IMG/VR virus record: IMGVR_UViG_3300032323_002909
Location: 86,462-150,461 of that record
Source of the DNA: a virus
DNA: 64,000 nt
Direction: 5' to 3' (one strand)
Shown: positions 1 to 64,000 of the stretch, piece after piece
Position numbering within the stretch: position 1 is the stretch's first letter
Layout: every line of letters starts with the position of its first letter
Translations under genes and position numbers: made by a program
The notes under the pieces: generated by a model
What the model saw: the letters and a program-made list of their open reading frames with translations, nothing else
Databases searched by the model: none
What the model was told of the DNA's origin: nothing

Positions 1-1
1 T

Positions 2-1207
2 ACCAATGTTTCTAGTGCCAAATTGGAGGAAATCAACAATACATTGGATACTCTAAATGATCAACAAGCAGATTATGAGAAAAAATTAGCTGAAAGAGAA
101 CAACTTCTTGAACAAAAAAGAAATGATATTACTGATAAAATTAAAGATATCACGAAATCTATTTCTGCTATAGAAATTTTAGATGTTTCTGAGATATCAA
201 TCGAACAAGACAAATATCACGAAGCATGGGTAAAATTAGATGGTAAAATTGGACAAGTTAATCACGAGTTATCCACTAAAGAGACGTTACGCCGTTTAAA
301 AATCAATCAAATAAATTCTGTATCATCTGTCGATACTACTGTTCAATGTGACAAGTGTTTACAGGATGTGCCTCATACACATATTGATCATTTGGAAAAA
401 CTTAAAGCTCAATATATCGAAGAACGAGATGCTATAGATAAAGAAATTGAACGGTTGAATAATGAGAAGCAACAATATCATGATAAAAAGAGACGTATTC
501 AAAATAAAGTCGCCGAATTGCAAGAACAAATCAATACTTCTAAGTTGAATCGTCAAAAATTGGAAGCTTTTCAAAGACAAATAGAACAATATCAAGAGTC
601 ATTGGATAATTTAAAATTGGAAGAATTACCTAAGCCAAATTTTGAAGAAAGTATTAATAATACTGAAAAACGTAAACTGGTAGAGAGTGAAAATCTTAAA
701 TTATTGAAGCAAAAAGCTCAGGATTATGATGTTTGTAAATTTGTTCTTAGTGAAGAAGGTGTGAGAAGTTTTGTCGTTAAGCGTTTATTATCGATGATGA
801 ACGCTAGTATTCAACAATATATAAATGATTTGGGTATGAGCATTCGTTGTAAATTCAATGAATACTTCGATGAACAATTGTCAAACGATAAAGGAATCGA
901 GATATCATATTGGAATCTAAGTGGTGGTGAAAGACGAACTGTCGATCTGGCATGTGCTTGGGCATTCAAAGATTTGAAGCGTAAAATTTCTGGTGTAACA
1001 TCAAATGTTGAATTTTTTGATGAATATCTCGACTCAACACTCGATTCTACTGGTATAGATAAATTAATCGAGCAAATTAAGTGTCGAATCGACAAATATA
1101 ACTTGTCAGTATATGTCATATCACACCGTGTGGAGACTAACAAACACGTCACAGGAGAAGTGGTCGAATTAATTAAAGAAAATGGTATAACCAAACGAGT
1201 ATCTTGA
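2..1207 (+). CDS. 46: Recombination endonuclease subunit gp46, C-terminal part (SbcC/Rad50-like)
   Basis: This is the C-terminal part of the ATPase of the gp46-gp47 (Rad50-Mre11-like) nuclease, which resects DNA ends for recombination-dependent replication. The frame is already open at base 2, so the N-terminal Walker A half lies outside the window. Visible elements, counted from base 23, are a long coiled coil, a CxxC zinc hook (CDKC near residue 109), a second coiled coil, the ABC signature LSGGE near 299, a Walker B ending in FFDE near 332, and the H-loop VISHR near 366. The TGA stop lies inside the -35 box of the next gene. The family call is secure. The true start is not visible. Confidence 0.93.
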   Translation, partial: TNVSSAKLEEINNTLDTLNDQQADYEKKLAEREQLLEQKRNDITDKIKDITKSISAIEILDVSEISIEQDKYHEAWVKLDGKIGQVNHELSTKETLRRLKINQINSVSSVDTTVQCDKCLQDVPHTHIDHLEKLKAQYIEERDAIDKEIERLNNEKQQYHDKKRRIQNKVAELQEQINTSKLNRQKLEAFQRQIEQYQESLDNLKLEELPKPNFEESINNTEKRKLVESENLKLLKQKAQDYDVCKFVLSEEGVRSFVVKRLLSMMNASIQQYINDLGMSIRCKFNEYFDEQLSNDKGIEISYWNLSGGERRTVDLACAWAFKDLKRKISGVTSNVEFFDEYLDSTLDSTGIDKLIEQIKCRIDKYNLSVYVISHRVETNKHVTGEVVELIKENGITKRVS

Positions 1208-1236
1208 CAAAATAGATTGTGGAAATAGATAATATC
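1204..1236 (+). promoter_or_regulatory. Early sigma-70-type promoter, leaderless
   Basis: TTGACA at 1204-1209, 16 bp spacer, TAGATA at 1226-1231, then 5 nt to the ATG at 1237. The gp46 stop codon TGA is part of the -35 box. The predicted +1 falls at the start codon. Confidence 0.7.
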
Positions 1237-2442
1237 ATGTTTCCACAATCTCCCTTTGCTGCATCTCCGTTTGTATCGCCCTTTCCTCAAAATATAATGA
1301 TAGGTAAACCACCTGTTGAAAAAATTGAGAAACGCCATTCTTATTTAAATTTTTTAGCTGATCGACAAGGATGTGGACAATGGCGAATTGGGTGGGCAGA
1401 GAACCATATTAATATGTCAAATATGGGTGAATCAACATCCGTGACGAAAATGATTTTTGATAAAGGTTGGTATCGTGACATCACAACCGTTAAATTACAA
1501 CGTCAAGCATCGACAATGCAAAAAGAATTTTTTCAATTTCTTAAAAGCATCCAAGAAGAAATGGGTTTCAAAATAATCTACGAAGTTGACGATGTTGTTT
1601 TTTATGAAGAAATTCCCGATTATAATATCTTCAAAGAATCATTTGCTAATGACGAGATAAGACAAAATTGCGTGGATATGGTTAGAATGGCTGATGAGGT
1701 CACTGTTACATGCAAATATATGCGAGACCTGTTTATCGAGAAAACAGGACAGTTTAACATTTCAGCGGTTCCGAATTTCCCACCTGAGTGGTGGATAGGT
1801 CATCAATATGATTATAATCAGATTATTCATAATCATACTAAGCATAAAAATCGTCCAAGAATTTTGTATTCTGGTTCAGGTGCTCATTTTGATGTTAAAA
1901 ATAATACAAATCAACAAGATGATTTTTCCCATGTGTTGAAATTTATAATAGATAATCGATACAAATATCAATTTATTTTCATTGGTTCTTACCCACCACC
2001 ATTACATAAATATATTGAAAATAAAGAAATTGAATTTTATCAGTGGCAAACTTTAATGAATTACCCTAAATTTATTTCATCTTTGAATGTTCAAATGTTA
2101 TTAGCACCTTTAATGGATATACCATTCAACAGATCAAAATCTGATATCAAATATATTGAAGGAGCATGTCTCGGTATTCCTTGTATGTGTCAAGACATGG
2201 TAACATATCAAGATACTCCAGATTTCCTTAAATTTAAGGATTTTGAAGACTTGGCAATAAAGACTGAATATCTTTTAAATTGGAAGAATGATAAAAAATA
2301 TTATCAACTTGTGAAACAATTAAGAAAATTAGGAGAAACTAGATTTTTAGAAAGACCTGAAAATATAGGAGCTTTTATTGAAGCAATGAATACACCATTT
2401 GGCGACCCTAGTAGAAAATATTTGAGACCTTGGAATGATTAA
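1237..2442 (+). CDS. Glycosyltransferase, GT-B fold, group 1-like
   Basis: A probable glycosyltransferase of about 401 residues. Near residue 115 it has an EVDD segment typical of phage group-1-like transferases. Near residues 298-318 it has a C-terminal KSDIKYIEGACLGIP block that matches the nucleotide-sugar-binding K..K..E....G.P pattern of GT-B enzymes. The acceptor is unknown; phage DNA, virion proteins or host surface sugars are all possible. A GTG at 1219 is in frame, but it lies inside the promoter spacer, so the ATG at 1237 is chosen. It is expressed from its own early promoter, which suggests a role during infection rather than in the virion. Confidence 0.7.
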   Translation: MFPQSPFAASPFVSPFPQNIMIGKPPVEKIEKRHSYLNFLADRQGCGQWRIGWAENHINMSNMGESTSVTKMIFDKGWYRDITTVKLQRQASTMQKEFFQFLKSIQEEMGFKIIYEVDDVVFYEEIPDYNIFKESFANDEIRQNCVDMVRMADEVTVTCKYMRDLFIEKTGQFNISAVPNFPPEWWIGHQYDYNQIIHNHTKHKNRPRILYSGSGAHFDVKNNTNQQDDFSHVLKFIIDNRYKYQFIFIGSYPPPLHKYIENKEIEFYQWQTLMNYPKFISSLNVQMLLAPLMDIPFNRSKSDIKYIEGACLGIPCMCQDMVTYQDTPDFLKFKDFEDLAIKTEYLLNWKNDKKYYQLVKQLRKLGETRFLERPENIGAFIEAMNTPFGDPSRKYLRPWND

Positions 2443-2729
2443 TCTTTAGTATCTCTAGTGAACTCGGAATATTGAGCTAGAGTTGGTCGAAGGCGTTCAA
2501 ACATAGCTTTTAAATTGTCATACGGTGTCTTATTCGAAGGATTATTGAAAAATCTCTCTCTGTTGTTTTGATAATAAGCTATTGTCCCTTTTAAATATGT
2601 TTCAATAGCTGCTGAAATTTTATGCATTTCAGCTATCATCCCTTCGGTCAAAGCGTCATAATTATCATATGATGATTGAAAATCTAAACTTTCATAAATC
2701 TTGCTCAAGTCTTCAAAATACTTATCCAT
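2439..2729 (-). CDS. Small late virion-type protein with YES-type N-terminal motif
   Basis: An unrecognised 96-residue protein, predicted helical. Its N-terminus (MDKYFEDLSKIYESL) carries the FxxLxxIYES pattern shared with other late proteins in the window, which resembles a capsid-targeting peptide. It converges on the glycosyltransferase with a 4-bp overlap. It is driven by a TAAATA late promoter placed 5 nt before the ATG. Packaging in the head is inferred only from the N-terminus and promoter class. Confidence 0.6.
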   Translation of the reverse strand: MDKYFEDLSKIYESLDFQSSYDNYDALTEGMIAEMHKISAAIETYLKGTIAYYQNNRERFFNNPSNKTPYDNLKAMFERLRPTLAQYSEFTRDTKD

Positions 2730-2740
2730 GATATTATTTA
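2730..2740 (-). promoter_or_regulatory. Late promoter, leaderless (TAAATA-N5-ATG)
   Basis: On the minus strand TAAATA at 2740-2735 is followed by ATATC and then the ATG at 2729. There is no Shine-Dalgarno sequence. Confidence 0.65.
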
Positions 2741-2784
2741 TCTTACATGATGACTTTTAAATAAAAATGATTTCTATTAAATAC

Positions 2785-2797
2785 TAAATATATATAA
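2785..2797 (+). promoter_or_regulatory. Late promoter (TAAATA-N7-ATG)
   Basis: TAAATA at 2785-2790 lies 7 nt before the ATG at 2798, in an all-AT context. It faces the minus-strand late promoter at 2730-2740. Confidence 0.5.
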
Positions 2798-3442
2798 ATG
2801 AGAAGTAGCGATTATTTTTTAGAAATTTCAAATATTTATTCGAGGATCATAAATGAATCCCCTGATAATATTACAATTATTGACGATAATGGTGATCATA
2901 AAAATATATCGTATTATAACACACCAGATGCCTACACTGGTCTTATCGGTAGTGATGGTGAATATGTCTTGTCGAAAGATATTATAGGTCATAGTAATTT
3001 AATCGATCATATTTTACATCATGGAGAAGATATTATTCAAAAGTTAATAACCAATCTTGATGATATATATGATTTGCAAAGATTGGTTAGAGAAAGAATA
3101 AAAATAAGAATTTGGAAAAATCAAAAAGTTTTTAGTATGTGGGATTATTACAAGCCTTCATACGAAACTGCCATCAAAAATTCCTTAAAAGCTATAGGTC
3201 AAAATTATAAACAATATAGATATGATAATGAATACAAAGATTATAATGACATGCCTTTATACGATACTTTTTTCGTAAATAGTTTAACGGATGAACAAAA
3301 AGAAGAGAACACGATGGCAGCAATGAAAAAAATTGAAGCAGAAAGAGCTTTAATGGATAAAATAGCTGGCGCTAGACAAAGACCATCGAATGGTGAAACG
3401 CCTTACAGAAAACCTTCTTGGATGAATAGAGAAGGGGATTAA
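2798..3442 (+). CDS. Late virion-associated protein, unknown function
   Basis: A 214-residue protein with no recognised enzymatic fold. The N-terminus (DYFLEISNIYSRIINES) fits the shared late motif, with a possible gp21-type cleavage site after IINE. The middle contains long helices (residues about 60-190). The C-terminus is basic and Pro-rich (RQRPSNGETPYRKPSWM), resembling a docking tail. It has its own late-type promoter. An internal head protein or structural accessory is the most likely role, by inference only. Confidence 0.55.
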   Translation: MRSSDYFLEISNIYSRIINESPDNITIIDDNGDHKNISYYNTPDAYTGLIGSDGEYVLSKDIIGHSNLIDHILHHGEDIIQKLITNLDDIYDLQRLVRERIKIRIWKNQKVFSMWDYYKPSYETAIKNSLKAIGQNYKQYRYDNEYKDYNDMPLYDTFFVNSLTDEQKEENTMAAMKKIEAERALMDKIAGARQRPSNGETPYRKPSWMNREGD

Positions 3443-3467
3443 TATTAGCAATCTTTGTGTTTATAGC

Positions 3468-3501
3468 TTGCTATTTGAAATAAGGGTGATAAATAAACAA
3501 C
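3468..3501 (+). promoter_or_regulatory. Early sigma-70-type promoter, leaderless
   Basis: TTGCTA at 3468-3473, 16 bp spacer, TAAATA at 3490-3495, then 6 nt to the ATG at 3502. The -10 also matches the late element. Confidence 0.6.
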
Positions 3502-3783
3502 ATGTCTAATAATATCCAAAACAACGATAAGCACATCCACGGTGATGTGCAAGCCACTAATGTAACAGAAGCGACTACGCCGTTGGATGATGCGTCTTGT
3601 TGTGCTTCGGATTTTCAAGCTAGAAAGGATGCTGTATGCCGAGAATTGGTCGAACATCTAAGAAACATTCCGAGACAACAACCAGTAGGTGAAGAAATCC
3701 AAACCGTCTGGACACCATTTGTGGAGAAATTCAAAGAAATAGGGAAACGATTCGATGAATCATTCAGAGGAATCTCCCAATGA
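3502..3783 (+). CDS. Small hypothetical protein, Cys-containing
   Basis: A 93-residue acidic protein that I do not recognise. Residues 8-35 are encoded by an 82-bp sequence that recurs at 3980-4061, just before the DNA polymerase gene. It has a CC pair near residue 33 and a helical C-terminal half. Its own promoter sits directly before the ATG. Its end overlaps a small minus-strand gene by 24 bp. The short length and early promoter suggest an early host-takeover protein, but no function can be assigned. Confidence 0.5.
   Translation: MSNNIQNNDKHIHGDVQATNVTEATTPLDDASCCASDFQARKDAVCRELVEHLRNIPRQQPVGEEIQTVWTPFVEKFKEIGKRFDESFRGISQ
3521..3602 (+). repeat. 82-bp direct repeat, copy A
   Basis: It matches 3980-4061 with six mismatches. 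It includes a perfect 7-bp hairpin (GCACATC, loop CACGGT, GATGTGC) at 3531-3550 that is identical in both copies. This copy lies inside a coding frame. Confidence 0.85.
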
Positions 3784-3915
3784 CATCGACAATTCCAATA
3801 TAATTTCTTCAATTTTTTGTTTGATCTTCTCCTTAATATGATCAGGAACTTCCGCACTATTCAACTTTTCGGTTAAAGTATCGATTTGTTTGATTGTTCT
3901 TTCGTAATTTGCCAT
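3760..3915 (-). CDS. Small hypothetical protein, minus strand, 51 aa
   Basis: An open frame reading MANYERTIKQIDTLTEKL at its start and ending LSMSLGDSSE. It is charged and helical with leucine-type spacing, which suggests a short coiled coil. It fills most of an otherwise empty gap between two plus-strand genes and overlaps the upstream one tail to tail by 24 bp. No clear promoter is seen. Coding character looks good for so short a frame, but there is no homology evidence. Confidence 0.45.
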   Translation of the reverse strand: MANYERTIKQIDTLTEKLNSAEVPDHIKEKIKQKIEEIILELSMSLGDSSE

Positions 3916-3979
3916 ACGCTTGTTATTTGCGCTCGCGATGATAAATCATAACGGAGGAGTGTCTAGGGGATTATTTGGC
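3916..3979. other. Non-coding stretch, no gene seen
   Basis: This stretch contains a short palindrome (ATGATAAATCAT at about 3939-3950) and a purine-rich GGAGGAG segment with no start codon suitably placed after it. No gene or RNA is assigned. Confidence 0.3.
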
Positions 3980-4061
3980 ACAACGATAAGCACATCCACG
4001 GTGATGTGCAAGACCCAAATGTGACAGAAGCGACTACACCGTTGGATGATGCGGCTTGTTG
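3980..4061 (+). pseudogene. 82-bp direct repeat, copy B: truncated gene fragment
   Basis: A second copy of 3521-3602. In the same frame it would read NDKHIHGDVQDPNVTEATTP and continue to a TGA. The frame has a stop just upstream and no start codon, so it is probably not translated. The TGA is part of the TTGACA box of the DNA polymerase promoter. The hairpin GCACATC/GATGTGC is kept unchanged at 3990-4009. It is either a duplication remnant or a retained regulatory element. Confidence 0.6.
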
Positions 4062-4092
4062 ACATTCATGATGTTTGTGTTATACTCGATCC
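4059..4092 (+). promoter_or_regulatory. Early sigma-70-type promoter of gp43, leaderless
   Basis: Consensus TTGACA at 4059-4064, 16 bp spacer, TATACT at 4081-4086, then exactly 6 nt to the ATG at 4093. This places +1 on the A of ATG. It is the best early promoter in the window. Confidence 0.85.
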
Positions 4093-6621
4093 ATGTCTTA
4101 TAGAAATTGTGTGTATAACAACCGTGAACAAAAGATTTTTTTATGGACTTGGAATGATAATGGTGAGAGGGTTAAAGAGGAATGGGATTTCAAGCCATAC
4201 ATTCTACTAGAAGATAAAAATGGTGATGAAAAATCTATTTACGGCACCAAATTAAAGAAAAAAGAATTCAATAGTGGGTATGATCGTAATCAATTTATAA
4301 AAGATAGTAATATCAAAAGAATTTACGAGAACCTACCACCTTACCAACAATTCTTAATTGACAATTATTGGTTTGTGTGCGAAAACGACGAATTTTCACA
4401 ACATCCATTAAAAGTTGCTTATTTAGACTTGGAAAACCCGAAGGCAGATGGGTTCCCTGATCCTGTATTGGCAGATTCGGTTATCAACTTGATAACTTGC
4501 TACGATTCCTTCAGCAAAATATATCATGTATTCGGTTTGAAAAATTTCCATACGACGAGAGATGATGTGAAATATTATTGGTGTAAATCCGAACACGATT
4601 TGTTGAAATCTTTTATTAAATTCTTTAGAAAAGAAGAGTTTGATGTCATCACATCATGGAACGGTGCAGCATACGATATACCCACGTTAGTGAATCGTGT
4701 TACGTTTGAATTGGGTAAAGAATGGGCTGATAAATTATCCCCAATTGGAAGGATTTATGAGAAGACTAATCCCACTGGTAAATTTGGTATGCCCACCAAA
4801 GAATATGTCATCGAGGGTATTTCATCATTGGACTACTATGTGATATATCAAAAATTTAATTTGGAAAAACAAGAGTCATATAAACTCGATCATATCGGAG
4901 AGGTAGAACTCGGCATTAACAAAATCCAACACGAAGGTAATTTGTGGGAACTTTCCAAAAACGATTGGTATACTTACACCAACTACAACATACGAGATGT
5001 TGAAATTTTGGTAAAACTAGAAGAGAAAAAGGGTTATATTTCACTATTGCGTTTCCTCGCATACACAGGATTGTGTGATTTGGAAAATGCTATCAAGACT
5101 GTCCCTCCTATGAATGGAGCTATCGCCATACGTGCGCGTATGCGTGGAGAGTATATTCCCACTTTCATACGTCCAGTCACTGACTACAAAGCACCAGGTG
5201 GATACGTAGCAGATCCACGTATTGGATTTGCTGAAGATATTGTATCATTCGATGCCAATTCGCTATACCCATCTGTAATGATATCTTTGAATTTATCACC
5301 AGAGACTAAAATAGGTAGGGTTGAAAAAATTAATGATATCATCAAAATCCATCATGTATCGGGTCGAATTTTTGAGATGTCTTCGGATAATTTTAAGAAA
5401 TATATCACCGAAGAAAAAGCATCATTGACAAAAGCTGGTTTCTTATTCTCGCAGAAAAAAGTTGGATTGGTTCCCGAATTCTTGGACAACCTTTACACCA
5501 AACGTAAAGAAATGAAGGGTAAAATGTTGGATTGTAGAAAAAAAGGCGATAAAGAGGGCGAACAAAAATTCGATACTATCCAGTATGCCTATAAAATTCA
5601 CCTTAATTCTTTATATGGTTACATGTTAAACAAATATGCCCCCATGGGTGATGAAGACATAGGAACATCTGTTACTCTAACTGGTCAAGCTGTAATCAAA
5701 AAGAGTAATGAATTATTTTTGGATTACATGACACAGAGACTCAACACTACTGTCGATATTGAAAAATCATTGATATACAACGATACTGACGCATTATATG
5801 TCTCGTTGAGCATGTTGAAAGCTAAAGGTTTGGTGTTGAAAGATGGTGATAAGGTATCGACAGAATTTTACAAAGAGTGTCAGGATATTGAAAATCACAT
5901 CAATAGCGGTATTAACAAATGGGCTATCAAGAGTTTGAGAAGTAATGACCCTAGATTTGTATTCAAACGTGAATCCATTTGTGACCGTGGTATCTTCATT
6001 GGTAAGAAATATTATGTCCTACACACTCTCGACGAAGAAGGTGTCGTTACTGATAAATTCAAATATAAAGGCGTTGATGTTGTTAAAACTACTATGCCTA
6101 AAAAGGTCAAACCATATGTCAAGAAAGTCATTGAGCATATGATCCTATCAAAATCGTTGAAAGAAACCAACGATATTTTCAATGAAGCATACGAAGCATT
6201 TAAAAATTTATCAATTGAGGAAATATCCAAAATATCTGGCATGAATAATTATGCAGAATATTCTGCAAGATGTAATGGTATGACAACCTGTAAAGGTATG
6301 CCATCTCATTTAAAAGCCGCATATTATCATGATTTAATTTTAGACCAAGTTGGATTGGTATCGAAATATGATAAATTTAAAACTGGTGATAAGGTTCGAA
6401 TCGTATACGTGAAAAAACCCAATCGTTATGATATTGATATGATAGGATTCAAAGACCGATGGATACCAGAATATGATAATATTTTCAAGGTGGATTATGA
6501 AAAAATGTTTGGTAAAATATTCTATGCTGCCATCGAAAGATTTTATAATGCCGTAAGGTGGACATTACGAAAACCAACTGAAAACTTAGTCGTTGAAATT
6601 GAGGATATTTTTGGAGAATAA
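4093..6621 (+). CDS. 43: DNA polymerase gp43, family B
   Basis: The replicative polymerase with 3'-5' proofreading, 842 residues, about the usual T4-like length. Exonuclease motifs: Exo I YLDLEN near residue 109, Exo II SWNGAAYD near 188, Exo III YNIRDVE near 297. Polymerase motifs: A DANSLYPS near 386, B KIHLNSLYG near 501, C YNDTD near 562. All catalytic aspartates are present. The ATG at 4093 is chosen because an upstream TTG at 4075 lies within the promoter spacer. It works with gp45, gp44, gp32, gp41 and gp61, all in this window. Confidence 0.97.
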   Translation: MSYRNCVYNNREQKIFLWTWNDNGERVKEEWDFKPYILLEDKNGDEKSIYGTKLKKKEFNSGYDRNQFIKDSNIKRIYENLPPYQQFLIDNYWFVCENDEFSQHPLKVAYLDLENPKADGFPDPVLADSVINLITCYDSFSKIYHVFGLKNFHTTRDDVKYYWCKSEHDLLKSFIKFFRKEEFDVITSWNGAAYDIPTLVNRVTFELGKEWADKLSPIGRIYEKTNPTGKFGMPTKEYVIEGISSLDYYVIYQKFNLEKQESYKLDHIGEVELGINKIQHEGNLWELSKNDWYTYTNYNIRDVEILVKLEEKKGYISLLRFLAYTGLCDLENAIKTVPPMNGAIAIRARMRGEYIPTFIRPVTDYKAPGGYVADPRIGFAEDIVSFDANSLYPSVMISLNLSPETKIGRVEKINDIIKIHHVSGRIFEMSSDNFKKYITEEKASLTKAGFLFSQKKVGLVPEFLDNLYTKRKEMKGKMLDCRKKGDKEGEQKFDTIQYAYKIHLNSLYGYMLNKYAPMGDEDIGTSVTLTGQAVIKKSNELFLDYMTQRLNTTVDIEKSLIYNDTDALYVSLSMLKAKGLVLKDGDKVSTEFYKECQDIENHINSGINKWAIKSLRSNDPRFVFKRESICDRGIFIGKKYYVLHTLDEEGVVTDKFKYKGVDVVKTTMPKKVKPYVKKVIEHMILSKSLKETNDIFNEAYEAFKNLSIEEISKISGMNNYAEYSARCNGMTTCKGMPSHLKAAYYHDLILDQVGLVSKYDKFKTGDKVRIVYVKKPNRYDIDMIGFKDRWIPEYDNIFKVDYEKMFGKIFYAAIERFYNAVRWTLRKPTENLVVEIEDIFGE

Positions 6622-6643
6622 TAAAACTGTGATAAATAGTTGT
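6611..6643 (+). promoter_or_regulatory. Promoter, leaderless (TTGGAG-N16-TAAATA-N5-ATG)
   Basis: A weak -35 TTGGAG at 6611-6616 inside the end of gp43, TAAATA at 6633-6638, and 5 nt to the ATG at 6644. It could be read as early or late. Confidence 0.5.
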
Positions 6644-7009
6644 ATGGAATTTACAAATTTATTTGAAAAACTTATGACAAAACTTACGGATACTATGTTC
6701 CCTACTTTTGTCAAAAAAAGAGCAGAGGGTGCTAAAAAAATAGAAGATACCGCTAGAAGTAAAGGGATGTATGCTATCCTCACAGCATATCATTTTGCAG
6801 GTAAAGTCAAACCTTATGCCGATGCTTTGAAGAAAGCTGCTAATGAAGATAAAGAATCTCACTTTAAAGAAAAGTATAAGGAAGCTTATGACAAACTTAA
6901 AGATTTAGATTCTCTTTCGCAAAAAGATTTTCAAATGATTACAGGAACTTTGGAAGCATATGGTGAAGTCTACATTCAAGTAAAGAAACCGAAAGATTAT
7001 TCAAAATAA
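6644..7009 (+). CDS. Hypothetical helical protein, 121 aa
   Basis: Not recognised. A Lys-rich helical protein from residue 1 to about 110. The N-terminus MEFTNLFEKLMTKL is loosely like the shared late motif. The ATG at 6644 is chosen over an upstream in-frame start because the promoter lies in between. It sits alone between gp43 and a small conserved phage gene. No function is proposed. Confidence 0.55.
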   Translation: MEFTNLFEKLMTKLTDTMFPTFVKKRAEGAKKIEDTARSKGMYAILTAYHFAGKVKPYADALKKAANEDKESHFKEKYKEAYDKLKDLDSLSQKDFQMITGTLEAYGEVYIQVKKPKDYSK

Positions 7010-7012
7010 TTC

Positions 7013-7065
7013 TTGCTTTGTATTTGAAACATGATAAATACTCTTGTCAGGCACAACACCCTGAC
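7013..7065 (+). promoter_or_regulatory. Early promoter with 5'-terminal hairpin
   Basis: TTGCTT at 7013-7018, 16 bp spacer, TAAATA at 7035-7040. The expected start near 7046 is also the start of a perfect hairpin, GTCAGG (7046-7051), 8-nt loop, CCTGAC (7060-7065). This is one of the few transcripts here with a 5' leader (about 33 nt). A 5' hairpin of this kind usually stabilises mRNA. Confidence 0.55.
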
Positions 7066-7079
7066 ATTACACAAACACA

Positions 7080-7316
7080 ATGAACAACAAAAATGCATAC
7101 GAGATAAGGCTCGATATATTGAGCATAGCACATGGTGATCTAATGACAGTTTTTCAAGAAAAGCTGCATAACGCCAAAAAGAGAATGGTCGGTGATCAAG
7201 ACGATTGTTGGGTAGAGGATAAAATTGATGACAAGGTTATCGGTGATTTGCTTCCAACTTCAGCAGAAATTATTAAACGCGCTAAAGAATTATACGCATT
7301 TGTGGAAAATGCATAA
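7080..7316 (+). CDS. Conserved phage hypothetical protein, 78 aa
   Basis: The N-terminal pattern NAYEIRLDIL..AHG is one I associate with a small protein family common in T4-like phages, function unknown. It is helical, with an acidic middle. Its mRNA should begin with a hairpin, unlike its neighbours. It is the first of several small early genes leading to uvsX. Confidence 0.6.
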   Translation: MNNKNAYEIRLDILSIAHGDLMTVFQEKLHNAKKRMVGDQDDCWVEDKIDDKVIGDLLPTSAEIIKRAKELYAFVENA

Positions 7317-7401
7317 AGATGGCTGATAGGTCGCTCCTATCTGATCTGGAATACGCAGGAGGAAGTCCAGTGAGAATGTATATAAACCCTGCACAATTTT
7401 T
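7317..7401 (+). ncRNA. Candidate structured leader upstream of 7402 gene
   Basis: An 85-nt gap, richer in G+C than its surroundings. It contains a perfect 6-bp hairpin (GATAGG 7325-7330, loop TCGCT, CCTATC 7336-7341). A second stem follows (CTGGA 7346-7350 with TCCAG 7366-7370), whose loop holds AGGAGG at 7357-7362, one of very few Shine-Dalgarno-like sequences here. The GTG after it would encode only 11 residues. A regulatory RNA or leader is possible. No known family is recognised. Confidence 0.35.
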
Positions 7402-7617
7402 ATGATTTTGCAACTAAATCCCGCCATACCTATGGATACCCCCAAAGGTAAAGGATATGCTCATTTTCTTATAGATTATTCACAAGAACATGATTTATTT
7501 TGGGTTGTTTTCATAAATGACACAAAAGAATGCTGGACTTTTAAAAATTCTGTGATAAAAATAGAGAACAACGCGACATTGACAAATAATTATGACAATA
7601 CAAGAGGCATACAATAA
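7402..7617 (+). CDS. Conserved phage hypothetical protein, 71 aa
   Basis: It starts MILQLNPAIPMDTPKGKG and continues with AHFLIDYSQEHDLFWVVF. This is the pattern of a small beta-rich protein found in many unrelated phages, function unknown. Its 3' end overlaps the next gene by 26 bp. It lies downstream of a possible structured leader. Confidence 0.65.
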   Translation: MILQLNPAIPMDTPKGKGYAHFLIDYSQEHDLFWVVFINDTKECWTFKNSVIKIENNATLTNNYDNTRGIQ

Positions 7618-7843
7618 AGGTTTGAACGATGCGGAAAATAATGTTATTAATAACTTTATCAATATTTTAAATGATAAAGAATTTGATATTGCTTTTCCTA
7701 ATCCTAAATTGGAAATCGTTCGAAAAGTAATTAAGGAGAGATCCGATTATTACTTTAAGATGGCTGAAGGATCTCATGGCATAGCCAGAGGTTTTCAGAA
7801 AAAAATAGAAACCCACAAATTAGAGCTTGAAAAAGCCAAATAA
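7592..7843 (+). CDS. Hypothetical protein, 83 aa
   Basis: A helical, charged protein that I do not recognise. It overlaps the previous gene by 26 bp in a different frame, which suggests cotranscription and possibly coupled translation. No motif is seen. Confidence 0.5.
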   Translation: MTIQEAYNKGLNDAENNVINNFINILNDKEFDIAFPNPKLEIVRKVIKERSDYYFKMAEGSHGIARGFQKKIETHKLELEKAK

Positions 7844-7868
7844 TATACTAAATTGAGATATAACAAAT

Positions 7869-8210
7869 ATGAAAAGTACATACGTAGCATTAATTGATCA
7901 GGTTGGACGGAATATCATCGGCACACTTGTTTCGCAAACGGAAACAAGTATCACCCTATATAATCCAGTAATTCTTTACACCCAACCGACACAGAACAAA
8001 CAACTTCAAGTTCAGAGTTTTCCAGTATTCTTTTTTGAATTCATTTCGAAAGAGCATCGCGATCAAAACAATTGGACTTATCCTAAATCCTCTGTGGTGA
8101 TTAGTGATGTGGTACTGGATGATAACATTATCAAACAATACCTCACTATTAACACCCCATCAATGCCTGAGCCTGAAAAAGGTAAAATCGTGAGTATCGA
8201 AGATCTATAA
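7869..8210 (+). CDS. Hypothetical beta-rich protein upstream of uvsX
   Basis: A 113-residue protein. The first 60 residues read as alternating beta strands (YVALIDQVGRNIIGTLVSQT, then SITLYNPVIL), which loosely suggests a small barrel such as an Sm-like fold. The C-terminus is acidic and Pro-rich. It ends 1 nt before uvsX, so the two are cotranscribed, and a role in recombination or RNA binding is conceivable. No confirmed function. Confidence 0.5.
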   Translation: MKSTYVALIDQVGRNIIGTLVSQTETSITLYNPVILYTQPTQNKQLQVQSFPVFFFEFISKEHRDQNNWTYPKSSVVISDVVLDDNIIKQYLTINTPSMPEPEKGKIVSIEDL

Positions 8211-8211
8211 T

Positions 8212-9318
8212 ATGGATAAAGAAATTGCATCAATTTTGGACAGCTTAAATGATGTTGTCCCATATTCAGCCTACCTTTCAGAATCAACCCTTTCATCTGT
8301 AGATGATTGGATTGATACTGGAAGCATGGTTTTGAATGCGCTTATTTCTGGTTCATTGTATGGTGGCGTTCCAAAAGGTCGCATCACCCAATTTGCAGGT
8401 CCTTCTCAGAGTTTTAAATCTGGTATTGTCCTTAACATCTTGGCAAATGCTCAGAAAAAAGGCATGATTCCAGTGATTTTTGATACCGAAGGCGCAATTG
8501 ACCCTGAATCAGCTGCAAAATTCGGTTTAGATATTGCTAAAGTAAAATATGTAGGTTGTGAATCGGTTGAACAAACTCGAAACGCCATCTACAAATTTCT
8601 TAAAAATGTTCGAGATAAGAAACAATTTGGTAAGTTTATTATCGCAATTGATTCCTTGGCGAATTTGAATTCTGAAATGGAATTAACACGCATGGACAAA
8701 GATTCTATGTCTGCTGATATGGGAACATTTGCCAAGTCTGTAAAGAGTCTTTTGAAGACATGCACAAACATGTCTACTTTGACTAAAACTCCTATCATTA
8801 TTACAAATCATGTTTATGATGATCCTAGTGCAATGTATCCATCTTTAGAGAAGAATATGCCAGGCGGTAAAGCGGCGGTTTATCTTCCTTCTGTGACAGT
8901 TCAACTGGCTCGTAAACTTGTTAAAGATGGTGAATTGAAACAGGTTAATGATAAGCTTTCGGCATCACAAAAGAATTATTCTGGTGTTGTCATTAGAATG
9001 CTTACTGTTAAAAATAGATTCGTTAAACAATACCTTGAAGGTGAAATGTATTTATCTTTCAGTAAAGGTTTGAATAAATATTATGGATTGGTTGACATTA
9101 TGAAAGGTATGGGAGTTATTACCAACTCTGGTTCAGCTTATTCTGATTGGGAGGGTAATAAACTTGGATATCTTAAGGTTTGGTCGAAAGACATTGACTT
9201 ATGGGAAAACAAATTGCTCCCAGAACTCGAAAAACGTGTTAAAATTCACTGGGCATATGGTTCATCTCCCGATGAAGACGATTTGACTTCTCTGGAAGAT
9301 GATGATGGTGAAGAATAA
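8212..9318 (+). CDS. uvsX: UvsX, RecA-like recombinase
   Basis: A strand-exchange ATPase for recombination-dependent replication and repair. The Walker A variant GPSQSFKS lies near residues 62-69 (T4 UvsX has GPSKSFKS). The Walker B IIAIDSLAN lies near 142-150. A KN..VKQ DNA-binding region follows, and the tail is acidic (DDDGEE), as in the family. At 368 residues it is close to T4 UvsX. Its stop codon is immediately followed by the methyltransferase ATG. Confidence 0.95.
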   Translation: MDKEIASILDSLNDVVPYSAYLSESTLSSVDDWIDTGSMVLNALISGSLYGGVPKGRITQFAGPSQSFKSGIVLNILANAQKKGMIPVIFDTEGAIDPESAAKFGLDIAKVKYVGCESVEQTRNAIYKFLKNVRDKKQFGKFIIAIDSLANLNSEMELTRMDKDSMSADMGTFAKSVKSLLKTCTNMSTLTKTPIIITNHVYDDPSAMYPSLEKNMPGGKAAVYLPSVTVQLARKLVKDGELKQVNDKLSASQKNYSGVVIRMLTVKNRFVKQYLEGEMYLSFSKGLNKYYGLVDIMKGMGVITNSGSAYSDWEGNKLGYLKVWSKDIDLWENKLLPELEKRVKIHWAYGSSPDEDDLTSLEDDDGEE

Positions 9319-10101
9319 ATGAAAGTCCGCGAAGGAATACATTTGTTTAATGGTGATTGCTTGGAAGTTCTAAAAAAGCTTCCAAGCGATTCTATTGATT
9401 TGATTTTGGCAGATCCCCCATATGAACAAAATATTCGTCTTAAATGGGATAAAATGATCGACTTTGAAACTCTTTGGGTCGAGCTTGGTAGAATAGCTAA
9501 AGACAAAAGCCCAATAGTTTTAATGGGTAATCAACCATTCACCACCGATCTTATAAATTCAAAAAGAGATTGGTTTAGATACGAATGGGTATGGGATAAA
9601 CACATACCTCGTGGTATGCATCAAGCCAAGTCTCAACCAATGCGAAAACACGAAAACATTATAGTGTTTTCTAAAAATTATCCTACCAATTATTATCCAA
9701 TAATGGAGGAGCGTGATAAACCCATCAGAAGAAAAAATTATAATAAAAATTCTAAAGGTATCGATGGGCATTACAAAGAAGATCAGACCGATAAATGGTT
9801 TGAATATACTCACAAGAACCCGAATACTATCATATCAGGTTGTTGGGAAAAAAATAAAGGTAAAGTTCATCCTACACAAAAACCCGTGTCATTGATGGAA
9901 TATCTAATCAAAACTTATACAAAAGAAAATGATTTGGTATTAGATTTTTGTTTTGGGTCTAACTCATGTGGGGTAGCTGCTTTGAATACCAATAGAAAAT
10001 ATATTGGTATCGAAAGAGACAAAGATTATTTTGAGCAGGGTAAAACCCGAATGATCAATCATTTATCATCAACCAATGATGATAATTTTTCGGTTTCTTA
10101 A
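9319..10101 (+). CDS. DNA adenine methyltransferase, beta-class order
   Basis: A probable site-specific N6-adenine (or N4-cytosine) methyltransferase of 260 residues. The catalytic motif DPPY (LADPPYEQ) is near residue 32, ahead of the AdoMet-binding motif DFCFGSNSCG near 209. This is the beta-class order. A typical KVHPTQKP segment near 180 supports the call. It may protect phage DNA from host restriction. No partner nuclease is seen, so it is probably an orphan. It is joined to uvsX without a gap. Its last 47 bp overlap the convergent virion gene. A 9-bp inverted repeat at 9359-9387 lies early in the coding region. Confidence 0.88.
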   Translation: MKVREGIHLFNGDCLEVLKKLPSDSIDLILADPPYEQNIRLKWDKMIDFETLWVELGRIAKDKSPIVLMGNQPFTTDLINSKRDWFRYEWVWDKHIPRGMHQAKSQPMRKHENIIVFSKNYPTNYYPIMEERDKPIRRKNYNKNSKGIDGHYKEDQTDKWFEYTHKNPNTIISGCWEKNKGKVHPTQKPVSLMEYLIKTYTKENDLVLDFCFGSNSCGVAALNTNRKYIGIERDKDYFEQGKTRMINHLSSTNDDNFSVS

Positions 10102-12073
10102 ATCCACGCTCTTTGAATTCTCCGACAGTGTTGGTGAATCTATCTTTTTTGACTTGTTCAGTGAAATAATCCATCACTGAACTCTCGTTCAAACCTTTTT
10201 GTTTGAGAGCAGAAATTCTTTCGCTGAGTCTGTCCATTTCATCCAAATCTGGATCATCTGACATCATTATTTCCGATAATCTATCTTCTAATTCGGAAAT
10301 AGACTCGGATGGTTCATCTTCGTCAGCGATGTCTTCTTCCGTGTCTACCGCATCATCTTCGACATCTGCAATATCATCTTCAATATCCATTGTGTCATCT
10401 TCGACATCTACAATATCATCTTCGGTATCGAAGTCATCATCTTCTGTTGGTTCTTCGGCAACTGAAGATGCTTCTTTTTTGAGGTCTTTTATTTCTTTTT
10501 CGATTCTTTCTATTTCATCGAAATCTGTATCATCATCCAATAACAAATCTTGTAGACGAGATTCTAGCTCATCAATTTTTGCTTGGGTTTCTGCGCTAAT
10601 ACCAGCTTTTGCTACAGGTTTGGTAGTTTTTCGAGTGGATGGATCTGACTTATTAGCTTCTTTTGATTTTCTCATTTGTTCTCTAATAGTCTTTTCTTTT
10701 TTCCATATTTTATACCAATTATCAAAAGTTTTTATTTTTTCTGGTGTATCTAATACTTTTTTCACAGTAGCCGTGTCAAATTCTTCATATTCATCAAAAT
10801 CAGAATCTGCTACGGTGTCGAATTCAGGTTGTTTGGCTAATTTCAACATATATTTACCAAGCATTTCTATTTCATTGGAATCATAAGAACTCAACATTTC
10901 CATGAAATCTTTTTTAGTAATCGAATCGTCTTCGATAAAATTGGAAAAATCGCCCAATAGTTTATCCGAAATCATTTTATGGGTTGCGATTGCCTTATCT
11001 GTATCATTATTTGCCTTGCCACTTCTTCTGATTTTTAAAAAATAATCCACAACATTTCTCAATCCTTCAAGCGGAAAATTATCGGTTGAAGTTGTCGTTT
11101 CAGTTGTTTTATTTTTAATATTATCTTTTTGTATTTGTTTTATTTTACGGATTAATGGTGACGCTGCCGCATAAATTCGATCTTTATCAAATCTGTTTAT
11201 ACCAAAAATTTCTTGAACACGTTTATCAGCAGCTACTGCAAAAGCAGATGTTTTAGGAACTCTTCTACCATAACTCATTGTTGGGGATTCCGTTTCCGCT
11301 TTGTCGTCATTTGCGATATCTTTGTTCACTCGAACACGCGCTCTCAAATCATTTATATCCAAATAATCTATACCATCCTCACTCAAAAAGCCTCTTGGAT
11401 TATCTTTAATATATTTCTCATCTTCAGGTGATAGACTTGTTCTGTTTTTCAAGAACAGTTGTGTGCGTTTCTTAGCCAATTCTCTATCATTTAAATTTTC
11501 TTGTTTCTTAGATTTGTCGAGCATGTATTCGATGTCATCTGGAGAATCGACATCATCTGGTATTGAGTCTAAAATAGTATTACCAGTTTTACGTTTTTTT
11601 GCTGCCGATGGAGCATCCAAATATTCAATAATATTGTTGACATTAAGTAATTGTTTTTTAATATCTTGTGATAATATTTTTTTGATATTATCTTTAACTA
11701 CGGTAAAAAGACCATATTCTGCTTGTTTTTGAGAAGATGGGGAATTAGATCCTGTGCTCGTTAACCAATTTAAAAATTCGTCGGTATAAATTCTAGTTCC
11801 AGCCACTTTTTTTACAACAGTGGGTATATAATCCCAAATATATTTCTGATCATAATCTAGTATGTCTAATAAAGTGGTTAGTAGATAATCAATCGTCTTT
11901 GCTCGCAAATGTCCTGCTGAAGTGACCTTACCTTCAGTTTTGATTATTTCTTTTACAGGATTGTAAATTTCATCATTGAAATTTTGTAATTTTAATTTAC
12001 TCCAGACATTCGCCCTATCTTCATTGATAAGTTGAACTCTCTCGGTTAAATAATCCAGATCATAAATTCTCAT
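10055..12073 (-). CDS. Large acidic late protein, probable internal head or core protein
   Basis: 672 residues. The N-terminus (MRIYDLDYLTERVQLINED) fits the shared late motif, with possible cleavage after LINE. Residues about 480-640 are strongly acidic with repeated VEDD/IEDD units. Two related helical segments flank the acidic stretch, ELESRLQDLLLDDDTDFDEI near 510 and ELEDRLSEIMMSDDPDLDEM near 600, an internal duplication. The C-terminus (GFKKPKNYHHWL) is basic. It uses a late promoter and converges on the methyltransferase. The acidic character recalls scaffold or core proteins. No enzyme domain is recognised. Confidence 0.6.
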   Translation of the reverse strand: MRIYDLDYLTERVQLINEDRANVWSKLKLQNFNDEIYNPVKEIIKTEGKVTSAGHLRAKTIDYLLTTLLDILDYDQKYIWDYIPTVVKKVAGTRIYTDEFLNWLTSTGSNSPSSQKQAEYGLFTVVKDNIKKILSQDIKKQLLNVNNIIEYLDAPSAAKKRKTGNTILDSIPDDVDSPDDIEYMLDKSKKQENLNDRELAKKRTQLFLKNRTSLSPEDEKYIKDNPRGFLSEDGIDYLDINDLRARVRVNKDIANDDKAETESPTMSYGRRVPKTSAFAVAADKRVQEIFGINRFDKDRIYAAASPLIRKIKQIQKDNIKNKTTETTTSTDNFPLEGLRNVVDYFLKIRRSGKANNDTDKAIATHKMISDKLLGDFSNFIEDDSITKKDFMEMLSSYDSNEIEMLGKYMLKLAKQPEFDTVADSDFDEYEEFDTATVKKVLDTPEKIKTFDNWYKIWKKEKTIREQMRKSKEANKSDPSTRKTTKPVAKAGISAETQAKIDELESRLQDLLLDDDTDFDEIERIEKEIKDLKKEASSVAEEPTEDDDFDTEDDIVDVEDDTMDIEDDIADVEDDAVDTEEDIADEDEPSESISELEDRLSEIMMSDDPDLDEMDRLSERISALKQKGLNESSVMDYFTEQVKKDRFTNTVGEFKERGFKKPKNYHHWLMIND

Positions 12074-12084
12074 ATTCTTATTTA
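12074..12084 (-). promoter_or_regulatory. Late promoter, leaderless (TAAATA-N5-ATG)
   Basis: Minus-strand TAAATA at 12084-12079, then AGAAT, then the ATG at 12073. It is divergent with the promoter at 12107. Confidence 0.65.
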
Positions 12085-12106
12085 ACGCATTTATAATATT
12101 TTCAGT

Positions 12107-12119
12107 TAAATAAATTAGT
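12107..12119 (+). promoter_or_regulatory. Late promoter (TAAATA-N7-ATG)
   Basis: TTAAATA ending at 12112, then 7 nt to the ATG at 12120. Confidence 0.55.
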
Positions 12120-12839
12120 ATGATTTCGTTCGCAAAACACTATTTGATCAAAGAAGCTTTTGATACTGTGACAGAATTTTTATTGAATCCTGAACACTCG
12201 GATAAAGAGTATGATGAACTAGTCGCGGAGTTTGAAGCTTCTGGTGGTGAAGTTTTGGGTTCTGGATCATTTGGTATTGTATATTCACACCCAAGTTGGC
12301 CCTATGTGCTCAAAGTGTTTAGTTGGGATGACCCATATCTAAAATTTGCAAGATACGCATACGACAACCCACATCCATCTTTTCCAAAATTTTATGGTAA
12401 ACCACAACGTGTTGTCCCTAATTATACGAGATATAAAGATGAAGCAAAGCAATATCTGGCAAGGATTGAACGTTTGGAACCAACTTCAGAAAATGTTTTG
12501 AATAAAATAAATGTGGAACTTATGTTATACTTTCATCTAAGGGACAATCCAGAATTGATAAAAAATCGAGTAGATTTTATGAAATTGTCTAGCAGAGTCA
12601 AAGCATTACCCAAAGAAATTTATAATCTATTAGATGGATTATATTTGATACGTAGAGATCTCCCCACATTGAACCCTGATTTACATGAAGATAATGTTAT
12701 GATGCGAGATGATGGTCAATATGTGTGGATCGATCCTGTTTGGACTGGCGATGAAGCTAGTGAAAACCCACTGACCGCTGCTATGACATCTAAGGACTAC
12801 GCTCCCGAAAACATGTTACGTGGTGGAAGAACATCTTGA
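12120..12839 (+). CDS. Protein-kinase-like late protein, possibly virion-packaged
   Basis: 239 residues with a recognisable kinase layout. Glycine-rich loop GSGSFGIVY near residues 42-50. Beta-3 lysine in YVLKVF near 65. Catalytic-loop-like DLHEDNVMM near 187 (Asp and Asn in the HxDxxxxN arrangement, with Asn-Pro-Asp in place of His-Arg-Asp). A metal-binding IDP in place of DFG near 204. The N-terminus MISFAKHYLIKEAFD matches the late-protein motif, with possible gp21-type cleavage after LIKE. Late expression plus this tag suggests a kinase carried in the head, comparable in logic to T4 Alt. Activity is unproven. The stop TGA lies within the next promoter. Confidence 0.65.
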   Translation: MISFAKHYLIKEAFDTVTEFLLNPEHSDKEYDELVAEFEASGGEVLGSGSFGIVYSHPSWPYVLKVFSWDDPYLKFARYAYDNPHPSFPKFYGKPQRVVPNYTRYKDEAKQYLARIERLEPTSENVLNKINVELMLYFHLRDNPELIKNRVDFMKLSSRVKALPKEIYNLLDGLYLIRRDLPTLNPDLHEDNVMMRDDGQYVWIDPVWTGDEASENPLTAAMTSKDYAPENMLRGGRTS

Positions 12840-12869
12840 CAAATCAATACAGTGTGTTAAATTTAGCAC
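12836..12869 (+). promoter_or_regulatory. Early sigma-70-type promoter, leaderless
   Basis: TTGACA at 12836-12841 (containing the kinase gene's stop TGA), 16 bp spacer, TAAATT at 12858-12863, 6 nt, ATG at 12870. Confidence 0.75.
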
Positions 12870-13529
12870 ATGGATGATTCGGATAATATAGCTATTTATA
12901 CAGCTACCAAAGAAAATAATTTAAGTTTTCCACTTGCTAATAGTTTAAAAAGATTGAATTTGCAAAAATTTTTACGTGCGAAATTTGCTAATACGCAGTC
13001 TTTAGCTAAGGTTTATAACGAATTTTTAGATGATGCTATAAAAAAAGACCTTGATTATATCATTTTTACCCATGATGACGTATGGATCGAGCATGATTTT
13101 AGGTTAAATTTACAAGAATCTTTCAATTCATTTGATGTTGTGGGTGTAGCGGGTTGTTCCAAGGCTGAAATAACGTCTCCAGCGTTATGGCATTTGATGG
13201 GTAGAGGACACTTACACGGTGCAGTGGCACACAAATACGGTAATAGTAAAGCTATGACTAGTTTTGGTATCTACCCTCATAGAGTCGTCATAATTGATGG
13301 AGTATTTATAGCTTTAAATAAGAAAGCCATCAAATCAGCAAGGTTCGATGAACAATGCCCATCAAAATGGCACTTCTATGATCTTTGTTTTAGTGCAAGA
13401 TGTCTACAAAATAACTTGAAAATAGGCGTGAGTGATATTATCATTACACACGAGTCCCATGGTTTACGCGAATTTACAGATGAGTGGAAGATGGGTGAAC
13501 AATATTACATGGAAACATATAATTCTTAA
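12870..13529 (+). CDS. Glycosyltransferase, GT-A/family 2-like
   Basis: 219 residues. An N-terminal Rossmann-like region is followed by FTHDDVWI near residue 67, which resembles the metal-binding DxD of GT-A enzymes. A later segment VVIIDGVFIALNKKAI with DEQCPSKWHFYDLCF near 150-175 resembles the acceptor region of small phage family-2 glycosyltransferases. The substrate is unknown. It has its own early promoter and overlaps gp41 by one base (TAATG). Confidence 0.7.
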   Translation: MDDSDNIAIYTATKENNLSFPLANSLKRLNLQKFLRAKFANTQSLAKVYNEFLDDAIKKDLDYIIFTHDDVWIEHDFRLNLQESFNSFDVVGVAGCSKAEITSPALWHLMGRGHLHGAVAHKYGNSKAMTSFGIYPHRVVIIDGVFIALNKKAIKSARFDEQCPSKWHFYDLCFSARCLQNNLKIGVSDIIITHESHGLREFTDEWKMGEQYYMETYNS

Positions 13530-14845
13530 TGAGTGAAATAGACTTAGATTATTTTGAAAAGATTTTGGTGAAAAATGCCATGACTAATGGTAGTTATTTG
13601 GCATCTATTGCTGATCATGTTCAACCAAAATACTTCAATGATAAGTTTATCGCCAAATATTTCGAAATAGTATCGGATTTTTATGATAAACGGCAAGCAT
13701 TGCCAACTTTTACAGAGATAAAGACCTATTTGATCTCTGATGAATTGAAAAATGGGTTCAAAAAGCTCATAGAATCGTTCAAAGAGCTAGATTCTGCTCA
13801 AAATAACGATGAATTGTATACAAATACTGAAAAATTCCTCAAAGAAAGAGGAATGTATCACTCGATATTGGAATCTGCTGAGAAAATATCAGAGGGTAAC
13901 GTTGATACATCTGAAATTGTCGAGAAGTTTGAGAAAATTGCTGGTATAAACCTGAATGTAGACAAGGGTATTGAGATCTATGGTGATGTTGAGAGGGTTA
14001 TTGACGACATTTTGAATGATGAGACCATGATATCATCCAAATGGTCTTGGTTAGACGATGCACTTGGAGGTGGTTTTGCTGAAGTAGGCAAAGCATTATA
14101 CGTATTTGCAGGTCAATCCAATATCGGTAAGAGTATTTTTCTAGGTAATGTGGCTGCTAACATGGCATCACAGAACAAAAACATACTAGTAATAACATTA
14201 GAGATGTCTGAAACACTCTATGCGAAGAGAATAGCATCAAATATTACCAAAATACCGATGAAAGACTTTAGACATAACGTTCCGACACTGCGTCATGCTC
14301 TGGAAGAAGAGCATGACAAAACAGGTGGTAGAATTTACATTAAAGAATTCCCTCCATCAACCATCACTCCTAAGCAATTAGGGGCATTCATCAAAAAAAT
14401 GATTGATTCTGGTATTAAAATCGATGGTGTCGTGGTCGATTACCTAACATTGTTGACCGCTGCTGGTTCTAATTCATATGAGAAGGGTAAAAATATCTGT
14501 GAACAGATCAGAGCATTGTCATATGTGTTTAAATGTCCCTTTGTATCTGCTTGTCAGTTGAATCGTAGTTCCATTAATGAAAATAACCCTGATATGTCAG
14601 GTATTGCAGAGAGTCTTTCTATTGCGATGACCGCCGATGTTATTGTATCCATCTTTCAAAATGAAGAAGACCAAGAATTAGGGGTGATTCGTCTTGGTAT
14701 GATGAAAAATCGATTCGGTCCGAGGGGTATGGTTCAAACTATGAGAATTGATTACCCAACACTTACTGTTCATCAATCGGATGAAGATGATGAAGAAATC
14801 ATGTCTGATGATGAGTTAAGTCTACTAGAAAAATTTAGCGGTTAA
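13529..14845 (+). CDS. 41: Replicative DNA helicase gp41 (DnaB family)
   Basis: A ring helicase that unwinds DNA ahead of gp43 and hosts the gp61 primase. Residues 1-170 form the helical N-terminal domain. Walker A GQSNIGKS is near 194, Walker B VVVDYL near 301, and a SACQLNR sensor-like motif near 345. The acidic tail is DDEEIMSDDE. At 438 residues it is close to T4 gp41. It starts in the stop codon of the glycosyltransferase gene, so the two are coupled. Confidence 0.94.
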   Translation: MSEIDLDYFEKILVKNAMTNGSYLASIADHVQPKYFNDKFIAKYFEIVSDFYDKRQALPTFTEIKTYLISDELKNGFKKLIESFKELDSAQNNDELYTNTEKFLKERGMYHSILESAEKISEGNVDTSEIVEKFEKIAGINLNVDKGIEIYGDVERVIDDILNDETMISSKWSWLDDALGGGFAEVGKALYVFAGQSNIGKSIFLGNVAANMASQNKNILVITLEMSETLYAKRIASNITKIPMKDFRHNVPTLRHALEEEHDKTGGRIYIKEFPPSTITPKQLGAFIKKMIDSGIKIDGVVVDYLTLLTAAGSNSYEKGKNICEQIRALSYVFKCPFVSACQLNRSSINENNPDMSGIAESLSIAMTADVIVSIFQNEEDQELGVIRLGMMKNRFGPRGMVQTMRIDYPTLTVHQSDEDDEEIMSDDELSLLEKFSG

Positions 14846-14846
14846 T

Positions 14847-14857
14847 TAAATATTAAT
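14847..14857 (+). promoter_or_regulatory. Late promoter, leaderless (TAAATA-N5-ATG)
   Basis: TAAATA at 14847-14852, TTAAT, ATG at 14858, immediately behind gp41. Confidence 0.65.
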
Positions 14858-15364
14858 ATGAATAAAAAAGATCAGGATAACATTGGGCTGATATATGAAA
14901 ACATTTTATTAGAAGCTAGTTTATCCAATAAAAATCTTTTTTATGGCTTAAAAAGCATGTTGGATGATGGCGAAGATTTCACAATGTTGACGGATAGAAA
15001 CATGGAAAAAGATGATCAACAAACTATGTCCTGTCAGTTTATATATAAAGGAACTAGACATATTAGAGTTTTCACGAGCGCGTTTTTTTCGACTAAAAAC
15101 TATGATAATCCTTCTCATCTCACAGTTTCTATATTTGAGGTGACACCAGAAGGTAAAACCATATCTAAGTTGGATACTAATGCTTTCTATAACAAAGGGG
15201 CATATTTCGACATCTCACACGATCCGATAATATCTTCTGTCGAGAATTTTGTCAAATATGTCAAGTCGGTGTTGGACAGGTCTGATAGAGATCGTGGAAA
15301 CGATGATGAAACGAAGCTTCCTAAATCACCAACCCCAACGAGTAAAAAATTAATATCGATTTGA
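14858..15364 (+). CDS. Late protein with capsid-targeting-like N-terminus, unknown body
   Basis: 168 residues. The N-terminus (DNIGLIYENILLEASL) is one of the best examples of the shared motif, with ILLE followed by Ala fitting a gp21-type cleavage site. The body (about 40-140) looks beta-rich, with a strand pair around QFIYKGTRHIRVFTSAFF. The C-terminus is Pro/Ser/Lys-rich. No known fold is recognised. It is isolated between early genes but has its own late promoter, which supports head packaging as an inference. Confidence 0.6.
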   Translation: MNKKDQDNIGLIYENILLEASLSNKNLFYGLKSMLDDGEDFTMLTDRNMEKDDQQTMSCQFIYKGTRHIRVFTSAFFSTKNYDNPSHLTVSIFEVTPEGKTISKLDTNAFYNKGAYFDISHDPIISSVENFVKYVKSVLDRSDRDRGNDDETKLPKSPTPTSKKLISI

Positions 15365-15416
15365 TACGGTATTAATTTTGTTTACTATATAAAAAACTGA
15401 TGGGATCTTTAAATAC

Positions 15417-15450
15417 TTGACAACTGATCGATATATGCTACGATTCCCGC
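15417..15450 (+). promoter_or_regulatory. Early sigma-70-type promoter, leaderless
   Basis: TTGACA at 15417-15422, 16 bp spacer, TACGAT at 15439-15444, 6 nt, ATG at 15451. Confidence 0.75.
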
Positions 15451-16350
15451 ATGGAATCGCCTATTGACAAACTCATAAAAATTAATAATTATGATATGTC
15501 TAAAATTTTTGCGTGGGTAAATTCTGATTTGGATGGTATAGGTTCTACCATCTTATTGGGTAATCTATTTAAAAATTTTGAATATCGTCACTGTTTCTTT
15601 GGTAATTTCGAGGAGCAATATCTGCTATGGGCTAAGGATAATGCGGTAGATTACGATAAAATTTTCATCGTCGGTATGGTTTTAGATCAAAATCTTATCA
15701 AAAAAATAGATGACCAGCGAGTAGTGTTCGTGTCCGACCGAAATGAACAATTCAAAACATGGGATTCTACCATTATTCATGATGAATGCTCCTCTTGCAC
15801 GAAATTATTGTATAAAAAATTTAAAGAAAAAATTGAATTCACTAAAAATCTGAAAAAATTCTTTCTGTATGTTGATGATTACAATTCTTACGATCTAAAA
15901 CACGAAGAAACCAAATATATAAACGCATTTTATAGAAAATCTGGAGCTAATCGTTTTATTAATTTTGTAAATCGTTTTTGGAACGGTTTTGATGGGTTTA
16001 AAGAATCGGAAGTCAAACTTGCCGATGGATTCTTCAAAGAATTAGAAAAAGAATTATCCGAGATCACCCTTTACAAGGGAGAATGGAGTGGTTACAATAT
16101 TATCTCCACTATATCAAAATTTTCGGTTAATGAATTAGCACACTCTATCATGAGTAATTATGAGGGGGATGCAGTAATCATCATGAATCCAGATACACAG
16201 TTTGTTTCGTTTAGAAAATATAAAGGTTCTGACATCGATATTGCTAAAATCGCGAATATGTTATGCGATGGTGGCGGTGGCGAATGGGCAGCAGGTGGTA
16301 AAATCACCAAAGAATTTTTAAAATTTAGCGAAACTTTAAAAGAAATTTAA
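15451..16350 (+). CDS. DHH-family phosphoesterase
   Basis: 299 residues. The N-terminal motif NSDLDGIGS near 29 corresponds to the HxDxDG metal-binding motif of DHH enzymes, with Asn in place of His. A later CDGGGGEWAAGGK near 270-281 corresponds to the GGGH substrate-binding loop of the DHHA1 domain, with Glu in place of His. Relatives such as NrnA degrade short oligonucleotides or dinucleotides, so a role in recycling nucleotides or signal nucleotides is likely. The altered histidines make activity uncertain. It has its own early promoter. Confidence 0.7.
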   Translation: MESPIDKLIKINNYDMSKIFAWVNSDLDGIGSTILLGNLFKNFEYRHCFFGNFEEQYLLWAKDNAVDYDKIFIVGMVLDQNLIKKIDDQRVVFVSDRNEQFKTWDSTIIHDECSSCTKLLYKKFKEKIEFTKNLKKFFLYVDDYNSYDLKHEETKYINAFYRKSGANRFINFVNRFWNGFDGFKESEVKLADGFFKELEKELSEITLYKGEWSGYNIISTISKFSVNELAHSIMSNYEGDAVIIMNPDTQFVSFRKYKGSDIDIAKIANMLCDGGGGEWAAGGKITKEFLKFSETLKEI

Positions 16351-16352
16351 TT

Positions 16353-16664
16353 ATGATCAACCCATCAGATTCTATAGTCGAAGAAGAAACAAATCATCTT
16401 TTTCTTTGTTTTTGCACCTTTGTTAACAATTTGAAGGGTAAGAAATTATCAATTCAAAATGTATTTGTGACTACTTTACAGGAGGAAAAATTGAAAACAA
16501 TACTAAAAACAATTTTATCTCTTGACTCTGATCAAGAACTTGTTAAAGTGTTCTTGGAATATGATCCAACTATTGCAAAATCAAAGTATGTAACCAAATT
16601 TATCAATAATATTTGTAAGACAAATAAGAGCAGAAATGACAAAACTACAACAAAAAATATATAA
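16353..16664 (+). CDS. Small protein, possible late-transcription coactivator gp33
   Basis: 103 residues. The position before a gp59-like gene and gp32 matches the T4 order 33-59-32. One segment (VKVFLEYDPTIAKSKYVTKF) resembles the FLEENSIP..FAKF part of T4 gp33. The hydrophobic clamp-binding C-terminus expected of gp33 is not visible; the end is Lys/Thr-rich. It overlaps the next gene by 29 bp. The assignment is positional and weak. Confidence 0.35.
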   Translation: MINPSDSIVEEETNHLFLCFCTFVNNLKGKKLSIQNVFVTTLQEEKLKTILKTILSLDSDQELVKVFLEYDPTIAKSKYVTKFINNICKTNKSRNDKTTTKNI

Positions 16665-17265
16665 TTCACATCTGGCTATTTCTCGTAAACAGAGAAATAA
16701 ACCATTCAGAATTAGAAAAGATTTTTCGTCATTAGAGTCTCATATTATTGATAAATTAGCATCATTAGAAAGATTTTTTCTAGCACATCCATCGGTAAAC
16801 ATTGATGAATATTTTACATCACCTTATGAAATCTTTGAAGATGATGAATATTTTGATTTAGATTTTTACCTTACATCCAAAGCTAAAAAAGCTTACTCAC
16901 AATACATGAAAAAATTAGAGATTAGCGACCCTGATACGGAAGCTAGTTTGAAACGTCTTATCGATGGTTTAAAATTCATCAAAACATTTTGCCAAGAAAA
17001 AAACTTGACTTTAGAAAAATACCATGTATATATAGAGAATAATCTGCCTTGCATTATTGAGCATCTAAAGAATCACGATATTAATATGTATTGTTTACAC
17101 GCTTTAGGTATTACTAAGATCGATGTGGAGAACAGAGTTTTAGATTTTATTTTTTCTGATTTCTGGACAACTTTTCAGAAGACAAAAAATAAATTCTTCC
17201 TAAGTGGGAAGATGAAAAAACTCGCAAAACAAGCAATAACAAAAATACAACAACAACTAAAATAA
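16636..17265 (+). CDS. 59: Probable helicase loader gp59
   Basis: A 209-residue, basic, all-helical protein directly upstream of gp32, as gene 59 is in T4 (217 residues). The central FYLTSKAKKAYSQYMKKLE and the later NNLPCIIEHLKNHDINMYCL parallel the gp59 helices by eye. gp59 loads gp41 onto gp32-coated DNA. It overlaps gp32 by one base (TAATG), which implies coupled synthesis of loader and its target. Sequence similarity is low, so the call leans on synteny and size. Confidence 0.55.
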   Translation: MTKLQQKIYNSHLAISRKQRNKPFRIRKDFSSLESHIIDKLASLERFFLAHPSVNIDEYFTSPYEIFEDDEYFDLDFYLTSKAKKAYSQYMKKLEISDPDTEASLKRLIDGLKFIKTFCQEKNLTLEKYHVYIENNLPCIIEHLKNHDINMYCLHALGITKIDVENRVLDFIFSDFWTTFQKTKNKFFLSGKMKKLAKQAITKIQQQLK

Positions 17266-18197
17266 TGACAACAAAAACAAAAGCAAAATTCGGCGGTGCA
17301 GCAATGTTCGAATCGATCAAAGCAGCATTGAATAAATCAAAGGATGGCGCTGGCGCACAATTCGGCAATATTCTGAAATGCCCAGATGGTCATACTTATA
17401 CATTAAGACTTGTTCCTAATGTGGAAAATCCTGAAAAGACATTTTTCCATCACTGGGTGCATGGTTGGAATAGTAAATCATCTGGCTCTTATATGAGTCA
17501 CATTGGTCTTCAAACCTTCGATGAAAGAGATCCTATCTCTGAACTTCGTTGGAAACTCTGGAAATCTTGGAGAGAAGCCAATCCCAAAGCTGATTCCAAA
17601 GACTACGTTGCTGATATTTCCCAGAAAGAAAACTGGTTCGTGAATGTTTACGTTATCGATGATCCATCGAACCCGAACAACAACGGAACTGTGAAAATTC
17701 TTCGTATGGGTCCGCAGCTTAAGAAAATTGTCGATGAGGCTACGGAAGGTGATAGATCTGATGAACTTGGGTGGGACATTTTCGATCTTTCTAAAGGTCA
17801 CGATTTGAAAATCAAGGCTGAGAAGAAAGGTGTTTATACCACATTTGAATCGTCATTCTTCACTACGAAATCCAAAACTGTATTGGATGAAGAAGAGATT
17901 GATAAGATCCATTCCAATATCAATGATTTGGAATCGGTTTATCCTGTGAAAACTTATGATGAACTCCAAGAGATTCTGAATGAGCATTTCTTCATCGGTG
18001 CTGAGAAGGAAACTCCGAAACCTCTTTCTAAAATCACATCGAAAACACCTGTTGTCGATGATGAGGACGAGGATGATGATATCCCTATGGTTCACGAAAC
18101 AAAGAAAACCAAAACTCAATCTGCAACTAAAGTCCAAAAAGTTCAGGACGATGACGATGTTGACATCGACGAGCTCCTTGAAGGATTGGACGATTAA
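17265..18197 (+). CDS. 32: Single-stranded DNA-binding protein gp32
   Basis: 310 residues. The core FFHHWVHGWNS..., NWFVNVYVIDDPSNPNNNGT and LGWDIFDLSKGHDLKI segments match the OB-fold core of T4-like gp32, and the acidic tail (DDVDIDELLEGLDD) is the usual partner-binding C-terminus. The zinc-binding Cys/His cluster of T4 gp32 appears to be missing; only one Cys (KCPDGHTY, near 41) is seen. It binds ssDNA and organises gp43, gp59 and UvsX. A strong hairpin follows the gene. Confidence 0.92.
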   Translation: MTTKTKAKFGGAAMFESIKAALNKSKDGAGAQFGNILKCPDGHTYTLRLVPNVENPEKTFFHHWVHGWNSKSSGSYMSHIGLQTFDERDPISELRWKLWKSWREANPKADSKDYVADISQKENWFVNVYVIDDPSNPNNNGTVKILRMGPQLKKIVDEATEGDRSDELGWDIFDLSKGHDLKIKAEKKGVYTTFESSFFTTKSKTVLDEEEIDKIHSNINDLESVYPVKTYDELQEILNEHFFIGAEKETPKPLSKITSKTPVVDDEDEDDDIPMVHETKKTKTQSATKVQKVQDDDDVDIDELLEGLDD

Positions 18198-18209
18198 TAA
18201 ATAAACAAG

Positions 18210-18231
18210 CCCCCCTCTGAAAGGAGGGGGG
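18210..18231 (+). terminator. GC-rich hairpin after gp32
   Basis: A perfect 8-bp stem, CCCCCCTC (18210-18217) and GAGGGGGG (18224-18231), with loop TGAAAG. No U-tract follows, so it may be a weak terminator or a 3' stabiliser of gp32 mRNA. It directly abuts the TATAAT of the next promoter. Confidence 0.6.
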
Positions 18232-18243
18232 TATAATATACTT
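18232..18243 (+). promoter_or_regulatory. Early promoter -10, leaderless
   Basis: A perfect TATAAT at 18232-18237, 6 nt, then the ATG at 18244. No -35 match is seen at the right distance, because that region is the hairpin. Confidence 0.55.
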
Positions 18244-18702
18244 ATGAGCAATATTCCAGAAGAAATAGAAGCAATGGCTTTTTTTATCGGTCAATCCAAT
18301 CAGATTGACAATATGATGGTAGAAAAACCATCAACCTTGATAACATCTGCCGATACCCTTAAACAGGGTATGCACGAATATTTATTACAGCAGCGCAGAT
18401 TGCAGTCGCCTCCTCCACCACCACCATCTCCTTATGCACATGCCCCTTCGAATTTGTATGCCCCTATGAATCATCCTGTGCATACTACAACATCTGCTCC
18501 TTTACCTACTCAACCATCTAATGATGATCAATTAGAATTTAATTTTGATCCAAAGCTAGGACAACAGATGATCGACTTATTGAAAGAAATATCACTAAAA
18601 CTTACAAAGCAACTAAACATTTTAGAAAAGAAATATGAAAATAAATCTTCAAAAGACACCGCTACAGATCTTTCTGTCGAGTTTGTCGATGATTCAAGAT
18701 AA
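18244..18702 (+). CDS. Hypothetical protein with proline-rich linker, 152 aa
   Basis: Not recognised. Residues 1-50 are helical. Residues 58-100 form a low-complexity Pro/Ala/Ser linker (PPPPPPSPY). Residues 105-135 form a Lys/Leu helix (coiled-coil-like). It lies between gp32 and gp45 and overlaps gp45 by 68 bp, so it may act in the replisome or late transcription. That is inference from position only. Confidence 0.5.
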   Translation: MSNIPEEIEAMAFFIGQSNQIDNMMVEKPSTLITSADTLKQGMHEYLLQQRRLQSPPPPPPSPYAHAPSNLYAPMNHPVHTTTSAPLPTQPSNDDQLEFNFDPKLGQQMIDLLKEISLKLTKQLNILEKKYENKSSKDTATDLSVEFVDDSR

Positions 18703-19342
18703 ATGTGTCTTGACGTTGAAAGATGACGGTATACATGGTATTACATCTAGTAAAGATAATACCATGTATGCGTATGCTAGCCTTGAAGGTGAGTATGAAG
18801 AAGGTCGATTGAATTTACCATCACTTGAAAAGTTATCCAAAGCTTTGTCGATGGTGAAAGAGGAAGACATCACACTTGTGATAAAGGGAAATCATTTGGA
18901 ATATAAAAATGATGAACTTAAGTTTAAATATCACCTACATGAGGACGGTGTTATATCAGTGCCTAATTTGACTTTGAATAAAATTCAAAGTTTCCACTTT
19001 AACATTGAATTTAAATTAGACATGGATTTCATGGCTAGTCTTTTACAGAAATCTTCTATCACGAATACTAAAAAATTGTATATCTACACAGAAGATAATA
19101 GCTTGGTGTGGAAGCTAGGCGATGATACAGCACCTAACAGCGATTCTATTTGTATCATTGGCGAGGAAGTCGATTTCGATCTTAAACCTTTCATTATGAA
19201 AGTGGACGATTTGAAATTAATAACCAAAGTATCAAAGTATAATAATATTTTTAAAATTAATTCCAAGATGGGTATCGGTGCTATCATCAGCAAAAATGAT
19301 TATTTTGGAATTCAATACATTTTTTCATCTATTAGAAATTAA
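18635..19342 (+). CDS. 45: Sliding clamp gp45
   Basis: 235 residues, close to T4 gp45 (228). The beta-rich pattern of two clamp domains (VLTLKDDGIHGITSSKD near 25-40, YEEGRLNLPSLEKLSKALSM near 52-72) and its place beside gp32 support the call. As a trimeric ring it tethers gp43 and, in T4-like phages, activates late transcription with gp33 and gp55. The start at 18635 is preferred because the first residues resemble the T4 clamp N-terminus, despite the overlap with the gene before. Confidence 0.8.
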   Translation: MKINLQKTPLQIFLSSLSMIQDKCVLTLKDDGIHGITSSKDNTMYAYASLEGEYEEGRLNLPSLEKLSKALSMVKEEDITLVIKGNHLEYKNDELKFKYHLHEDGVISVPNLTLNKIQSFHFNIEFKLDMDFMASLLQKSSITNTKKLYIYTEDNSLVWKLGDDTAPNSDSICIIGEEVDFDLKPFIMKVDDLKLITKVSKYNNIFKINSKMGIGAIISKNDYFGIQYIFSSIRN

Positions 19343-19344
19343 TC

Positions 19345-19599
19345 ATGGCTGCTATAAACGAAATTACAGGAAAAGTTATCAGAACCAATCCCCAAAACTC
19401 CAAATATGCCGAAAATTGGGATAAAATTTTTACTAAAAAATCTTCCAATGAATGGCTAAAAGAATGTGCAGATGTTGTATTATTAGATCCTGATGGGTGG
19501 CGACAGAATGATGGTGTTGATATGGATACTCCCATCAAATGGGCAGATTTTCAATATAGGTTATCTTTATCGACTATAATGTGTAAAAATATTAAATAA
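19345..19599 (+). CDS. Conserved phage hypothetical protein, 84 aa
   Basis: The segments NPQNSKYAENWDKIF and VLLDPDGWRQNDGVDMDTPI, with a C-terminal FQYRLSLSTI, are a pattern I have seen in many tailed-phage hypothetical proteins. Function unknown. It follows gp45 with a 2-nt gap and is likely cotranscribed. Confidence 0.65.
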   Translation: MAAINEITGKVIRTNPQNSKYAENWDKIFTKKSSNEWLKECADVVLLDPDGWRQNDGVDMDTPIKWADFQYRLSLSTIMCKNIK

Positions 19600-19606
19600 T
19601 ATTATC
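19593..19606 (+). promoter_or_regulatory. Late-type promoter (TAAATA-N8-ATG)
   Basis: TAAATA at 19593-19598, overlapping the TAA stop of the upstream gene, then 8 nt to the ATG at 19607. The spacing is longer than the standard 5. Confidence 0.45.
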
Positions 19607-20251
19607 ATGAAATTAACACAAAAAGATCAGTCCGAGATAGCAAATTTATATTCCGAAATTTTAGTAGAAGCATTTTCAGATCTTGGGAAATTATCACCTG
19701 AGCAATTACGTAAAGGTTATCGTTTAAACCCGAATGATTCGGATAACTTTAAAGAAGTCAGTGGGCGAGTGTTTCATAACGCTTTGGAAGTTATCAAAAA
19801 TAACGACGATATGCGCAAAGTTACAAATCCCGACTACTATAAAGCTATCAGACAAAATCTTTCAACATATCCCATCGCTGAATATAATTCGATGAGATGT
19901 TTTCTAGGTAAGAATAATTCCAGTGGTTTCTGCATCAAAGACGACGATGAATTGGTTTCTTTGTTTTCTTCTTTAGAATCTTCTGGTAAAGCAGCTGCCC
20001 TAGCAGCTATTGAAAATGGTGCAAAACGACTTGATTGTTTCGCAACTCAAGATCAAAACGGTAACATTAAAAACGAAGGTTTATATAAACTTTACTCGTC
20101 TGTCGGGTTTGTTATTGACGAATCGTTGACTACTGGCGAACTAGGTGAGCCGTATGCAATACAAAATGGTATATCATATTTTGTCGGTCCAGATGAAGTA
20201 GTAGACCCAACCCACCCAACAGTGGTGATTTTCATGAAATTATCAAGATGA
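19607..20251 (+). CDS. GNAT acetyltransferase-like late protein
   Basis: 214 residues. The N-terminus (SEIANLYSEILVEAFS) is a strong example of the shared late motif, with cleavage expected after ILVE. The body resembles phage GNAT proteins: SGFCIKDDDELVSLF near 105-120, GKAAALAAIENGAKRLDCFA near 127-145 (acetyl-CoA-loop-like helix plus strand), LYKLYSSVGFVIDE near 160-175, and a final VVIFMKL strand. This suggests an acetyltransferase carried with the head. The catalytic residue cannot be assigned, and the acceptor is unknown. It overlaps the next gene by 4 bp (ATGA). Confidence 0.55.
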   Translation: MKLTQKDQSEIANLYSEILVEAFSDLGKLSPEQLRKGYRLNPNDSDNFKEVSGRVFHNALEVIKNNDDMRKVTNPDYYKAIRQNLSTYPIAEYNSMRCFLGKNNSSGFCIKDDDELVSLFSSLESSGKAAALAAIENGAKRLDCFATQDQNGNIKNEGLYKLYSSVGFVIDESLTTGELGEPYAIQNGISYFVGPDEVVDPTHPTVVIFMKLSR

Positions 20252-20535
20252 CATTAATATATCCAAAAGAACATATAGAAAACGCTCCAATCGAGCAAGA
20301 TGTAGATATCATAACTGATTATGATGAATTAAACGCGAAAATTTCGGGGTTATACGATACCTTCACGGTAATTGTATCTCACAACGAGTCTGCGAGTGAG
20401 TTGAATTATGTGATAAATTTTGATAGAATCAAAAATTTACATATTTTAACCACATTCATCGATTGTAGATATAAATCAGACAATCTTAAACTATTAATTG
20501 ATAAATTTAAAGCATTTGAAAATGCTTGGATGTAA
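20248..20535 (+). CDS. Hypothetical protein, 95 aa
   Basis: An alpha/beta protein with no recognised motif. It starts in an ATGA overlap with the GNAT-like gene, so it is probably translated in coupling with it and may be its partner. Nothing more can be supported. Confidence 0.5.
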   Translation: MTLIYPKEHIENAPIEQDVDIITDYDELNAKISGLYDTFTVIVSHNESASELNYVINFDRIKNLHILTTFIDCRYKSDNLKLLIDKFKAFENAWM

Positions 20536-20543
20536 AATAGTAG

Positions 20544-20579
20544 TTGAATATTGTCAATACCGTAATAAGTATATCATAT
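20544..20579 (+). promoter_or_regulatory. Weak early promoter
   Basis: TTGAAT at 20544-20549, 16 bp spacer, TAAGTA at 20566-20571, then 8 nt to the ATG at 20580. Spacing to the start is less exact than elsewhere. Confidence 0.35.
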
Positions 20580-20909
20580 ATGAAAAATAATATCGCCACG
20601 CAAGGTTATTTTGTTAAAAGATTAAGAGATTCTGGGTTTGTAGTTGTTAAATTATTTGATAAATACGCTCAACATGATCCTAGAAAATGGACGATTATGG
20701 TCGATCCCAGCAATACATCTGTTCTCATAACATGTTATCAAAATAAAGAATTTAAAGGTGATGTTTTATTTGAGATCAATGATGGTGGTAATAGATTTTT
20801 CAAAAACTACAACCTCAAAACACAAAGTATGGAAATTGTTATTATTACTTTACTTGAAAAAGGTATTTGTCAGATCAAACAAGATTCTGAATATATAAAA
20901 GATAAGTAA
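20580..20909 (+). CDS. Hypothetical protein, 109 aa
   Basis: Not recognised. An alpha/beta pattern with YFVKRLRDSGFVVVKLFDKY and WTIMVDPSNTSVLITCYQ. Starting at 20580 rather than at an upstream in-frame codon leaves room for the promoter. It is the first of three small genes leading to primase. Confidence 0.5.
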   Translation: MKNNIATQGYFVKRLRDSGFVVVKLFDKYAQHDPRKWTIMVDPSNTSVLITCYQNKEFKGDVLFEINDGGNRFFKNYNLKTQSMEIVIITLLEKGICQIKQDSEYIKDK

Positions 20910-20913
20910 TAAT

Positions 20914-21225
20914 ATGGAGAAACACGAGGATGACAATGATGGTATTTTTGTGGATGATAAAGTTATAGAAATTCTTAGAGAATCTCTAAAACATAAATTA
21001 AAAAAAGAAAGAAAATACAACAAAAAAAGTTTTAACGGTGTTTTAAAATCAACATTGCAAGAATTTTTAACTTGTGCTAAAGTATTAGGATATGATTTAG
21101 ATGGGAATGTGGTAGAAATTACATTTTTTGGAAATAAAATGGAAGACGCTGCATTACAAAATCTTTTTATTCAAAAATTTGGCGAATACTTGCAATCAAA
21201 AGCAAATATTATAGATGATTTTTAA
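20914..21225 (+). CDS. Hypothetical protein, 103 aa
   Basis: An acidic N-terminus, a very basic helix (HKLKKERKYNKKSFNG near 29-45), then an alpha/beta C-terminal part. Not recognised. It overlaps the next gene by 11 bp. The basic helix could bind nucleic acid, but this is only composition. Confidence 0.45.
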   Translation: MEKHEDDNDGIFVDDKVIEILRESLKHKLKKERKYNKKSFNGVLKSTLQEFLTCAKVLGYDLDGNVVEITFFGNKMEDAALQNLFIQKFGEYLQSKANIIDDF

Positions 21226-21499
21226 TTTTTTAGATAAAATGAAAAAAGGCAGCGTTTATGCTGTCCAAGTTGGTGATTATGTGGGGCAGTTCTTCAATTA
21301 TATTAAGAAGGACAGTAATAATTATTTTTTCTTATCTACTCCAAATGTGGAGATAATAAAAGTTCCAAAAGAAAAATTTGACTTCGCATTGAATAATGGT
21401 ATTATCGAATACGTTGAAACTCTCCCAAGAAATATCTTCAAAGTTATCAAAGCACAGTACCAACAATTATCAGAAAAAAATGGTAAAAATACCTTCTGA
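21215..21499 (+). CDS. Hypothetical beta-rich protein, 94 aa
   Basis: It has a short barrel-like pattern (GSVYAVQVGDYVGQFFNYI then YFFLSTPNVEIIKVPKEKF). An alternative start at 21239 would remove the first 8 residues and the overlap with the gene before. It overlaps primase by 20 bp, so it is probably in the same transcript. Function unknown. Confidence 0.5.
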   Translation: MIFNFLDKMKKGSVYAVQVGDYVGQFFNYIKKDSNNYFFLSTPNVEIIKVPKEKFDFALNNGIIEYVETLPRNIFKVIKAQYQQLSEKNGKNTF

Positions 21500-22508
21500 T
21501 TATGTGGTATCTAAGTTTTATGAGTATGGTTATAAAGTAACTCATAACACCTACAGCGGAACTTACCAATGTTGTTGCCCCATTTGCAAAGAGGGTAAAA
21601 GTTGGGGATTCAAGAAAAGATGTTTCTACATACCCGAAAATGAATTGATTTACTGCCATAATTGTGGTTGGTCATCCAAACCATATAAATGGATAAAGGA
21701 AGTTTCTGGATTATCATACGATGATATCGTGTCAGAAATAAATAATGGCGACTTTGGCGTTATTGATGTTTTAGAATTACCTGAAACCAACAACATTACA
21801 CCATCTAGAGTATTACCAACCTTACCCACTGATAGCATCAATCTTTTTGATAAAGCGCAAACTGATTATTATAAAAATAATAAAATTGTGCAGGATGCTT
21901 TAAATTATATCAAGGCTAGACGACTGAATAATGCTGTTAATAAACCAGATGCCTTTTATTTATCATTAAAAGATGACGTTCATCGTAAGCGACTCATCAT
22001 ACCTTTTAAAAACACTGATGGTAAGATTATTTTTTACCAGTCTAGAAAACTAATAGATGATGAGTCGCCGACATACTTATCAAAAGACGGTGGTGACAAG
22101 TCATTATTCGGTATCGAGAGGATAAACCCTGATTTAGATACAATATTCATTACTGAAGGACCATTAGATGCGTGTTTTGTCAAAAACGGCATAGGATTGG
22201 GTGGTATTAGTAAGAAAAATCATTTATTTACACATGATCAACAATCTCAAATGGATGGTTTGAAATTCTTCAATCATATTTGGGTATTAGATAGCCAATG
22301 GGTGGATGAAACCGCTAGAGAGAAGACACTACAATTGATACAAATGGGTGAAACTGTCTTTATATGGCCCGAATATGATGGTCGTAAATTTAAAGATTTG
22401 AATGAGATGTGTGTCGCTTACGATACAGACGAATACCCGACAGATCTTATAATAAAAAATAGCCACAAGGGACTTGCGGCTATTGTGAAAATGAAGTTGA
22501 TTAAATAA
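21480..22508 (+). CDS. 61: DNA primase gp61
   Basis: It makes RNA primers for lagging-strand synthesis together with gp41. About 342 residues. The N-terminal zinc-binding region has CCCPICKEG near 24-32 and YCHNCGW near 56-62. The TOPRIM catalytic motif ITEGPLDACF is near 224. An upstream in-frame start is possible, but the ATG at 21480 gives the usual family N-terminus (MVKIPSDYVVSKFYEYGYKV). A hairpin at 22458-22484 lies inside its 3' end. Confidence 0.9.
   Translation: MVKIPSDYVVSKFYEYGYKVTHNTYSGTYQCCCPICKEGKSWGFKKRCFYIPENELIYCHNCGWSSKPYKWIKEVSGLSYDDIVSEINNGDFGVIDVLELPETNNITPSRVLPTLPTDSINLFDKAQTDYYKNNKIVQDALNYIKARRLNNAVNKPDAFYLSLKDDVHRKRLIIPFKNTDGKIIFYQSRKLIDDESPTYLSKDGGDKSLFGIERINPDLDTIFITEGPLDACFVKNGIGLGGISKKNHLFTHDQQSQMDGLKFFNHIWVLDSQWVDETAREKTLQLIQMGETVFIWPEYDGRKFKDLNEMCVAYDTDEYPTDLIIKNSHKGLAAIVKMKLIK
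22458..22484. terminator. Hairpin near the 3' end of gp61
   Basis: AATAGCC (22458-22464) and GGCTATT (22478-22484), with inner CAAG/CTTG pairs and a GGA loop. It lies just before the convergent gene junction. There is no clean U-tract, so termination is only possible. Confidence 0.35.
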
Positions 22509-22514
22509 TCAAAT

Positions 22515-22937
22515 TTATTTGGTGTTTTTGCTAGGACTGAATAACTCGGCTAATCCTGCCAAATCAGCCGCAATCTTTGCGATTTTGTCTTGATGTTTTT
22601 TAAGATTTGCAAGATTCGAGTTGGGATTAGCATTTTGTAGAGTTTTTTGAATACTCGTAGATTGCTCACCATTAATATATTTGGTGAATTTATTGATGTT
22701 GGTAATCCACTTGTCTAAAAGATTACTCATTTGTTCATTCTGACGAGCCATTGGATCATCTGTATTATTAATAGCATTTGGATCGGGTTCCATATCGACA
22801 TCATAATCATCGATCCCCACATCATCGATACCATCCATAGAAGATTCGGCAGCATCTCTCTCCATAGTAGGATCGAAATCTAATTCAGGTGCTTCTTTGA
22901 GTAATTTAAGAAATTTTGATTTGAATTTGTTCGTCAT
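22515..22937 (-). CDS. Small acidic late protein with capsid-targeting-like N-terminus
   Basis: About 140 residues from the ATG at 22937, which lies 5 nt after TAAATA. The N-terminus (MTNKFKSKFLKLLKEAPEL) is basic and amphipathic, with LLKE followed by Ala as a possible gp21-type site. An acidic segment follows (residues 20-55), then helices. The layout (targeting peptide, acidic stretch, helix) suggests a head core or internal protein. It converges on primase with a 6-nt gap. Confidence 0.6.
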   Translation of the reverse strand: MTNKFKSKFLKLLKEAPELDFDPTMERDAAESSMDGIDDVGIDDYDVDMEPDPNAINNTDDPMARQNEQMSNLLDKWITNINKFTKYINGEQSTSIQKTLQNANPNSNLANLKKHQDKIAKIAADLAGLAELFSPSKNTK

Positions 22938-22948
22938 GTTATTATTTA
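22938..22948 (-). promoter_or_regulatory. Late promoter, leaderless (TAAATA-N5-ATG)
   Basis: Minus-strand TAAATA at 22948-22943, ATAAC, ATG at 22937. It is divergent with the promoter at 22961. Confidence 0.7.
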
Positions 22949-22960
22949 GCAAAAAATTAT

Positions 22961-22971
22961 TAAATATCTAT
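22961..22971 (+). promoter_or_regulatory. Late promoter, leaderless (TAAATA-N5-ATG)
   Basis: TAAATA at 22961-22966, TCTAT, ATG at 22972. Confidence 0.7.
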
Positions 22972-23337
22972 ATGGCAGCTTCAAATTCCCCTTATTCCAC
23001 CGCTATAGCATCAGGTGCTATTGATTTCGATTTCGAAAGTAGCCTGAGTCCCTCACAGCAAATGCAAAAATACAAAACTGAGGAATTGGACGCAATTGCT
23101 CCAAATATTCTACCTTTCGAATTCAGAGAAATTCCTCAAAATTTAGCAGCAATTATCGATAATGCTTTTCAGGCATCTTCAACATTGGAAAATGTTTTAA
23201 AAATTAAAAAATACGAGAAAAGTAGTGAGTTATTGAAGCTTAAAGGGAATCTCGAACAAGTTGTAATGTACTTTTCGAAAAAAAGTGATAATATTTTGTC
23301 GAAATACACTCTTGGCTTGCAAGACGATAAAAACTAG
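22972..23337 (+). CDS. Late hypothetical protein, 121 aa
   Basis: It starts MAASNSPYSTAIASGAIDFD, then has a helical C-terminal half. It lacks the LYE-type N-terminal motif. The exact late promoter spacing fixes the start at 22972. Probably a small structural protein or chaperone. Not recognised. Confidence 0.55.
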   Translation: MAASNSPYSTAIASGAIDFDFESSLSPSQQMQKYKTEELDAIAPNILPFEFREIPQNLAAIIDNAFQASSTLENVLKIKKYEKSSELLKLKGNLEQVVMYFSKKSDNILSKYTLGLQDDKN

Positions 23338-23352
23338 TGTATCATGTTCAAC

Positions 23353-23871
23353 ATGATGAGTAAAACACACATAAAACATATAATACTGGGATTGACAGTA
23401 TCGATAGGAATAGGATACAGTATATCGTCAAGCGACGAAGATTTTGTTAAAAAATCTATTATATCTGCAATAGGTTATTTCTTTGGATATCGTTATTTTA
23501 TAAATAAAAAGAACATAGATGCCGAAGTTGAATCTCTGAAAGAACTCTTAGAAGAAAAAAAGGTTGACCAAAGAGTTGAAATTTTGGAAAACATGCTAGG
23601 AGAATCCGATAATATCATATCCAATCAAGAAGAAGTTATCAAATACTATGAAGATTTATTAGATGATGCTACAGTGAGATTCCCTTGCAATTGTGGTGTG
23701 AACACATTCGAGGGTATATTCAAGCCAACTGGATCATATATTGTAGAATGTGAATTTTGTAAGAACAAATACAATATTGATTTGAAATTAGAAACTGCCC
23801 TGATCACCGAACCAATCGAAGATCTTAACATCGATAAACTTATTAGAGAAAATACAAATGATAACAATTAA
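23353..23871 (+). CDS. Membrane-anchored protein with zinc ribbon, unknown function
   Basis: About 172 residues. A hydrophobic N-terminal region (IILGLTVSIGIGYSI, then a second short hydrophobic stretch near 35-50) suggests one or two membrane segments. A coiled coil follows (about 58-105). A zinc-ribbon-like CNCG near 114 and CEFC near 136 come last. ATGs at 23344, 23353 and 23356 are all possible; 23353 lies 7 nt after a TATCAT that could be a -10. A membrane-located regulator is plausible but unproven. It overlaps the next gene by 14 bp. Confidence 0.55.
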   Translation: MMSKTHIKHIILGLTVSIGIGYSISSSDEDFVKKSIISAIGYFFGYRYFINKKNIDAEVESLKELLEEKKVDQRVEILENMLGESDNIISNQEEVIKYYEDLLDDATVRFPCNCGVNTFEGIFKPTGSYIVECEFCKNKYNIDLKLETALITEPIEDLNIDKLIRENTNDNN

Positions 23872-24088
23872 TACAAAAAAAGGTGCAGTGGAAATGTCTT
23901 TAAGTGAATTTGCAAGATGGGCATGTTTGGTAGAGGCTTTGATGTTTATCAGTGATAAAGCCAAAGAACTCAATATATCACCAAAACATCTTGTGAAACC
24001 TAATGCATTGGATCAATACATAACCGAGAGATACCATTCAGTCTTTGCTGATGTCAAATATGAATATAATGCTGGCATGTTGAAATAA
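23858..24088 (+). CDS. Hypothetical protein, 76 aa
   Basis: A small helical protein (MSLSEFARWACLVEALMFIS, then YITERYHSVFADVKYEYN). Not recognised with confidence. It overlaps the preceding gene by 14 bp and ends 1 nt before the convergent tail gene. Confidence 0.5.
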   Translation: MITINTKKGAVEMSLSEFARWACLVEALMFISDKAKELNISPKHLVKPNALDQYITERYHSVFADVKYEYNAGMLK

Positions 24089-24718
24089 TTAAAATCCTAG
24101 AGTATTACAATCTTCAACAGGACAACCTTCGAAGATTGGTATCGCCACATTGATAATAGGTGGCGGGGTAACAGCCGATGGCGATGGTGTGGCGATAGTT
24201 GTAGGTGCTGAAGCCAATCTGAATTCAAAATTGAACGGTGACACTCGTGGTGGTCTTGAAAAATTCACCACGAGTGGTTTTATAGGGGTTACTGTTTGAT
24301 TTATTATGGGTTCACTCCCAAAAGGCGTTATAATGTTGGATGAACTAACCGATATAAATAAATTGATAGTAAAACAATCAGATACACCATTACATAACAC
24401 CACTGTTCCATTATTAAATGAATTCACTGTTAGTAAATCACTAACATATAGATTGTTGTCTTCTTCACTGTTAAATTGAATACTTACTTGATAAGATTCA
24501 TTATTATAATCTTGAATAGAAAAAATTTGTGTTATCGATCCTAAATTATCGTAGATATAAGAATCATATTCATCATATAGCAATTCTTGATCACTTTCCA
24601 CACTGCCGACTAGCATCAAAGGAGGAAAATTATTCACCAATGTAGTAACATTTTCGTTGCTACCAGTGTAACTCGTCAATGATAAAGTGACGGGATTATT
24701 GGTGAAATACGCAGCCAT
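24089..24718 (-). CDS. Tail-fibre-cluster protein, unknown
   Basis: 209 residues, beta-rich and Ser/Thr/Asn-rich, with a Pro/Thr-rich linker near 165-190 (TIATPSPSAVTPPP) and a Cys-containing C-terminus (CPVEDCNTLGF). Composition and position at the distal end of the fibre cluster suggest a virion surface protein. No fold is recognised. Confidence 0.5.
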   Translation of the reverse strand: MAAYFTNNPVTLSLTSYTGSNENVTTLVNNFPPLMLVGSVESDQELLYDEYDSYIYDNLGSITQIFSIQDYNNESYQVSIQFNSEEDNNLYVSDLLTVNSFNNGTVVLCNGVSDCFTINLFISVSSSNIITPFGSEPIINQTVTPIKPLVVNFSRPPRVSPFNFEFRLASAPTTIATPSPSAVTPPPIINVAIPIFEGCPVEDCNTLGF

Positions 24719-24727
24719 ATAAAAATA

Positions 24728-25141
24728 TTATAATAATATGGAAGGAATGGTAGATTTAATACCTTTCAAGTTATTTGGTAAAGGAGTCGAAGTGACATCC
24801 CTTAAAGCATTTTTTTGTGCTATCACATCCGACTGCAATGCTGTATCACCAGATTCAAGAGCTTTCATATAAGACAAATCTAATGCATCTAGTTTGGATT
24901 TTCTTAATTTTCTCCAATAATCACGTTGGATATCTTTAGCTTTTTTAATATCGATGTTTATGGTATCATTTTTTAATACCCATGCTTTTCTGAAATAATT
25001 TTCGCTAGGTAAATCGTTTTTGTTTAAAATAACGTATTTACTATCGTTTGGAACCATTGATATTAATGCTTCAATAGTCATTTCTACACATGGGTGAATG
25101 ATGGCTACTCCGTCTTCTTTTTGATATGCAATAATATTCAT
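24728..25141 (-). CDS. Tail-fibre-associated protein (assembly chaperone-like)
   Basis: 137 residues. The stretch IDIKKAKDIQRDYWRKLRKSK, then LDLSYMKALESGDTALQSDV and KNALRDVTSTPL, matches a helical module common at the C-terminus of tail fibre assembly or fibre-attached proteins. It probably assists folding or attachment of the neighbouring fibres. No separate late promoter is clear, so it is likely cotranscribed with the upstream fibre genes. Confidence 0.6.
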   Translation of the reverse strand: MNIIAYQKEDGVAIIHPCVEMTIEALISMVPNDSKYVILNKNDLPSENYFRKAWVLKNDTINIDIKKAKDIQRDYWRKLRKSKLDALDLSYMKALESGDTALQSDVIAQKNALRDVTSTPLPNNLKGIKSTIPSILL

Positions 25142-25145
25142 GTTT

Positions 25146-26411
25146 TTATATAAAAATAGCTACGCAAATTTCGGTAGAATCATAGGGATCATCGCTTTCT
25201 CTGTTCCATATCTCTAATGCACTCGCTGTCTTTGTCCCATCTAATGGTGGGGACATAACACTCCCCCAACCAACGTTGTTGATTTGCCTCGATGCCGCCA
25301 CATAACAATAATTCGCTGATGGTAAAGGTGTGGTAAAATTTATAATATACTTTCCTGTGTCTACACTAGTGATAGCAGATACATTGTAACTATTTATAAT
25401 TGAAAGATTCGTACCGTTAAATACAACCCATGCTTTACTAGAACCATTTGCAGATGTGTTGATGGTTAATGTTGAATTGTTATTGAAATTAGCCGATCCT
25501 GATACATCACCTGTTAAACTAATGGTCTGACCACTTAAATTTCCTTGAAGTGTAGTTCCTCTGATTGTTCCATTAACTTGTAATTTTGCAACTGGATCAG
25601 TTACTCCGATACCAACATTACCTGTTTCATCGATGCGCAATCTTTCAGTTCGTCTATCGGTTCTGGTTCCCGCTCCTTGTGTTTGAAACACCATTTCAGA
25701 TGCGCCATCTGTTCTTACGATAGTTTGTATATTTGATACAGCGTTACCTGATTCATTATTAACGGTAAAGAATACTGAAGCTTCGGCAGTAAGTGCTGCG
25801 AAATTGTTTTGAACTGAAATGCCTCTAGCTTGGTCGCCACCACCTACAAAACGTGCTAAATTACTACTCAATGCTACAACATCCAATGCCGCAGAAAGGG
25901 TGGTTGTTCCTATTCCCACAAGTCCTTGATTGGTTATAACAAAACGGGTAGTGGTGCTAAGAGGATCTTCAACCTCTAATGCGTTACCAGCACCTGCTTG
26001 TTTTATCAATAGTCCAGCACGTGATGCGTTCAATGTGATAGTATCGCCACTTTTGGATACATATTCTCCACTCACGTTACTAACTGTCGTGGAATTGTTG
26101 GCGATTTCTTCCCAATCGCTAATTCTGGAACCATCGTTTTCTTTAAGACGATATAAAAGTTTGTCGCTTGTACTATATGCTAAATCACCCACTTCTGCTG
26201 GTGCGAATAGAGTAACACTCGCACCACTACCTTTGAATATATTTCCCGCTACTACACCGCCTCTAGTAGCGCCATCACCTACAAACAAACGTCTTGTGTC
26301 GGTGGTATATCCTGGCTCACCTGGATTTAAAATCACGTTTTTTCTTTCATTATCAGTCCCTTGGCGAACTAATAATTTTATCAAACTGTTATCAAATATT
26401 TCTATGCTCAT
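25146..26411 (-). CDS. Tail fibre or adhesin with tropism-determinant-type N-terminus
   Basis: About 421 residues from the ATG at 26411. The N-terminus has VRQGTDNERKNVILNPGEPG then YTTDTRRLFVGDGATRGG, the short RxG...GE.gY..dt..L.iGDG module found at the start of many phage fibres and tropism proteins. The middle is beta-rich, with GIGTT and LRIDETGNVGIG repeats typical of fibre shafts. The C-terminal domain may contact the receptor. The Ala/Asn/Ser-rich composition fits a trimeric fibre. Confidence 0.75.
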   Translation of the reverse strand: MSIEIFDNSLIKLLVRQGTDNERKNVILNPGEPGYTTDTRRLFVGDGATRGGVVAGNIFKGSGASVTLFAPAEVGDLAYSTSDKLLYRLKENDGSRISDWEEIANNSTTVSNVSGEYVSKSGDTITLNASRAGLLIKQAGAGNALEVEDPLSTTTRFVITNQGLVGIGTTTLSAALDVVALSSNLARFVGGGDQARGISVQNNFAALTAEASVFFTVNNESGNAVSNIQTIVRTDGASEMVFQTQGAGTRTDRRTERLRIDETGNVGIGVTDPVAKLQVNGTIRGTTLQGNLSGQTISLTGDVSGSANFNNNSTLTINTSANGSSKAWVVFNGTNLSIINSYNVSAITSVDTGKYIINFTTPLPSANYCYVAASRQINNVGWGSVMSPPLDGTKTASALEIWNRESDDPYDSTEICVAIFI

Positions 26412-26412
26412 A

Positions 26413-27504
26413 TTAATATGCAAAAATTGGTATTGCAAACCTCCCCACTAATTGATTGTCCCTACTAACATTATTACCTTCAAATGTTAAGAATCCTGCC
26501 GATGTTAATATTACAGTCATTGTGCTACCATCGTTTAAAATATTATTTAATGCTGTTGCACTAAGTCTTGTGACAGTTAAATTCGGAATCGCCCCTGTAA
26601 TTGTATGTGCGGGTGTACCATTGAACAAACTACTCAATCCAACGCCTAAGCTTGATGCGCCTATTCCAGTCAATGTGCTGAAAATAGATTTTTCTACTGA
26701 GTTTCTATCGATAATAGGTTTCCAATTGTTGAGATTTGTCGATGGATTAGCACTCAACTGATAAAATACTCCATCAACGCTAGCCATATCGCCTATTCTT
26801 GGATTATTATTGGAACCACCACTTAAAAGAGTTAAATCAGTCGTGGTAGATTGTGGTAAATAAATTTTGGTAATACCATCATAATTGATATTTAATTCTC
26901 TATCAACATAACGAAACTGACTAGGATTAGCTATAATTTGAATAGGTGCGTTATTTCCACCACTTATACCATTTCCAAAAGATGTGGATTTGATTTCTTT
27001 TTGCGTTATAGCATTTGCACTCAATGTTAAAACATTGTTGGGTACATCGAAAAAATTCGTATCGTAATTGATTCGTAGTAAATTGTTTCGAATAACCAAC
27101 CCATCAGTTATTGTATTTGGGTTGATTTTAGAAGCTGATAAACCACTAAGTTTAACATTTAAAGTAGATGCATCATCATATTCCAATTCATTTGAAATTT
27201 TCGTAGCCAACCTACCCCAATTTGCAATGTTTGTATGGGGGGTTGCTGTTAATTGATACCACACGTTATTGATCGGTACAATATCACCAACTTCTGCATA
27301 TAAAGATGATAAATTATTGACGATGTTAACTGGTGTGTTTACTTTACTAACTACCGACACTCCTCCCAGAGTCACACCATTTCCAATATATAAACGATTG
27401 GTATCAATAGTGTAAGATAATTCACCTTGATCCAACCGAGTTAAAATTCTTTGAGCATTAGTACCTCTGCGAATTTTTATTTTAGATATAAAAAATTGTG
27501 ACAT
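26413..27504 (-). CDS. Tail fibre protein, paralogous N-terminus
   Basis: 363 residues. The N-terminus (IKIRRGTNAQRILTRLDQGE, then LSYTIDTNRLYIGNGVTLGG) is the same module as in the next gene, so the two are likely paralogues or alternative fibre parts. Two internal repeats share a GD...VWYQLTATPHTNIANW-type unit (near 72-95 and 239-262). It ends 1 nt before the next fibre's ATG. A TAAATA promoter lies 6 nt before its start. Confidence 0.75.
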   Translation of the reverse strand: MSQFFISKIKIRRGTNAQRILTRLDQGELSYTIDTNRLYIGNGVTLGGVSVVSKVNTPVNIVNNLSSLYAEVGDIVPINNVWYQLTATPHTNIANWGRLATKISNELEYDDASTLNVKLSGLSASKINPNTITDGLVIRNNLLRINYDTNFFDVPNNVLTLSANAITQKEIKSTSFGNGISGGNNAPIQIIANPSQFRYVDRELNINYDGITKIYLPQSTTTDLTLLSGGSNNNPRIGDMASVDGVFYQLSANPSTNLNNWKPIIDRNSVEKSIFSTLTGIGASSLGVGLSSLFNGTPAHTITGAIPNLTVTRLSATALNNILNDGSTMTVILTSAGFLTFEGNNVSRDNQLVGRFAIPIFAY

Positions 27505-27516
27505 ATTGATTATTTA
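27505..27516 (-). promoter_or_regulatory. Late promoter (TAAATA-N6-ATG)
   Basis: Minus-strand TAAATA at 27516-27511. Its first three bases are the stop codon of the upstream gene. Then 6 nt to the ATG at 27504. Confidence 0.65.
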
Positions 27517-28206
27517 AGAAAGTCTTCTCCAAACGTATACACCAAAACTTGGTGGAGTATTATTGTGCGCATTGCCACCACCAGTTCTTGAAGTAAATCC
27601 TTGGCGATTGGTTGAACTGAAGCTTCCAACAGCATCTGCTGAAAAATAAGATGCATCAGGATTAGATGATGTTCTATTTTCATCCATATCTTGCCTACTA
27701 GCACCATATATATGTGGATGTTGGGTGCTATTGGTAAGTGCTTCGGTTCGAACACCATTCAAATGATTATGTTCTGGTATCTGACCAACTGTCAATGCTA
27801 CAGTGTACTCGCCACTGTTATTACCTTCTGTAAAGGATCTACTACTTGTGTTATCATCAGTGCCATTGCCAACACCCACCAAAAATCTTCCTTGTGATAC
27901 TAGAGTCCAAGTAGTTCCACTAAATCTGGTTTGTGGGTTTACAGAGGTCGCGGTTAGATATAATGAATCGACAGGATATAAAAAATCTATAATATTATTA
28001 AAACCTACCACCGATATTGTATCTGCTTCTAATTTTCCGCTGATTTTGATACCTTTAGTCTCCGCACCAATACTCAATGCGGTTTTATTACCCAATCCAT
28101 CATACATAACCACGGGATCATTTCCCACAATTGGTGTGTTTGAGGTGTGGAGAAATCCTGTATAGGCATCTGCAATAAATTCATCCGTAAGATTTGGTAA
28201 AGGCAT
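27514..28206 (-). CDS. Tail collar / short-fibre-like protein (gp12 or gp10 C-terminal type)
   Basis: 230 residues. The central region (YPVDSLYLTATSVNPQTRFS, then TWTLVSQGRFLVGVG) and the C-terminal NNTPPSFGVYVWRRL are hallmarks of phage tail collar domains. Histidine pairs (PEHNHL near 142, QHPHIY near 160) resemble the metal-binding His-X-His of T4 gp12-type fibres. Probably a receptor-binding tip protein of the baseplate. It has its own late promoter. Confidence 0.78.
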   Translation of the reverse strand: MPLPNLTDEFIADAYTGFLHTSNTPIVGNDPVVMYDGLGNKTALSIGAETKGIKISGKLEADTISVVGFNNIIDFLYPVDSLYLTATSVNPQTRFSGTTWTLVSQGRFLVGVGNGTDDNTSSRSFTEGNNSGEYTVALTVGQIPEHNHLNGVRTEALTNSTQHPHIYGASRQDMDENRTSSNPDASYFSADAVGSFSSTNRQGFTSRTGGGNAHNNTPPSFGVYVWRRLS

Positions 28207-28217
28207 ATTATTATTTA
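28207..28217 (-). promoter_or_regulatory. Late promoter, leaderless (TAAATA-N5-ATG)
   Basis: Minus-strand TAAATA at 28217-28212, ATAAT, ATG at 28206. The TAA of the box is the stop codon of the 28215-30008 gene. Confidence 0.7.
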
Positions 28218-30008
28218 GTTATCGGCGATTAAATTAGCAATTAATTTTTGTTGAATTTCTACAATTAACGTGAAAATCCTTTGTAGTGTAATAGTATTGA
28301 CACTTTCATTACCATTCATTTTCAGATTATTTAAATCATATTCAATTTGTTTTATATTGCCCAATAAAACATCATCATTTCTTATAATATATGAATTGAT
28401 TGCTTTGGTATGTAGCGTTAAAATGTCAGCTGTTATATTGAATAACTGCCTATTTAGAAATATACCGAAAGAATCACTGACACAATCAATATCGATGAAG
28501 TATTTTTTTAAACTTCTATTGATAGCCGACTGATAGGTATCAATTATGGGTTGTTTCAACGTATATAACCTACGAGAATTGTGTAAAAGATGATAATTGG
28601 TATCACCTTTACTCAATTCTTTGAAATTTATATTCACTATATTAGTGTTTTCTCCCGAATTCAATGTTATTAGTTTATTGTCGAATACATAATAAGCATC
28701 TTTAAAGGTTAATCTTGGTAGATATTTTAAATTATAATCTCTAAATGTCGCTGATGCGTATGATGGATTTGAAATATACCTACACTCTATTCTATTTTTC
28801 GTATTGATGAAAAATATATTAGAATCGAATGAAGAAAATTTTAAAACATATTTACTAGAAATTGGGAAACTTGATAAAATGTTATCAGTAAAACTGTTTT
28901 CAAAATCAAATGGATCGAAGAAACATATTCTATACTCATTAACATTTCTATACAATATAGATACCAGATCATCAACACTTCGAATGTCAATTGCTAATGC
29001 TGTGGTTATACCCAGATCATTCAATGGTATAGTTGCTAATACTTGAGATCCTTTTTTATTATAAATGTATAAAACTTGGTCATCATCAATAAAAGTCCTC
29101 ATCTTGCTGCCAAATTTCACACTATCAACATTGTTCTCGTTTAATATGAAATTCTTTTTCTCGAAAAATTGTTTTACTTTAATGAATTTAATTTTGTCTG
29201 TAAATTTTAATTCAAAATGTTGCACAGGTTTTAATTGTAACTTATCCACCAATATCAAATGATCAAAAATATTTTCACCCTCACCTCCACATGATATAAA
29301 ATTTAAACCTTCATAAACACAAACTTCATCATTTATCATGATATTGATTTTATTATCAACTTCATCATAATAAATACCATAAATTTCTTGTTTTTCTTCT
29401 AACTGTAATGATTTATAAGTTAATTCTTTTCTGTCTGTGAATGAACCTATGATCAAAATTAAATCTTTTCCAGTAGAACATAAATATTTAAAATTCTGAT
29501 TGGACTGCACGATAAAATCACCATATTTTATCTTTTCCAGAAAGCTCCATTCTACACTGTCATTAAGATTTGCCGCATATAGCGAATTAATCTTACCAGT
29601 CATGTCATCTGGATTATTTACATTAGTCGATGTTAACCCATAAAAATGACAATTATTGTTATCGAAATCAACTATTTGAGGATTTTGAGTAAACAATGAT
29701 TTAAAAACGATCAAATTGTTGGTATTGATAGCATCGAATATTTTATCTAATTCATTTTTATTTAAAATATCAAAAGAATTGCTAAAATATGGTTTAATAC
29801 TCTCAATAGAATTATACTGGTTATCAAATTCTAATTTTTTTAGATAAAAATTTGACATGAAATTTTGTTTAGGGGTCAACAGTTCTGAATTACTGTCTTT
29901 CAATTTTCCAGTATATGCGTTATCATCTACTATTGTGAAAAAACCACTGTAATCAACGTTGTTTAACGTAAAAGCATCGCCATTTGTATATTTGAAGTAT
30001 GAAATCAT
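28215..30008 (-). CDS. Large tail or baseplate structural protein, unknown fold
   Basis: 597 residues, Asn/Asp/Phe-rich, with many beta-strand-like segments and a helical last 80 residues (RNDDVLLGNIKQIEYDLNNL). The middle could be propeller-like (repeated strand blocks around ILIIGSFTDRKELTY and VLATIPLNDLGITTALAIDI). It is not recognised. It starts in an ATGA overlap with the larger upstream protein, so the two are made together and may bind each other. Confidence 0.6.
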   Translation of the reverse strand: MISYFKYTNGDAFTLNNVDYSGFFTIVDDNAYTGKLKDSNSELLTPKQNFMSNFYLKKLEFDNQYNSIESIKPYFSNSFDILNKNELDKIFDAINTNNLIVFKSLFTQNPQIVDFDNNNCHFYGLTSTNVNNPDDMTGKINSLYAANLNDSVEWSFLEKIKYGDFIVQSNQNFKYLCSTGKDLILIIGSFTDRKELTYKSLQLEEKQEIYGIYYDEVDNKINIMINDEVCVYEGLNFISCGGEGENIFDHLILVDKLQLKPVQHFELKFTDKIKFIKVKQFFEKKNFILNENNVDSVKFGSKMRTFIDDDQVLYIYNKKGSQVLATIPLNDLGITTALAIDIRSVDDLVSILYRNVNEYRICFFDPFDFENSFTDNILSSFPISSKYVLKFSSFDSNIFFINTKNRIECRYISNPSYASATFRDYNLKYLPRLTFKDAYYVFDNKLITLNSGENTNIVNINFKELSKGDTNYHLLHNSRRLYTLKQPIIDTYQSAINRSLKKYFIDIDCVSDSFGIFLNRQLFNITADILTLHTKAINSYIIRNDDVLLGNIKQIEYDLNNLKMNGNESVNTITLQRIFTLIVEIQQKLIANLIADN

Positions 30009-32200
30009 TTGAAGTATGTGATATTATTTATTTCTGTGGTGAGAGGAGTGTATCTGTTACACGTATCAGCAACTATTAAATTCAACTCGTTTTTTATATT
30101 TTCAGGTAAATCAACATTTCTAATCAAAACATTGATATAATTAGATTTAAATGCTTGATTATTACATACGGTTTGGAATAAATCTATATCATCTTCGCTG
30201 TTTCTTTGATCACAAGGTAAAGTTACTTTAATATTGTCAATAGCGATCAATTTGTTCGTAAATGGTAAAATTAAAGATTCATTGACTGTTAATGATCTAG
30301 TATATATGTCAAAAATTAAATCTTTTGCGGTAGTATTGAAATTCCCAAATAATAATTTTTTATCATAAAATTGAAATGGGTCGAAGGTTATATTCAAGAC
30401 AATACCACCATTTAAGTTTACATACCCGATTCCTTTTTTAGAATTTAGAGAAAACACCAAAAAGTTTTTCTTTAATTTTTTTATAGCCTGTGATGTAGTA
30501 TATTCGGTATATGTATTATCACTAGGATCGAATAATACATACTCGAAATTAATAGTATCGTTTGTTTTCACTATAGACAACCCAGCATCTATATTATTTC
30601 TACTACTATTAAACACCCAATTGTTACCATCGCCTTCAAATACCATAAATATGGTAAATTCGCCATCAGTATTTATATTTTCGAAATAATTAAAACTGTT
30701 TATGTCGCATTTATCCACTATATTACTAGATAACAAAGTATTCGATAATGTTTCTAGATTACCAATTCTTTCATAAATGAATTCATCGTTTGCTTCTATG
30801 ATAAAATCACTTTTTTTGTCAAAAATTTGAAAAGCGGATAGAGAATTATTGGTTGCTGTATTAGCATTCACATATATTTCAATCAATTCTTGATATGTTG
30901 GATTGAAAGTTGATCTAAGTTTTAACGCTTCCTCTTTTTCGATCATGTCTGGATAGTAATATCTATCCACCCATATTTTATTATCACCTAGAGGAGAACC
31001 AGATAACCAAGTGCAGAGGTATACTTGCCCATCATCATAACCATTATCATTATCCAGTCTATATACCCTATCTGCATAAATGGGGGTATCGAAAGAAAAT
31101 GCACCACATTCTACAAATTTGCTATCATTAATGTTTAATCTAATATAAGGAAATATACTACTAGGTGCCTTTATGTAATTTATACCTGATTTTATAGTGT
31201 ATGATTTATTGTACAATACGTAATTCAATGCTAATGTTTCGTCTTTTTCTTTATCTATATCATTAAAAATTGAAGTATAATCTCTCATACCCTCCATGAA
31301 AAACAATGATGTGTTACTAGAAAGCAAATTATTACCCGATGTGAATACGTCATCTTGAGTCAATTGATTTTTCAATGTAATGATTTCAGGATTATTATCC
31401 TTCACATGTATTAGATAATTATTTTTTAAATTTTTAGTTATGAGATTGTTTGGTATATTATTGGCTAAATCGTAACCCACCAGACTAAAATTATCACTAC
31501 TATTAATATTATTGTATAAAGGTCTATCTATCAATATGGCATTATTTATTGATAATGTTTTGTTATCTTCTTCAAATGTTTGAAGAGACAAACTATTGCC
31601 TAATTTTGTTAAAATTTTACAAATACCACCACTATTTTCAAATAAACACAGTGAATTGTTTGTTTTTGAGTAGATATAATTAAAAGTTATTGGCTCGATA
31701 TTAGCACCTTTGGCATAAAAAGATAATATACCCAGATTATCAATCCCTAAATAATATTTTTTATAATTGAGTGATGCATATACTCTGCATCTGTTCTCAC
31801 TCATGAATTCTATAGTAAATTCTGACGATTGATTAGCACTTGTTTCAAAATTGTAATCACCGTATTCTAAATATTCGTTGAATACTCCCAAAGTTGCCAA
31901 TAATCTGCGGTCTTTTAAACTAAATTTTAAATAATTACTTCCAAAATTTAATTTTGTAAGCATTGCTTCTGATTTAATATCGTCTTTTGTGGATTCTTCG
32001 ATATTATCTAGCAACATTTCATCGGTAAGATAAAAAGTGCTGTAATTTTTATGTTTAACGTCTCTAATTTTTGTAAAAGCATTATAAAAATTTAGTGACA
32101 ATCCACCATCGTAATACCTTTTATATTTTTTTAAGATATTGGTGTCACTTACAAATTCTCGGGGCTTGCACGATGATAATTTTTCTACAGATACATCCAC
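30005..32200 (-). CDS. Large tail or baseplate structural protein with lectin-like C-terminal part
   Basis: 731 residues. The region about 510-650 (DGEFTIFMVFEGDGNNWVFN, KKNFLVFSLNSKKGIGYVNL, KKLLFGNFNTTAKDLIFDIY) has the strand pattern of a concanavalin-A/LamG-like domain, which would fit sugar binding. The start codon is GTG at 32200; the exact TAAATA-N5 spacing supports it. The rest is unrecognised. Confidence 0.6.
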   Translation of the reverse strand: MDVSVEKLSSCKPREFVSDTNILKKYKRYYDGGLSLNFYNAFTKIRDVKHKNYSTFYLTDEMLLDNIEESTKDDIKSEAMLTKLNFGSNYLKFSLKDRRLLATLGVFNEYLEYGDYNFETSANQSSEFTIEFMSENRCRVYASLNYKKYYLGIDNLGILSFYAKGANIEPITFNYIYSKTNNSLCLFENSGGICKILTKLGNSLSLQTFEEDNKTLSINNAILIDRPLYNNINSSDNFSLVGYDLANNIPNNLITKNLKNNYLIHVKDNNPEIITLKNQLTQDDVFTSGNNLLSSNTSLFFMEGMRDYTSIFNDIDKEKDETLALNYVLYNKSYTIKSGINYIKAPSSIFPYIRLNINDSKFVECGAFSFDTPIYADRVYRLDNDNGYDDGQVYLCTWLSGSPLGDNKIWVDRYYYPDMIEKEEALKLRSTFNPTYQELIEIYVNANTATNNSLSAFQIFDKKSDFIIEANDEFIYERIGNLETLSNTLLSSNIVDKCDINSFNYFENINTDGEFTIFMVFEGDGNNWVFNSSRNNIDAGLSIVKTNDTINFEYVLFDPSDNTYTEYTTSQAIKKLKKNFLVFSLNSKKGIGYVNLNGGIVLNITFDPFQFYDKKLLFGNFNTTAKDLIFDIYTRSLTVNESLILPFTNKLIAIDNIKVTLPCDQRNSEDDIDLFQTVCNNQAFKSNYINVLIRNVDLPENIKNELNLIVADTCNRYTPLTTEINNITYFK

Positions 32201-32211
32201 AATATTATTTA
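32201..32211 (-). promoter_or_regulatory. Late promoter, leaderless, GTG start (TAAATA-N5-GTG)
   Basis: Minus-strand TAAATA at 32211-32206, ATATT, GTG at 32200. The TAA is the stop codon of the 32209-32694 gene. Confidence 0.7.
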
Positions 32212-32694
32212 ATTGAATGGTGTCTCGACCTCTACTAGTAATCCATCTTTTTTGGTTACAAATTGATGTATTTTTTTATCTGTTTTCAGCACAGTATTCA
32301 ACAAATACATATCTTCGATACTTTCCTCATAATCATAATTTGTGATTGTTATGGGTATGGTGAACGTAGAGACATCATTATTACAATATTTTAAAGTGCA
32401 TACTGCCGTAAGTTGATGTGTTTTATTATCACCATTTGGATAATAAATATTCTTAAAAGTTTGATAGAAAAATGATGAGAAAGCATTATTTATCAATAGT
32501 TTTGGAGTAAAAATATCATTTTCTATGAATATGGTGACACCATTACCCCAATCTACGTGCAAATACAAAGGTAAAAATTTTTCAGATATGCCGAAAACAT
32601 TTAATTCTAATTCGGTAATGTCAACTATAGACAGAGGGACTGTCGTATTGAAATTTGTATTATTCGAGGATAATGAAAGGGTTGCAGTGTTCAT
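32209..32694 (-). CDS. Small beta-rich structural protein, PKD-like
   Basis: 161 residues. PLYLHVDWGNGVTIFIEND, then HQLTAVCTLKYCNNDVSTFT and IPITITNY, follow the strand order of a PKD/Ig-like domain (the W.GNG turn resembles the W.FGDG turn). It overlaps the larger upstream gene by an ATGA. Probably a baseplate or fibre adaptor. Confidence 0.5.
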   Translation of the reverse strand: MNTATLSLSSNNTNFNTTVPLSIVDITELELNVFGISEKFLPLYLHVDWGNGVTIFIENDIFTPKLLINNAFSSFFYQTFKNIYYPNGDNKTHQLTAVCTLKYCNNDVSTFTIPITITNYDYEESIEDMYLLNTVLKTDKKIHQFVTKKDGLLVEVETPFN

Positions 32695-35240
32695 TTTTGA
32701 TCGTATTGGTTCAATTTCAACATCTTGAAAGGATTTATTCTACACTCCATTTCAATTATACTGAAATACTTAGCATCATCTTTTAATAAGAATGAAATAT
32801 TGAATATATTTTTCTTAGAATTGTAAGATATTTTTGGAGTATCCAAATACGTAAAACTAATATTACCAACAGTTATTTGTGGAATATCCAAATCTTTAAA
32901 TATTTTTATTTTATGATCTATGGTATCATATTCATAAATTGTCGGTATGATTTTGAAATTGCTTCCCCCTTCGATATTAACTCTATTTGAGATAACAAAA
33001 TACACGAAATCATCTTTTTTGTAAGCATTGCTTATTTTATTGAAATTGTCGTTATTGTGTGTGAATCGATAGGTTGATTCTGAAGGTGTCAAAAATTCCC
33101 CATTATCGTAATTTATTTTTGTTATGATATAGTTATTTGTTGTTTCTATGAACAACACATCAGATGTTATATCAAATGCCCTCACACCACTGACACACTC
33201 ATTATAAGTTGATAGTGGTAAAACATCTGCCAAATACGACAATTGAGTTTCTAGTTTTGAAATCGCCATATCATAAGCATTTCTAACATAAATACCACCT
33301 TTCAAGTTGTATCTTTCGTATAATGTTTTGTTTTCCCCTTCTGGTGTATCATCAATTAATGTCGGTAAGAATACCGTACTATCATAGACACTACCTACAC
33401 TAAAATCTTCACCTTGAGAAGTATTAGAAAACGATCCACCATCAATTAAGTATGCAGATAGGTTGTTTGGCACTACTTCCATAGTCATATTAGCAGTTAA
33501 TGATGGAAACAATGGGTCTACTAATGCTCTCTGTAAAGGATTTATACTATGTATACCACCTTCTACCAATATCGAATAATAATACGAACCGCTATTTTCA
33601 TATGCACTTAAGTCGGACGCGATGGTATCGATATATGGAACTTCACCATCGGTAAAAAATACACCATCGAAAGTATTTACGATTGGAAAATATTCAGGGC
33701 TATAATAAAAATAATCATTTGTGAATGTTCCAGCTATTATCTGTGTAAAGTTACCACTGAGGACAAATCCATTTGTAAATGAGCTTAACCCTGATCTAGT
33801 AGTATCCGTAAAGGTAGTGTTGTCAACAACTGAATAATCAAAACTATACCCTTCACCATAAAGATAATCGAAAAATGTGTGACCATTCAGTATTTGATAC
33901 GCTGAAAATTGATCATTATCTTTTAGGATGGATTTTTTAAAACTGCCATCATTTTTCATCAAACCAAATAGATTATTATAAATATCTTTTTTAGAATCTT
34001 GTATATATCCTTGTGTGAAAACATCATCAAGATATTTTTTAGAATTTGGTTCTATTTTTGATATGTATCCATAATATTTGCTATCATCTTTTTTACTAAA
34101 TGGTTTATTAGTTGCTTTACCAGATGTAAAATTTCGTCTAACCGAGTCATCACTATTAATAAAGGTTAAAACATCACCATTAACTCCTCTTATGTTTGGA
34201 TCAGGGAAATAATAAATTGTATTTGGTTCAAGTCTATCTAAATTATATGTATATCTCGTTGTATTGCCATCAATATTGATAATTGATGTTTTATGTGGTC
34301 TGAAAAAGCCAATAGTGTCTGGAGTGACTAATACTTTCTTGTCACTAGACGCTGTCGTTGGGTTATCGATATTGAAAAAATTTAAAGCTGGTCTATCTGC
34401 TTTGAACAATAAACCAGATACAAAATCAGTCACTGTGGAACCAGTCGATAAATAGTAGAAATCGTTGCCAATGTATTTTTGGGTTAATTTTCTTTTATTA
34501 TCTAATAAGTCATTTATTTCTTTTTGTTCCAGTTGTTTTTCGCTAAAATTTGAAAATACTTCTGTAATTAATTCGTTATTATCTTTTAAAAAAAGATTTA
34601 AATCGTAGTCTAAATCTTTATTGTCGTATATTTTATCATTTGGTGTTTGATTAAAATATAATGGGTAGATATCATATAATTCTTCGATTTCTATGTTCAA
34701 CTCTTCTTTTAAAATGTTGATATCGAATAAATATGCGCTATCTTGTAGACCTTCCAAGTAACTAATTATATTATTTTTTAATTCTGTCTTTAAAAGATTG
34801 GATGTGCCAGTCATCTTTTTCTTGATGACTTGATATTTGAGTTCCTCTCTTTTTTTATTGTAGAAATTAGATATTTCTATTAATTTTTTACTATAAAAGG
34901 GTACCGCTAATTCTAAATCTAGAGGATCATCTAAATTTATTTGTGATAGAAATTTTTTCTCATCTTCATTTGTATAATTGAGAGATATATCTTTGATGAA
35001 ATCTCTATATTTTTTTACAATAGTAGTTTTGGAATCTTCTTCTTTTAAATTTTTTACACTGTGCCATTCTTTGATATAGCTTACGTAAACCGACTGCATT
35101 AACTGTGGTGATATTACACTGTCTATTATTTTTATAAATTCCAAAAACGAGAACGGGTTTTCCAAATCTAAAGCATTAGTACTACTAACGTTAGGATTCG
35201 TTATCGATTTTGGAACAATATAATTTAATGTATCAGCCAT
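32691..35240 (-). CDS. Large tail or baseplate structural protein, 849 aa
   Basis: An N-terminal helical part (residues 1-270, with a KKREELKYQVIKKKM helix near 145) is followed by a long beta-rich part with Asp/Asn/Thr/Ser-rich segments. It is not recognised. Its place between a PKD protein and the small PKD-like protein in the gp6-gp25 cluster points to the baseplate periphery. It is driven by a late promoter whose TAAATA overlaps the end of the gene upstream. Confidence 0.55.
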   Translation of the reverse strand: MADTLNYIVPKSITNPNVSSTNALDLENPFSFLEFIKIIDSVISPQLMQSVYVSYIKEWHSVKNLKEEDSKTTIVKKYRDFIKDISLNYTNEDEKKFLSQINLDDPLDLELAVPFYSKKLIEISNFYNKKREELKYQVIKKKMTGTSNLLKTELKNNIISYLEGLQDSAYLFDINILKEELNIEIEELYDIYPLYFNQTPNDKIYDNKDLDYDLNLFLKDNNELITEVFSNFSEKQLEQKEINDLLDNKRKLTQKYIGNDFYYLSTGSTVTDFVSGLLFKADRPALNFFNIDNPTTASSDKKVLVTPDTIGFFRPHKTSIINIDGNTTRYTYNLDRLEPNTIYYFPDPNIRGVNGDVLTFINSDDSVRRNFTSGKATNKPFSKKDDSKYYGYISKIEPNSKKYLDDVFTQGYIQDSKKDIYNNLFGLMKNDGSFKKSILKDNDQFSAYQILNGHTFFDYLYGEGYSFDYSVVDNTTFTDTTRSGLSSFTNGFVLSGNFTQIIAGTFTNDYFYYSPEYFPIVNTFDGVFFTDGEVPYIDTIASDLSAYENSGSYYYSILVEGGIHSINPLQRALVDPLFPSLTANMTMEVVPNNLSAYLIDGGSFSNTSQGEDFSVGSVYDSTVFLPTLIDDTPEGENKTLYERYNLKGGIYVRNAYDMAISKLETQLSYLADVLPLSTYNECVSGVRAFDITSDVLFIETTNNYIITKINYDNGEFLTPSESTYRFTHNNDNFNKISNAYKKDDFVYFVISNRVNIEGGSNFKIIPTIYEYDTIDHKIKIFKDLDIPQITVGNISFTYLDTPKISYNSKKNIFNISFLLKDDAKYFSIIEMECRINPFKMLKLNQYDQK

Positions 35241-35252
35241 TTTTATTATTTA
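35241..35252 (-). promoter_or_regulatory. Late promoter (TAAATA-N6-ATG)
   Basis: Minus-strand TAAATA at 35252-35247, ATAAAA, ATG at 35240. Confidence 0.6.
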
Positions 35253-37333
35253 ACCAGTCCGAGGGATTGATAAAGATTGTCTCTGAATAAAAAATTGATC
35301 AGAAATGACCTAAATTCAGGTAATTCGTGTTCCACGAGTATAAATTCTCCGTTTTGTGTTAATAATGGTTGATTATCTTCACCTCTAATAACATATTCCG
35401 AAAACAACATATCGTAATATATACTACTATTGTCCAATATGGTATTATCATATACAGTATTATCGTAGCCATCAACATACTCGAAAAATAAATAATATTT
35501 TTCCATGTCTTTATATTGAAATTCTGATGGTAAAACTAATCCCCACCCCCAATTCGAATTATACCCCGATAATTTGTAAGAATTCGTCCCTGTTTCTTCA
35601 GTTGGTTGTCTAGTGTTTAACAACGTATATTCATTACTAAATTTTTCGAGTGCTACTATAGGTATACCTGCTGATATTGTGTATGTGTCAGTGTTAATAC
35701 GATCACCTAAATTCGTTCCATATATTTCTTTTGTCGAGAATCCTCTAATATCAAAGTTTTGATTGAATTTATTTTTAATACCCAACAACTTATTATCGGT
35801 CATCGAAGATAAATCCATTATTCTTTTAATTTTTTCAGGATATGCTATTAACAGAGAGTCATAGATATTGTTGGGCGTTATCCCCATCATTTTCATCTGA
35901 GAAATCAATGCTGTAATTTCATTTCTATCAACATCTTGTGTATTACCTACAAAATTTGATATTTTTTCATATATTTTTTTACCCAAAGTATCATATGATG
36001 AGTCTATATTTCCAAATATTGAACCGATGAATTCATCAAACAGAATATTTTTCTCTAATAAAATTTCTTGAAATCTCAATCCTTTGAACATCTCAGTAGC
36101 ATCAAAGTCTTCATTTATTTTAGTCATCGAAATGAAATTTTGGGGATAAACATCAAATACATTAGATGCACCATTTAATGTGTAAACTGTTCCATTTATA
36201 GACGATATACTGCCACTTACTGTAATTTTAACATCGTTTAGTTTTTCATCGCTATCAAATATGATACTTTTCCGAACAGAACCATCGAAATTTTCAATAT
36301 TTTTTAATGTATAATACGCACTATCGATCAAATCTTCACCTGATAATACTTGAAATGTAAAGGTGGATGCTGATAATGGTTTAAGACTCTTAACAGTAAA
36401 ATGATCTTCATCTTTTACTTTTATCACAAAAGACATTTCAACATTATGAAATTTTTCACTATCAATATCAAACACTGTTGATGGATAGAATTCACCATCC
36501 ATACCATTGGTTGTTATACTAAACTTATTAATTGTATCATTTTCAATAATCTTTGCGGATAATGTTATCGAGGAGTTGTTATTGTATATTTCATTAGTTC
36601 TTCTATCGAAGAAAAACTCGATATTAACATCATCTATTGTATCATTTTTAAAAAATACTGTATTCTTACCAGAAAGACCAACATAAAATGAACCGTCATC
36701 ACTTTTATCAGCGAATACTAATGTATTGTTTGCAATTTTTGCATATACCTCTGATGTAGGTATGGCTATTTTATCAACTTCGATATATTCGAAAGACTTT
36801 TTTTGATAATTGTATTTTTTTTCAAACATTGAATAATTATTTTTCAAATGTCTGAATTTATCTGCCGTATTTTGAAAGTAATAAATACTATCAGAATTAT
36901 AAACTCTGTAATAAATATCACCTTGTTCAGTATTTAAAGGATAAAACGCTACAAGGTTGATAGGTCCTCCGATTTTACCTGTTTTCCATGTGATATCATT
37001 GTTGTATGTTGGATCGTCAAACGTTATATTAAAAGTATGTGGTAAAAAATCTTTAATTACTACTGGTTTAGAATTAACAGAAATGATGGCATTGGAAAAA
37101 CAATCATAAATTGTTAAATTAGTCACATATTTTCCAGCTTTTTCGTAATATTTTGTAGCTGTTAGTGCTGAAGAATAAGTATTGTCTCCAAAATCCCATA
37201 ATAATTTTATAAATGAAAAATTAGTTACATTTGGTATAAAAGTCAATGGGGTTTCCTTCAATGCGTAGGAACTCAAAGAATTTTGATTTTTGAAATCAAT
37301 TATAGAATAATTAATGTTTTCTAAATTACTCAT
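35246..37333 (-). CDS. Baseplate structural protein with PKD domain
   Basis: 695 residues. A clear PKD domain lies near 35-85 (LLWDFGDNTYSSALTATKYY, then EKAGKYVTNLTIYD). Further beta-rich segments follow, then a helical region near 430-500 (EILLEKNILFDEFIGSIFGN), and a C-terminal part ending LINFLFRDNLYQSLGLVK. It overlaps gp6 by 8 bp, so it is probably translated with it and attached to the baseplate wedge. Confidence 0.65.
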   Translation of the reverse strand: MSNLENINYSIIDFKNQNSLSSYALKETPLTFIPNVTNFSFIKLLWDFGDNTYSSALTATKYYEKAGKYVTNLTIYDCFSNAIISVNSKPVVIKDFLPHTFNITFDDPTYNNDITWKTGKIGGPINLVAFYPLNTEQGDIYYRVYNSDSIYYFQNTADKFRHLKNNYSMFEKKYNYQKKSFEYIEVDKIAIPTSEVYAKIANNTLVFADKSDDGSFYVGLSGKNTVFFKNDTIDDVNIEFFFDRRTNEIYNNNSSITLSAKIIENDTINKFSITTNGMDGEFYPSTVFDIDSEKFHNVEMSFVIKVKDEDHFTVKSLKPLSASTFTFQVLSGEDLIDSAYYTLKNIENFDGSVRKSIIFDSDEKLNDVKITVSGSISSINGTVYTLNGASNVFDVYPQNFISMTKINEDFDATEMFKGLRFQEILLEKNILFDEFIGSIFGNIDSSYDTLGKKIYEKISNFVGNTQDVDRNEITALISQMKMMGITPNNIYDSLLIAYPEKIKRIMDLSSMTDNKLLGIKNKFNQNFDIRGFSTKEIYGTNLGDRINTDTYTISAGIPIVALEKFSNEYTLLNTRQPTEETGTNSYKLSGYNSNWGWGLVLPSEFQYKDMEKYYLFFEYVDGYDNTVYDNTILDNSSIYYDMLFSEYVIRGEDNQPLLTQNGEFILVEHELPEFRSFLINFLFRDNLYQSLGLVK

Positions 37334-39134
37334 TTGTTATTACTATTTTTTTGTATATTGATTGTGGATTGTAAAAGTATGGAAATTTGAAAAATTCCAA
37401 GGTTGTCGTTTGTGATACAATACTTTCATCAGAATTTTCATATATCGGATTCCATGCAAAAAATGATATACCATTGAATACTTCATTGTTATTAACCGTT
37501 TTGAGTCCAGATACTCCTTCTAATTTTAAAATGTTGGACGTTAATTGTGATAAATCCAATTTCTGACCCAATTTGTTATTAGAATTTTTGAAAAACTCCA
37601 ATATAATATCTCCGATTTTTCGTTTTAATGTTTCGGGATTTGTTCTAAAATTGTTTGTTCTGGATATTTCCAAATAACTACTGTTAATAACATCCAAAGT
37701 CGGTGTCGAGTTTGTATAACCAATATCAAATGCTACATAAACAGGATCTCTTGGTATGATCTCATGACTAATTATTTTTCTAGTCGAGGCTTTATCGATG
37801 ATAAGATTTTTTAAACTATTTGAAAGAAAAGGTGGATACGATCCATCCGTTGTTATTTCAAATTTAGGAACGCAAAATATGTTTACATTATTAAAATCAC
37901 AAGAATCCGCAAAATTTACTTGATTTATAATTACCCTATTCGATTTGTTAGGGTCTACGCAAATTTTGTAGAAGTAATCAATATATTCACTTATGAAAGT
38001 TTTATTACTAACTGTTTTAACAGATGCGATGATATTTGACAGTTCTTTGCCTAAAAATGCATCATCATAATCTTGTTCTGTTACCAATTTTAGCTGAGAA
38101 TTTAGATATTTTGGAACATTTTCTTTAATTTGTTCAACCGTTTCAGCATTTGAAACTGGTGTTGAATTTTCAGTATTGTTGAATGATAAAGTTCCAGTAT
38201 TTGACAAGTTTATAACCTCATCAGTGCTAATAACCGTTGTGTCGGCATATATTTCATTAAAACGTGAAGTGTTATAGTTGAATAACTTATTACCATTGAT
38301 AGCACCTTTGCTAATTATCCCTTTGGTATTATCACTTAACAGGTAATATATTGCCACCTCGTCTTCATTTTTCAATTTTCTACCAAAAACATCATTTCCA
38401 AATTTTACTTCATATAACCCATTATCGTTTAGTCTTACACTATAATATCGGTCGTTATTTCTGGCTAAGAAAATATTTTCAATCTGTTCATAACGATGCC
38501 ACTTACCGTCAATTTTTTCTTTAACATAAACACTTATAGTACCATCTGCAATAAAACGTACATCATTTTTATCTACTCTATTCTCTACGACAATTGGTAA
38601 AGTTTCAAAATCTACTCCAATAGCGGTATATATTGGATATTCATTGATATTACCTTGATATAAAATTAGATTATTTTTAATATTTTCAATGTTTTGCTCA
38701 CCCGAAACAGTCTTTTCAAATGTGAAATCATCTAAAATAGTGTATGCGATCTTATCAACTAGAAAAAAACTATATTTTTTGAGTGTATAGCTACCTTCGG
38801 GGAGAGCAGAACTTGCAGTGCAATCGACAGGAACTAATGATGTCTGTTTACCTGTTGGTTTATAACCTATTAAATTTACAATTTTATTTACATTTTCATA
38901 CAATGTTGCTTGCGAAAACATACTTTCGGATGCGGTCTGATTCAAATAAAACAGCAAAACATGGTAACTATATGCAATTATATCAATAAAAGCTGCTAAA
39001 TTACTACCTTCATAATTTTGATCAGTAAAAGTAGCATTTTCATTCAATCTTTGGATGATAAAATCTTTCAGAGAAAGAGCATCGAAATTGATGTAAGCGT
39101 TTTGTGGTAAATTGTATTCCAGAGATTCTTTCAT
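37326..39134 (-). CDS. 6: Baseplate wedge protein gp6
   Basis: 602 residues (T4 gp6 has 660). The N-terminus (FDALSLKDFIIQRLNENATF, NYEGSNLAAFIDIIAYSYHV, LYENVNKIVNLIGYKPTGKQ) is the typical gp6/gpJ-like opening. The C-terminal part matches the wedge core, with SQLTSNILKLEGVSGLKTV. It forms the hexagonal ring of the baseplate with gp25 and gp53. A late promoter precedes it, and its neighbour gp25 supports the call. Confidence 0.88.
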   Translation of the reverse strand: MKESLEYNLPQNAYINFDALSLKDFIIQRLNENATFTDQNYEGSNLAAFIDIIAYSYHVLLFYLNQTASESMFSQATLYENVNKIVNLIGYKPTGKQTSLVPVDCTASSALPEGSYTLKKYSFFLVDKIAYTILDDFTFEKTVSGEQNIENIKNNLILYQGNINEYPIYTAIGVDFETLPIVVENRVDKNDVRFIADGTISVYVKEKIDGKWHRYEQIENIFLARNNDRYYSVRLNDNGLYEVKFGNDVFGRKLKNEDEVAIYYLLSDNTKGIISKGAINGNKLFNYNTSRFNEIYADTTVISTDEVINLSNTGTLSFNNTENSTPVSNAETVEQIKENVPKYLNSQLKLVTEQDYDDAFLGKELSNIIASVKTVSNKTFISEYIDYFYKICVDPNKSNRVIINQVNFADSCDFNNVNIFCVPKFEITTDGSYPPFLSNSLKNLIIDKASTRKIISHEIIPRDPVYVAFDIGYTNSTPTLDVINSSYLEISRTNNFRTNPETLKRKIGDIILEFFKNSNNKLGQKLDLSQLTSNILKLEGVSGLKTVNNNEVFNGISFFAWNPIYENSDESIVSQTTTLEFFKFPYFYNPQSIYKKIVITNE

Positions 39135-39146
39135 TATAATTATTTA
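39135..39146 (-). promoter_or_regulatory. Late promoter (TAAATA-N6-ATG)
   Basis: Minus-strand TAAATA at 39146-39141. Its TAA is the gp25 stop codon. Then ATTATA, then the ATG at 39134. Confidence 0.65.
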
Positions 39147-39629
39147 GAGTGTTGTATAGCCTATCGTGTTTAATTTCGATTTAATCGATAATCCTTCTAC
39201 GTTTAACGAAGGAACATTTATTTGTAAGTAAATTTCATATTCATTATCATCTGGTTTAGGAACCACAAGAACTCCAGATACTTCGATTCTTGGTTCACTC
39301 AGCGACAATTTTCTAATAATATCATCCTGTATCACATCTGCGGTGTATTTATTAATAGGTTCGAATAAAAATCTACGTAAATCTACTCCAAAAGTAGGAT
39401 TTAATATTTTTTGTCCAGGTGATGTTAGAAAACAATTCGCTACACTATTTTTAATTGCTTCGATATCAAAAATTGCTTGGACATCTTTCAAACTCTCTTT
39501 TTTATTGAGTTGACTATTCACATAATATTGTGTATTAAGGTCAAAATCGATATCTTTATACAAATAACCATTATCTAATGACTTTTGCTTAATATCGTTA
39601 TTTTTAAGAGATGTTATCTTTATGCTCAT
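39144..39629 (-). CDS. 25: Baseplate wedge protein gp25 (lysozyme-like fold family)
   Basis: 161 residues. AIKNSVANCFLTSPGQKILN, PTFGVDLRRFLFEP and DVIQDDIIRKLSLSEPRIEV match the gp25/W protein family, including the invariant N..T..GE/Q-type turn and RxFLFEP. It is part of the inner baseplate that triggers sheath contraction. A perfect inverted-repeat divergent late promoter controls this gene and the repeat protein at 39661. Confidence 0.88.
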   Translation of the reverse strand: MSIKITSLKNNDIKQKSLDNGYLYKDIDFDLNTQYYVNSQLNKKESLKDVQAIFDIEAIKNSVANCFLTSPGQKILNPTFGVDLRRFLFEPINKYTADVIQDDIIRKLSLSEPRIEVSGVLVVPKPDDNEYEIYLQINVPSLNVEGLSIKSKLNTIGYTTL

Positions 39630-39640
39630 ACAATTATTTA
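39630..39640 (-). promoter_or_regulatory. Late promoter of gp25, leaderless (TAAATA-N5-ATG)
   Basis: Minus-strand TAAATA at 39640-39635, ATTGT, ATG at 39629. Confidence 0.75.
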
Positions 39641-39649
39641 GATTCTTAT

Positions 39650-39660
39650 TAAATAATTGT
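39650..39660 (+). promoter_or_regulatory. Late promoter of repeat protein, leaderless (TAAATA-N5-ATG)
   Basis: TAAATA at 39650-39655, ATTGT, ATG at 39661. It is the mirror image of the gp25 promoter. Confidence 0.75.
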
Positions 39661-42288
39661 ATGCCAAAGATTTCTCAACTTAATTCAGCATTAACACCAT
39701 TATCAGGAAAAGAAGTAATCGTTCTTAACCAGAACGGGGTGACATATAATACTGAATTGGATACGCTCACACAGTTTATCAGTGCTTCTACTAGAATAGG
39801 TGATTTGTCTAGCAATCTAACCAATTTGACAACTTTGGTTAGAGTATCAAGTGGTGATTGGGAGAATACCCATACTACAATGACTTTATTGTCTGGGAAT
39901 TGGCAGAGCACTTACACCACTTTTTCAAGCAATTCGGCTAATTTTGCTGTCAAAAACGCCAATAATTTTTTTACTGCTGATCAAACTTTTTCAACAGGTC
40001 GAATCAACTTGAGCACATTTCCAATACGAGTATTGGCAGATAGTAATATTTCTATTGGTTTAAGCGCAGGTAATCTAACAACAAGTCCTACTAATACCAC
40101 ATTTATAGGTCGTAATGCTGGAAACAATGCGACATCCGTCACAAATTCTAATTTTATAGGTTTAAATGCTGGTCTCTCTGCTACAAATGCTAGCAATTCG
40201 AATTTCTTTGGTAATAATGCTGGAAATCGCGCCACAATTGCCGAAAATTCTAATTTCTTAGGTCGTAATGCTGGTCTCTCTGCTACAAATGCTAATAATT
40301 CTAATTTCTTGGGTCAAAATGCTGGACATGGAGCTACAAATGCTGCTTCTTCTAATTTTTTCGGTAATTGTGCTGGAAATCGAGCTATTAATGCTAATAA
40401 TTCTAATTTCTTAGGTGCTTATGCTGGATTTTGTGCTACAAATGCTTATAATTCTAATTTTTTAGGTCCAGATGCTGGATGTAGAGCTACAAATGCTAAA
40501 CAATCTAATTTTTTAGGTAATAATGCTGGAGAATGCGCTACAAATGCTTGTTATTCTAATTTCCTTGGTAAAAATGCTGGAAACCGTGCTACAAGTGCTG
40601 TTGTTTCCAATTTTATAGGTAATAACGCTGGCTTTTATGCTACAAATTCTAGTAATTCTAATTTTTTTGGTGGAGACACTGGACAATGCGCTACAAATGC
40701 TAGTTATTCTAATTTCTTGGGTAATCAAGCTGGAAAATACGGGACTAATGCTAATAATTCTAATTTCTTTGGTAGAAATGCTGGATATTGCGCTACAAAC
40801 GCTAACAATTCTAATTTCTTAGGTAGAGAAGCTGGATATTGCGCTACAAATGCTTCTTTTTCTAATTTTTTGGGTAATAATGCTGGTCTCTCTGCCAGAA
40901 ATGCTTTTTTTTCTAATTTCTTAGGTAGAAATTCTGGAAATCTCGCTACTTTTTCTTGTTGCTCTAATTTTTTCGGTAGTGCTGCTGGATCTAATGCTAC
41001 GTGCGCCCACAATTCTAATTTTGTGGGTGGGAGTGCTGGATTTGGTGCTACAAATGCTTGTTATTCTAATTTTGTAGGTAAGAATAGTGGAGGATCTGCC
41101 ACAAATGCTAATAATTCTAATTTCTTCGGTGAATCTGCTGGATACAACGCGACTGATGCTAATAATTCTAATTTTTTTGGACAGGAAGCTGGAAACAACG
41201 CGACTGATGCTAATAATTCTAATTTTTTAGGTGGCAGTGCTGGATATCAAGCTACAAATGCTAATAATTCCAATTTTTTAGGTAATAATGCTGGATATTG
41301 CGCTACAAATGCTAATGATTCTAATTTTTTAGGTAACAGTGCTGGATATTGCGCTACATATGCTTCTAATTCTAATTTCTTCGGCAATAATGCTGGATTT
41401 GGTGCTACTAATGCTAATAATTCCAATTTTTTAGGCTCTGGCGCTGGAGGTCACGCTTCTTGTGCTTACTTTTCTAATTTTCTGGGTGAATTCGCTGGAA
41501 ATTCCGCTACAAGTGCTAATAATTCTAATTTTTTTGGTAGTTTTGCTGGATACTTTGCTACAAATGCTAATAATTCCAATTTCTTCGGCGATAATGCTGG
41601 ATTTTGTGCAACCGATGCTAGTCATTCCAATTTCTTCGGTAATTATGCTGGTCTCTCTGCTACAAATGCTTACGATTCCAATTTCTTTGGTAACTGTGCT
41701 GGAGTTGGTGCTTACAATGCCGACATATCTAATTTCTTTGGTAAAAATGCTGGATATTACGCTACAAATGCTACTAGTTCCAATTTCTTCGGTGAAAATG
41801 CTGGTAGAGACGCTACAAATGCTGCTAATTCTAATTTCTTTGGCTATAATGCTGGTAGAGGTGCTGCAAGTGCTAGTCATTCCAATTTCTTAGGTTATAA
41901 CGCTGGACAGCTTGCTACAAATGCTGATAATTCTAATTTCTTTGGTAATAATGCTGGTTGTAATGCTGTAAATGCTTCTTATTCTGTATTCATAGGAGCA
42001 AATGCTGGTAGAGATGCTGGTCAGTCTAATAATTCCGTATTTATTGGTCGAAATTCAAATAATGGAATTAATGCTTGTAATGGAGTAGCTATCGGTGCTT
42101 ACACTCAAGTGGGTAATAGTGGCATTGCTATCGGTCGTGGTGCTTGTAGCCCAAGTAATGAATTATCATTCGGAAGCAACGCTTATCCCGTTGCAACATT
42201 ACCAGGTGGAACGTTTTATAGTTCGTATTGTAGCTTGGTAGTTTTCGTAAATGGCACATGTTTTAAAATACCGCTATTAAGTCCTTAA
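39661..42288 (+). CDS. Fibre-like protein built of 38 tandem 17-residue repeats
   Basis: 875 residues. An N-terminal region (1-145, with LSGKEVIVLNQNGVTYNTEL) resembles fibre attachment domains. Then come about 38 units of the form SNFxGxxAGxxATNAxx, exactly 17 residues each. The C-terminal part has GVAIGAYTQVGNSGIAIGRG, which resembles the AIG repeats of YadA-type trimeric adhesin heads. A stacked beta-roll or beta-helix fibre is likely, displayed on the virion. Many units carry Cys (GYCATNA). It is the only plus-strand gene at this edge of the minus-strand baseplate block. The start at 39661 is fixed by the late promoter. Confidence 0.7.
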   Translation: MPKISQLNSALTPLSGKEVIVLNQNGVTYNTELDTLTQFISASTRIGDLSSNLTNLTTLVRVSSGDWENTHTTMTLLSGNWQSTYTTFSSNSANFAVKNANNFFTADQTFSTGRINLSTFPIRVLADSNISIGLSAGNLTTSPTNTTFIGRNAGNNATSVTNSNFIGLNAGLSATNASNSNFFGNNAGNRATIAENSNFLGRNAGLSATNANNSNFLGQNAGHGATNAASSNFFGNCAGNRAINANNSNFLGAYAGFCATNAYNSNFLGPDAGCRATNAKQSNFLGNNAGECATNACYSNFLGKNAGNRATSAVVSNFIGNNAGFYATNSSNSNFFGGDTGQCATNASYSNFLGNQAGKYGTNANNSNFFGRNAGYCATNANNSNFLGREAGYCATNASFSNFLGNNAGLSARNAFFSNFLGRNSGNLATFSCCSNFFGSAAGSNATCAHNSNFVGGSAGFGATNACYSNFVGKNSGGSATNANNSNFFGESAGYNATDANNSNFFGQEAGNNATDANNSNFLGGSAGYQATNANNSNFLGNNAGYCATNANDSNFLGNSAGYCATYASNSNFFGNNAGFGATNANNSNFLGSGAGGHASCAYFSNFLGEFAGNSATSANNSNFFGSFAGYFATNANNSNFFGDNAGFCATDASHSNFFGNYAGLSATNAYDSNFFGNCAGVGAYNADISNFFGKNAGYYATNATSSNFFGENAGRDATNAANSNFFGYNAGRGAASASHSNFLGYNAGQLATNADNSNFFGNNAGCNAVNASYSVFIGANAGRDAGQSNNSVFIGRNSNNGINACNGVAIGAYTQVGNSGIAIGRGACSPSNELSFGSNAYPVATLPGGTFYSSYCSLVVFVNGTCFKIPLLSP
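40096..42033 (+). repeat. 38 x 51-bp tandem repeat array within the fibre gene
   Basis: The spacing from the first SNF codon (40147) to the last equivalent SVF (41983) is 1836 bp, exactly 36 periods of 51 bp, so there are no insertions or deletions between units. DNA divergence among units is moderate: core codons are kept and variable positions are scattered. Confidence 0.85.
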
Positions 42289-43070
42289 AATTTATAATTG
42301 ATATCTGCGAATCTATTATAAATAGATCCCAATACTTCTCGACTATCATCAAATTGTGGAACTACTACTGGTCTGATTGTATGTAAATCGGTGAATCCAT
42401 GTTCAGCATCATTTTCAACAGTATATTGTTTCACACTATTGAAATCGTGATTATAATTAGGTTTTCCTAAAAAGTCATATACCCGACTCATTACTAAGTT
42501 TGGTGTTTTAGTTAATTCAGTATAGTCGATAAAGTGAAATTTGTGACGGTGTCCACGAAAAAACGCATCCTGAACACTGTTATAAGTACCTCCTATCAAT
42601 CCGTTAGCCGCCATCCAATTATTGACACGATTTTCTATAGTGTTCATACCATCGCCTCTCATCATAGGACTATCAATATTCTTAATTTCTTTACGATATA
42701 GTTTTTCCATCGATGCTACAATCTGATTGATTGGTCTAACAGTGGTGAGAATTTTAATTTCTTTTTCTAAAGCCAATTCTACAAGCTCGATATTAGCTGC
42801 CCAATTTCTAGATTTATTGAATACTATCGGTCTATCAGTCTCAGCATGATAAGATTGAAATAAATCACGAATAATTTTTAATTGTTTCTTGGAAGTTTCA
42901 GATGCTTTAATAATCGGATTTGTTTTCCAAAATTGATGAATACCTACAATTAATTCGGATAATCCACTTGTTGGTGTTACATGGAAATCAGGATTTTGTG
43001 CCAAAATATTACAAAATAAAGTTGATCCAGAGCGCGGCATACCATTAATAAAGTAGATTTCTTTTTCCAT
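42285..43070 (-). CDS. Sulfotransferase
   Basis: 261 residues. The N-terminal FINGMPRSGSTLFCNIL (near 7-22) is the PAPS 5'-phosphosulfate-binding loop. TVRPINQIVASMEKLYRKE near 110-125 fits the 3'-phosphate-binding motif. It transfers sulfate from PAPS to an acceptor, probably sugars of the phage or host surface. It overlaps the fibre gene by 4 bp tail to tail and is divergent from a glycosyltransferase, so the two may act on the same glycan. It has a late-type TAAAATA promoter. Confidence 0.82.
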   Translation of the reverse strand: MEKEIYFINGMPRSGSTLFCNILAQNPDFHVTPTSGLSELIVGIHQFWKTNPIIKASETSKKQLKIIRDLFQSYHAETDRPIVFNKSRNWAANIELVELALEKEIKILTTVRPINQIVASMEKLYRKEIKNIDSPMMRGDGMNTIENRVNNWMAANGLIGGTYNSVQDAFFRGHRHKFHFIDYTELTKTPNLVMSRVYDFLGKPNYNHDFNSVKQYTVENDAEHGFTDLHTIRPVVVPQFDDSREVLGSIYNRFADINYKF

Positions 43071-43082
43071 ACTGTTATTTTA
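43071..43082 (-). promoter_or_regulatory. Late-type promoter variant (TAAAATA-N5-ATG)
   Basis: Minus-strand TAAAATA at 43082-43076, ACAGT, ATG at 43070. One extra A compared with the consensus. Confidence 0.45.
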
Positions 43083-43085
43083 ATC

Positions 43086-43119
43086 TTGATTTTTAAAATT
43101 ACAAGTATATATATCTGAT
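43086..43119 (+). promoter_or_regulatory. Early sigma-70-type promoter, leaderless
   Basis: TTGATT at 43086-43091, 16 bp spacer, TATATA at 43108-43113, 6 nt, ATG at 43120. Confidence 0.65.
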
Positions 43120-44007
43120 ATGCAAACAATATTTCATGTAACTGGAGGCTTGGGCAAACATGTTGTTGCTTCAGGCGTGATTAATTCGTATAAATATGCC
43201 AATAATGATGAGGAAATTATAGTATGTAGCGCATATCCAGAAGTCTTTAACAATAACCCAAATGTTGAGAAGTCTTTAGATATAAATAATCTTCAATATT
43301 TTTATAAACAATATATTAGTAATAAAGATGTTAAGATTTTTGCGCAGGAACCATATAAACAAGAGTCACATATCCTCAAACGTAAAAGTTTGATCGAAAC
43401 TTGGTGTGAAATGGTTGGGGTTAAATACCATAAAAAACCATCTATAAGTATTAATTTTAGGGAAAGGGAACTTGTTTCTCGTCGAATGTCATCGAATAAA
43501 CCCGTTCTCATTTTTCAACCTTTCGGGGGTAATAATAACACACTGCCTTATAATTGGGCAAGAGATATTCATCCGACGATTGCACAGTCGATTGTTAATA
43601 TGTTGACTGACAAATATAACATCATTTACATTTGCAATCCTTATCACCCTGCATTGGATAATTGCCAAAGGATTGATGAAAAACTTAGTTTAGCATCATT
43701 GGCATCATTGGTGGAACTTTCAAGTGAGAGATTTTTAATCGACTCATCTATTCAACATATTGCATTCGCATTGAATAAACCATCAACGGTTATTTGGAAT
43801 GTTACTTCACCTATTCAATTTGGTTATAATGACCTACACAATAACATTGTTAGTCCTATCGATTACAGTGGGGGTCATCGTAAATCATATTTGTTTGATT
43901 TTGAAATAGGTGGTATACCATCCGAATGTCCAGTTGCTGACTATACTGATATGTATAATATGGAAGAAATCTTTTCTACGATAAAAACATTGATGAATGA
44001 TAAATAA
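43120..44007 (+). CDS. Glycosyltransferase family 9-like (heptosyltransferase fold)
   Basis: 295 residues. It opens with a Gly-rich loop after the first strand (FHVTGGLGKHVVASGVI), and LIFQPFGGNNNTLPYNWARD near 129-150 fits the C-domain of GT9 enzymes. LIDSSIQHIAFALNKPSTVI near 205-225 matches the typical D...H.A.ALG.P..V segment. GT9 enzymes add heptose or related sugars. Here the acceptor is unknown. It has an early promoter while the divergent sulfotransferase has a late-type one. Confidence 0.72.
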   Translation: MQTIFHVTGGLGKHVVASGVINSYKYANNDEEIIVCSAYPEVFNNNPNVEKSLDINNLQYFYKQYISNKDVKIFAQEPYKQESHILKRKSLIETWCEMVGVKYHKKPSISINFRERELVSRRMSSNKPVLIFQPFGGNNNTLPYNWARDIHPTIAQSIVNMLTDKYNIIYICNPYHPALDNCQRIDEKLSLASLASLVELSSERFLIDSSIQHIAFALNKPSTVIWNVTSPIQFGYNDLHNNIVSPIDYSGGHRKSYLFDFEIGGIPSECPVADYTDMYNMEEIFSTIKTLMNDK

Positions 44008-44011
44008 TAAT
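44001..44011 (+). promoter_or_regulatory. Late promoter, leaderless (TAAATA-N5-ATG)
   Basis: TAAATA at 44001-44006, ATAAT, ATG at 44012. It overlaps the end of the GT9 gene. Confidence 0.7.
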
Positions 44012-44392
44012 ATGGCTATATTAACAGATAATAAACTTAACCAAACTCCGACTCAAACGCCAGAGCAACTTGAGACGCTCAAAAACATGCGGTTAAAGAC
44101 GACGAAAAACCATATTCTTGAACTTACTCGCGAAACGTTTAATCGTTTGGTGAATATTCAACGCAAAGGTATTGATATGGTTTGGAATAACCCAAATCTG
44201 ACACCTCAAGAAATTGTTGATGCTCTTGGTAATGACGCTGTTAAAGTGTTTGAATTTCATGGTAATCTCACTACGTTTATTCAACAATTAGCAACATCTG
44301 CTAATGTCGCGGTAGATTTGAAAACTCCTACTAACGCATTTAGTGTTGTGAGTGGGAACATTGTCGTTAGTAATAACCCATACCAAGCATAA
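44012..44392 (+). CDS. Conserved late structural protein, small
   Basis: 126 residues. A helical N-terminal half (LETLKNMRLKTTKNHILELT, then RLVNIQRKGIDMVWNNPNLT) is followed by PQEIVDALGNDAVKVFEFHG and a Ser/Thr/Asn-rich tail. I have a vague memory of this pattern in virion-associated proteins of aquatic T4-like phages, function unknown. It is followed at 2 nt by the acidic core-like gene, so the two are cotranscribed. Confidence 0.55.
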   Translation: MAILTDNKLNQTPTQTPEQLETLKNMRLKTTKNHILELTRETFNRLVNIQRKGIDMVWNNPNLTPQEIVDALGNDAVKVFEFHGNLTTFIQQLATSANVAVDLKTPTNAFSVVSGNIVVSNNPYQA

Positions 44393-44394
44393 TT

Positions 44395-45387
44395 ATGAAG
44401 AAAAATCCAAGTTTAGGTGATATTTACGGTGATATTCTGAGAAACGTTAAGGTCGTCAAAGAAAATGCTCAAGAAAACATCAATAAGTCGAAAAAAATTC
44501 CTAAAATGTCTAACAATGCATTCACGGATACTAATTCTTTGACTAAAGGTGGTCCAGAAGCTGCCGATGGCTTTCACAAAGCGTTAAACGATGATCATTG
44601 TGATTGTGATGAAGATAATGAAGAACGTCACGAAAAAAAATATAATAGAATCGAAGAATTAGAAAAACAATTAAATGATCCTTCAATTTCTAATGAAAAA
44701 AAATCCAAAATTCGTAATGTTATCGATAATATGAAGAGAGACATTCAACGCGAAGAAGCGGAAGAAGATTTTATTAAAGAATCCAAAAAAATTACAACAA
44801 ATAGACTAAATACTTTTATGATGAAAAAATCTACATTTGATAAATTGTTTGAATCTGTGATGGGTGGTGACTTCGGTCAAGACGAAGAATCCAAAGATGC
44901 CATGGCTTTAGGTCTTGGCGATGCTCCAACTGATGATGAGTTCGGTGATGATGAAATGGGCGAAGAAGGCGATCAAATTACCGTGACACTCGACCGTTCG
45001 GTAGCTCGTCAACTCTGCGACATGCTTCAAGCTGCTATGGGTGATGACGAAGGCGAAGACGATGGTTTAGATTTCGGCGACATGGGCGACGATGAAATGG
45101 GCGACGATGAGATGGATGAAGAAGGTTATGATGATGAAGAAGGTGATGATGAAGAGGATAACGAAGAAACTGTCTCCAGCACCAATAAATCTTCGCTTCA
45201 AAGCCACAACAATAAAGTGAATGGTCGTCCACAACCTAAAGGTGGTAGCACCAAAGTTGTTGGAACCACTGACAAAGTAGGTAACGATGGTGATCACGGT
45301 CATGCTATCCATAGTGGTAAACAACCAAATATGGGCAAACAAAACAAAGTATCGGATTTACGACAAGCGGAAGACTTTTTCCGCTGA
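44395..45387 (+). CDS. Acidic late protein, probable head core or internal protein
   Basis: 330 residues. The N-terminus (LGDIYGDILRNVKVVKENA) resembles the shared late motif. A Cys/Asp cluster (HCDCDEDNEE near 67) and a helical region follow, then from about 142 a second motif-like start (MMKKSTFDKLFESVMGGD), a DEDE/GDDEMG acidic stretch (about 180-260), and a Gly/Lys-rich tail ending VSDLRQAEDFFR. Acidity plus gene position next to gp14 and gp17 suggest a scaffold-like or core protein. A second, nested product is likely (see 44818). A rho-independent terminator follows. Confidence 0.6.
   Translation: MKKNPSLGDIYGDILRNVKVVKENAQENINKSKKIPKMSNNAFTDTNSLTKGGPEAADGFHKALNDDHCDCDEDNEERHEKKYNRIEELEKQLNDPSISNEKKSKIRNVIDNMKRDIQREEAEEDFIKESKKITTNRLNTFMMKKSTFDKLFESVMGGDFGQDEESKDAMALGLGDAPTDDEFGDDEMGEEGDQITVTLDRSVARQLCDMLQAAMGDDEGEDDGLDFGDMGDDEMGDDEMDEEGYDDEEGDDEEDNEETVSSTNKSSLQSHNNKVNGRPQPKGGSTKVVGTTDKVGNDGDHGHAIHSGKQPNMGKQNKVSDLRQAEDFFR
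44807..44817 (+). promoter_or_regulatory. Internal late promoter, leaderless (TAAATA-N5-ATG)
   Basis: TAAATA at 44807-44812, CTTTT, ATG at 44818, inside and in frame with the 44395 gene. Confidence 0.6.
44818..45387 (+). CDS. Nested in-frame late protein (short form of the 44395 product)
   Basis: An internal start gives a 189-residue protein beginning MMKKSTFDKLFESVM. This N-terminus matches the late motif seen at the true starts of other genes (compare KFDKLYELALEA at 58971 and KFDAIYESVVS at 58938). It carries the whole acidic segment. Promoter spacing, frame and N-terminal motif all agree, so a separate product is likely. Protein evidence would be needed to exclude chance. Confidence 0.5.
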   Translation: MMKKSTFDKLFESVMGGDFGQDEESKDAMALGLGDAPTDDEFGDDEMGEEGDQITVTLDRSVARQLCDMLQAAMGDDEGEDDGLDFGDMGDDEMGDDEMDEEGYDDEEGDDEEDNEETVSSTNKSSLQSHNNKVNGRPQPKGGSTKVVGTTDKVGNDGDHGHAIHSGKQPNMGKQNKVSDLRQAEDFFR

Positions 45388-45411
45388 ACTAAAAAATAAA
45401 AAAACACTAAG

Positions 45412-45441
45412 AAAAGGGGATCGTTCTGATCCCCTTTTTTT
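45412..45441 (+). terminator. Rho-independent terminator
   Basis: An 11-bp stem AAAAGGGGATC (45412-45422) with GATCCCCTTTT (45428-45438), loop GTTCT, followed by more T residues. It is the best terminator in the window. Confidence 0.85.
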
Positions 45442-45443
45442 GT

Positions 45444-45454
45444 TAAGTAATATC
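45444..45454 (+). promoter_or_regulatory. Late promoter variant, leaderless (TAAGTA-N5-ATG)
   Basis: TAAGTA at 45444-45449, ATATC, ATG at 45455, directly after the terminator. Confidence 0.5.
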
Positions 45455-46240
45455 ATGCAATCGTTCTCGCAATTTTTCGAATCAAAATTGAAAAAATCGT
45501 CTATATCAAATGATGAACCTTATGAAGTTTATGATAAACACACGGGTGATATTATTTGGCGTGGCACATATGGCAAAAAACACATTGCTACAAGAATTAT
45601 TGATAAAAAAAATAATGAATATGGTGGTTATAGGTATTTTGGTAGACTTGTCAAAAAACCGTTATTGGAATATCGCCACAAAGATGCATTCGGTGGTATA
45701 AAGCAGAGTATCCATCCTGATAACAAAAAAGGTTCAAATTTGACTATAGATCCATCATCGAGAAAAATACCGTGGGTTAAAGGACCATATAAAAAAGAAA
45801 GAAAACAAGGTGAAATACTTATAGGTAAAGAGCTAGATAGAGAATTGGGTTCTTTAAACGGTGTGGAATTTGAAGAAGGTAAAGAAATAAAACGTAAAAA
45901 TTCTAATCAAATTTTAAAATTATTTATTAATGCACATGGTCAACCATGTGGTAGAATAATAGAGAAGCCTATGAATGAAAATTACGATAATAAACCATAC
46001 CCAACTCCCAAGTTGATAAAAATCGCATGGAAAAACCGTAAATGGTTTGCTGATAAAGGAGAGTTGGGGCAATATATGTTAAATGCTAAGAATGCGGAAG
46101 AATTTAAAACTAGATTGGTTTGGTTGAGTGAAGGTTCTTTGCGATATTATATGACAATGTTTGAGTCTCCCTATAAATATGGGGGTATGCCAGATGAACA
46201 CGAATTATATATAGAATTTGCTAACCAATTACCGATATAA
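45455..46240 (+). CDS. Late virion-type protein, unknown
   Basis: 261 residues from the ATG at 45455. The N-terminus MQSFSQFFESKLKKSS is a short version of the late motif (FxxFFES). The body is basic (PWVKGPYKKERKQGE near 105-120) with alpha/beta character, and the C-terminus (MFESPYKYGGMPDEHELYIE) may be a docking segment. It is not recognised. It sits between the terminator and gp14 with a 2-nt gap, so it is probably cotranscribed with the neck gene. Confidence 0.55.
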   Translation: MQSFSQFFESKLKKSSISNDEPYEVYDKHTGDIIWRGTYGKKHIATRIIDKKNNEYGGYRYFGRLVKKPLLEYRHKDAFGGIKQSIHPDNKKGSNLTIDPSSRKIPWVKGPYKKERKQGEILIGKELDRELGSLNGVEFEEGKEIKRKNSNQILKLFINAHGQPCGRIIEKPMNENYDNKPYPTPKLIKIAWKNRKWFADKGELGQYMLNAKNAEEFKTRLVWLSEGSLRYYMTMFESPYKYGGMPDEHELYIEFANQLPI

Positions 46241-46242
46241 TT

Positions 46243-47028
46243 ATGGGCTGTCCTACAATACCTTTGTCTTGTCTTACTCCTGAAAATATTTTTGCTGGAG
46301 TTTATCGACCTAATTGTGGTGGATTTGCCGATCCATCGAACTTTCAAGCTGAAAGAACTATATTTAGCAGTGGTTTCGGTGAACTTATAAACAATTATGG
46401 TGTAGAGATTGGTTACATGGTCAATACATTTGAACCAAGCGAAATGAATGCAATATACGGTGAACATAGCACTATGTATTGGTTGAGTGCTGTTGACATC
46501 AAAGCTTATCCACTGATAGAAAATGGATCTCCTATTTATGGTATAGCAGGAATGGATTCTCCTGATACAATAACATTGTATGTTTATATAAAAGATTTTA
46601 TAGATAAATTTAAAAACTACCCATATTTTGCAAATCATCCTGTAGAACCAAAGTCTCAAGATAAAATTATTCTTTATCCATTTGGGTGTGATAGACCTAA
46701 CGGTAGAAGTGCTAAGATATTTGAAGTTACTGAAGCACTGGATGAAGATGTTTCAGAATTGAACCCTGCCATGGGTCATTATGTTTGGAGAATTAAAGGC
46801 GTTCGCAGTGAACACAACTTCACCACTAACGAACCTAGAGAAGCTTTCAATCAACAAATTTCTGATAGTTCATACTTTGGTAAGTTATCATCAGTTTTAT
46901 TCCCCGAATTATCATCTAATATTTCAGATAATAAAATATACACTGAAAATTCCGATGATGTTGTTCAAAGAGATATTTTCCCACCAACAACTGCTAATAA
47001 TAGCAGTGTTTATGGTAATTATTTCTAA
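46243..47028 (+). CDS. 14: Neck protein gp14
   Basis: 261 residues (T4 gp14 has 256). FQAERTIFSSGFGELINNYG, VEIGYMVNTFEPSEMNAIYG, DTITLYVYIKDFI and DKIILYPFGCDRPNGRSAKI, then FEVTEALDED, follow the order of T4 gp14 (S..L...L..E.I...G.E, ..GE, DEVTL, GDLIYFP...FEI..VE). Located just before the terminase large subunit, as expected in the 13-14-15-16-17 order, although 15 and 16 are absent here. It joins the head to the tail. Confidence 0.72.
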   Translation: MGCPTIPLSCLTPENIFAGVYRPNCGGFADPSNFQAERTIFSSGFGELINNYGVEIGYMVNTFEPSEMNAIYGEHSTMYWLSAVDIKAYPLIENGSPIYGIAGMDSPDTITLYVYIKDFIDKFKNYPYFANHPVEPKSQDKIILYPFGCDRPNGRSAKIFEVTEALDEDVSELNPAMGHYVWRIKGVRSEHNFTTNEPREAFNQQISDSSYFGKLSSVLFPELSSNISDNKIYTENSDDVVQRDIFPPTTANNSSVYGNYF

Positions 47029-47037
47029 ATATTGATT
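47026..47037 (+). promoter_or_regulatory. Late promoter (TAAATA-N6-ATG)
   Basis: TAAATA at 47026-47031. Its TAA is the gp14 stop codon. Then TTGATT, then the ATG at 47038. Confidence 0.6.
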
Positions 47038-48813
47038 ATGGCTGCAAAAGTTAAAAATAAATCATACATGGGTAATACTAATTTACCCAGCGCCAATTCT
47101 TCTTTTGAGTATACCCCAGAAATGGTGGTTGAAATAGAAAAATGCAAAACTGACATTATTCATTTCGCATCGAATTATTTTTATATTATTGACCCTGACA
47201 GCGATGTCGGTAAAGTTTGTATCAATTTATATGATTTTCAAAAGAGAGTGCTCGGGGGAATATTCAAGCATCGATTTAACTGTCTTTTATCTCCCCGACA
47301 AGCAAGTAAATCGACAATGATGACCATTGCTGCGCTCCACGAAGCATGTTTCAAGCCTTATAAAAGTATTATTATTGTAGCAAACAAAGAAGCAACGGCT
47401 ATCGAGATCTTTAGAAGGGTGCGATTAGCATATGAAGAGTTGCCAAACTGGTTAAAACCAGGTGTTGAAGAATATGGTAAGACTGGTTGTGTATTTGACA
47501 ATGGTAGTAGGATTAGTATATCAACCACTACTGGCAGTGCTATTCGGGGAACATCGCTCAACATGTTGATTATTGACGAGTTGGCGTTCTTGGAGGAACA
47601 CGTTGTCGATGAGTTTTGGAAATCAGTTTATCCTACTATTTCAAGATCTAGAACATCCAAAATTATAATCGCGTCTACTCCCAACGGTACAGGTAATTTA
47701 TTTCATAAAATATATACTGGAGCAGAACGTGGTGAAAACGGTTTTAATCCACTACGTATCGAATGGGACGAAATTCCAGGTCGTGACGAAACATGGAAAG
47801 CCCAACAAATTAAAGCATTAGGCTCCTACGAAGCGTTTCAACAAGAATTCGGTAATATGTTTTTGGATAACAGTCAGCAATCGATTGATGACGAGTTATT
47901 TGAAAAATTAAAACAAGAATGTTCCCAACCTTTACATATTTTTAAAGATGGTGATTATAAAGTTTGGGAGGAATACGATTCAAATAAGATATATGCTATT
48001 GGGGGTGACGTTTCTGAAGGTGTTGGATTAGATGCATCTGTTCTAGAGATATTTGACATCACAAATCCTAAAGAAATGATTCAAGTTGCGGAATACCACA
48101 ATAATAAGATTGGACCTTCTGAATTTACTAATATAATTGCTGAAATCTGTTCACATTGGGGAAATCCTCTTCTTTTAATTGAAAGGAACAATCAAGGAAC
48201 AGGTGTTTGTGACAGATTATCCAATGAATTTATGTATCAGAATTTAGTTTCTTGGGGTGCTAAAGAGGCACACAAGAATAAACAAAATGGTATGATATCA
48301 CATATCAATACGAAATACAAAGCGGTGTTGAATATGCGATATTTTGTTAATGAAACGAAATCTGTTTATTTCCGATCACTTGATTGTTTAAAAGAGTTTA
48401 AAAATTTCATACGTTACTCAAATGGCTCGTGGAAAGCAAAAACGGGTGAACATGACGATAGAGTAATGGCAACAGTATGGGCTTTGATGTCTTTATATAA
48501 AGAAATTACTGAAATGTATTTCGACATCAAGGAATTGGACGATTGCGACAAACCCTTAAAAATAGAACCGTTTGATATTGGTTCATATAGAACCAGAACA
48601 TCGACTTCTATATATAATAATGAAGAAATTGAAAAAATTGAAAATTCCAATTTAGCACCATTATTGTTTGGTGGTATGGGTAGTGAAATGATGAATGATT
48701 TAGCAGAGTTAGAAGCTGCTGGATGGGTAATACCACAAGAATCTATTTATTCAAATAAAGAAAAAGATATCTCTTATGAACAATGGCAAACAATAGATAA
48801 ATATTTCAATTAA
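47038..48813 (+). CDS. 17: Terminase large subunit gp17
   Basis: 591 residues (T4 gp17 has 610). Packaging ATPase: Walker A-type SPRQASKST near 84-92, Walker B LIIDE near 176, coupling motif ASTPNG near 211. Nuclease domain: GGDVSEG near 322, ERNNQGTG near 382, HDDRVMATVW near 471. It pumps DNA into proheads and cuts concatemers. The stop TAA forms the first bases of the next late promoter. Start at 47038 rather than the upstream in-frame TTG because of promoter spacing. Confidence 0.95.
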   Translation: MAAKVKNKSYMGNTNLPSANSSFEYTPEMVVEIEKCKTDIIHFASNYFYIIDPDSDVGKVCINLYDFQKRVLGGIFKHRFNCLLSPRQASKSTMMTIAALHEACFKPYKSIIIVANKEATAIEIFRRVRLAYEELPNWLKPGVEEYGKTGCVFDNGSRISISTTTGSAIRGTSLNMLIIDELAFLEEHVVDEFWKSVYPTISRSRTSKIIIASTPNGTGNLFHKIYTGAERGENGFNPLRIEWDEIPGRDETWKAQQIKALGSYEAFQQEFGNMFLDNSQQSIDDELFEKLKQECSQPLHIFKDGDYKVWEEYDSNKIYAIGGDVSEGVGLDASVLEIFDITNPKEMIQVAEYHNNKIGPSEFTNIIAEICSHWGNPLLLIERNNQGTGVCDRLSNEFMYQNLVSWGAKEAHKNKQNGMISHINTKYKAVLNMRYFVNETKSVYFRSLDCLKEFKNFIRYSNGSWKAKTGEHDDRVMATVWALMSLYKEITEMYFDIKELDDCDKPLKIEPFDIGSYRTRTSTSIYNNEEIEKIENSNLAPLLFGGMGSEMMNDLAELEAAGWVIPQESIYSNKEKDISYEQWQTIDKYFN

Positions 48814-48822
48814 ATAATTATA
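48811..48822 (+). promoter_or_regulatory. Late promoter (TAAATA-N6-ATG)
   Basis: TAAATA at 48811-48816, with its TAA as the gp17 stop codon, ATTATA, ATG at 48823. Confidence 0.65.
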
Positions 48823-49431
48823 ATGCCTGATCAAATTCAACAGTCTTATCTAAACAAAGCGAGAAAAGATAAATTTCTTCTCGTGTTTGACATACCACCA
48901 ATTTTAAAGACAATACAATCTAATTATACTAGAGGAGATTCTACTATTATTCCAGATAGTGTACAATTTAGCGTATTTGGAACAATGGTTCCTGGTGTTG
49001 CGGTTAAGGGAGTCGCCACTCGATATGTGGGCGATACCCTATATGTATCATCACACACTAAAGATCCTTATCCACCTGTAAATGTCAAATTTATAGTTGA
49101 TAGTGGTTATAATAATTATTGGACGGTTTATCAGTGGTTGAACTTGTTACACGATCAAAAGACTGGACAATATAACGCACAAAATTTGCAAGGTTTGAAA
49201 TGTAGTCACAATGATTATCAAACTGACATATCAGTGTATGGTCTTGATGAATATGATAATAAAGTTATAGAATTTAAATATACTAAATGTTTCCCAACTA
49301 GTTTGGATGAGATAACATTCGACGCTAAAACTACTGGAGAAATGGAATTAGAATCTGGTTTTACTTTCTTATTTTCCCAAATGCATATAAAATTATTGGG
49401 TTGTGACCGAACATATCAAACGTTGACTTGA
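48823..49431 (+). CDS. Tail-tube-like protein upstream of sheath
   Basis: 202 residues. DKFLLVFDIPPILKTI, the middle VNVKFIVDSGYNNYWTVYQW and the end KCFPTSLDEITFDAKTTGEM follow the beta-barrel pattern of gp19-type tube proteins, and a second and third relative lie at 51817 and 52410. It may be a tube-cap, initiator (gp48/gp54-like) or tail-end protein. The exact role is not resolved. It sits alone between gp17 and gp18, a place usually without a gene in T4. Confidence 0.55.
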   Translation: MPDQIQQSYLNKARKDKFLLVFDIPPILKTIQSNYTRGDSTIIPDSVQFSVFGTMVPGVAVKGVATRYVGDTLYVSSHTKDPYPPVNVKFIVDSGYNNYWTVYQWLNLLHDQKTGQYNAQNLQGLKCSHNDYQTDISVYGLDEYDNKVIEFKYTKCFPTSLDEITFDAKTTGEMELESGFTFLFSQMHIKLLGCDRTYQTLT

Positions 49432-49454
49432 TGAAAAAAAATATAGAATTTCAC

Positions 49455-49465
49455 TAAATAATTAT
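49455..49465 (+). promoter_or_regulatory. Late promoter of gp18, leaderless (TAAATA-N5-ATG)
   Basis: TAAATA at 49455-49460, ATTAT, ATG at 49466. Confidence 0.75.
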
Positions 49466-51790
49466 ATGCAAAGAACAATCAATAGCCCAGGTGTAGAAAT
49501 TTTCGAAAATCGTAATTTGACAGTGCCTACAAACGTTGGTACTAATGTATTCATAACAGGTTTTACCCCACAAGGTCCAACGGATGAAGTGATCAAAATC
49601 ACTAGTAGAGATGAATTGGAAACCATTTATGGAACTCCTACGAATAGTGCGGAACGGTATTTCTATCATTCCGTGAGAGAGCTTTTGAATTCTCCTGCTA
49701 ACGTTTATACTTTCCGTTTACCATACGGTGAAAATTTGGGTAGCGGATTTAATGATACTTACACTGCTTTAGTTTATCCTGTGGTGGCAGCTGCACCGCT
49801 TTCTAGCGAACTCACCACAAACTTGAATTTATCCGCTGGAACTTATTTCTTAGGTAAGCCTATTCAAATTGAACTTACACCTGCTGAATATATCCAAGCG
49901 TCTGAAGGTTCATTGTTCAACTGGTCGTCTACAGCATCTCTACTCAGTTCATTCACAACCACTAAAGCCGCAGTATTGACTGCTATGGGTGGGGCTGGCT
50001 TGATCATTTTGGATAAAGCTCAAACAACCATCGATAATCAGTTTGAGGGTTACTATATTGGTATTGCTGACAATATCAATAAAAATCCAGCATCTAATTT
50101 TGATGCTATCACTCGCGCATATACTACAAGTTTGACTGCTGATGTTATCAAGGATGAGTATACACAAATTCCTAATGGAACTTTACAATTTAACTTGTCT
50201 TCTACAAGCGATGGTTCTATTAATAGCATCTCTCAAATCATGGAAAATCTTACCGATTACAACATTGATGGTCGGGAAGATGATGATGTTCTCAACATCG
50301 GGGTGTTCAAACTTCGTAAGAGCGTGTATGCCACAGAAGCATTTAAATTAGATTTCACTTTGGATTCTGGAATTGTTGGTTCGATTGACACGTTTAGAAA
50401 ACAGTTAAACCCACTTGGCGGTCCTGCCATTCCTTTCTTCTTAGAAGCTCGTGATTCAGTTTCTAGAAATGTTGAAGTATTAGTCAATCCATTTATTTCC
50501 AATAAATTTAGTAATTCTTCACAAGATTCTAGTGGTATGCCACGGAAAAAAATTCGTGTTGTTACTGATAGCTTGTTGAATACTACTTACAATACGATTT
50601 CCTCCGCTTTAGGCACCACTGTAAATGTAATTTCAGCACTTTCAGGTGCGGTTGGTAAAGCAGATGCACTATTCCCTCTTGGATCTTACAATCCTGTTAC
50701 TATAACACAAAAAATTATTGGTAATGTGCCTAGTAAACTATATAGAGCTTTAGATTCTGTTAAGAACGATGAAGTATATGATATAGATGTTGTTGTCGAG
50801 GCTGGTGTTGGTACTGTCTACACGATGATGTGCGCTGCGGGTGTTGATTATTACGATGATACACTATATACAACAACTCTCAAAAATAAAATAGATAAGC
50901 TTAGAACTTCTTCTGATTTATCAGATATAGAAGCAACAACCATTAGAGCTAATTATGGAGCAGTGTTTAACAGATTCGATGATTTCTGCAACGCACCTTC
51001 TAAATCTGGTGGTCGAGGTGATTGTATTTTCATTGCTGACCCAATTCGCCACTTGTTGGTAACTGGTAGAAATAATAAAGTTCTCAGCGATAAGACTAAG
51101 AATTTCCAAACTCATGTTTATTGGGCTATGCGTCACCAGTTTGAACTCCAAAACACCTCTTACAGTGCAACTTATGGCAATTGGGTGCAAGCATTCGATG
51201 AATTCACTGGTGAATTGATTTGGGCTCCGTTCTCAGCGTATCAAGGTGCTATCATGGCTAGAAATGATGCTGCTGAATTCCCATGGTCTGCCCCTGCTGG
51301 ATTTACACGTGGATTAGTATCTAATGCGCTCGATATTGCTATCAATCCTAATCAGAAACAAAGAGACGAACTTTACAAAGCAAATATCAACCCTGTTATG
51401 TTCTCCGCTTCGCAAGGTATCGTGGTGTTCGGTCAAAAGACCCTCAACCGCAAACCAAGCGCATTCGACAGAATCAACGTTCGTAGATTGTTCTTAGCTC
51501 TTGAAAGACCTACTAAGAAAGCTGCTCAATTCTTCGTGTTTGAGCCCAATAACGAGTTCACACGCACCCGTTTAGTTAACACTCTTAGACCATTGTTTGA
51601 AACTGCTAAACAAAATGGTGGTTGTGTAGACTATCTTATCATTTGTGATGAAAGAAACAACACATCGTTGGTGATTGATAACAATGAATTAAAAGTTGAT
51701 ATACTTATTAAACCAAGTAAAACAGCTGAATTTGTTTTGTGTTCCTTTACTGCTACCAGAAGCGATGCTGTATTTTCGGAATTGATCTAA
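49466..51790 (+). CDS. 18: Tail sheath protein gp18
   Basis: 774 residues. The N-terminus (INSPGVEIFENRNLTVPTNV, then TNVFITGFTPQGPTDEVIKI) is the classical sheath opening. The C-terminal core (FGQKTLNRKPSAFDRINVRR then LFLALERPTKKAAQFFVFEP) is the conserved contractile domain shared with T4 gp18. It polymerises around the gp19 tube and contracts on infection. It is longer than T4 gp18 (659), with extra material in the outer domains. Confidence 0.96.
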   Translation: MQRTINSPGVEIFENRNLTVPTNVGTNVFITGFTPQGPTDEVIKITSRDELETIYGTPTNSAERYFYHSVRELLNSPANVYTFRLPYGENLGSGFNDTYTALVYPVVAAAPLSSELTTNLNLSAGTYFLGKPIQIELTPAEYIQASEGSLFNWSSTASLLSSFTTTKAAVLTAMGGAGLIILDKAQTTIDNQFEGYYIGIADNINKNPASNFDAITRAYTTSLTADVIKDEYTQIPNGTLQFNLSSTSDGSINSISQIMENLTDYNIDGREDDDVLNIGVFKLRKSVYATEAFKLDFTLDSGIVGSIDTFRKQLNPLGGPAIPFFLEARDSVSRNVEVLVNPFISNKFSNSSQDSSGMPRKKIRVVTDSLLNTTYNTISSALGTTVNVISALSGAVGKADALFPLGSYNPVTITQKIIGNVPSKLYRALDSVKNDEVYDIDVVVEAGVGTVYTMMCAAGVDYYDDTLYTTTLKNKIDKLRTSSDLSDIEATTIRANYGAVFNRFDDFCNAPSKSGGRGDCIFIADPIRHLLVTGRNNKVLSDKTKNFQTHVYWAMRHQFELQNTSYSATYGNWVQAFDEFTGELIWAPFSAYQGAIMARNDAAEFPWSAPAGFTRGLVSNALDIAINPNQKQRDELYKANINPVMFSASQGIVVFGQKTLNRKPSAFDRINVRRLFLALERPTKKAAQFFVFEPNNEFTRTRLVNTLRPLFETAKQNGGCVDYLIICDERNNTSLVIDNNELKVDILIKPSKTAEFVLCSFTATRSDAVFSELI

Positions 51791-51805
51791 TTTAAACTCT
51801 AAAGC

Positions 51806-51816
51806 TAAATACTATT
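51806..51816 (+). promoter_or_regulatory. Late promoter of gp19, leaderless (TAAATA-N5-ATG)
   Basis: TAAATA at 51806-51811, CTATT, ATG at 51817. Confidence 0.75.
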
Positions 51817-52398
51817 ATGCCAACTACAATTGAAAACTTCATGGATGTCGCGTCTCGGAAACAGTTCTCTAGGGACTTTCTGTTTCGCGTTAAACAAATC
51901 GATATTACTGGATTGCGTCTCAATGGTGAAACGGACTTGATTTATGCTAGATCCGCAACATTTCCTGGTAGAGATATTGAAAACAAACAAGTTAATTACG
52001 CTGGTCAAACTTTTAATTTACCTGGAAAATCATCTTATCCTGGCTCTGAAAGTTGGTCTATCGAATTCTATGCTGACCAAGATATGGAAATTCGTACTCA
52101 ACTTGAAAGAGCATCTAGAACTCTTTTCAATAACGAAGGTGAAGCTGGTGGTAATATATGTATGCCAGGTACTGAATCGACTATTACATTGGAAGTATAT
52201 AAAATTCCTTGCAGTGGGGTTATAGGAAATCCCATGGAAGTCGGCAGAGTAATCGAATTGGTAGGAGCTTCGATAAGAAATATTGGTGAGATTAGTTATG
52301 AAATTGCCGATGGAACTGGAGAAGTGAAAACATTTACGGCTTCATTTGCTTTCCATTTCTATAGGTATCTTCAACCTGGCAATCTTGGTTTAGTTTAA
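51817..52398 (+). CDS. 19: Tail tube protein gp19
   Basis: 193 residues (T4 gp19 has 163). RKQFSRDFLFRVKQIDITGL, then DLIYARSATFPGRDIENKQV near 36-55 and ESWSIEFYADQDMEIRTQLE near 75-95, are typical of T4-like tube subunits. It assembles as stacked hexamers inside the sheath. Directly after gp18, the usual order. Confidence 0.92.
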   Translation: MPTTIENFMDVASRKQFSRDFLFRVKQIDITGLRLNGETDLIYARSATFPGRDIENKQVNYAGQTFNLPGKSSYPGSESWSIEFYADQDMEIRTQLERASRTLFNNEGEAGGNICMPGTESTITLEVYKIPCSGVIGNPMEVGRVIELVGASIRNIGEISYEIADGTGEVKTFTASFAFHFYRYLQPGNLGLV

Positions 52399-52409
52399 TA
52401 ATTATTTTT

Positions 52410-53027
52410 ATGTCGAGTCCGCGCCCAGATGATTTTCTAGCGGCATTTTCAGGTGAAAATAAATATTGTTTATCTTTACCTATTTTATGGACTGTGACCA
52501 TAGATGGTGTCGTTGAAAATAATATAAATCAAATATTAAATTCTGCGGGTGAAAAATGGCGAGCCAGTATCACCCCGAATGATATGACGAAAAATGGTAA
52601 TATTTTACCTGCACAATCGGTCACTACACCAGAAGAATCTTCAAATTTTTCAACGGGTAGTATAGGAGATGGGTCGTATGGTAATTTTTTACCAGGATAT
52701 ACTTTGTCTAGTAGAAATGATTTCTTATCAAGATCCTTTTCTATAAATTTTTTAGAAACCACGGTAGATTTAGAACACGAATTCTTTAGACCATGGTTAA
52801 TAGCCCTAAGCATCAAAGGTTTGATAGAATGGGGTCCTAAACTAAAATGTGACATAATTGTTAAACAGTATACAAACAATGGTGAATTACGTAGAGGATA
52901 TATTTTCAGACAATGTTTACCAACTGCTATAGAGGGAAATACTTTAGATTACGATAATACAGATTTTCATATAAAAAGTATAACCTTCATGTGTCAGAAT
53001 TACGAGCAATTATATGCTACTAATTAA
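52410..53027 (+). CDS. Tail-tube/baseplate tube-like protein
   Basis: 205 residues. EHEFFRPWLIALSIKGLIEW near 128-148, then CDIIVKQYTNNGELRRGYIF and DFHIKSITFMCQNYEQLY, resemble gp19/gp54-type tube proteins. It probably forms a tube end or the tube-baseplate junction. The TAATAATT upstream lacks a clean TAAATA box, so it may be cotranscribed with gp19 (11-nt gap). Confidence 0.6.
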   Translation: MSSPRPDDFLAAFSGENKYCLSLPILWTVTIDGVVENNINQILNSAGEKWRASITPNDMTKNGNILPAQSVTTPEESSNFSTGSIGDGSYGNFLPGYTLSSRNDFLSRSFSINFLETTVDLEHEFFRPWLIALSIKGLIEWGPKLKCDIIVKQYTNNGELRRGYIFRQCLPTAIEGNTLDYDNTDFHIKSITFMCQNYEQLYATN

Positions 53028-53036
53028 TATTACACA

Positions 53037-53741
53037 ATGATAACATTTAATGATTTAAAAAAATGTATTGAAGAACAAGATGATGATTTTTTAATCGAAT
53101 ATCTTAACAAATTTTCAGGTAGCAATACATACCACAAATTTGTTAATATTATTAAATATTGGGAGAGATGTGTATCATATACTATCGGTTTTAATGTTGA
53201 TAATAAAAATGTTAAAATTTCACTATCGTATATATTGGAACAATTAAAAAATTATTCCGATGAGAGTTTAACATTCGAAGACTCGAACATAAAAGTTATT
53301 CTAAACACACCACCATTATTCAAAAAAGATATAAATATATTATCTGTTTCGGATTTTGTGTATGAAATAGAATATTTAAAAAATAAAATTTATTTCATAT
53401 CTTTGTCGGATGATTATAAAAGTGAGATATTACAAAGTCTACCTGCTAATTTTTATAATAAATTGTGTGAATATGTTTTGAAAATCAAAGACAAAACAGT
53501 AAACATAGAGCACCCTGCAATGCCAAATATAAAAATAGATTTTTTGTCATCAACACCTTTTCAAATGTTAAAAGAGTTATTTTTAGGATTCGATATCAAT
53601 TATTTTAGAGATATTATCTATACATTATCGACAAAAATAGATGGTAATATATTGATGAATTCTACTATGATGGATATTGATTATTATATCGATAAAATTA
53701 AAAATAATAATAATACAGAATCTGACATAAATTTATATTGA
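53037..53741 (+). CDS. Possible tail or baseplate assembly chaperone
   Basis: 234 residues, helical and Asn/Lys/Asp-rich. The C-terminal FLGFDINYFRDIIYTLSTKI, then DGNILMNSTMMDIDYYIDKI, looks like a conserved helical end. It lies between tube-like and gp26-like genes. It could be a gp51-type factor, but I cannot confirm this. Its stop TGA lies in the next -35 box. Confidence 0.45.
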   Translation: MITFNDLKKCIEEQDDDFLIEYLNKFSGSNTYHKFVNIIKYWERCVSYTIGFNVDNKNVKISLSYILEQLKNYSDESLTFEDSNIKVILNTPPLFKKDINILSVSDFVYEIEYLKNKIYFISLSDDYKSEILQSLPANFYNKLCEYVLKIKDKTVNIEHPAMPNIKIDFLSSTPFQMLKELFLGFDINYFRDIIYTLSTKIDGNILMNSTMMDIDYYIDKIKNNNNTESDINLY

Positions 53742-53769
53742 CAATTGATTTTTTATAGTAAATACGTTT
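53738..53769 (+). promoter_or_regulatory. Hybrid early/late promoter, leaderless
   Basis: TTGACA at 53738-53743 (including the upstream stop TGA), 15 bp spacer, TAAATA at 53759-53764, then CGTTT and the ATG at 53770. It fits both promoter classes. Confidence 0.6.
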
Positions 53770-54513
53770 ATGGAAAACGATATTAAAAAATTTTTAAACT
53801 CAATACAAGAATTAAAATCTCAAACTTTTAAAGTTGATAAAATCAACGATAGAGATTCTTTCGAATGTAAAAAGATTTCTTTTAAACAACAAAAAGGTCT
53901 TATTTCAACTGTAACCGAAGGCACTTCAGGTGTTTTGCGGTTTCAAAAACTGTTGAATGATATGATTATAGAGAATACTGGTATCAATGATTGGTTGGTG
54001 ATTGAGAAAATACCTCTATTAGTTCAGATGAGAATTGAAAGTCTTGGGAAAAATTTAAAATTAAACGATAAAGAAATCGATAAAGAAATCGACTTAACGA
54101 CTTTAAAACTCGTAAAAAAAATAAACATTGAAACCACTAAAACTATCAAAAACGTGGTTGATGTTGAATTAAAAGTGCCTACCATAGTAGCTGAGAATAA
54201 AGTATTGAACTATGCAGTAGAAATGTTGAAAAACAACAAAGATAGTGACTTTGGTAAAGATATAACCAACATCTTCACTTTCGAAATCGTCAAATATATC
54301 GATAGTGTTTCATTTAATGAACAAATCCTAAAATTTGATGATCTACCTGTTAAAGACCGAGTAACAGTGGTTGAAAACTTTCCAATCAGTCTCAATAAAG
54401 AAATCGTCAAGTATATTGAAAAATTGAAAGATATTGAACGGGAACAATTACAAGTAGAAATCGATGACAAAACTTTGGATATTGATATCGATGTAACATT
54501 TTTTGATAATTAA
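53770..54513 (+). CDS. 26: Baseplate hub assembly protein gp26-like
   Basis: 247 residues. ISFKQQKGLISTVTEGTSGV, then LRFQKLLNDMIIENTG near 38-68, LPVKDRVTVVENFPISLNKE near 196-215, and the end IDIDVTFFDN match the T4 gp26-type baseplate hub family as I know it. It would help assemble the central hub. The early -35 in its promoter is unusual for a structural gene. Confidence 0.55.
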   Translation: MENDIKKFLNSIQELKSQTFKVDKINDRDSFECKKISFKQQKGLISTVTEGTSGVLRFQKLLNDMIIENTGINDWLVIEKIPLLVQMRIESLGKNLKLNDKEIDKEIDLTTLKLVKKINIETTKTIKNVVDVELKVPTIVAENKVLNYAVEMLKNNKDSDFGKDITNIFTFEIVKYIDSVSFNEQILKFDDLPVKDRVTVVENFPISLNKEIVKYIEKLKDIEREQLQVEIDDKTLDIDIDVTFFDN

Positions 54514-54514
54514 T

Positions 54515-54736
54515 ATGAAAAAAAATACAATACTTAAAAAATTGGATGGTTACGAAGAACGTATGATCAAAATCATTGACGAAATGCAAGATTTCTTGGA
54601 TTCGATTGAGGATTCTGATATATCTATGATGGCAGAAGATTTTTGCCAAGGATTACTTGACTATGTCCAAGAGAATGATATATGTAATCTAAATGACATC
54701 AGAGAATTCATCGAAAACGATTATGAGACCGAGTAA
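54515..54736 (+). CDS. Small hypothetical acidic protein, 73 aa
   Basis: A helical, acidic protein (MKKNTILKKLDGYEERMIKI, then DFCQGLLDYVQENDICNLND). Not recognised. It overlaps the epimerase gene by 14 bp and follows the gp26-like gene at 1 nt, so it is probably in the same transcript. Confidence 0.5.
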   Translation: MKKNTILKKLDGYEERMIKIIDEMQDFLDSIEDSDISMMAEDFCQGLLDYVQENDICNLNDIREFIENDYETE

Positions 54737-55604
54737 TAATATTTTAATTTTGGGTAATGGGTATGTCGGTGGTTATTTATATCGACATCTTTCGAGTAAA
54801 AATTATCAGGTTGATATAAAATCTAGAAAAGAATTGGATTACCATGAATCTGCAACGTTAAGCAAATACATATTGAATAATGACATTAACTGTATTATCA
54901 ATTGTTCTGGGTTCACTGGTAGACCAAACGTAGATCAAGCAGAACTAGAGAAACAAGAATGTTGGAAGCTAAACGTTGAAATACCATTAGAAATCAACAA
55001 ATTGTGTGATGCTTTAGATATTAATTATCTACACGTTTCTACTGGTTGTTTGTATGATGGCTATGATAAAGATTGGTCAGAAGAAGACACTCCTAATTTT
55101 GGCTTATTCCAAAATTATAGTTCATTTTATTCTAAATCTAAACACGCATTTGAGAATTTATCGAAAAATTTTAGAGGAATGCTTTTGAGAATAAGAATGC
55201 CCTTTGGTTTAGACATCTCGCATAGAAATTATCTCACTAAAATTAAATCTTACCCACAACTTTTAAATCTGGTTAACTCTAAGACATATATACCAGATTT
55301 GTGTGAATTTGTGGAGAAATTGTTTGGGGATACATACACGCCATGGATTGGTAGGACTATATATAATTTAGTCAATCCCAATCCATTGAAGACTGAAACA
55401 GTGTGTGCCATTCTGAAAGAATACGGTATGCATGATTCAAATTGGAGTTACGTTGATAGGTCGATGCTAAAAGCGTATGCCAATCGTTCTAATTGTGTAT
55501 TAGACTCTAGAAAATCGAGACATATACACGAGTTTAAACCCGAAGAACTTGCTATTAGAGAATATTGTCATTATATAATTAACTCTTCCAAAAAAAATGA
55601 TTAA
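54723..55604 (+). CDS. NAD(P)-dependent sugar reductase/epimerase, RmlD-like
   Basis: About 293 residues, a Rossmann-fold short-chain dehydrogenase. The N-terminal NILILGNGYVGGYLYRHL (G.G..G type cofactor loop) is near 5-22. NCSGFTGRPNVDQAE is near 60-75. A YSSFYSKSKH catalytic Tyr-Lys pair lies near 135-145. The family includes dTDP-4-dehydrorhamnose reductase. Next to RmlA it suggests a dTDP-sugar pathway, but RmlB and RmlC are not in the window. It overlaps the previous gene by 14 bp. Confidence 0.78.
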   Translation: MRPSNNILILGNGYVGGYLYRHLSSKNYQVDIKSRKELDYHESATLSKYILNNDINCIINCSGFTGRPNVDQAELEKQECWKLNVEIPLEINKLCDALDINYLHVSTGCLYDGYDKDWSEEDTPNFGLFQNYSSFYSKSKHAFENLSKNFRGMLLRIRMPFGLDISHRNYLTKIKSYPQLLNLVNSKTYIPDLCEFVEKLFGDTYTPWIGRTIYNLVNPNPLKTETVCAILKEYGMHDSNWSYVDRSMLKAYANRSNCVLDSRKSRHIHEFKPEELAIREYCHYIINSSKKND

Positions 55605-56340
55605 AAAAGCAATATGTTTAGCTGGGGGCAAGGGTACTCGCCTACACCCTCTAACGAAAACAACCAGTAAACAATTACTGCCTTTATATAATAAACCTGT
55701 AATTGCGTTTCCCTTACAAACCCTTAAAAGTATGGGTTACGCTGACATTCTTATCATTACTGCTGATGAGGCACAGATGTCTTCATACAAGGAACTTTTG
55801 GGTGATGGTGGTAAGTTTGGATTGAAATTGTCGTATGTAATTCAAGGTGAACCGAGAGGTTTAGCTGATGCTTTTATTGTCGGCGAAGAACACATCAAGG
55901 ATGCTGATGAAATTTGTATGATATTGGGCGATAATGTTATCATCGACAGCAACCCGATAGATGCCACCTCCAATACCATCTTTACATACAAAGTCAAAAA
56001 TCCATCAGCATATGGTGTCGTCACAATTGACAGTAATGGGGGTATAGACGAAATTATAGAGAAGCCTCAAGAATATGTATCCGATGACGCTGTTATAGGG
56101 TTGTATATTTTTAAAAATAATGTGGTGGAGCTTGCCAAACAATTAAAACCATCTAAAAGAGGCGAATTAGAAATTGTGGATCTCATCAAATTGGTAAATC
56201 AAGAAGAACGAGTCAAAATACAGCAATTAAATGGCTTTTGGTTCGATGTTGGTGATTTCGATTCTCTTTTAGATTGCGCAAATCTCGTAAGGACTATTGA
56301 CAAACGCTCAAACCATGATATTGGTTTGGTAGGCATATGA
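55597..56340 (+). CDS. rmlA: Glucose-1-phosphate thymidylyltransferase (RmlA-like)
   Basis: 247 residues. AICLAGGKGTRLHPLTKTTS near 4-23 is the nucleotidyltransferase signature (LAGGxGTRLxPxT), followed by KQLLPLYNKPVIAFPLQ. ILGDNVI near 108 holds the metal-binding Asp. FIVGEEHI and the C-terminal GFWFDVGDFDSLLDC are RmlA-typical. It makes dTDP-glucose from dTTP and Glc-1-P. It overlaps the RmlD-like gene by 8 bp and gp44 by 4 bp, so all three form one expression unit. Confidence 0.88.
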   Translation: MIKKAICLAGGKGTRLHPLTKTTSKQLLPLYNKPVIAFPLQTLKSMGYADILIITADEAQMSSYKELLGDGGKFGLKLSYVIQGEPRGLADAFIVGEEHIKDADEICMILGDNVIIDSNPIDATSNTIFTYKVKNPSAYGVVTIDSNGGIDEIIEKPQEYVSDDAVIGLYIFKNNVVELAKQLKPSKRGELEIVDLIKLVNQEERVKIQQLNGFWFDVGDFDSLLDCANLVRTIDKRSNHDIGLVGI

Positions 56341-57278
56341 GTAAAGACACTGAGATTAATAACTTGTGGGTTGAAAAATATCGACCAAAAAAATTAAAAG
56401 ATTTGATGGTTGATGAATGGGTTTCTAAAACCATAGAAAATTTTGGTTTGGATATGCCCAATTTATTACTGACTGGTTCAGCTGGATTGGGTAAAACATC
56501 TTTAGCCAAAATCATCGTCGATGATATTTTAAAGTGTGACTATTTGTATATCAACGCTTCAGATGAGAATGGTGTAGATACTATTCGTGAAAAAGTTATT
56601 GGATTCACTCAAACAATGAGTTTCAACGGTAAACTCAAAGTAGTCATATTGGATGAAGCAGATTATTTGGGTAAAGCAGCACAAGCCATTTTGCGGAATG
56701 TTATGGAAACCTATTCCGCTAGTACCAGATTCATATTGACTGGTAACTACAAACATAAAATTATACCTGCTTTACAATCAAGGTGTCAAAATATTATTTT
56801 ACGAACGAGTATGAAGGATGTCGTTCGTCGTTGTCTCGAAATATTTAAAAAAGAAAGCATTCGTTTACCAAAAGAACAACAGAAAAATTTCTTAAAATTG
56901 GTGGAATCCTATTTTCCAGACATAAGAAAATGTATCAACGAATTACAGAAATATTCTTCATCTGGTTCATTTCAGATGAAATCTGATGGTAGTAATAAAG
57001 AATTGATGGAATTAATACATCACAATATCAGTGTTGGTAAAACTCTGACTCTTAGAAAATATTTGATCGAGAATGACGAATTATTCGATTCCGATCATGA
57101 ATCTTTATTACGAGACTTTTTAAATCATCTATATGATTTAGAGATAGATGACATCATAAAAAAACAAGCTATCATAATTATTGCTGATAGCTTGTTTGAG
57201 ATGATATCGGTCACAGACCGTGAGATATGTTGTATAGCTTGTCTATTGAAATTGGAAGATATGTTCCAATCTAATTAA
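56337..57278 (+). CDS. 44: Clamp loader large subunit gp44
   Basis: 313 residues (T4 gp44 has 319). NNLWVEKYRPKKLKDLMVD near 7-25. Walker A LLTGSAGLGKTSL near 42-54. Walker B VILDEAD near 103. Arg-finger motif (ALQSRCQ) near 145. It loads gp45 on primer junctions. The partner gp62 is not seen in the window. A perfect 12-bp inverted repeat at 57163-57196 lies in its 3' end. It starts in an ATGA overlap with rmlA. Confidence 0.93.
   Translation: MSKDTEINNLWVEKYRPKKLKDLMVDEWVSKTIENFGLDMPNLLLTGSAGLGKTSLAKIIVDDILKCDYLYINASDENGVDTIREKVIGFTQTMSFNGKLKVVILDEADYLGKAAQAILRNVMETYSASTRFILTGNYKHKIIPALQSRCQNIILRTSMKDVVRRCLEIFKKESIRLPKEQQKNFLKLVESYFPDIRKCINELQKYSSSGSFQMKSDGSNKELMELIHHNISVGKTLTLRKYLIENDELFDSDHESLLRDFLNHLYDLEIDDIIKKQAIIIIADSLFEMISVTDREICCIACLLKLEDMFQSN
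57163..57196. repeat. 12-bp perfect inverted repeat inside gp44
   Basis: AACAAGCTATCA at 57163-57174 and TGATAGCTTGTT at 57185-57196, with a 10-nt loop. It is in coding sequence, about 80 bp before the stop. It could act as an attenuator or a processing site. Confidence 0.6.
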
Positions 57279-57310
57279 CAAAAGCCCGATTATTTGGTCG
57301 GTCTTTTGTT
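57277..57310. terminator. Bidirectional terminator-like hairpin
   Basis: AACAAAAG (57277-57284) with CTTTTGTT (57303-57310) and inner CCGA/TCGG (57286-57289, 57298-57301), one mismatch. It lies at the convergent end of gp44 and the minus-strand gene at 57290, and includes both stop codons. Confidence 0.6.
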
Positions 57311-57886
57311 GGTAGTTTTCTTAGTTGGTGTTGGCGTTTTCTTAGCCGTCTTTTTAGCTGGTGTTGAGGTAGGTGTCTTTCTTGTAGGAGGAGTAGATGT
57401 AGGACTAGGGGTAGGGGTAGGGGTAGGACTAGGGGTAGGACTAGGACTAGATGCTCCACTTCCATTATATTTTAAATTTGTTAGTGCTCTGTTGAGTTGT
57501 TTGCTCAACATCTCAAACGATCTATCAATAAGTAAAGAATTATTTTCAGGGATAGTAATATCTAATTTCATTAAATCCGACATGATGTCATTTTTAACAT
57601 CATCAATTTTAATATTAATTGTTTTGATATAAGAATCAATTTTAGCATTATTACTATTACCAACGCTTGATTTGATATATTCTTTTGATTTATTATAAGA
57701 TTCTCCGCTGTCATCAAAACCACTCTTGACCCCATAACCAATTCCTTTTGCAAGATCTTTGACTCCTTTTATTGCGCCCATGACTTGCGATCCTCTTGCT
57801 TTAGCTCTATCGAACCAATTTTCTGTTAACAGTTCATCCACTAAATTAGTCAAATTTTTTTGATCTTCGCTTGAATATGTTCTCAT
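57290..57886 (-). CDS. Late protein with capsid-targeting-like start and Pro/Thr/Ser tail
   Basis: 198 residues. The N-terminus (SEDQKNLTNLVDELLTENWF) fits the late motif, with a possible cut after LLTE. A Gly-containing amphipathic segment (VMGAIKGVKDLAKGIGYGVK near 35-54) follows, then a helical middle (about 70-140). The low-complexity tail (SPTPSPTPTPTPSPTSTPPT type, then Lys/Thr-rich TPTKKTTNKR) is strongly basic. It could neutralise packaged DNA. Not recognised. Confidence 0.55.
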   Translation of the reverse strand: MRTYSSEDQKNLTNLVDELLTENWFDRAKARGSQVMGAIKGVKDLAKGIGYGVKSGFDDSGESYNKSKEYIKSSVGNSNNAKIDSYIKTINIKIDDVKNDIMSDLMKLDITIPENNSLLIDRSFEMLSKQLNRALTNLKYNGSGASSPSPTPSPTPTPTPSPTSTPPTRKTPTSTPAKKTAKKTPTPTKKTTNKRPTK

Positions 57887-57897
57887 GATATTATTTA
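57887..57897 (-). promoter_or_regulatory. Late promoter, leaderless (TAAATA-N5-ATG)
   Basis: Minus-strand TAAATA at 57897-57892, ATATC, ATG at 57886. Confidence 0.7.
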
Positions 57898-57904
57898 TTA
57901 AATT

Positions 57905-58150
57905 TTATTTATTTTTCCAATTTACTCTCTTGGAACTTTTTTTCTTATACATTTTATTTTTTATTTTTTTACATGCTGCTTTTGTAGCACGACATGCTGG
58001 ATATGAACCTTTCGAGGTATCATTTCTTCCACATGGTCCACCTGTCTTACAATTAATCCATCCTTTGAATTTTTTACCTTTTTTATCCACATGAGGTGCA
58101 AACCAATCACGTAAATTTTCCAGTAATTGCCTCTGTGACAGTTGTTCCAT
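57905..58150 (-). CDS. Small Cys/Lys-rich late protein
   Basis: 81 residues. The helical N-terminus (MEQLSQRQLLENLRDWF) recalls the late motif. The body GWINCKTGGPCGRNDTSKGS and YPACRATKAACK is a small four-Cys domain known from phage and giant-virus proteins of unknown function (the DUF6321/DUF5872 type, by memory). It ends very Lys-rich. It is encoded in an overlap (TAATG) with the next minus-strand gene. A DNA-binding or cross-linking role in the head is a guess. Confidence 0.55.
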   Translation of the reverse strand: MEQLSQRQLLENLRDWFAPHVDKKGKKFKGWINCKTGGPCGRNDTSKGSYPACRATKAACKKIKNKMYKKKSSKRVNWKNK

Positions 58151-58938
58151 TATTTTATTTTACCTTTGCGTTTGACACACTTTTGAACATATCCAGAAGC
58201 GTAAGCACTGGGCCAGACATCATATTTACTTTTTGCTTTTGATTGGCATTTTGAACGTAATGATTGCTCATCTTCTTCACCATCGCCATCTTCCTCTTCG
58301 TCGCCAAAGATTTTTTTGCCTATTTTTTCTTCCCAATCTTCTAATTTGCCGTTTTTATTTCTATCAGCTTTTTTGAAATCGAATTTTTCTTTCAAAGTTT
58401 TTTCATAAATCATGGTCAATTCATTCATTGATTCCCAATCTCTTGATTCTCCAGCTAATTTTAAATCTGTTGGGGTGTTCTTACCATTACCTTTGTCTGT
58501 GACATTGGTGATGATATTGGGATCTCTTTTCAATTGTTTGGGTTTGATAATAACTTGATCTTTTCTTTTGAATTGAGATGGAACTGGAACACCATTAGCG
58601 TAGTCTACCGAATCAATCATATCAGGACATACGGTTACTCTACCATAAGTTCTACCACCACCATGATCCGCAGCGATTGTCAATACAATATCAGATGCTG
58701 TTTTATATATGTTCCCAGCGGATGCGCCAGATAGTCTATCGCCCACATTAACGATTTTGATATTAAGACCACACGTGGCTAAGTCATCTACTTCTTTTTT
58801 CAAAGTTGTTGGCATGTTTCTGTAAGTGTCTGTGTTTTTGTATCCTGTTCTGAATACTACATATTCACCTGGTAAGTAGCCGCCAATTTCGCCTACACTT
58901 ACAACACTTTCATAAATTGCATCAAATTTCTGTCCCAT
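58150..58938 (-). CDS. Late protein with EF-hand-like loop and Cys/Lys C-terminal domain
   Basis: 262 residues. The N-terminus MGQKFDAIYESVVS fits the late motif. A beta-rich region follows (YLPGEYVVFRTGYKN to about 130). A DRNKNGKLEDWEEK loop near 196-208 resembles an EF-hand calcium loop (Asp, Asn, Asn, Lys/Leu, Glu), then comes an acidic DEEEDGDGEEDE stretch. The end is a KCQSKAKSKYDVWPSAYASG domain, a motif found in many phage and giant-virus proteins. It has an exact late promoter. Probably an internal virion protein. Confidence 0.6.
   Translation of the reverse strand: MGQKFDAIYESVVSVGEIGGYLPGEYVVFRTGYKNTDTYRNMPTTLKKEVDDLATCGLNIKIVNVGDRLSGASAGNIYKTASDIVLTIAADHGGGRTYGRVTVCPDMIDSVDYANGVPVPSQFKRKDQVIIKPKQLKRDPNIITNVTDKGNGKNTPTDLKLAGESRDWESMNELTMIYEKTLKEKFDFKKADRNKNGKLEDWEEKIGKKIFGDEEEDGDGEEDEQSLRSKCQSKAKSKYDVWPSAYASGYVQKCVKRKGKIK
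58151..58162 (-). promoter_or_regulatory. Late-type promoter variant (TAAAATA-N5-ATG)
   Basis: Minus-strand TAAAATA at 58162-58156, AAATA, ATG at 58150. It lies in the end of the upstream gene. Confidence 0.4.
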
Positions 58939-58949
58939 GATATTATTTA
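58939..58949 (-). promoter_or_regulatory. Late promoter, leaderless (TAAATA-N5-ATG)
   Basis: Minus-strand TAAATA at 58949-58944, ATATC, ATG at 58938. It is divergent with the promoter at 58960. Confidence 0.7.
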
Positions 58950-58959
58950 GCTATTTTGA

Positions 58960-58970
58960 TAAATAATAAT
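58960..58970 (+). promoter_or_regulatory. Late promoter, leaderless (TAAATA-N5-ATG)
   Basis: TAAATA at 58960-58965, ATAAT, ATG at 58971. Confidence 0.7.
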
Positions 58971-61178
58971 ATGAAATTCGATAAATTGTATGAATTGGCA
59001 TTGGAAGCAGCGAAAAATTTTGGAAGTCCAAAAAATATCGGTGGTGGTAGACTGCAAGGCGTTAAACAATCCACTACACCATCAGGATTTGTATCTAGTT
59101 CCGTAGGTAAGTCTGATAATTTTCAAGAAAGAGTGCCAATTGATCAAAAAAATAAAAAAGGTTACGATCCACGTGCATCAGCTAAACAAAAAAGACAAGG
59201 TATTGAAGTAACTGATGACATTACTGGTGAAACTATTGCTCGTAAAAAAACTGATTTTGAAAAAGGAAGCGTATTTGCTTTAGAAGGTCAAAAGAGTCAA
59301 GCTCTCTTCAATGCATTTGCATTGCTGCACAATTATTCAGGATTCCAAGCGGAAATGAATGAAATTATTAGCGATCTCGGTAACGCTCAAACCATCAATC
59401 AAAAAGATGAAAAAGATTTAAAAAATCTTCGATTCAACATTACTCAGAAGCAAGGTAAAGCAGAAATGCTGAGAGATAAAATCGCAACATATCAAAAAGT
59501 TATTGATAGTTATAACGAACCAGAAGAGGTGAAAGTAAAAACTTCTGAAGATCTGGCAGATCTTGAATCGTTATATGATACCAATTTTAAAAATCTTAAA
59601 AAAATCAAGGGTGGATCAAAATTGGTAAATTTCCTCAATACGTTGGAAAATTTAAAAATGCAGAAGTTGTCTATTTTAAAAAACTTCACATCGAAAACAT
59701 CACAATATGAAGTAGAGAAAGTTACTGCTAATATTAATCGGTTGGAGAACGATATAGATGAATATCTAGCTTCAAATCCGCAATATAAAAATTATTATGA
59801 TAAATTTATGACATATTCTGATCAGATAGAAGAACTGTCTGTGAAACATGCACATCACAAATTAAAACCCACTGATATATATGGCGAGAAAATCGTTAAA
59901 AAAGATGGTATCGAGGTTAAAAATCTTGGTATTCAAAATATTCTCGACAAGAGTATTGAAAAATTAAAAGAATTAGAAGGTGATCCAGAAAGCGAAGATG
60001 AAGATGAAGTTAAAGGTTCTATACAAAAAGATAAAGATGCTTTAGCTGCGCTTGAGCGATATACTTCTCGCGTCACTGCCTTCAACGAAAAATTGAATGA
60101 TAAATGCGTTGACAAATTTAAAAATTTAGTAGTTGATAGTGCTAAAAATATTTTAAGATCTAAATTTGAAAACGCTGATATTGCTATTGTAGATAATGAT
60201 GAAATTGATTGGACATCTACCTTACCTACCAGAGAAGACATGTATAATATATTGGTTAAGTTGTCGATGAATGATAACAACAATCCAATTTTTAGATTTG
60301 TTGATTCTATCGATAATTGGTATTACGATCAAAGAACTGATACTGAAACCAGAGGCGCGATGCGTTATGATATCAACAGAGCTATGAGTGATAATGAAAA
60401 TATCACCGTAATGAGAGATAAAGAAAGTCTACCATTCTTTAGAATAGTTAATTATTACAAAGCAGTTAAAATCGGCACTATGCCTATTAGTGATGCTATT
60501 ATGAATGATAATTTTAGAAAAGCTTATCGCCTTTTCTATACTATTTGTAATGTTGATGGTGATCAATCTGCAAGATGGAATAATGGTTCTATTAAATTAA
60601 AACTCAAAACGTTGCTGGGTATTGATAGTGGATTAAATCTTGATACTAAATCTGCTTTGAGCATGGGAGAAGCTATCAAAGATCATCGACGTATTGCATA
60701 CGAAAAATATATCGATAGTCCATATGATAAAAGAGGTATCGGTTCTTTCAAGAAATTGTTGTCCATGGTTGATGCAGATTTAAGATCTGATTATCCAAGA
60801 CAATTTCAAGCCATGCGTCCTAAAATTATCGGAAAGACTGTTACCGAATCGTTCGATCAAGCTGCGAACAGAATCGCATCATCTCTTATTAATTTTGACG
60901 CAAATGATTTTGTAATTGATTTACAAGAAGTTAAAACTTTATTGGAAAAGAAATGCACAGGACCGACTAAAAAAGCATCTAGCGACCGTAAAGGCAAAAA
61001 ATGGACTAAATGTGCAAGACAACCAGACGGATCGTATAAACGCATACATTGGGGTCAAGCAGGTGTTAGGGTAGGAAAAGACAATCCCAAACGGAGAAAG
61101 AGTTTCCGCGCAAGACACAAGTGTTCAAGTGCTAAAGCGGGTAGCGCGAATGCTCAAAGTTGTAAAGATTGGGGTTAA
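58971..61178 (+). CDS. Large late virion-type protein with coiled coil and Cys/Lys-rich end
   Basis: 735 residues. The N-terminus (MKFDKLYELALEAAKNFG) is a clear late-motif example, with LALE followed by Ala. Residues about 105-330 are long charged helices and coiled coils. The middle is alpha/beta. The C-terminus (about 660-735) is Cys/Lys/Arg-rich (KKCTGPTKKASSDRKG, then RKSFRARHKCSSAKAGSANA), a basic module common in phage structural proteins. The gene end is partly copied downstream of the neighbouring homing endonuclease. Function unknown; an internal head protein is likely. Confidence 0.6.
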   Translation: MKFDKLYELALEAAKNFGSPKNIGGGRLQGVKQSTTPSGFVSSSVGKSDNFQERVPIDQKNKKGYDPRASAKQKRQGIEVTDDITGETIARKKTDFEKGSVFALEGQKSQALFNAFALLHNYSGFQAEMNEIISDLGNAQTINQKDEKDLKNLRFNITQKQGKAEMLRDKIATYQKVIDSYNEPEEVKVKTSEDLADLESLYDTNFKNLKKIKGGSKLVNFLNTLENLKMQKLSILKNFTSKTSQYEVEKVTANINRLENDIDEYLASNPQYKNYYDKFMTYSDQIEELSVKHAHHKLKPTDIYGEKIVKKDGIEVKNLGIQNILDKSIEKLKELEGDPESEDEDEVKGSIQKDKDALAALERYTSRVTAFNEKLNDKCVDKFKNLVVDSAKNILRSKFENADIAIVDNDEIDWTSTLPTREDMYNILVKLSMNDNNNPIFRFVDSIDNWYYDQRTDTETRGAMRYDINRAMSDNENITVMRDKESLPFFRIVNYYKAVKIGTMPISDAIMNDNFRKAYRLFYTICNVDGDQSARWNNGSIKLKLKTLLGIDSGLNLDTKSALSMGEAIKDHRRIAYEKYIDSPYDKRGIGSFKKLLSMVDADLRSDYPRQFQAMRPKIIGKTVTESFDQAANRIASSLINFDANDFVIDLQEVKTLLEKKCTGPTKKASSDRKGKKWTKCARQPDGSYKRIHWGQAGVRVGKDNPKRRKSFRARHKCSSAKAGSANAQSCKDWG
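61160..61172 (+). repeat. 13-bp direct repeat flanking the homing endonuclease gene, left copy
   Basis: TTGTAAAGATTGG within the last codons of the 58971 gene. The identical right copy is at 61998-62010. The two enclose the GIY-YIG gene. Confidence 0.7.
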
Positions 61179-61984
61179 ATATCCTCACATTTTATCATTT
61201 CTTTGATTCTAAATCCTTTTGATTTACTAGGAGATCCATTCTTTTTAATTTTTTTAAAAGTTCTTCGCAATCCTTTATAATCCAAATTATATTTTTTACA
61301 GAAAACAACCATTTTATCTACCCATATTTCATCACCATTTGGAAAAACTACCAAATATTTGTTGGAAGTTTTTTGGATTTTTTTCGAATTATTTTCGCGG
61401 AAAGATTGTAATCTTTCAATTTCTAATAGTTTTTTTCTAGTGTTGTCGTATTTTAAATTATACATGTCTATCCATTTGGAAATCGTGTTTCGGTCTCTGC
61501 CTAATTTTTCAGCAATTTCTTTTATTAGAAAATTATTTCCCAGCATCTTTTCAATTTCTAAAACTTCTTCAAAATTCTTTACATACAAATTATCATAATA
61601 TGTAATATTTCTCTTTTTTCGCATCTCATCCACTTTATCTTCGCCGTAAATTTTTTTTATCATATCTAAAGACGGTGGTTGATTTCCACCATCGGAAAAA
61701 TTGAATAATATACCTGTATTATCACATCGTTTTCCGTATTGTTTGATCAATTTTTTTTCAATTTTAAAAGCTTCACTTTCTGTCAATCCATCATACAATA
61801 TTTCACCTTTTAAATTTTTATTTTTATTTTTTAAATTTTTGAATTTACATTCTAACATATAACTATGTAATTTCTTACATTCTAAAGAATATCTTTTAAT
61901 TCTTCTTCCAGAACCTTTCCCAATATAAAAAGGTAAATAATTACCTTCTTCAAATAACCCATAAACATAATATTTATTTATCAT
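61175..61984 (-). CDS. GIY-YIG homing endonuclease, free-standing
   Basis: 269 residues. YYVYGL near 5-10 and FYIGKGSGRR near 19-28 are the two halves of the GIY-YIG motif. The Arg after the second half and a downstream Glu (EKKLIKQYG near 77) complete the nuclease site. The C-terminal half has helix-turn-helix/NUMOD-type DNA-binding segments (NFLIKEIAEKLGRDRNTISK near 150-170). It overlaps the upstream virion gene by 4 bp tail to tail and has its own exact late promoter. It is a selfish mobile gene inserted between virion genes. Confidence 0.85.
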   Translation of the reverse strand: MINKYYVYGLFEEGNYLPFYIGKGSGRRIKRYSLECKKLHSYMLECKFKNLKNKNKNLKGEILYDGLTESEAFKIEKKLIKQYGKRCDNTGILFNFSDGGNQPPSLDMIKKIYGEDKVDEMRKKRNITYYDNLYVKNFEEVLEIEKMLGNNFLIKEIAEKLGRDRNTISKWIDMYNLKYDNTRKKLLEIERLQSFRENNSKKIQKTSNKYLVVFPNGDEIWVDKMVVFCKKYNLDYKGLRRTFKKIKKNGSPSKSKGFRIKEMIKCEDI

Positions 61985-61995
61985 AATAATATTTA
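61985..61995 (-). promoter_or_regulatory. Late promoter, leaderless (TAAATA-N5-ATG)
   Basis: Minus-strand TAAATA at 61995-61990, TTATT, ATG at 61984. Confidence 0.7.
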
Positions 61996-61997
61996 GC

Positions 61998-62010
61998 TTG
62001 TAAAGATTGG
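61998..62010 (+). repeat. 13-bp direct repeat flanking the homing endonuclease gene, right copy
   Basis: An identical copy of 61160-61172, here in non-coding sequence, followed a few bases later by TAAAT as on the left side. Confidence 0.7.
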
Positions 62011-62041
62011 TATAAATTGAATTTTATTGTAAAATATTATC

Positions 62042-62089
62042 ATGTTGAAAAAAATAAAATCTCGGAATGATGATTTATCCATTAAATAA
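62042..62089 (+). CDS. Possible 15-residue leaderless peptide
   Basis: The frame reads MLKKIKSRNDDLSIK and ends within the TAAATAA of the next promoter. TAAAATA at 62030-62036 lies 5 nt before its ATG, as in the variant late promoters. It is very short and may be chance. Confidence 0.25.
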   Translation: MLKKIKSRNDDLSIK

Positions 62090-62093
62090 TTAA
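62083..62093 (+). promoter_or_regulatory. Late promoter, leaderless, GTG start (TAAATA-N5-GTG)
   Basis: TAAATA at 62083-62088, ATTAA, GTG at 62094. Confidence 0.65.
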
Positions 62094-64000
62094 GTGGACA
62101 CTAATGAATTATTAATACAATTACTCGGACACCTTAAAAAATCTGATGATGCTAAAGGTGTTGAAGCAGAGTCTTTATCCGATAAAAATATTGTTGATAA
62201 CAAATTTGATGATTTGGGAGTAGAATCATCGCGAGGTAAAAGAAAATTGAATAGTGTTGCTGAAATTTTTGCTGAAAAATTTTTTCAAGTTCAAAAAAAA
62301 TATACCAAAGACACTGCACTCAAAACATCAGTACAAAGAATAACACCCAAAATAATATCGGAAAAAGGACAGACTGGTGACAATTCTGGTTTGAAAAAAC
62401 TCGATAAAAAATGGTGGCTTTTGATAGGTTCTATTGCCGCACTTTTAGGTGGTTTATTTACTGATGGTCCTTGGAAAGGAACATTGAAAATATTGGCAAA
62501 AACTGGATTTGCCATGATTAAGAAAATTTTAGCTACTACAATTGGTAGATTTGTTAATATGGGTAAGATGATTCTTACTACTATCACTGGAATTTTTGGT
62601 GACGGTTTTGTGAATGGTCTGAAAACTATGAAACAAAAAGGGATTGATAAAATAGGCTCAATATTTAAAGGTGGACTCATGGCAAAAATGTTAAAATTTT
62701 TAACACCTGCTTTGAAATTGTTGAAAAGAGTACCTTTAATAGGTAATATAATATCTATAGGTTTCGCTGTTTCTAGGTTCATGCGAGGCGACATAGTCGG
62801 AGGTATAATAGACACCCTCTCAGCATTAACTGGTTTATTGTATTTGGTTCCTGGTGGTGCAGTATTTGCGTTTCCCATTGCTCTAGGTCTGGATGTTCTA
62901 AATGCTATATTAGACGTTAAACAAGCTTCTCCCGAAAACGCTGGTAAAGGAAAGGGAACCATATTATGGGATATGACTAAATCTGTTGGTAAATGGATAT
63001 GGGAAAACTCATATAGTATACCTATCTTAGGCGGTATTAAAAGATTTTCAGATGCTTATGAATTATTCAAAGCTGGTGATTATAAAAATGGTCTTTTCAA
63101 ATTAGGAATGGGTATCGTTGCGCTCGGAGCGGCTCCTATTGTTACTGGACTAGAAATGTTATTAGGACTCTTTGACACCAAACAAGCTGCTTCAGATAAA
63201 AATGGTAAAGGAAAAGGAGCTATGTTGTGGAATATGACCAAATCTGTTGGTAAATGGATATGGGAAAACTCATATAGTATACCTATCTTAGGTGGTATTA
63301 GAAGATTTTCGGATGCTTATGAATTATTCAAAGCTGGTGATTATAAAAATGGTCTTTTCAAATTAGGAATGGGTCTAATTGCTCTCGGAGCGGCTCCGAT
63401 TGCTACTGGACTAGAAATGTTACTCGGACTCTTTGGAAATGAAAAAAATAATGATAAAGAATTGAAACCCAATACAAATTGGAAGTCAGCTGTTAAAAAA
63501 TTAATAATTTCAAGGATGAATGATCTTCCATGGTATTTCAGAAAACCATTGGAATGGTTCGGTATTTTAGATAAAACACCAGATGCCAATGATACGAAGA
63601 CCAATTTTATTAAACCGAAAAATATTGAACCGAAAAAAATTAATTCAATATTCCCTGATATTTTAGATAACATGTCTCTTCATTTTGATTCTTTAAAAAA
63701 ATCTGTCGGAGATGCAGTACCTGACAAAATAAAAGGTATAAAAAACAAAATTTTTGGAATGTTTGATGGTATACAAGAAAATGAAAATTTTTCAGACAAA
63801 GATAAAAGTAAAGGTAAAATATTTGGCGGAATTTTTGGCAAAATATTTGGCAGAAAAGACGAGAGCAATGATGTGCCACCTGACAAAGGTAAGAACAACT
63901 TACTTCCTACGGTAGATAACACTAAAAAGTTAGCCAATGAGATAAAACAAAATGAAAATTTAAATAAACCTGTCGAAAATAAAAATGTATTACCTGACAA
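62094..64000 (+). CDS. Large hydrophobic virion protein with tandem duplication, 3' end missing
   Basis: The frame stays open from the GTG at 62094 to the window end (at least 635 codons). Residues 1-100 are charged. About 103-300 contain several hydrophobic Gly-rich segments (WWLLIGSIAALLGGLF, LLYLVPGGAVFAFPIALGL). Then two near-identical 87-residue units (62943-63203, 63204-63464) share TKSVGKWIWENSYSIPILGG and NGLFKLGMG, with a diverged third relative just upstream. A Lys/Gly-rich part follows (GGIFGKIFGRKD). The pattern fits a membrane-active tail protein such as a tape measure, or an ejection protein. Late promoter and exact spacing support the GTG start. Confidence 0.6.
   Translation, partial: MDTNELLIQLLGHLKKSDDAKGVEAESLSDKNIVDNKFDDLGVESSRGKRKLNSVAEIFAEKFFQVQKKYTKDTALKTSVQRITPKIISEKGQTGDNSGLKKLDKKWWLLIGSIAALLGGLFTDGPWKGTLKILAKTGFAMIKKILATTIGRFVNMGKMILTTITGIFGDGFVNGLKTMKQKGIDKIGSIFKGGLMAKMLKFLTPALKLLKRVPLIGNIISIGFAVSRFMRGDIVGGIIDTLSALTGLLYLVPGGAVFAFPIALGLDVLNAILDVKQASPENAGKGKGTILWDMTKSVGKWIWENSYSIPILGGIKRFSDAYELFKAGDYKNGLFKLGMGIVALGAAPIVTGLEMLLGLFDTKQAASDKNGKGKGAMLWNMTKSVGKWIWENSYSIPILGGIRRFSDAYELFKAGDYKNGLFKLGMGLIALGAAPIATGLEMLLGLFGNEKNNDKELKPNTNWKSAVKKLIISRMNDLPWYFRKPLEWFGILDKTPDANDTKTNFIKPKNIEPKKINSIFPDILDNMSLHFDSLKKSVGDAVPDKIKGIKNKIFGMFDGIQENENFSDKDKSKGKIFGGIFGKIFGRKDESNDVPPDKGKNNLLPTVDNTKKLANEIKQNENLNKPVENKNVLPD
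62943..63464 (+). repeat. Tandem duplication, 2 x 261 bp, in frame
   Basis: Units at 62943-63203 and 63204-63464 are very similar also at third codon positions for long runs, which points to a recent in-frame duplication. The 87-residue period is kept exactly. Confidence 0.8.

Follow-up and report, generated by a model that had tools for sequence, protein, structure and literature searches.

The open reading frame at 44395 to 45387 of this DNA, which comes from an uncultured T4-like phage, carries, well inside its coding sequence, what resembles the start of a late gene: a TAAATA box, 5 further bases, and an in-frame ATG. The question raised by this locus is whether the frame encodes a single 330-residue protein or also a shorter, 189-residue protein with a promoter of its own. 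The window that we analyzed is a stretch of 64,000 nucleotides, bases 86462 to 150461 of a 150,461-bp virus record; positions are those of the window unless stated otherwise. Judging from the sequence and its relatives, we consider it likely that the frame comprises two nested, co-terminal genes and that its short form is a tagged head protein, expressed leaderless from a late promoter.

Organization of the nested reading frame

TAAATA lies at 44807 to 44812, CTTTT at 44813 to 44817, and ATG at 44818 to 44820, all within ORF 44395-45387. The internal ATG is in frame, 141 codons 3′ of the ATG at 44395, and the stop codon TGA (45385 to 45387) is common to the 330- and 189-residue forms. Rereading the sequence confirmed the motif coordinates, the frame, and the two protein sizes given in an earlier, sequence-only reading, as well as the short-form N terminus that it reported, MMKKSTFDKLFESVM. 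That reading also described a shared acidic C terminus; an acidic stretch is indeed shared, but it lies in the middle of the shared part, at about residues 158 to 260, and is not terminal. The last 60 to 70 residues of both forms are polar and conserved, ending KVSDLRxxEDFFR. The features of the locus are as follows (a slash marks a predicted cleavage site).

44001 to 44014, + strand: predicted late promoter TAAATA-N5-ATG, which would drive the 44012 gene and, with transcription continuing past it (read-through), also the 330-residue form
44012 to 44392, + strand: 126-residue gene in the gp16 (terminase small subunit) position; its stop is 2 nt before the long-form ATG
44395 to 45387, + strand: long form, 330 residues, open in every complete relative; dN/dS 0.195 upstream of the internal start
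44785 to 44853, + strand: suppressed synonymous change, codons 131 to 153, covering promoter, start, and tag
44806 to 44813, + strand: predicted internal late promoter CTAAATAC, invariant in all distinct relatives; a gp55 late sigma is encoded
44818 to 45387, + strand: nested gene, short form, 189 residues; Met142 invariant, box-to-start distance shared with 39 other gene starts
44818 to 44856, + strand: probable capsid-targeting tag MMKKSTFDKLFE; predicted prohead-protease cut LFE/S between 44853 and 44854
45412 to 45445, + strand: intrinsic terminator GGGGATC-loop-GATCCCC-T7, 3′ of the common stop; the hairpin is listed on the - strand
45444 to 45457, + strand: TAAGTA-N5-ATG, a variant late promoter in front of ORF 45455-46240, which is the next gene with a tag (MQSFSQFFESKL)

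TAAATA by itself was not enriched in the window (121 found versus 143 expected), and its distance to ATG was 5 or 6 bases far more often than any other. Across the 150,461-bp record, TAAATA-N5-ATG occurred 41 times, compared to once for a reversed control pattern. Thirty-five of the 41 sites are direct gene starts; 4 others lie in frame, 36 to 63 nt inside the start of an over-extended ORF, and probably mark the true starts of those ORFs, so that 39 sites are probably ordinary gene starts. The remaining two are an out-of-frame chance match inside a gene and the site at 44807. With one chance match and one internal site, a lone internal match is about an even bet, and conservation must decide.

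Conservation and synonymous constraint at the proposed internal start

IMG/VR yielded 19 relatives for the short part, 38 for the N-terminal part, and 43 for the whole protein. Twenty distinct sequences were compared, the relatives being 53 to 88% identical to the window protein. The open frame, CTAAATAC, the N4 spacing, and the ATG were kept in 20 of 20. Loss of the motif in relatives had been named beforehand as the outcome that would refute an internal late promoter with an in-frame start; instead, retention of the motif in all 20 distinct sequences strongly supports that proposal. On these comparisons, the internal TAAATA-N5-ATG is not a chance occurrence.

The same conservation might be sought at the protein level. 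If only the 330-residue protein were made, FDKLFE/S in its middle would be a polyprotein site for the prohead protease and TAAATA-N5-ATG a by-product of a conserved RLNTFM; both RLNTFM and KKSTFDKLFESVMG are invariant as protein. The codons of the box, however, are fixed as well, with Leu always CTA and Asn always AAT where synonymous variation is possible, whereas another invariant Leu column of the same protein uses five codons. When synonymous changes were counted by parsimony on a codon tree, codons 131 to 153 showed 7 changes versus 42.4 expected, a value as low being reached in 0 of 100,000 resamplings. Met142 is invariant among the 20 distinct sequences, while the adjacent position 143 is Met or Thr (Thr in several lineages), and the spacing from box to ATG is identical to that at the 39 gene starts. 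A single protein cleaved in its middle is, on this evidence, an improbable account of the locus.

Comparison with other genes of the same loci placed the constraint at the internal start. The lowest observed/expected ratio in a 10-column window was 0.12 here versus 0.51 in the neck gene and 0.57 in the terminase gene, which served as controls, and no such synonymous trough was found at the start of the long ORF. An internal TAAATA was absent from 19 neck-gene orthologues, and in 11 terL orthologues the sole recurring TAAATA column was at the 3′ end, where it is the promoter of the next gene. Constraint extends about 12 codons past the ATG at 44818, further than at two control gene starts, and the constrained block may contain a further signal besides the start. 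The first codons of the next tagged gene (ORF 45455-46240) appeared similarly conserved by eye, and therefore constraint past the ATG may be usual for tagged late genes.

The reach of the constraint, together with the position of the block between the gp16-position gene and gp17, would also suit a packaging site, an operator, or another DNA or RNA element close to the terminase genes that overlaps a fortuitous start. We regard this as very improbable: the invariant core is the gene-start signal used throughout the phage, no unusual RNA structure was found, and the next tagged gene also has conserved first codons. None of the other sources checked, namely overlapping frames, antisense ORFs, stable or unusual RNA structure, and further copies of the block, accounts for the constraint.

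Predicted expression of the two forms

Both halves of the long ORF are under purifying selection (median dN/dS of 0.195 upstream of the internal start and 0.17 in the shared part). Since the part upstream of the internal start is selected, the long form appears to be translated too. The 44012 gene had no Pfam or PHROG match, and its identity as gp16 is a matter of position. The late promoter upstream of it was present in nearly all relatives with enough flank, usually 366 to 395 bases before the long start. The terminator was kept in all relatives with flank, and the late promoter of the next gene was found in nearly all relatives, as TAAATA in most or as TAAGTA. The layout in the relatives is late promoter, gp16-position gene, long ORF with internal promoter, terminator, and, in nearly all, a new late promoter with the next tagged gene. 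Because a terminator and a new late promoter follow in relatives, the internal promoter would serve the long ORF and not the next gene.

That layout also bears on the least probable of the alternatives, a real internal promoter that feeds downstream genes, as in-gene promoters commonly do in phages, or that merely boosts transcription with no ribosome start at 44818: besides the conserved terminator and new late promoter before the next gene, transcription would begin at the ATG given the spacing, and since the long start is 5′ of the internal transcript, nothing else in the ORF would be readable from it.

Several other features of the region were noted. In two relatives (L059 and L060) a separate late promoter, TAAATA-N6-ATG, stands directly at the start of the long form, another way to express the pair. 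The tag of the next gene (45455-46240) reads MQSFSQFFES here, MESFLEFFE or MKSFLEFFE in most relatives, and MDKYFKEIQEIYESV in L051, suggesting an exchange of tags, or of tagged genes, at this position. Adjoining the tail genes, 39622 to 42288 encodes an 888-residue fiber- or adhesin-like repeat protein with many NSNFLGxNAG-type repeats.

The phage encodes a gp55-type late sigma (phrog_234; E value, 1.6e-23), a clamp (phrog_223; E value, 1.8e-9), a gp21-type prohead protease (phrog_207; E value, 1.7e-52), and a T4-type major capsid protein (phrog_138; E value, 1.1e-78). In a 46-kb portion of T4, the TAAATA-to-ATG gap peaks at 24 to 29 bases and Shine-Dalgarno-like motifs precede 26 of 34 genes. 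The gap in the phage studied here is 5 to 6 bases, and 4 of 148 genes have such a motif, compared with 10 in a control stretch. Late mRNAs of this phage are probably leaderless, since TAAATA stands 5 to 6 bases from the ATG and Shine-Dalgarno motifs are absent. T4 late transcripts begin about one helical turn downstream of the box (PMC2988020); by analogy with that distance, the first transcribed base would be the A of ATG 44818 or a neighboring one. With a leaderless mRNA, an 8-base box would suffice to nest a gene, and the long transcript alone would not give the short protein. Record-wide, late genes such as those at window positions 49466, 51817, 53770, and 58971 have their ATG 5 to 6 bases after TAAATA and lack a Shine-Dalgarno motif. 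Elsewhere in the record, at record bases 12026 to 20729 (L086, L087), about 15 small genes follow a conserved TAAAAACCACATTAGAAT-N6-ATG or ...TTAAACT-N9-ATG, and this box is probably an early promoter that is likewise very close to the start codon.

The N terminus of the short form, FDKLFE/S, fits a tag cut after LxE, and the capsid protein shows, by eye, a similar FQE/S where the mature N terminus of its kind is expected. The loose motif [LIF]xE occurred within residues 5 to 22 in 27 of 49 late-promoter genes versus 29 of 130 genes lacking the promoter; of the late-promoter proteins, 9 of 45 had it in the 18 residues that follow. This enrichment bears out the proposal that the short form belongs to a family of tagged proteins, in the sense that its N terminus is a probable capsid-targeting sequence. 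T4 puts internal proteins into its core via N-terminal targeting sequences (PMC3012670).

For two nested genes, these elements can be arranged as follows. The late promoter at 44001 would give a long transcript read as the 44012 gene and then as the 330-residue protein. CTAAATAC at 44806 to 44813 would be read by the gp55-type sigma, giving a second transcript from the A of ATG 44818 or an adjacent base; being leaderless, it would yield the 189-residue protein with no need for a ribosome binding site inside the ORF. The tag of the short protein would be cut after LFE by the gp21-type protease, and the protein would then be present in the virion as a late protein of the head interior or the prohead core. 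With its additional 141-residue helical N-terminal part, the long form would, if cut at this site, yield an identical mature C-terminal part. One point against this explanation is that the internal promoter, TAAATA, is shorter than the T4 octamer. Overall, it is most likely that the phage produces one head protein in two lengths. A broader picture, which we offer tentatively and with more doubt than conviction, is a T4-like clade with leaderless late mRNAs in which an 8-base box alone suffices for nesting. Two transcripts, with products distinguished solely by the 141-residue N-terminal piece, would here lead to one mature internal protein after prohead-protease cleavage, the choice of promoter setting the amounts that enter the head by the tag and as the long form.

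The predicted product and its precedents

No homologue was found in named phages by tblastn over 50,697 phage records or in four cyanophages by a profile search of the gp13-gp23 region, and the genome_contigs collection contained no relative. A Pfam Flagellar_rod match was taken as a coiled-coil match, and weak PDB matches were taken as helical chance matches. AlphaFold gave a mean pLDDT of 49.5, the sole confident part being a helical hairpin at about residues 71 to 130.

The sequence-only reading had likened the pair to a design familiar from scaffold proteins of other phages. Nesting of this kind is known, but identity as a scaffold found no support. The nested gene matched no PHROG and, in Pfam, no structural or head family, hence no scaffold family; it sits between the gp16-position gene and gp17 and not beside the protease and major capsid genes, where a separate 294-residue ORF between the gp21-type protease and capsid genes is a better, gp22-like candidate. 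We favor, over a scaffold role, a late protein of the head interior or core with two N termini.

A shorter ORF in the same frame with a common stop, whose own promoter and start are under selection, has the makings of a nested gene, and precedents exist. In phage lambda, the C gene encodes a protease and the scaffold Nu3 is made by internal translation initiation within it. As in C/Nu3, an internal in-frame start would here give a short form equal to the C-terminal part of a longer head-assembly protein; unlike in lambda, no protease match was obtained for the long form, whose gene does not adjoin the capsid and protease genes. The record of T4 gene 17, the terminase large subunit (NP_049777-NP_049779), carries a note on transcription from within the gene and translation in frame; T4 genes 21 and 26 likewise have recorded products that are internal or shorter. 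Gene 17 resembles our locus in giving an in-frame, co-terminal shorter product within a T4-type late structural and packaging cluster, but the gene and its product are different ones, T4 late genes carry Shine-Dalgarno motifs in their leaders, and no capsid-targeting tag is noted at its internal start. Like the T4 internal proteins (PMC3012670), the short form has a probable short N-terminal tag common to unrelated late proteins, in a phage encoding a gp21-type protease; unlike them, one tag lies inside a longer ORF, and the likeness drawn here is one of motif. The predicted promoter resembles the T4 gp55 late promoter TATAAATA (PMC2984593, PMC2988020) in the TAAATA core only, with an A+T-rich stretch downstream, but stands 5 to 6 bases from the ATG, compared to 24 to 29 in T4, and lacks an accompanying Shine-Dalgarno motif. 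Nested in-frame late products are thus already known from T4 gene 17; the variation here would be the leaderless box combined with a targeting tag.

The locus presents a well-conserved case in which one coding sequence would contain the promoter, start codon, and protein-sorting tag of another, and its short protein would be missed by automatic annotation. If late mRNAs are leaderless, the case shows that a gene can be nested with very few signals once a ribosome binding site is dispensable, and it offers a direct way to test for leaderless late expression in a T4-like phage.

Follow-up and report, generated by a model that had tools for sequence, protein, structure and literature searches.

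To our knowledge, capsid-targeted cargo is known chiefly from phage T4 and its coliphage relatives. The internal proteins IPI, IPII and IPIII of T4, and its Alt protein, share a short N-terminal tag with an [LI]xE cut site; according to the available portion of PMC9026906, [LI]xE is the cut motif of the gp21 prohead protease and the propeptides are 10-19 residues long. Another family that bears on the present locus is Tlr6f/DUF5754 (PF19058), found in Polinton-like viruses, virophages, giant viruses and some phages, for which the accessible text of PMC4642659 gives no published function.

The locus lies in the window, a 64,000-nucleotide stretch of viral DNA (IMG/VR record IMGVR_UViG_3300032323_002909, positions 86,462 to 150,461) analysed as a whole. 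A preliminary description had pointed to four neighbouring late genes at 57290-61178 encoding tagged virion proteins with four separate basic tails. We estimate at roughly three in four the probability that in a T4-like phage the products, P1-P4, are gp21-processed proteins of the inner head whose basic modules contact the packaged DNA.

Results

All four reading frames and the motifs quoted for them were found where they had been placed. P1 (57290-57886, minus strand) is a basic protein of 198 residues in which a Gly-rich body is followed by the PTPS/K-rich tail; P2 (57905-58150, minus) is an 81-residue protein with four cysteines in GPCGRN..CRATKAAC, and constitutes module M1. P3 (58150-58938, minus; 262 residues) has a tag, MGQKFDAIYESVVSVGE/I (the slash marks a predicted cut), an acidic N-domain and an EF-hand-like loop, and ends with the two-cysteine module M2 (SLRSKCQSKAKSKYDVWPSAYASGYVQKCVKRKGKIK; 58153-58263, minus), the KCQSK..VWPSAYASG module. 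P4 (58971-61178, plus; 735 residues) starts with the tag MKFDKLYELALE/A, continues as a long N-domain and ends with module M3 (60948-61175, plus), which has four cysteines and an RKSFRARHKC core. The EF-hand-like loop, DRNKNGKLEDWE (58330-58365, minus), is present as described and lies outside M2; being found in only 7 of the 29 distinct M2 carriers that have an N-domain, it was rejected as part of the system. Pfam searches with P1-P4 gave no family above its cut-off, the one entry for P4 being DUF5754, at its end and below the cut-off (E 0.51), and no match to DUF6321 at E values up to 1. A search with whole P3 found a single relative. The K-rich tail of P1 is not conserved among P1 relatives; those that adjoin M1 in loci L017, L022, L023, L024 and L095 have a matching start, ..NLEELLEE/[GK].

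TAAATA boxes, late-promoter-like as sequence motifs, lie just 5' of the ATG in three of the four genes: P1 (57892-57897, minus), P3 (58944-58949, minus) and P4 (58960-58965, plus), the P3 box being divergent. Such boxes precede 10 of 11 tagged genes in the window, 10 of 19 virion genes, 6 of 30 others and none of 7 replication genes, against a random expectation of 0.04 per 48-nt stretch. They support late expression of P1, P3 and P4, as their initial classification had it.

Tags of the T4 type, closed by [LI]xE or a near variant of it, stand at the N-termini of P1, P3 and P4. In P1 (MRTYSSEDQKNLTNLVDELLTE/N; 57821-57886, minus) LTE/N satisfies the motif, the predicted cut coming after 22 residues as against the 10-19 of the class; VGE/I of P3 is a near variant, as is LALE/A of P4, with A at the third-last place. 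Relatives have MNFDDLYTLALE/A, MKFDDLVREILE/A and others in place of the predicted P4 tag (58971-59006, plus). The tag of P2, MEQLSQRQLLE/NLRDWF, is degenerate: LLE/N fits the motif and the aromatic part is missing, while P2 relatives have a full tag at the equivalent site, for example MKTFEEFFTE/NLRDWF. The genome also encodes a gp21/S77 protease (PF03420; G000:C1:43526-43972, E 3.5e-29), a family seen in 18 of 32 records and in all 15 of at least 114 kb. Four smaller complete genomes, CRP-902, CRP-235, Kolga and HTVC106P, have no gp21, and their modules are untagged; the role of the modules therefore need not depend on the gp21 route.

Across phages, tags occur on 76 of 162 distinct module-carrying ORFs and on 89 of 1161 others of at least 100 codons at those loci (odds ratio 10.6, p 7e-33; 3.85 tagged carriers expected from shuffling), a comparison that is not blind, since the pattern was composed after the N-termini had been seen, and in which many carriers are related. 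With N-termini less than 60% identical, 40 of 88 carriers are tagged. Weaker than this cross-phage result are those of a looser first pattern (19 of 193 ORFs, with 7.2 after shuffling) and of a leave-one-out matrix built on hand-picked seeds (10 against 1.7 at score 8). The multi-module protein of cyanophage S-SM1 has no N-terminal tag.

A second gp21 site is predicted in P4 directly before M3 (LLE/KKCTGP; 60939-60947, plus), and among the 26 distinct M3 carriers with an N-domain 17 have [LIVMF]xE at this junction, where 6.7 would be expected. The corresponding M2 figure (15 of 34 against 6.1) was not used because the sites fall mostly within acidic runs; in P3, the M2 junction shows no clear [LI]xE site. 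Many relatives have a gene made up of tag and module alone, as in L140 for M1 (MKTFEEFFTE/NLRDWF) and M2 (MKTFEQLYQEIILE/KKDACYKK) and in L052 for M3 (MNFDELYDYMMLLE/SKCTKV), so that the mature product would be a bare module. Processing by gp21 into free modules, which the preliminary description did not include, is likely.

The modules are positively charged (M1, +17.5 in 81 residues; M2, +9.4 in 37; M3, +18.9 in 76), and since the remainders of P3 (-7.4) and P4 (-3.0) are not basic, the basic charge of these proteins is located in the modules. Their motifs exceed chance, with 25 invariant columns among 21 M1 sequences, 8 among 15 for M2 and 9 among 23 for M3. Searches of PDB sequences with the three profiles returned chance-level matches only (antibodies, uL16, RNase HII). 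AlphaFold2 gave an unusable model of M1 (pLDDT 50) and, for M3, a beta-hairpin with two helices (pLDDT 81); because the best Z on a second comparison of this model with the PDB was 2.2, with no clear match, we claim no fold for M3. The bodies that precede M2 and M3 are, by contrast with the modules, highly variable between relatives. This variability would suit proteins injected to work in the new host, in anti-restriction or takeover, with the modules serving their delivery or stability and not the condensation of DNA; such a role has T4 precedents in IPI* and Alt (PMC3012670 and PMC9026906, in the portions available), and some tagged ORFs of this genome have enzyme-like bodies (a poly(A) polymerase head, a Zn_protease-like and a GNAT-like one). 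We regard it as possible though doubtful, as the modules are highly conserved and often form the entire mature product, which better suits a structural or DNA role.

Cysteines persist or disappear in pairs. C3 and C4 of M3 are present in all 36 distinct sequences; C1 and C2 are both present in 12 of these, and both absent from 22, while C1 occurs without C2 in 2 and C2 without C1 in none, in a count that skipped 55 of 189 rows. C1 and C4 of M1 are jointly missing from the three cyanophage proteins read. Paired loss suggests that the cysteines may have a disulfide role; the disulfide-linked layers proposed earlier are without support. Paired loss also bears on the idea that the modules bind zinc and work in the infected cell as small nucleic-acid domains, in transcription or on RNA, with carriage in the virion secondary. 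Cys-rich, basic, able to stand alone and untagged where gp21 is missing, they have the appearance of such domains; we nevertheless consider this improbable, for the loss of C1 and C2 of M3 together, with C3 and C4 retained, speaks against a single obligate Cys4 site, the joint absence from M1 points the same way, and tags and late boxes indicate the virion.

Three of the four supposedly separate tails proved to belong together: M1, M2 and M3 form a conserved triad of neighbouring modules that runs through many unrelated phages. M2 is on the same strand in 59 of 63 distinct M1 loci, directly upstream in 53, and M3 is present in 43 of the 63. Inheritance of a late accessory cassette as a block, with no joint function, would also produce such neighbourhoods, and in L037, L044, L062 and L063, as in the window, the modules adjoin a GIY-YIG-like gene, homing-endonuclease-like in kind. 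Such a block seems to us a poor explanation, given that the identical M2-M1-M3 trio is adjacent in CRP-902, which is not T4-like, and that the modules are partly fused into single chains in cyanophages (M1-like, M2 and DUF6321 in S-SM2). Moreover, M3 lies on the same strand in 34 of its 43 loci and on the opposite one in 9, so the block has been rearranged yet kept.

Similar modules had been said to occur in unrelated large viruses, and for M3 this was supported. Foldseek matched the M3 model to Tunisvirus V9SE36 (E 4.1e-3, probability 1.00) and to a Chrysochromulina virus protein. DUF5754/Tlr6f gave weak matches, aligned over most of the profile, in 27 of 46 diverse M3 members, the window module scoring 15.8 bits, under the Pfam gathering cut-off of 27.4. 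The profile phrog_7595, which has no assigned function, matches all 46 (window module, E 9.5e-5). In 8 of the 46 there is a further match to phrog_220, annotated 'minor head protein and DNA pilot', in keeping with a place in the inner head; the segment matched is embedded there in a head-protein profile of 1338 positions.

Discussion

T4-type tags, the S77/gp21 protease, late-type boxes and published virion proteomics of related proteins lend strong support to the original view of these products as tagged proteins of the inner head. GC190 of S-SM1, which begins MKKFSAFLNE/A, was detected in virions, and the M3-bearing CL131 portal by LC-MS/MS (PMC3037559 and PMC6293099, respectively, in the sections available); by analogy with these, cleaved P1-P4 are predicted in mature virions. 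Packaging in the head is well supported, and DNA binding by the modules is plausible, judged from charge only.

For this phage we infer a course that leads from packaging and cutting to DNA contact, disulfides and ejection. P1-P4 would be made late, as precursors whose N-terminal capsid-targeting tag binds the prohead core, and the gp21-type protease would cut after [LI]xE and remove the tag; in P4 a cut before M3 probably frees the C-terminal module too. Mature cargo, above all small, basic M1, M2 and M3, would remain inside the head, where the Lys/Arg-rich module surface would neutralise packaged DNA. The paired cysteines would stabilise these tiny folds, probably as disulfides once the particle leaves the cell, and the modules may be ejected together with the DNA.

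Many aquatic phages share this conserved trio of tiny modules and the tag-and-cut logic that carries it, which means that virion cargo in metagenomic genomes can be predicted from a sequence pattern of one line. M3-like proteins, common in viruses of all sizes and previously without a function, thereby gain a proposed one that can be tested; this applies to phrog_7595 and, through the below-cut-off resemblance, perhaps to Tlr6f/DUF5754. A bolder extension, which we put forward as speculative and rather unlikely, is that M3 belongs with Tlr6f/DUF5754 to a single family of inner-capsid proteins, small, basic and Cys-paired, by which viral DNA is condensed or escorted in tailed phages, giant viruses and Polinton-like viruses, and that with M1 and M2 it makes a three-part, protease-released kit for packaging phage DNA.

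Among described proteins, cyanophage T4-GC119 (S-SM1, S-SM2, S-B68; annotated 'structural protein' in S-B68) likewise holds M1-like and M2 modules, but as one long multi-module chain, which in S-SM2 ends with DUF6321 rather than M3 and in S-SM1 is untagged. To the T4 internal head proteins the bodies of P1-P4 showed no sequence relation; the likeness lies in late-type genes, basic parts, variable bodies, a gp21 in the genome and the short N-terminal tag with its [LI]xE cut site, whose hydrophobic or aromatic residues resemble those at residues 4 and 7 in T4; MKTYQEFIAE/A of IPII and IPIII is comparable to MKTFEEFFTE/N of the relatives. The present system differs from that of T4 in its conserved, Cys-paired end modules, in the probable second cut before M3 and in its number of tagged candidates, about 20-25 in this genome.

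Gene layout and late-type expression

The window is the final 64 kb of a 150,461-base IMG/VR phage record that also encodes an S77/gp21 prohead protease, and a T4-type clamp loader (phrog_168) is among the window's genes. Four neighbouring genes, P1 to P4, lie within 57290-61178: P1, P2 and P3 on the minus strand and P4 on the plus strand, P3 and P4 diverging from starts at 58938 and 58971, with the P3-P2 junction at 58150. This layout, read from the ORFs, agrees with the preliminary description of four adjacent late genes with basic tails. TAAATA is found 5-9 nt upstream of the ATG of P1, P3 and P4; T4 late promoters read TATAAATA. By our own assignment of gene classes, the box precedes 10/11 genes with a tag (a predicted N-terminal T4-type capsid-targeting propeptide), 10/19 virion, 0/7 replication and 6/30 other window genes; its frequency in random 48-nt stretches is 0.04. 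Elsewhere, the 888-aa product of 39622-42288, which is rich in NSNFLGxNAGxxATNA repeats, is probably a fibre.

Co-occurrence of the end modules

Whole-protein queries of IMG/VR returned 80 loci for P2, 1 for P3 and 62 for P4, and named-phage records at E up to 1 numbered 58, 176 and 10. Iterated profiles of the protein ends, M1 (four-Cys GPCGR, P2), M2 (KC..WPSAYASG, P3) and M3 (RKSFRARHKC, P4), were used to scan all ORFs in 153 loci and the window. All three modules occur in 75 of the 149 sources with any module, the remainder having M1 and M2 (23), M3 only (43), M1 only (4), M2 only (2), M1 and M3 (1) or M2 and M3 (1), some contigs having been fetched twice. Merging identical module sets left 63 distinct M1 loci. 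M2 is present in 59, always on the same strand as M1, and in 53 of the 63 it ends 0-250 nt upstream of M1; M3 is present in 43 (34 same strand, 9 opposite). Some, not all, of the 21 distinct M1 loci without M2 or M3 are truncated by a contig end. The three also adjoin one another in Roseobacter phage CRP-902, whose 52-kb genome lacks gp21. In Synechococcus phage S-SM2 an M1-like segment, M2 and DUF6321 share a single 708-aa chain encoded between gp16 and gp17, and an S-B68 'structural protein' combines M1-like and M2. We found no report of the triad among the papers listed on capsid targeting sequences in cyanophages or on DUF6321/DUF5754/DUF5872, which does not prove that none exists.

M3 has at least 532 relatives confirmed among 600 pattern matches listed in viral contigs. 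Genome contigs from many phyla hold 49 loci, presumably phage sequence within assemblies. With an E threshold of 0.1, 27/46 diverse M3 segments match Pfam DUF5754, the lowest E being 3.6e-5; the window's own M3 scores 15.8 bits against a cut-off of 27.4. DUF5754 is Tlr6f (PMC12220804), a protein of no known function that is conserved among Polinton-like viruses, virophages, giant viruses and some phages (PMC4642659). Tunisvirus and Chrysochromulina virus proteins are among the Foldseek matches to viral models listed for M3.

Directly behind M3, the protein of 61175-61984 has weak HTH matches and a YVYGLFEEGN..FYIGKGSGRR start that we take to be GIY-YIG-like. Similar genes adjoin M3 in four fetched loci (L037, L044, L062, L063), which suggests that homing may have hit the M3 locus repeatedly.

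Tags and predicted cut sites

In T4, N-terminal propeptides of 10-19 residues target through residues 4 and 7 and are cut by gp21 after [LI]xE (PMC9026906). T4 IPII and IPIII begin MKTYQEFIAE/A (slash, predicted cut) and Alt MELITELFDE. The tag pattern, composed after inspection of N-termini and applied to related carriers, fits 76/162 distinct module-carrying ORFs vs 89/1161 others, with 3.85 fits among shuffled carriers; once N-termini are <60% identical it fits 40/88. The body between tag and module ranges from 0 to >600 residues and, where there is none, tag removal would leave the bare module. P4-type proteins have a second [LIVMF]xE just before M3 at 17/26 distinct junctions vs 6.7 expected (in P4, LLE/KKCTGP). 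Modules are untagged in four small complete genomes without S77.

Eight further window genes are tagged (2439-2729, 2798-3442, 10055-12073, 12120-12839, 14858-15364, 19607-20251, 22515-22937 and 45455-46240), with starts such as MKLTQKDQSEIANLYSEILVE/A and MQSFSQFFESK; seven have a TAAATA box, and the eight would be additional head cargo. The tagged 239-aa protein of 12120-12839, without a Pfam match, has an LGSGSFGIVY..VLKVF stretch, presumably resembling a kinase glycine loop. In a second cluster of tagged genes (L003:3993-12576; genome 20993-29576), one gene combines a poly(A)-polymerase head with an HD domain, and two share an [ST]F[EQ]KYYCLRES start on different bodies. Two neighbouring tagged proteins lie at L006:9449-10487 (genome 78449-79487): one ends in a histone-H1-like AKKTARKT tail, and the other is Zn_protease-like/aspartyl-protease-like (start MISFKQFFVE/K). 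L170:4926-5216 places M3 near the C-terminus of a 928-aa protein that begins MRRFLELIEQKENVVFTFGRFNPPTT, which we take to be cytidylyltransferase-like; with its tag-like start, it would join an enzyme and M3 in one chain.

Virion contexts and cysteines

The cyanophage S-SM1 protein GC190 begins MKKFSAFLNE/A and is present in S-SM1 virions (PMC3037559). CL131 ORF012, a portal identified by LC-MS/MS (PMC6293099), is 1393 residues long and carries M3 at roughly 534-604. The M3 gene of Aeromonas phage phiA009 sits between those for the terminase and the major capsid protein. Of 46 diverse M3 segments, 8 match phrog_220 (annotated 'minor head protein and DNA pilot').

All four M1 cysteines are kept in 51/51 distinct full sequences and both M2 cysteines in 39/39; in cyanophages the M1-like segments retain C2 and C3 but not C1 and C4. 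In M3, with 55/189 rows skipped, C3 and C4 occur in 36/36 distinct sequences; 12 of these have both C1 and C2, 22 have neither, 2 have C1 only and 0 have C2 only (Fisher p 7e-8, treating sequences as independent). Because C1 and C2 come and go together while C3 and C4 are constant, the pattern favours independent pairs rather than a single Cys4 metal site.

Proposed role

We consider P1-P4 to be internal head proteins processed by gp21, with a probability of roughly three in four. They would be synthesized late and dock on the prohead core by the tag; gp21 would remove it, in P4-type proteins also cutting the linker before M3, and the small basic modules would stay with the DNA. Contact with DNA is proposed from charge and head-protein contexts, and disulfides, from the paired cysteine loss; DNA condensation as the modules' main task is a tentative idea, a little short of even odds. 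Targeting and cutting are proposed from the sequences and on the precedent of T4.
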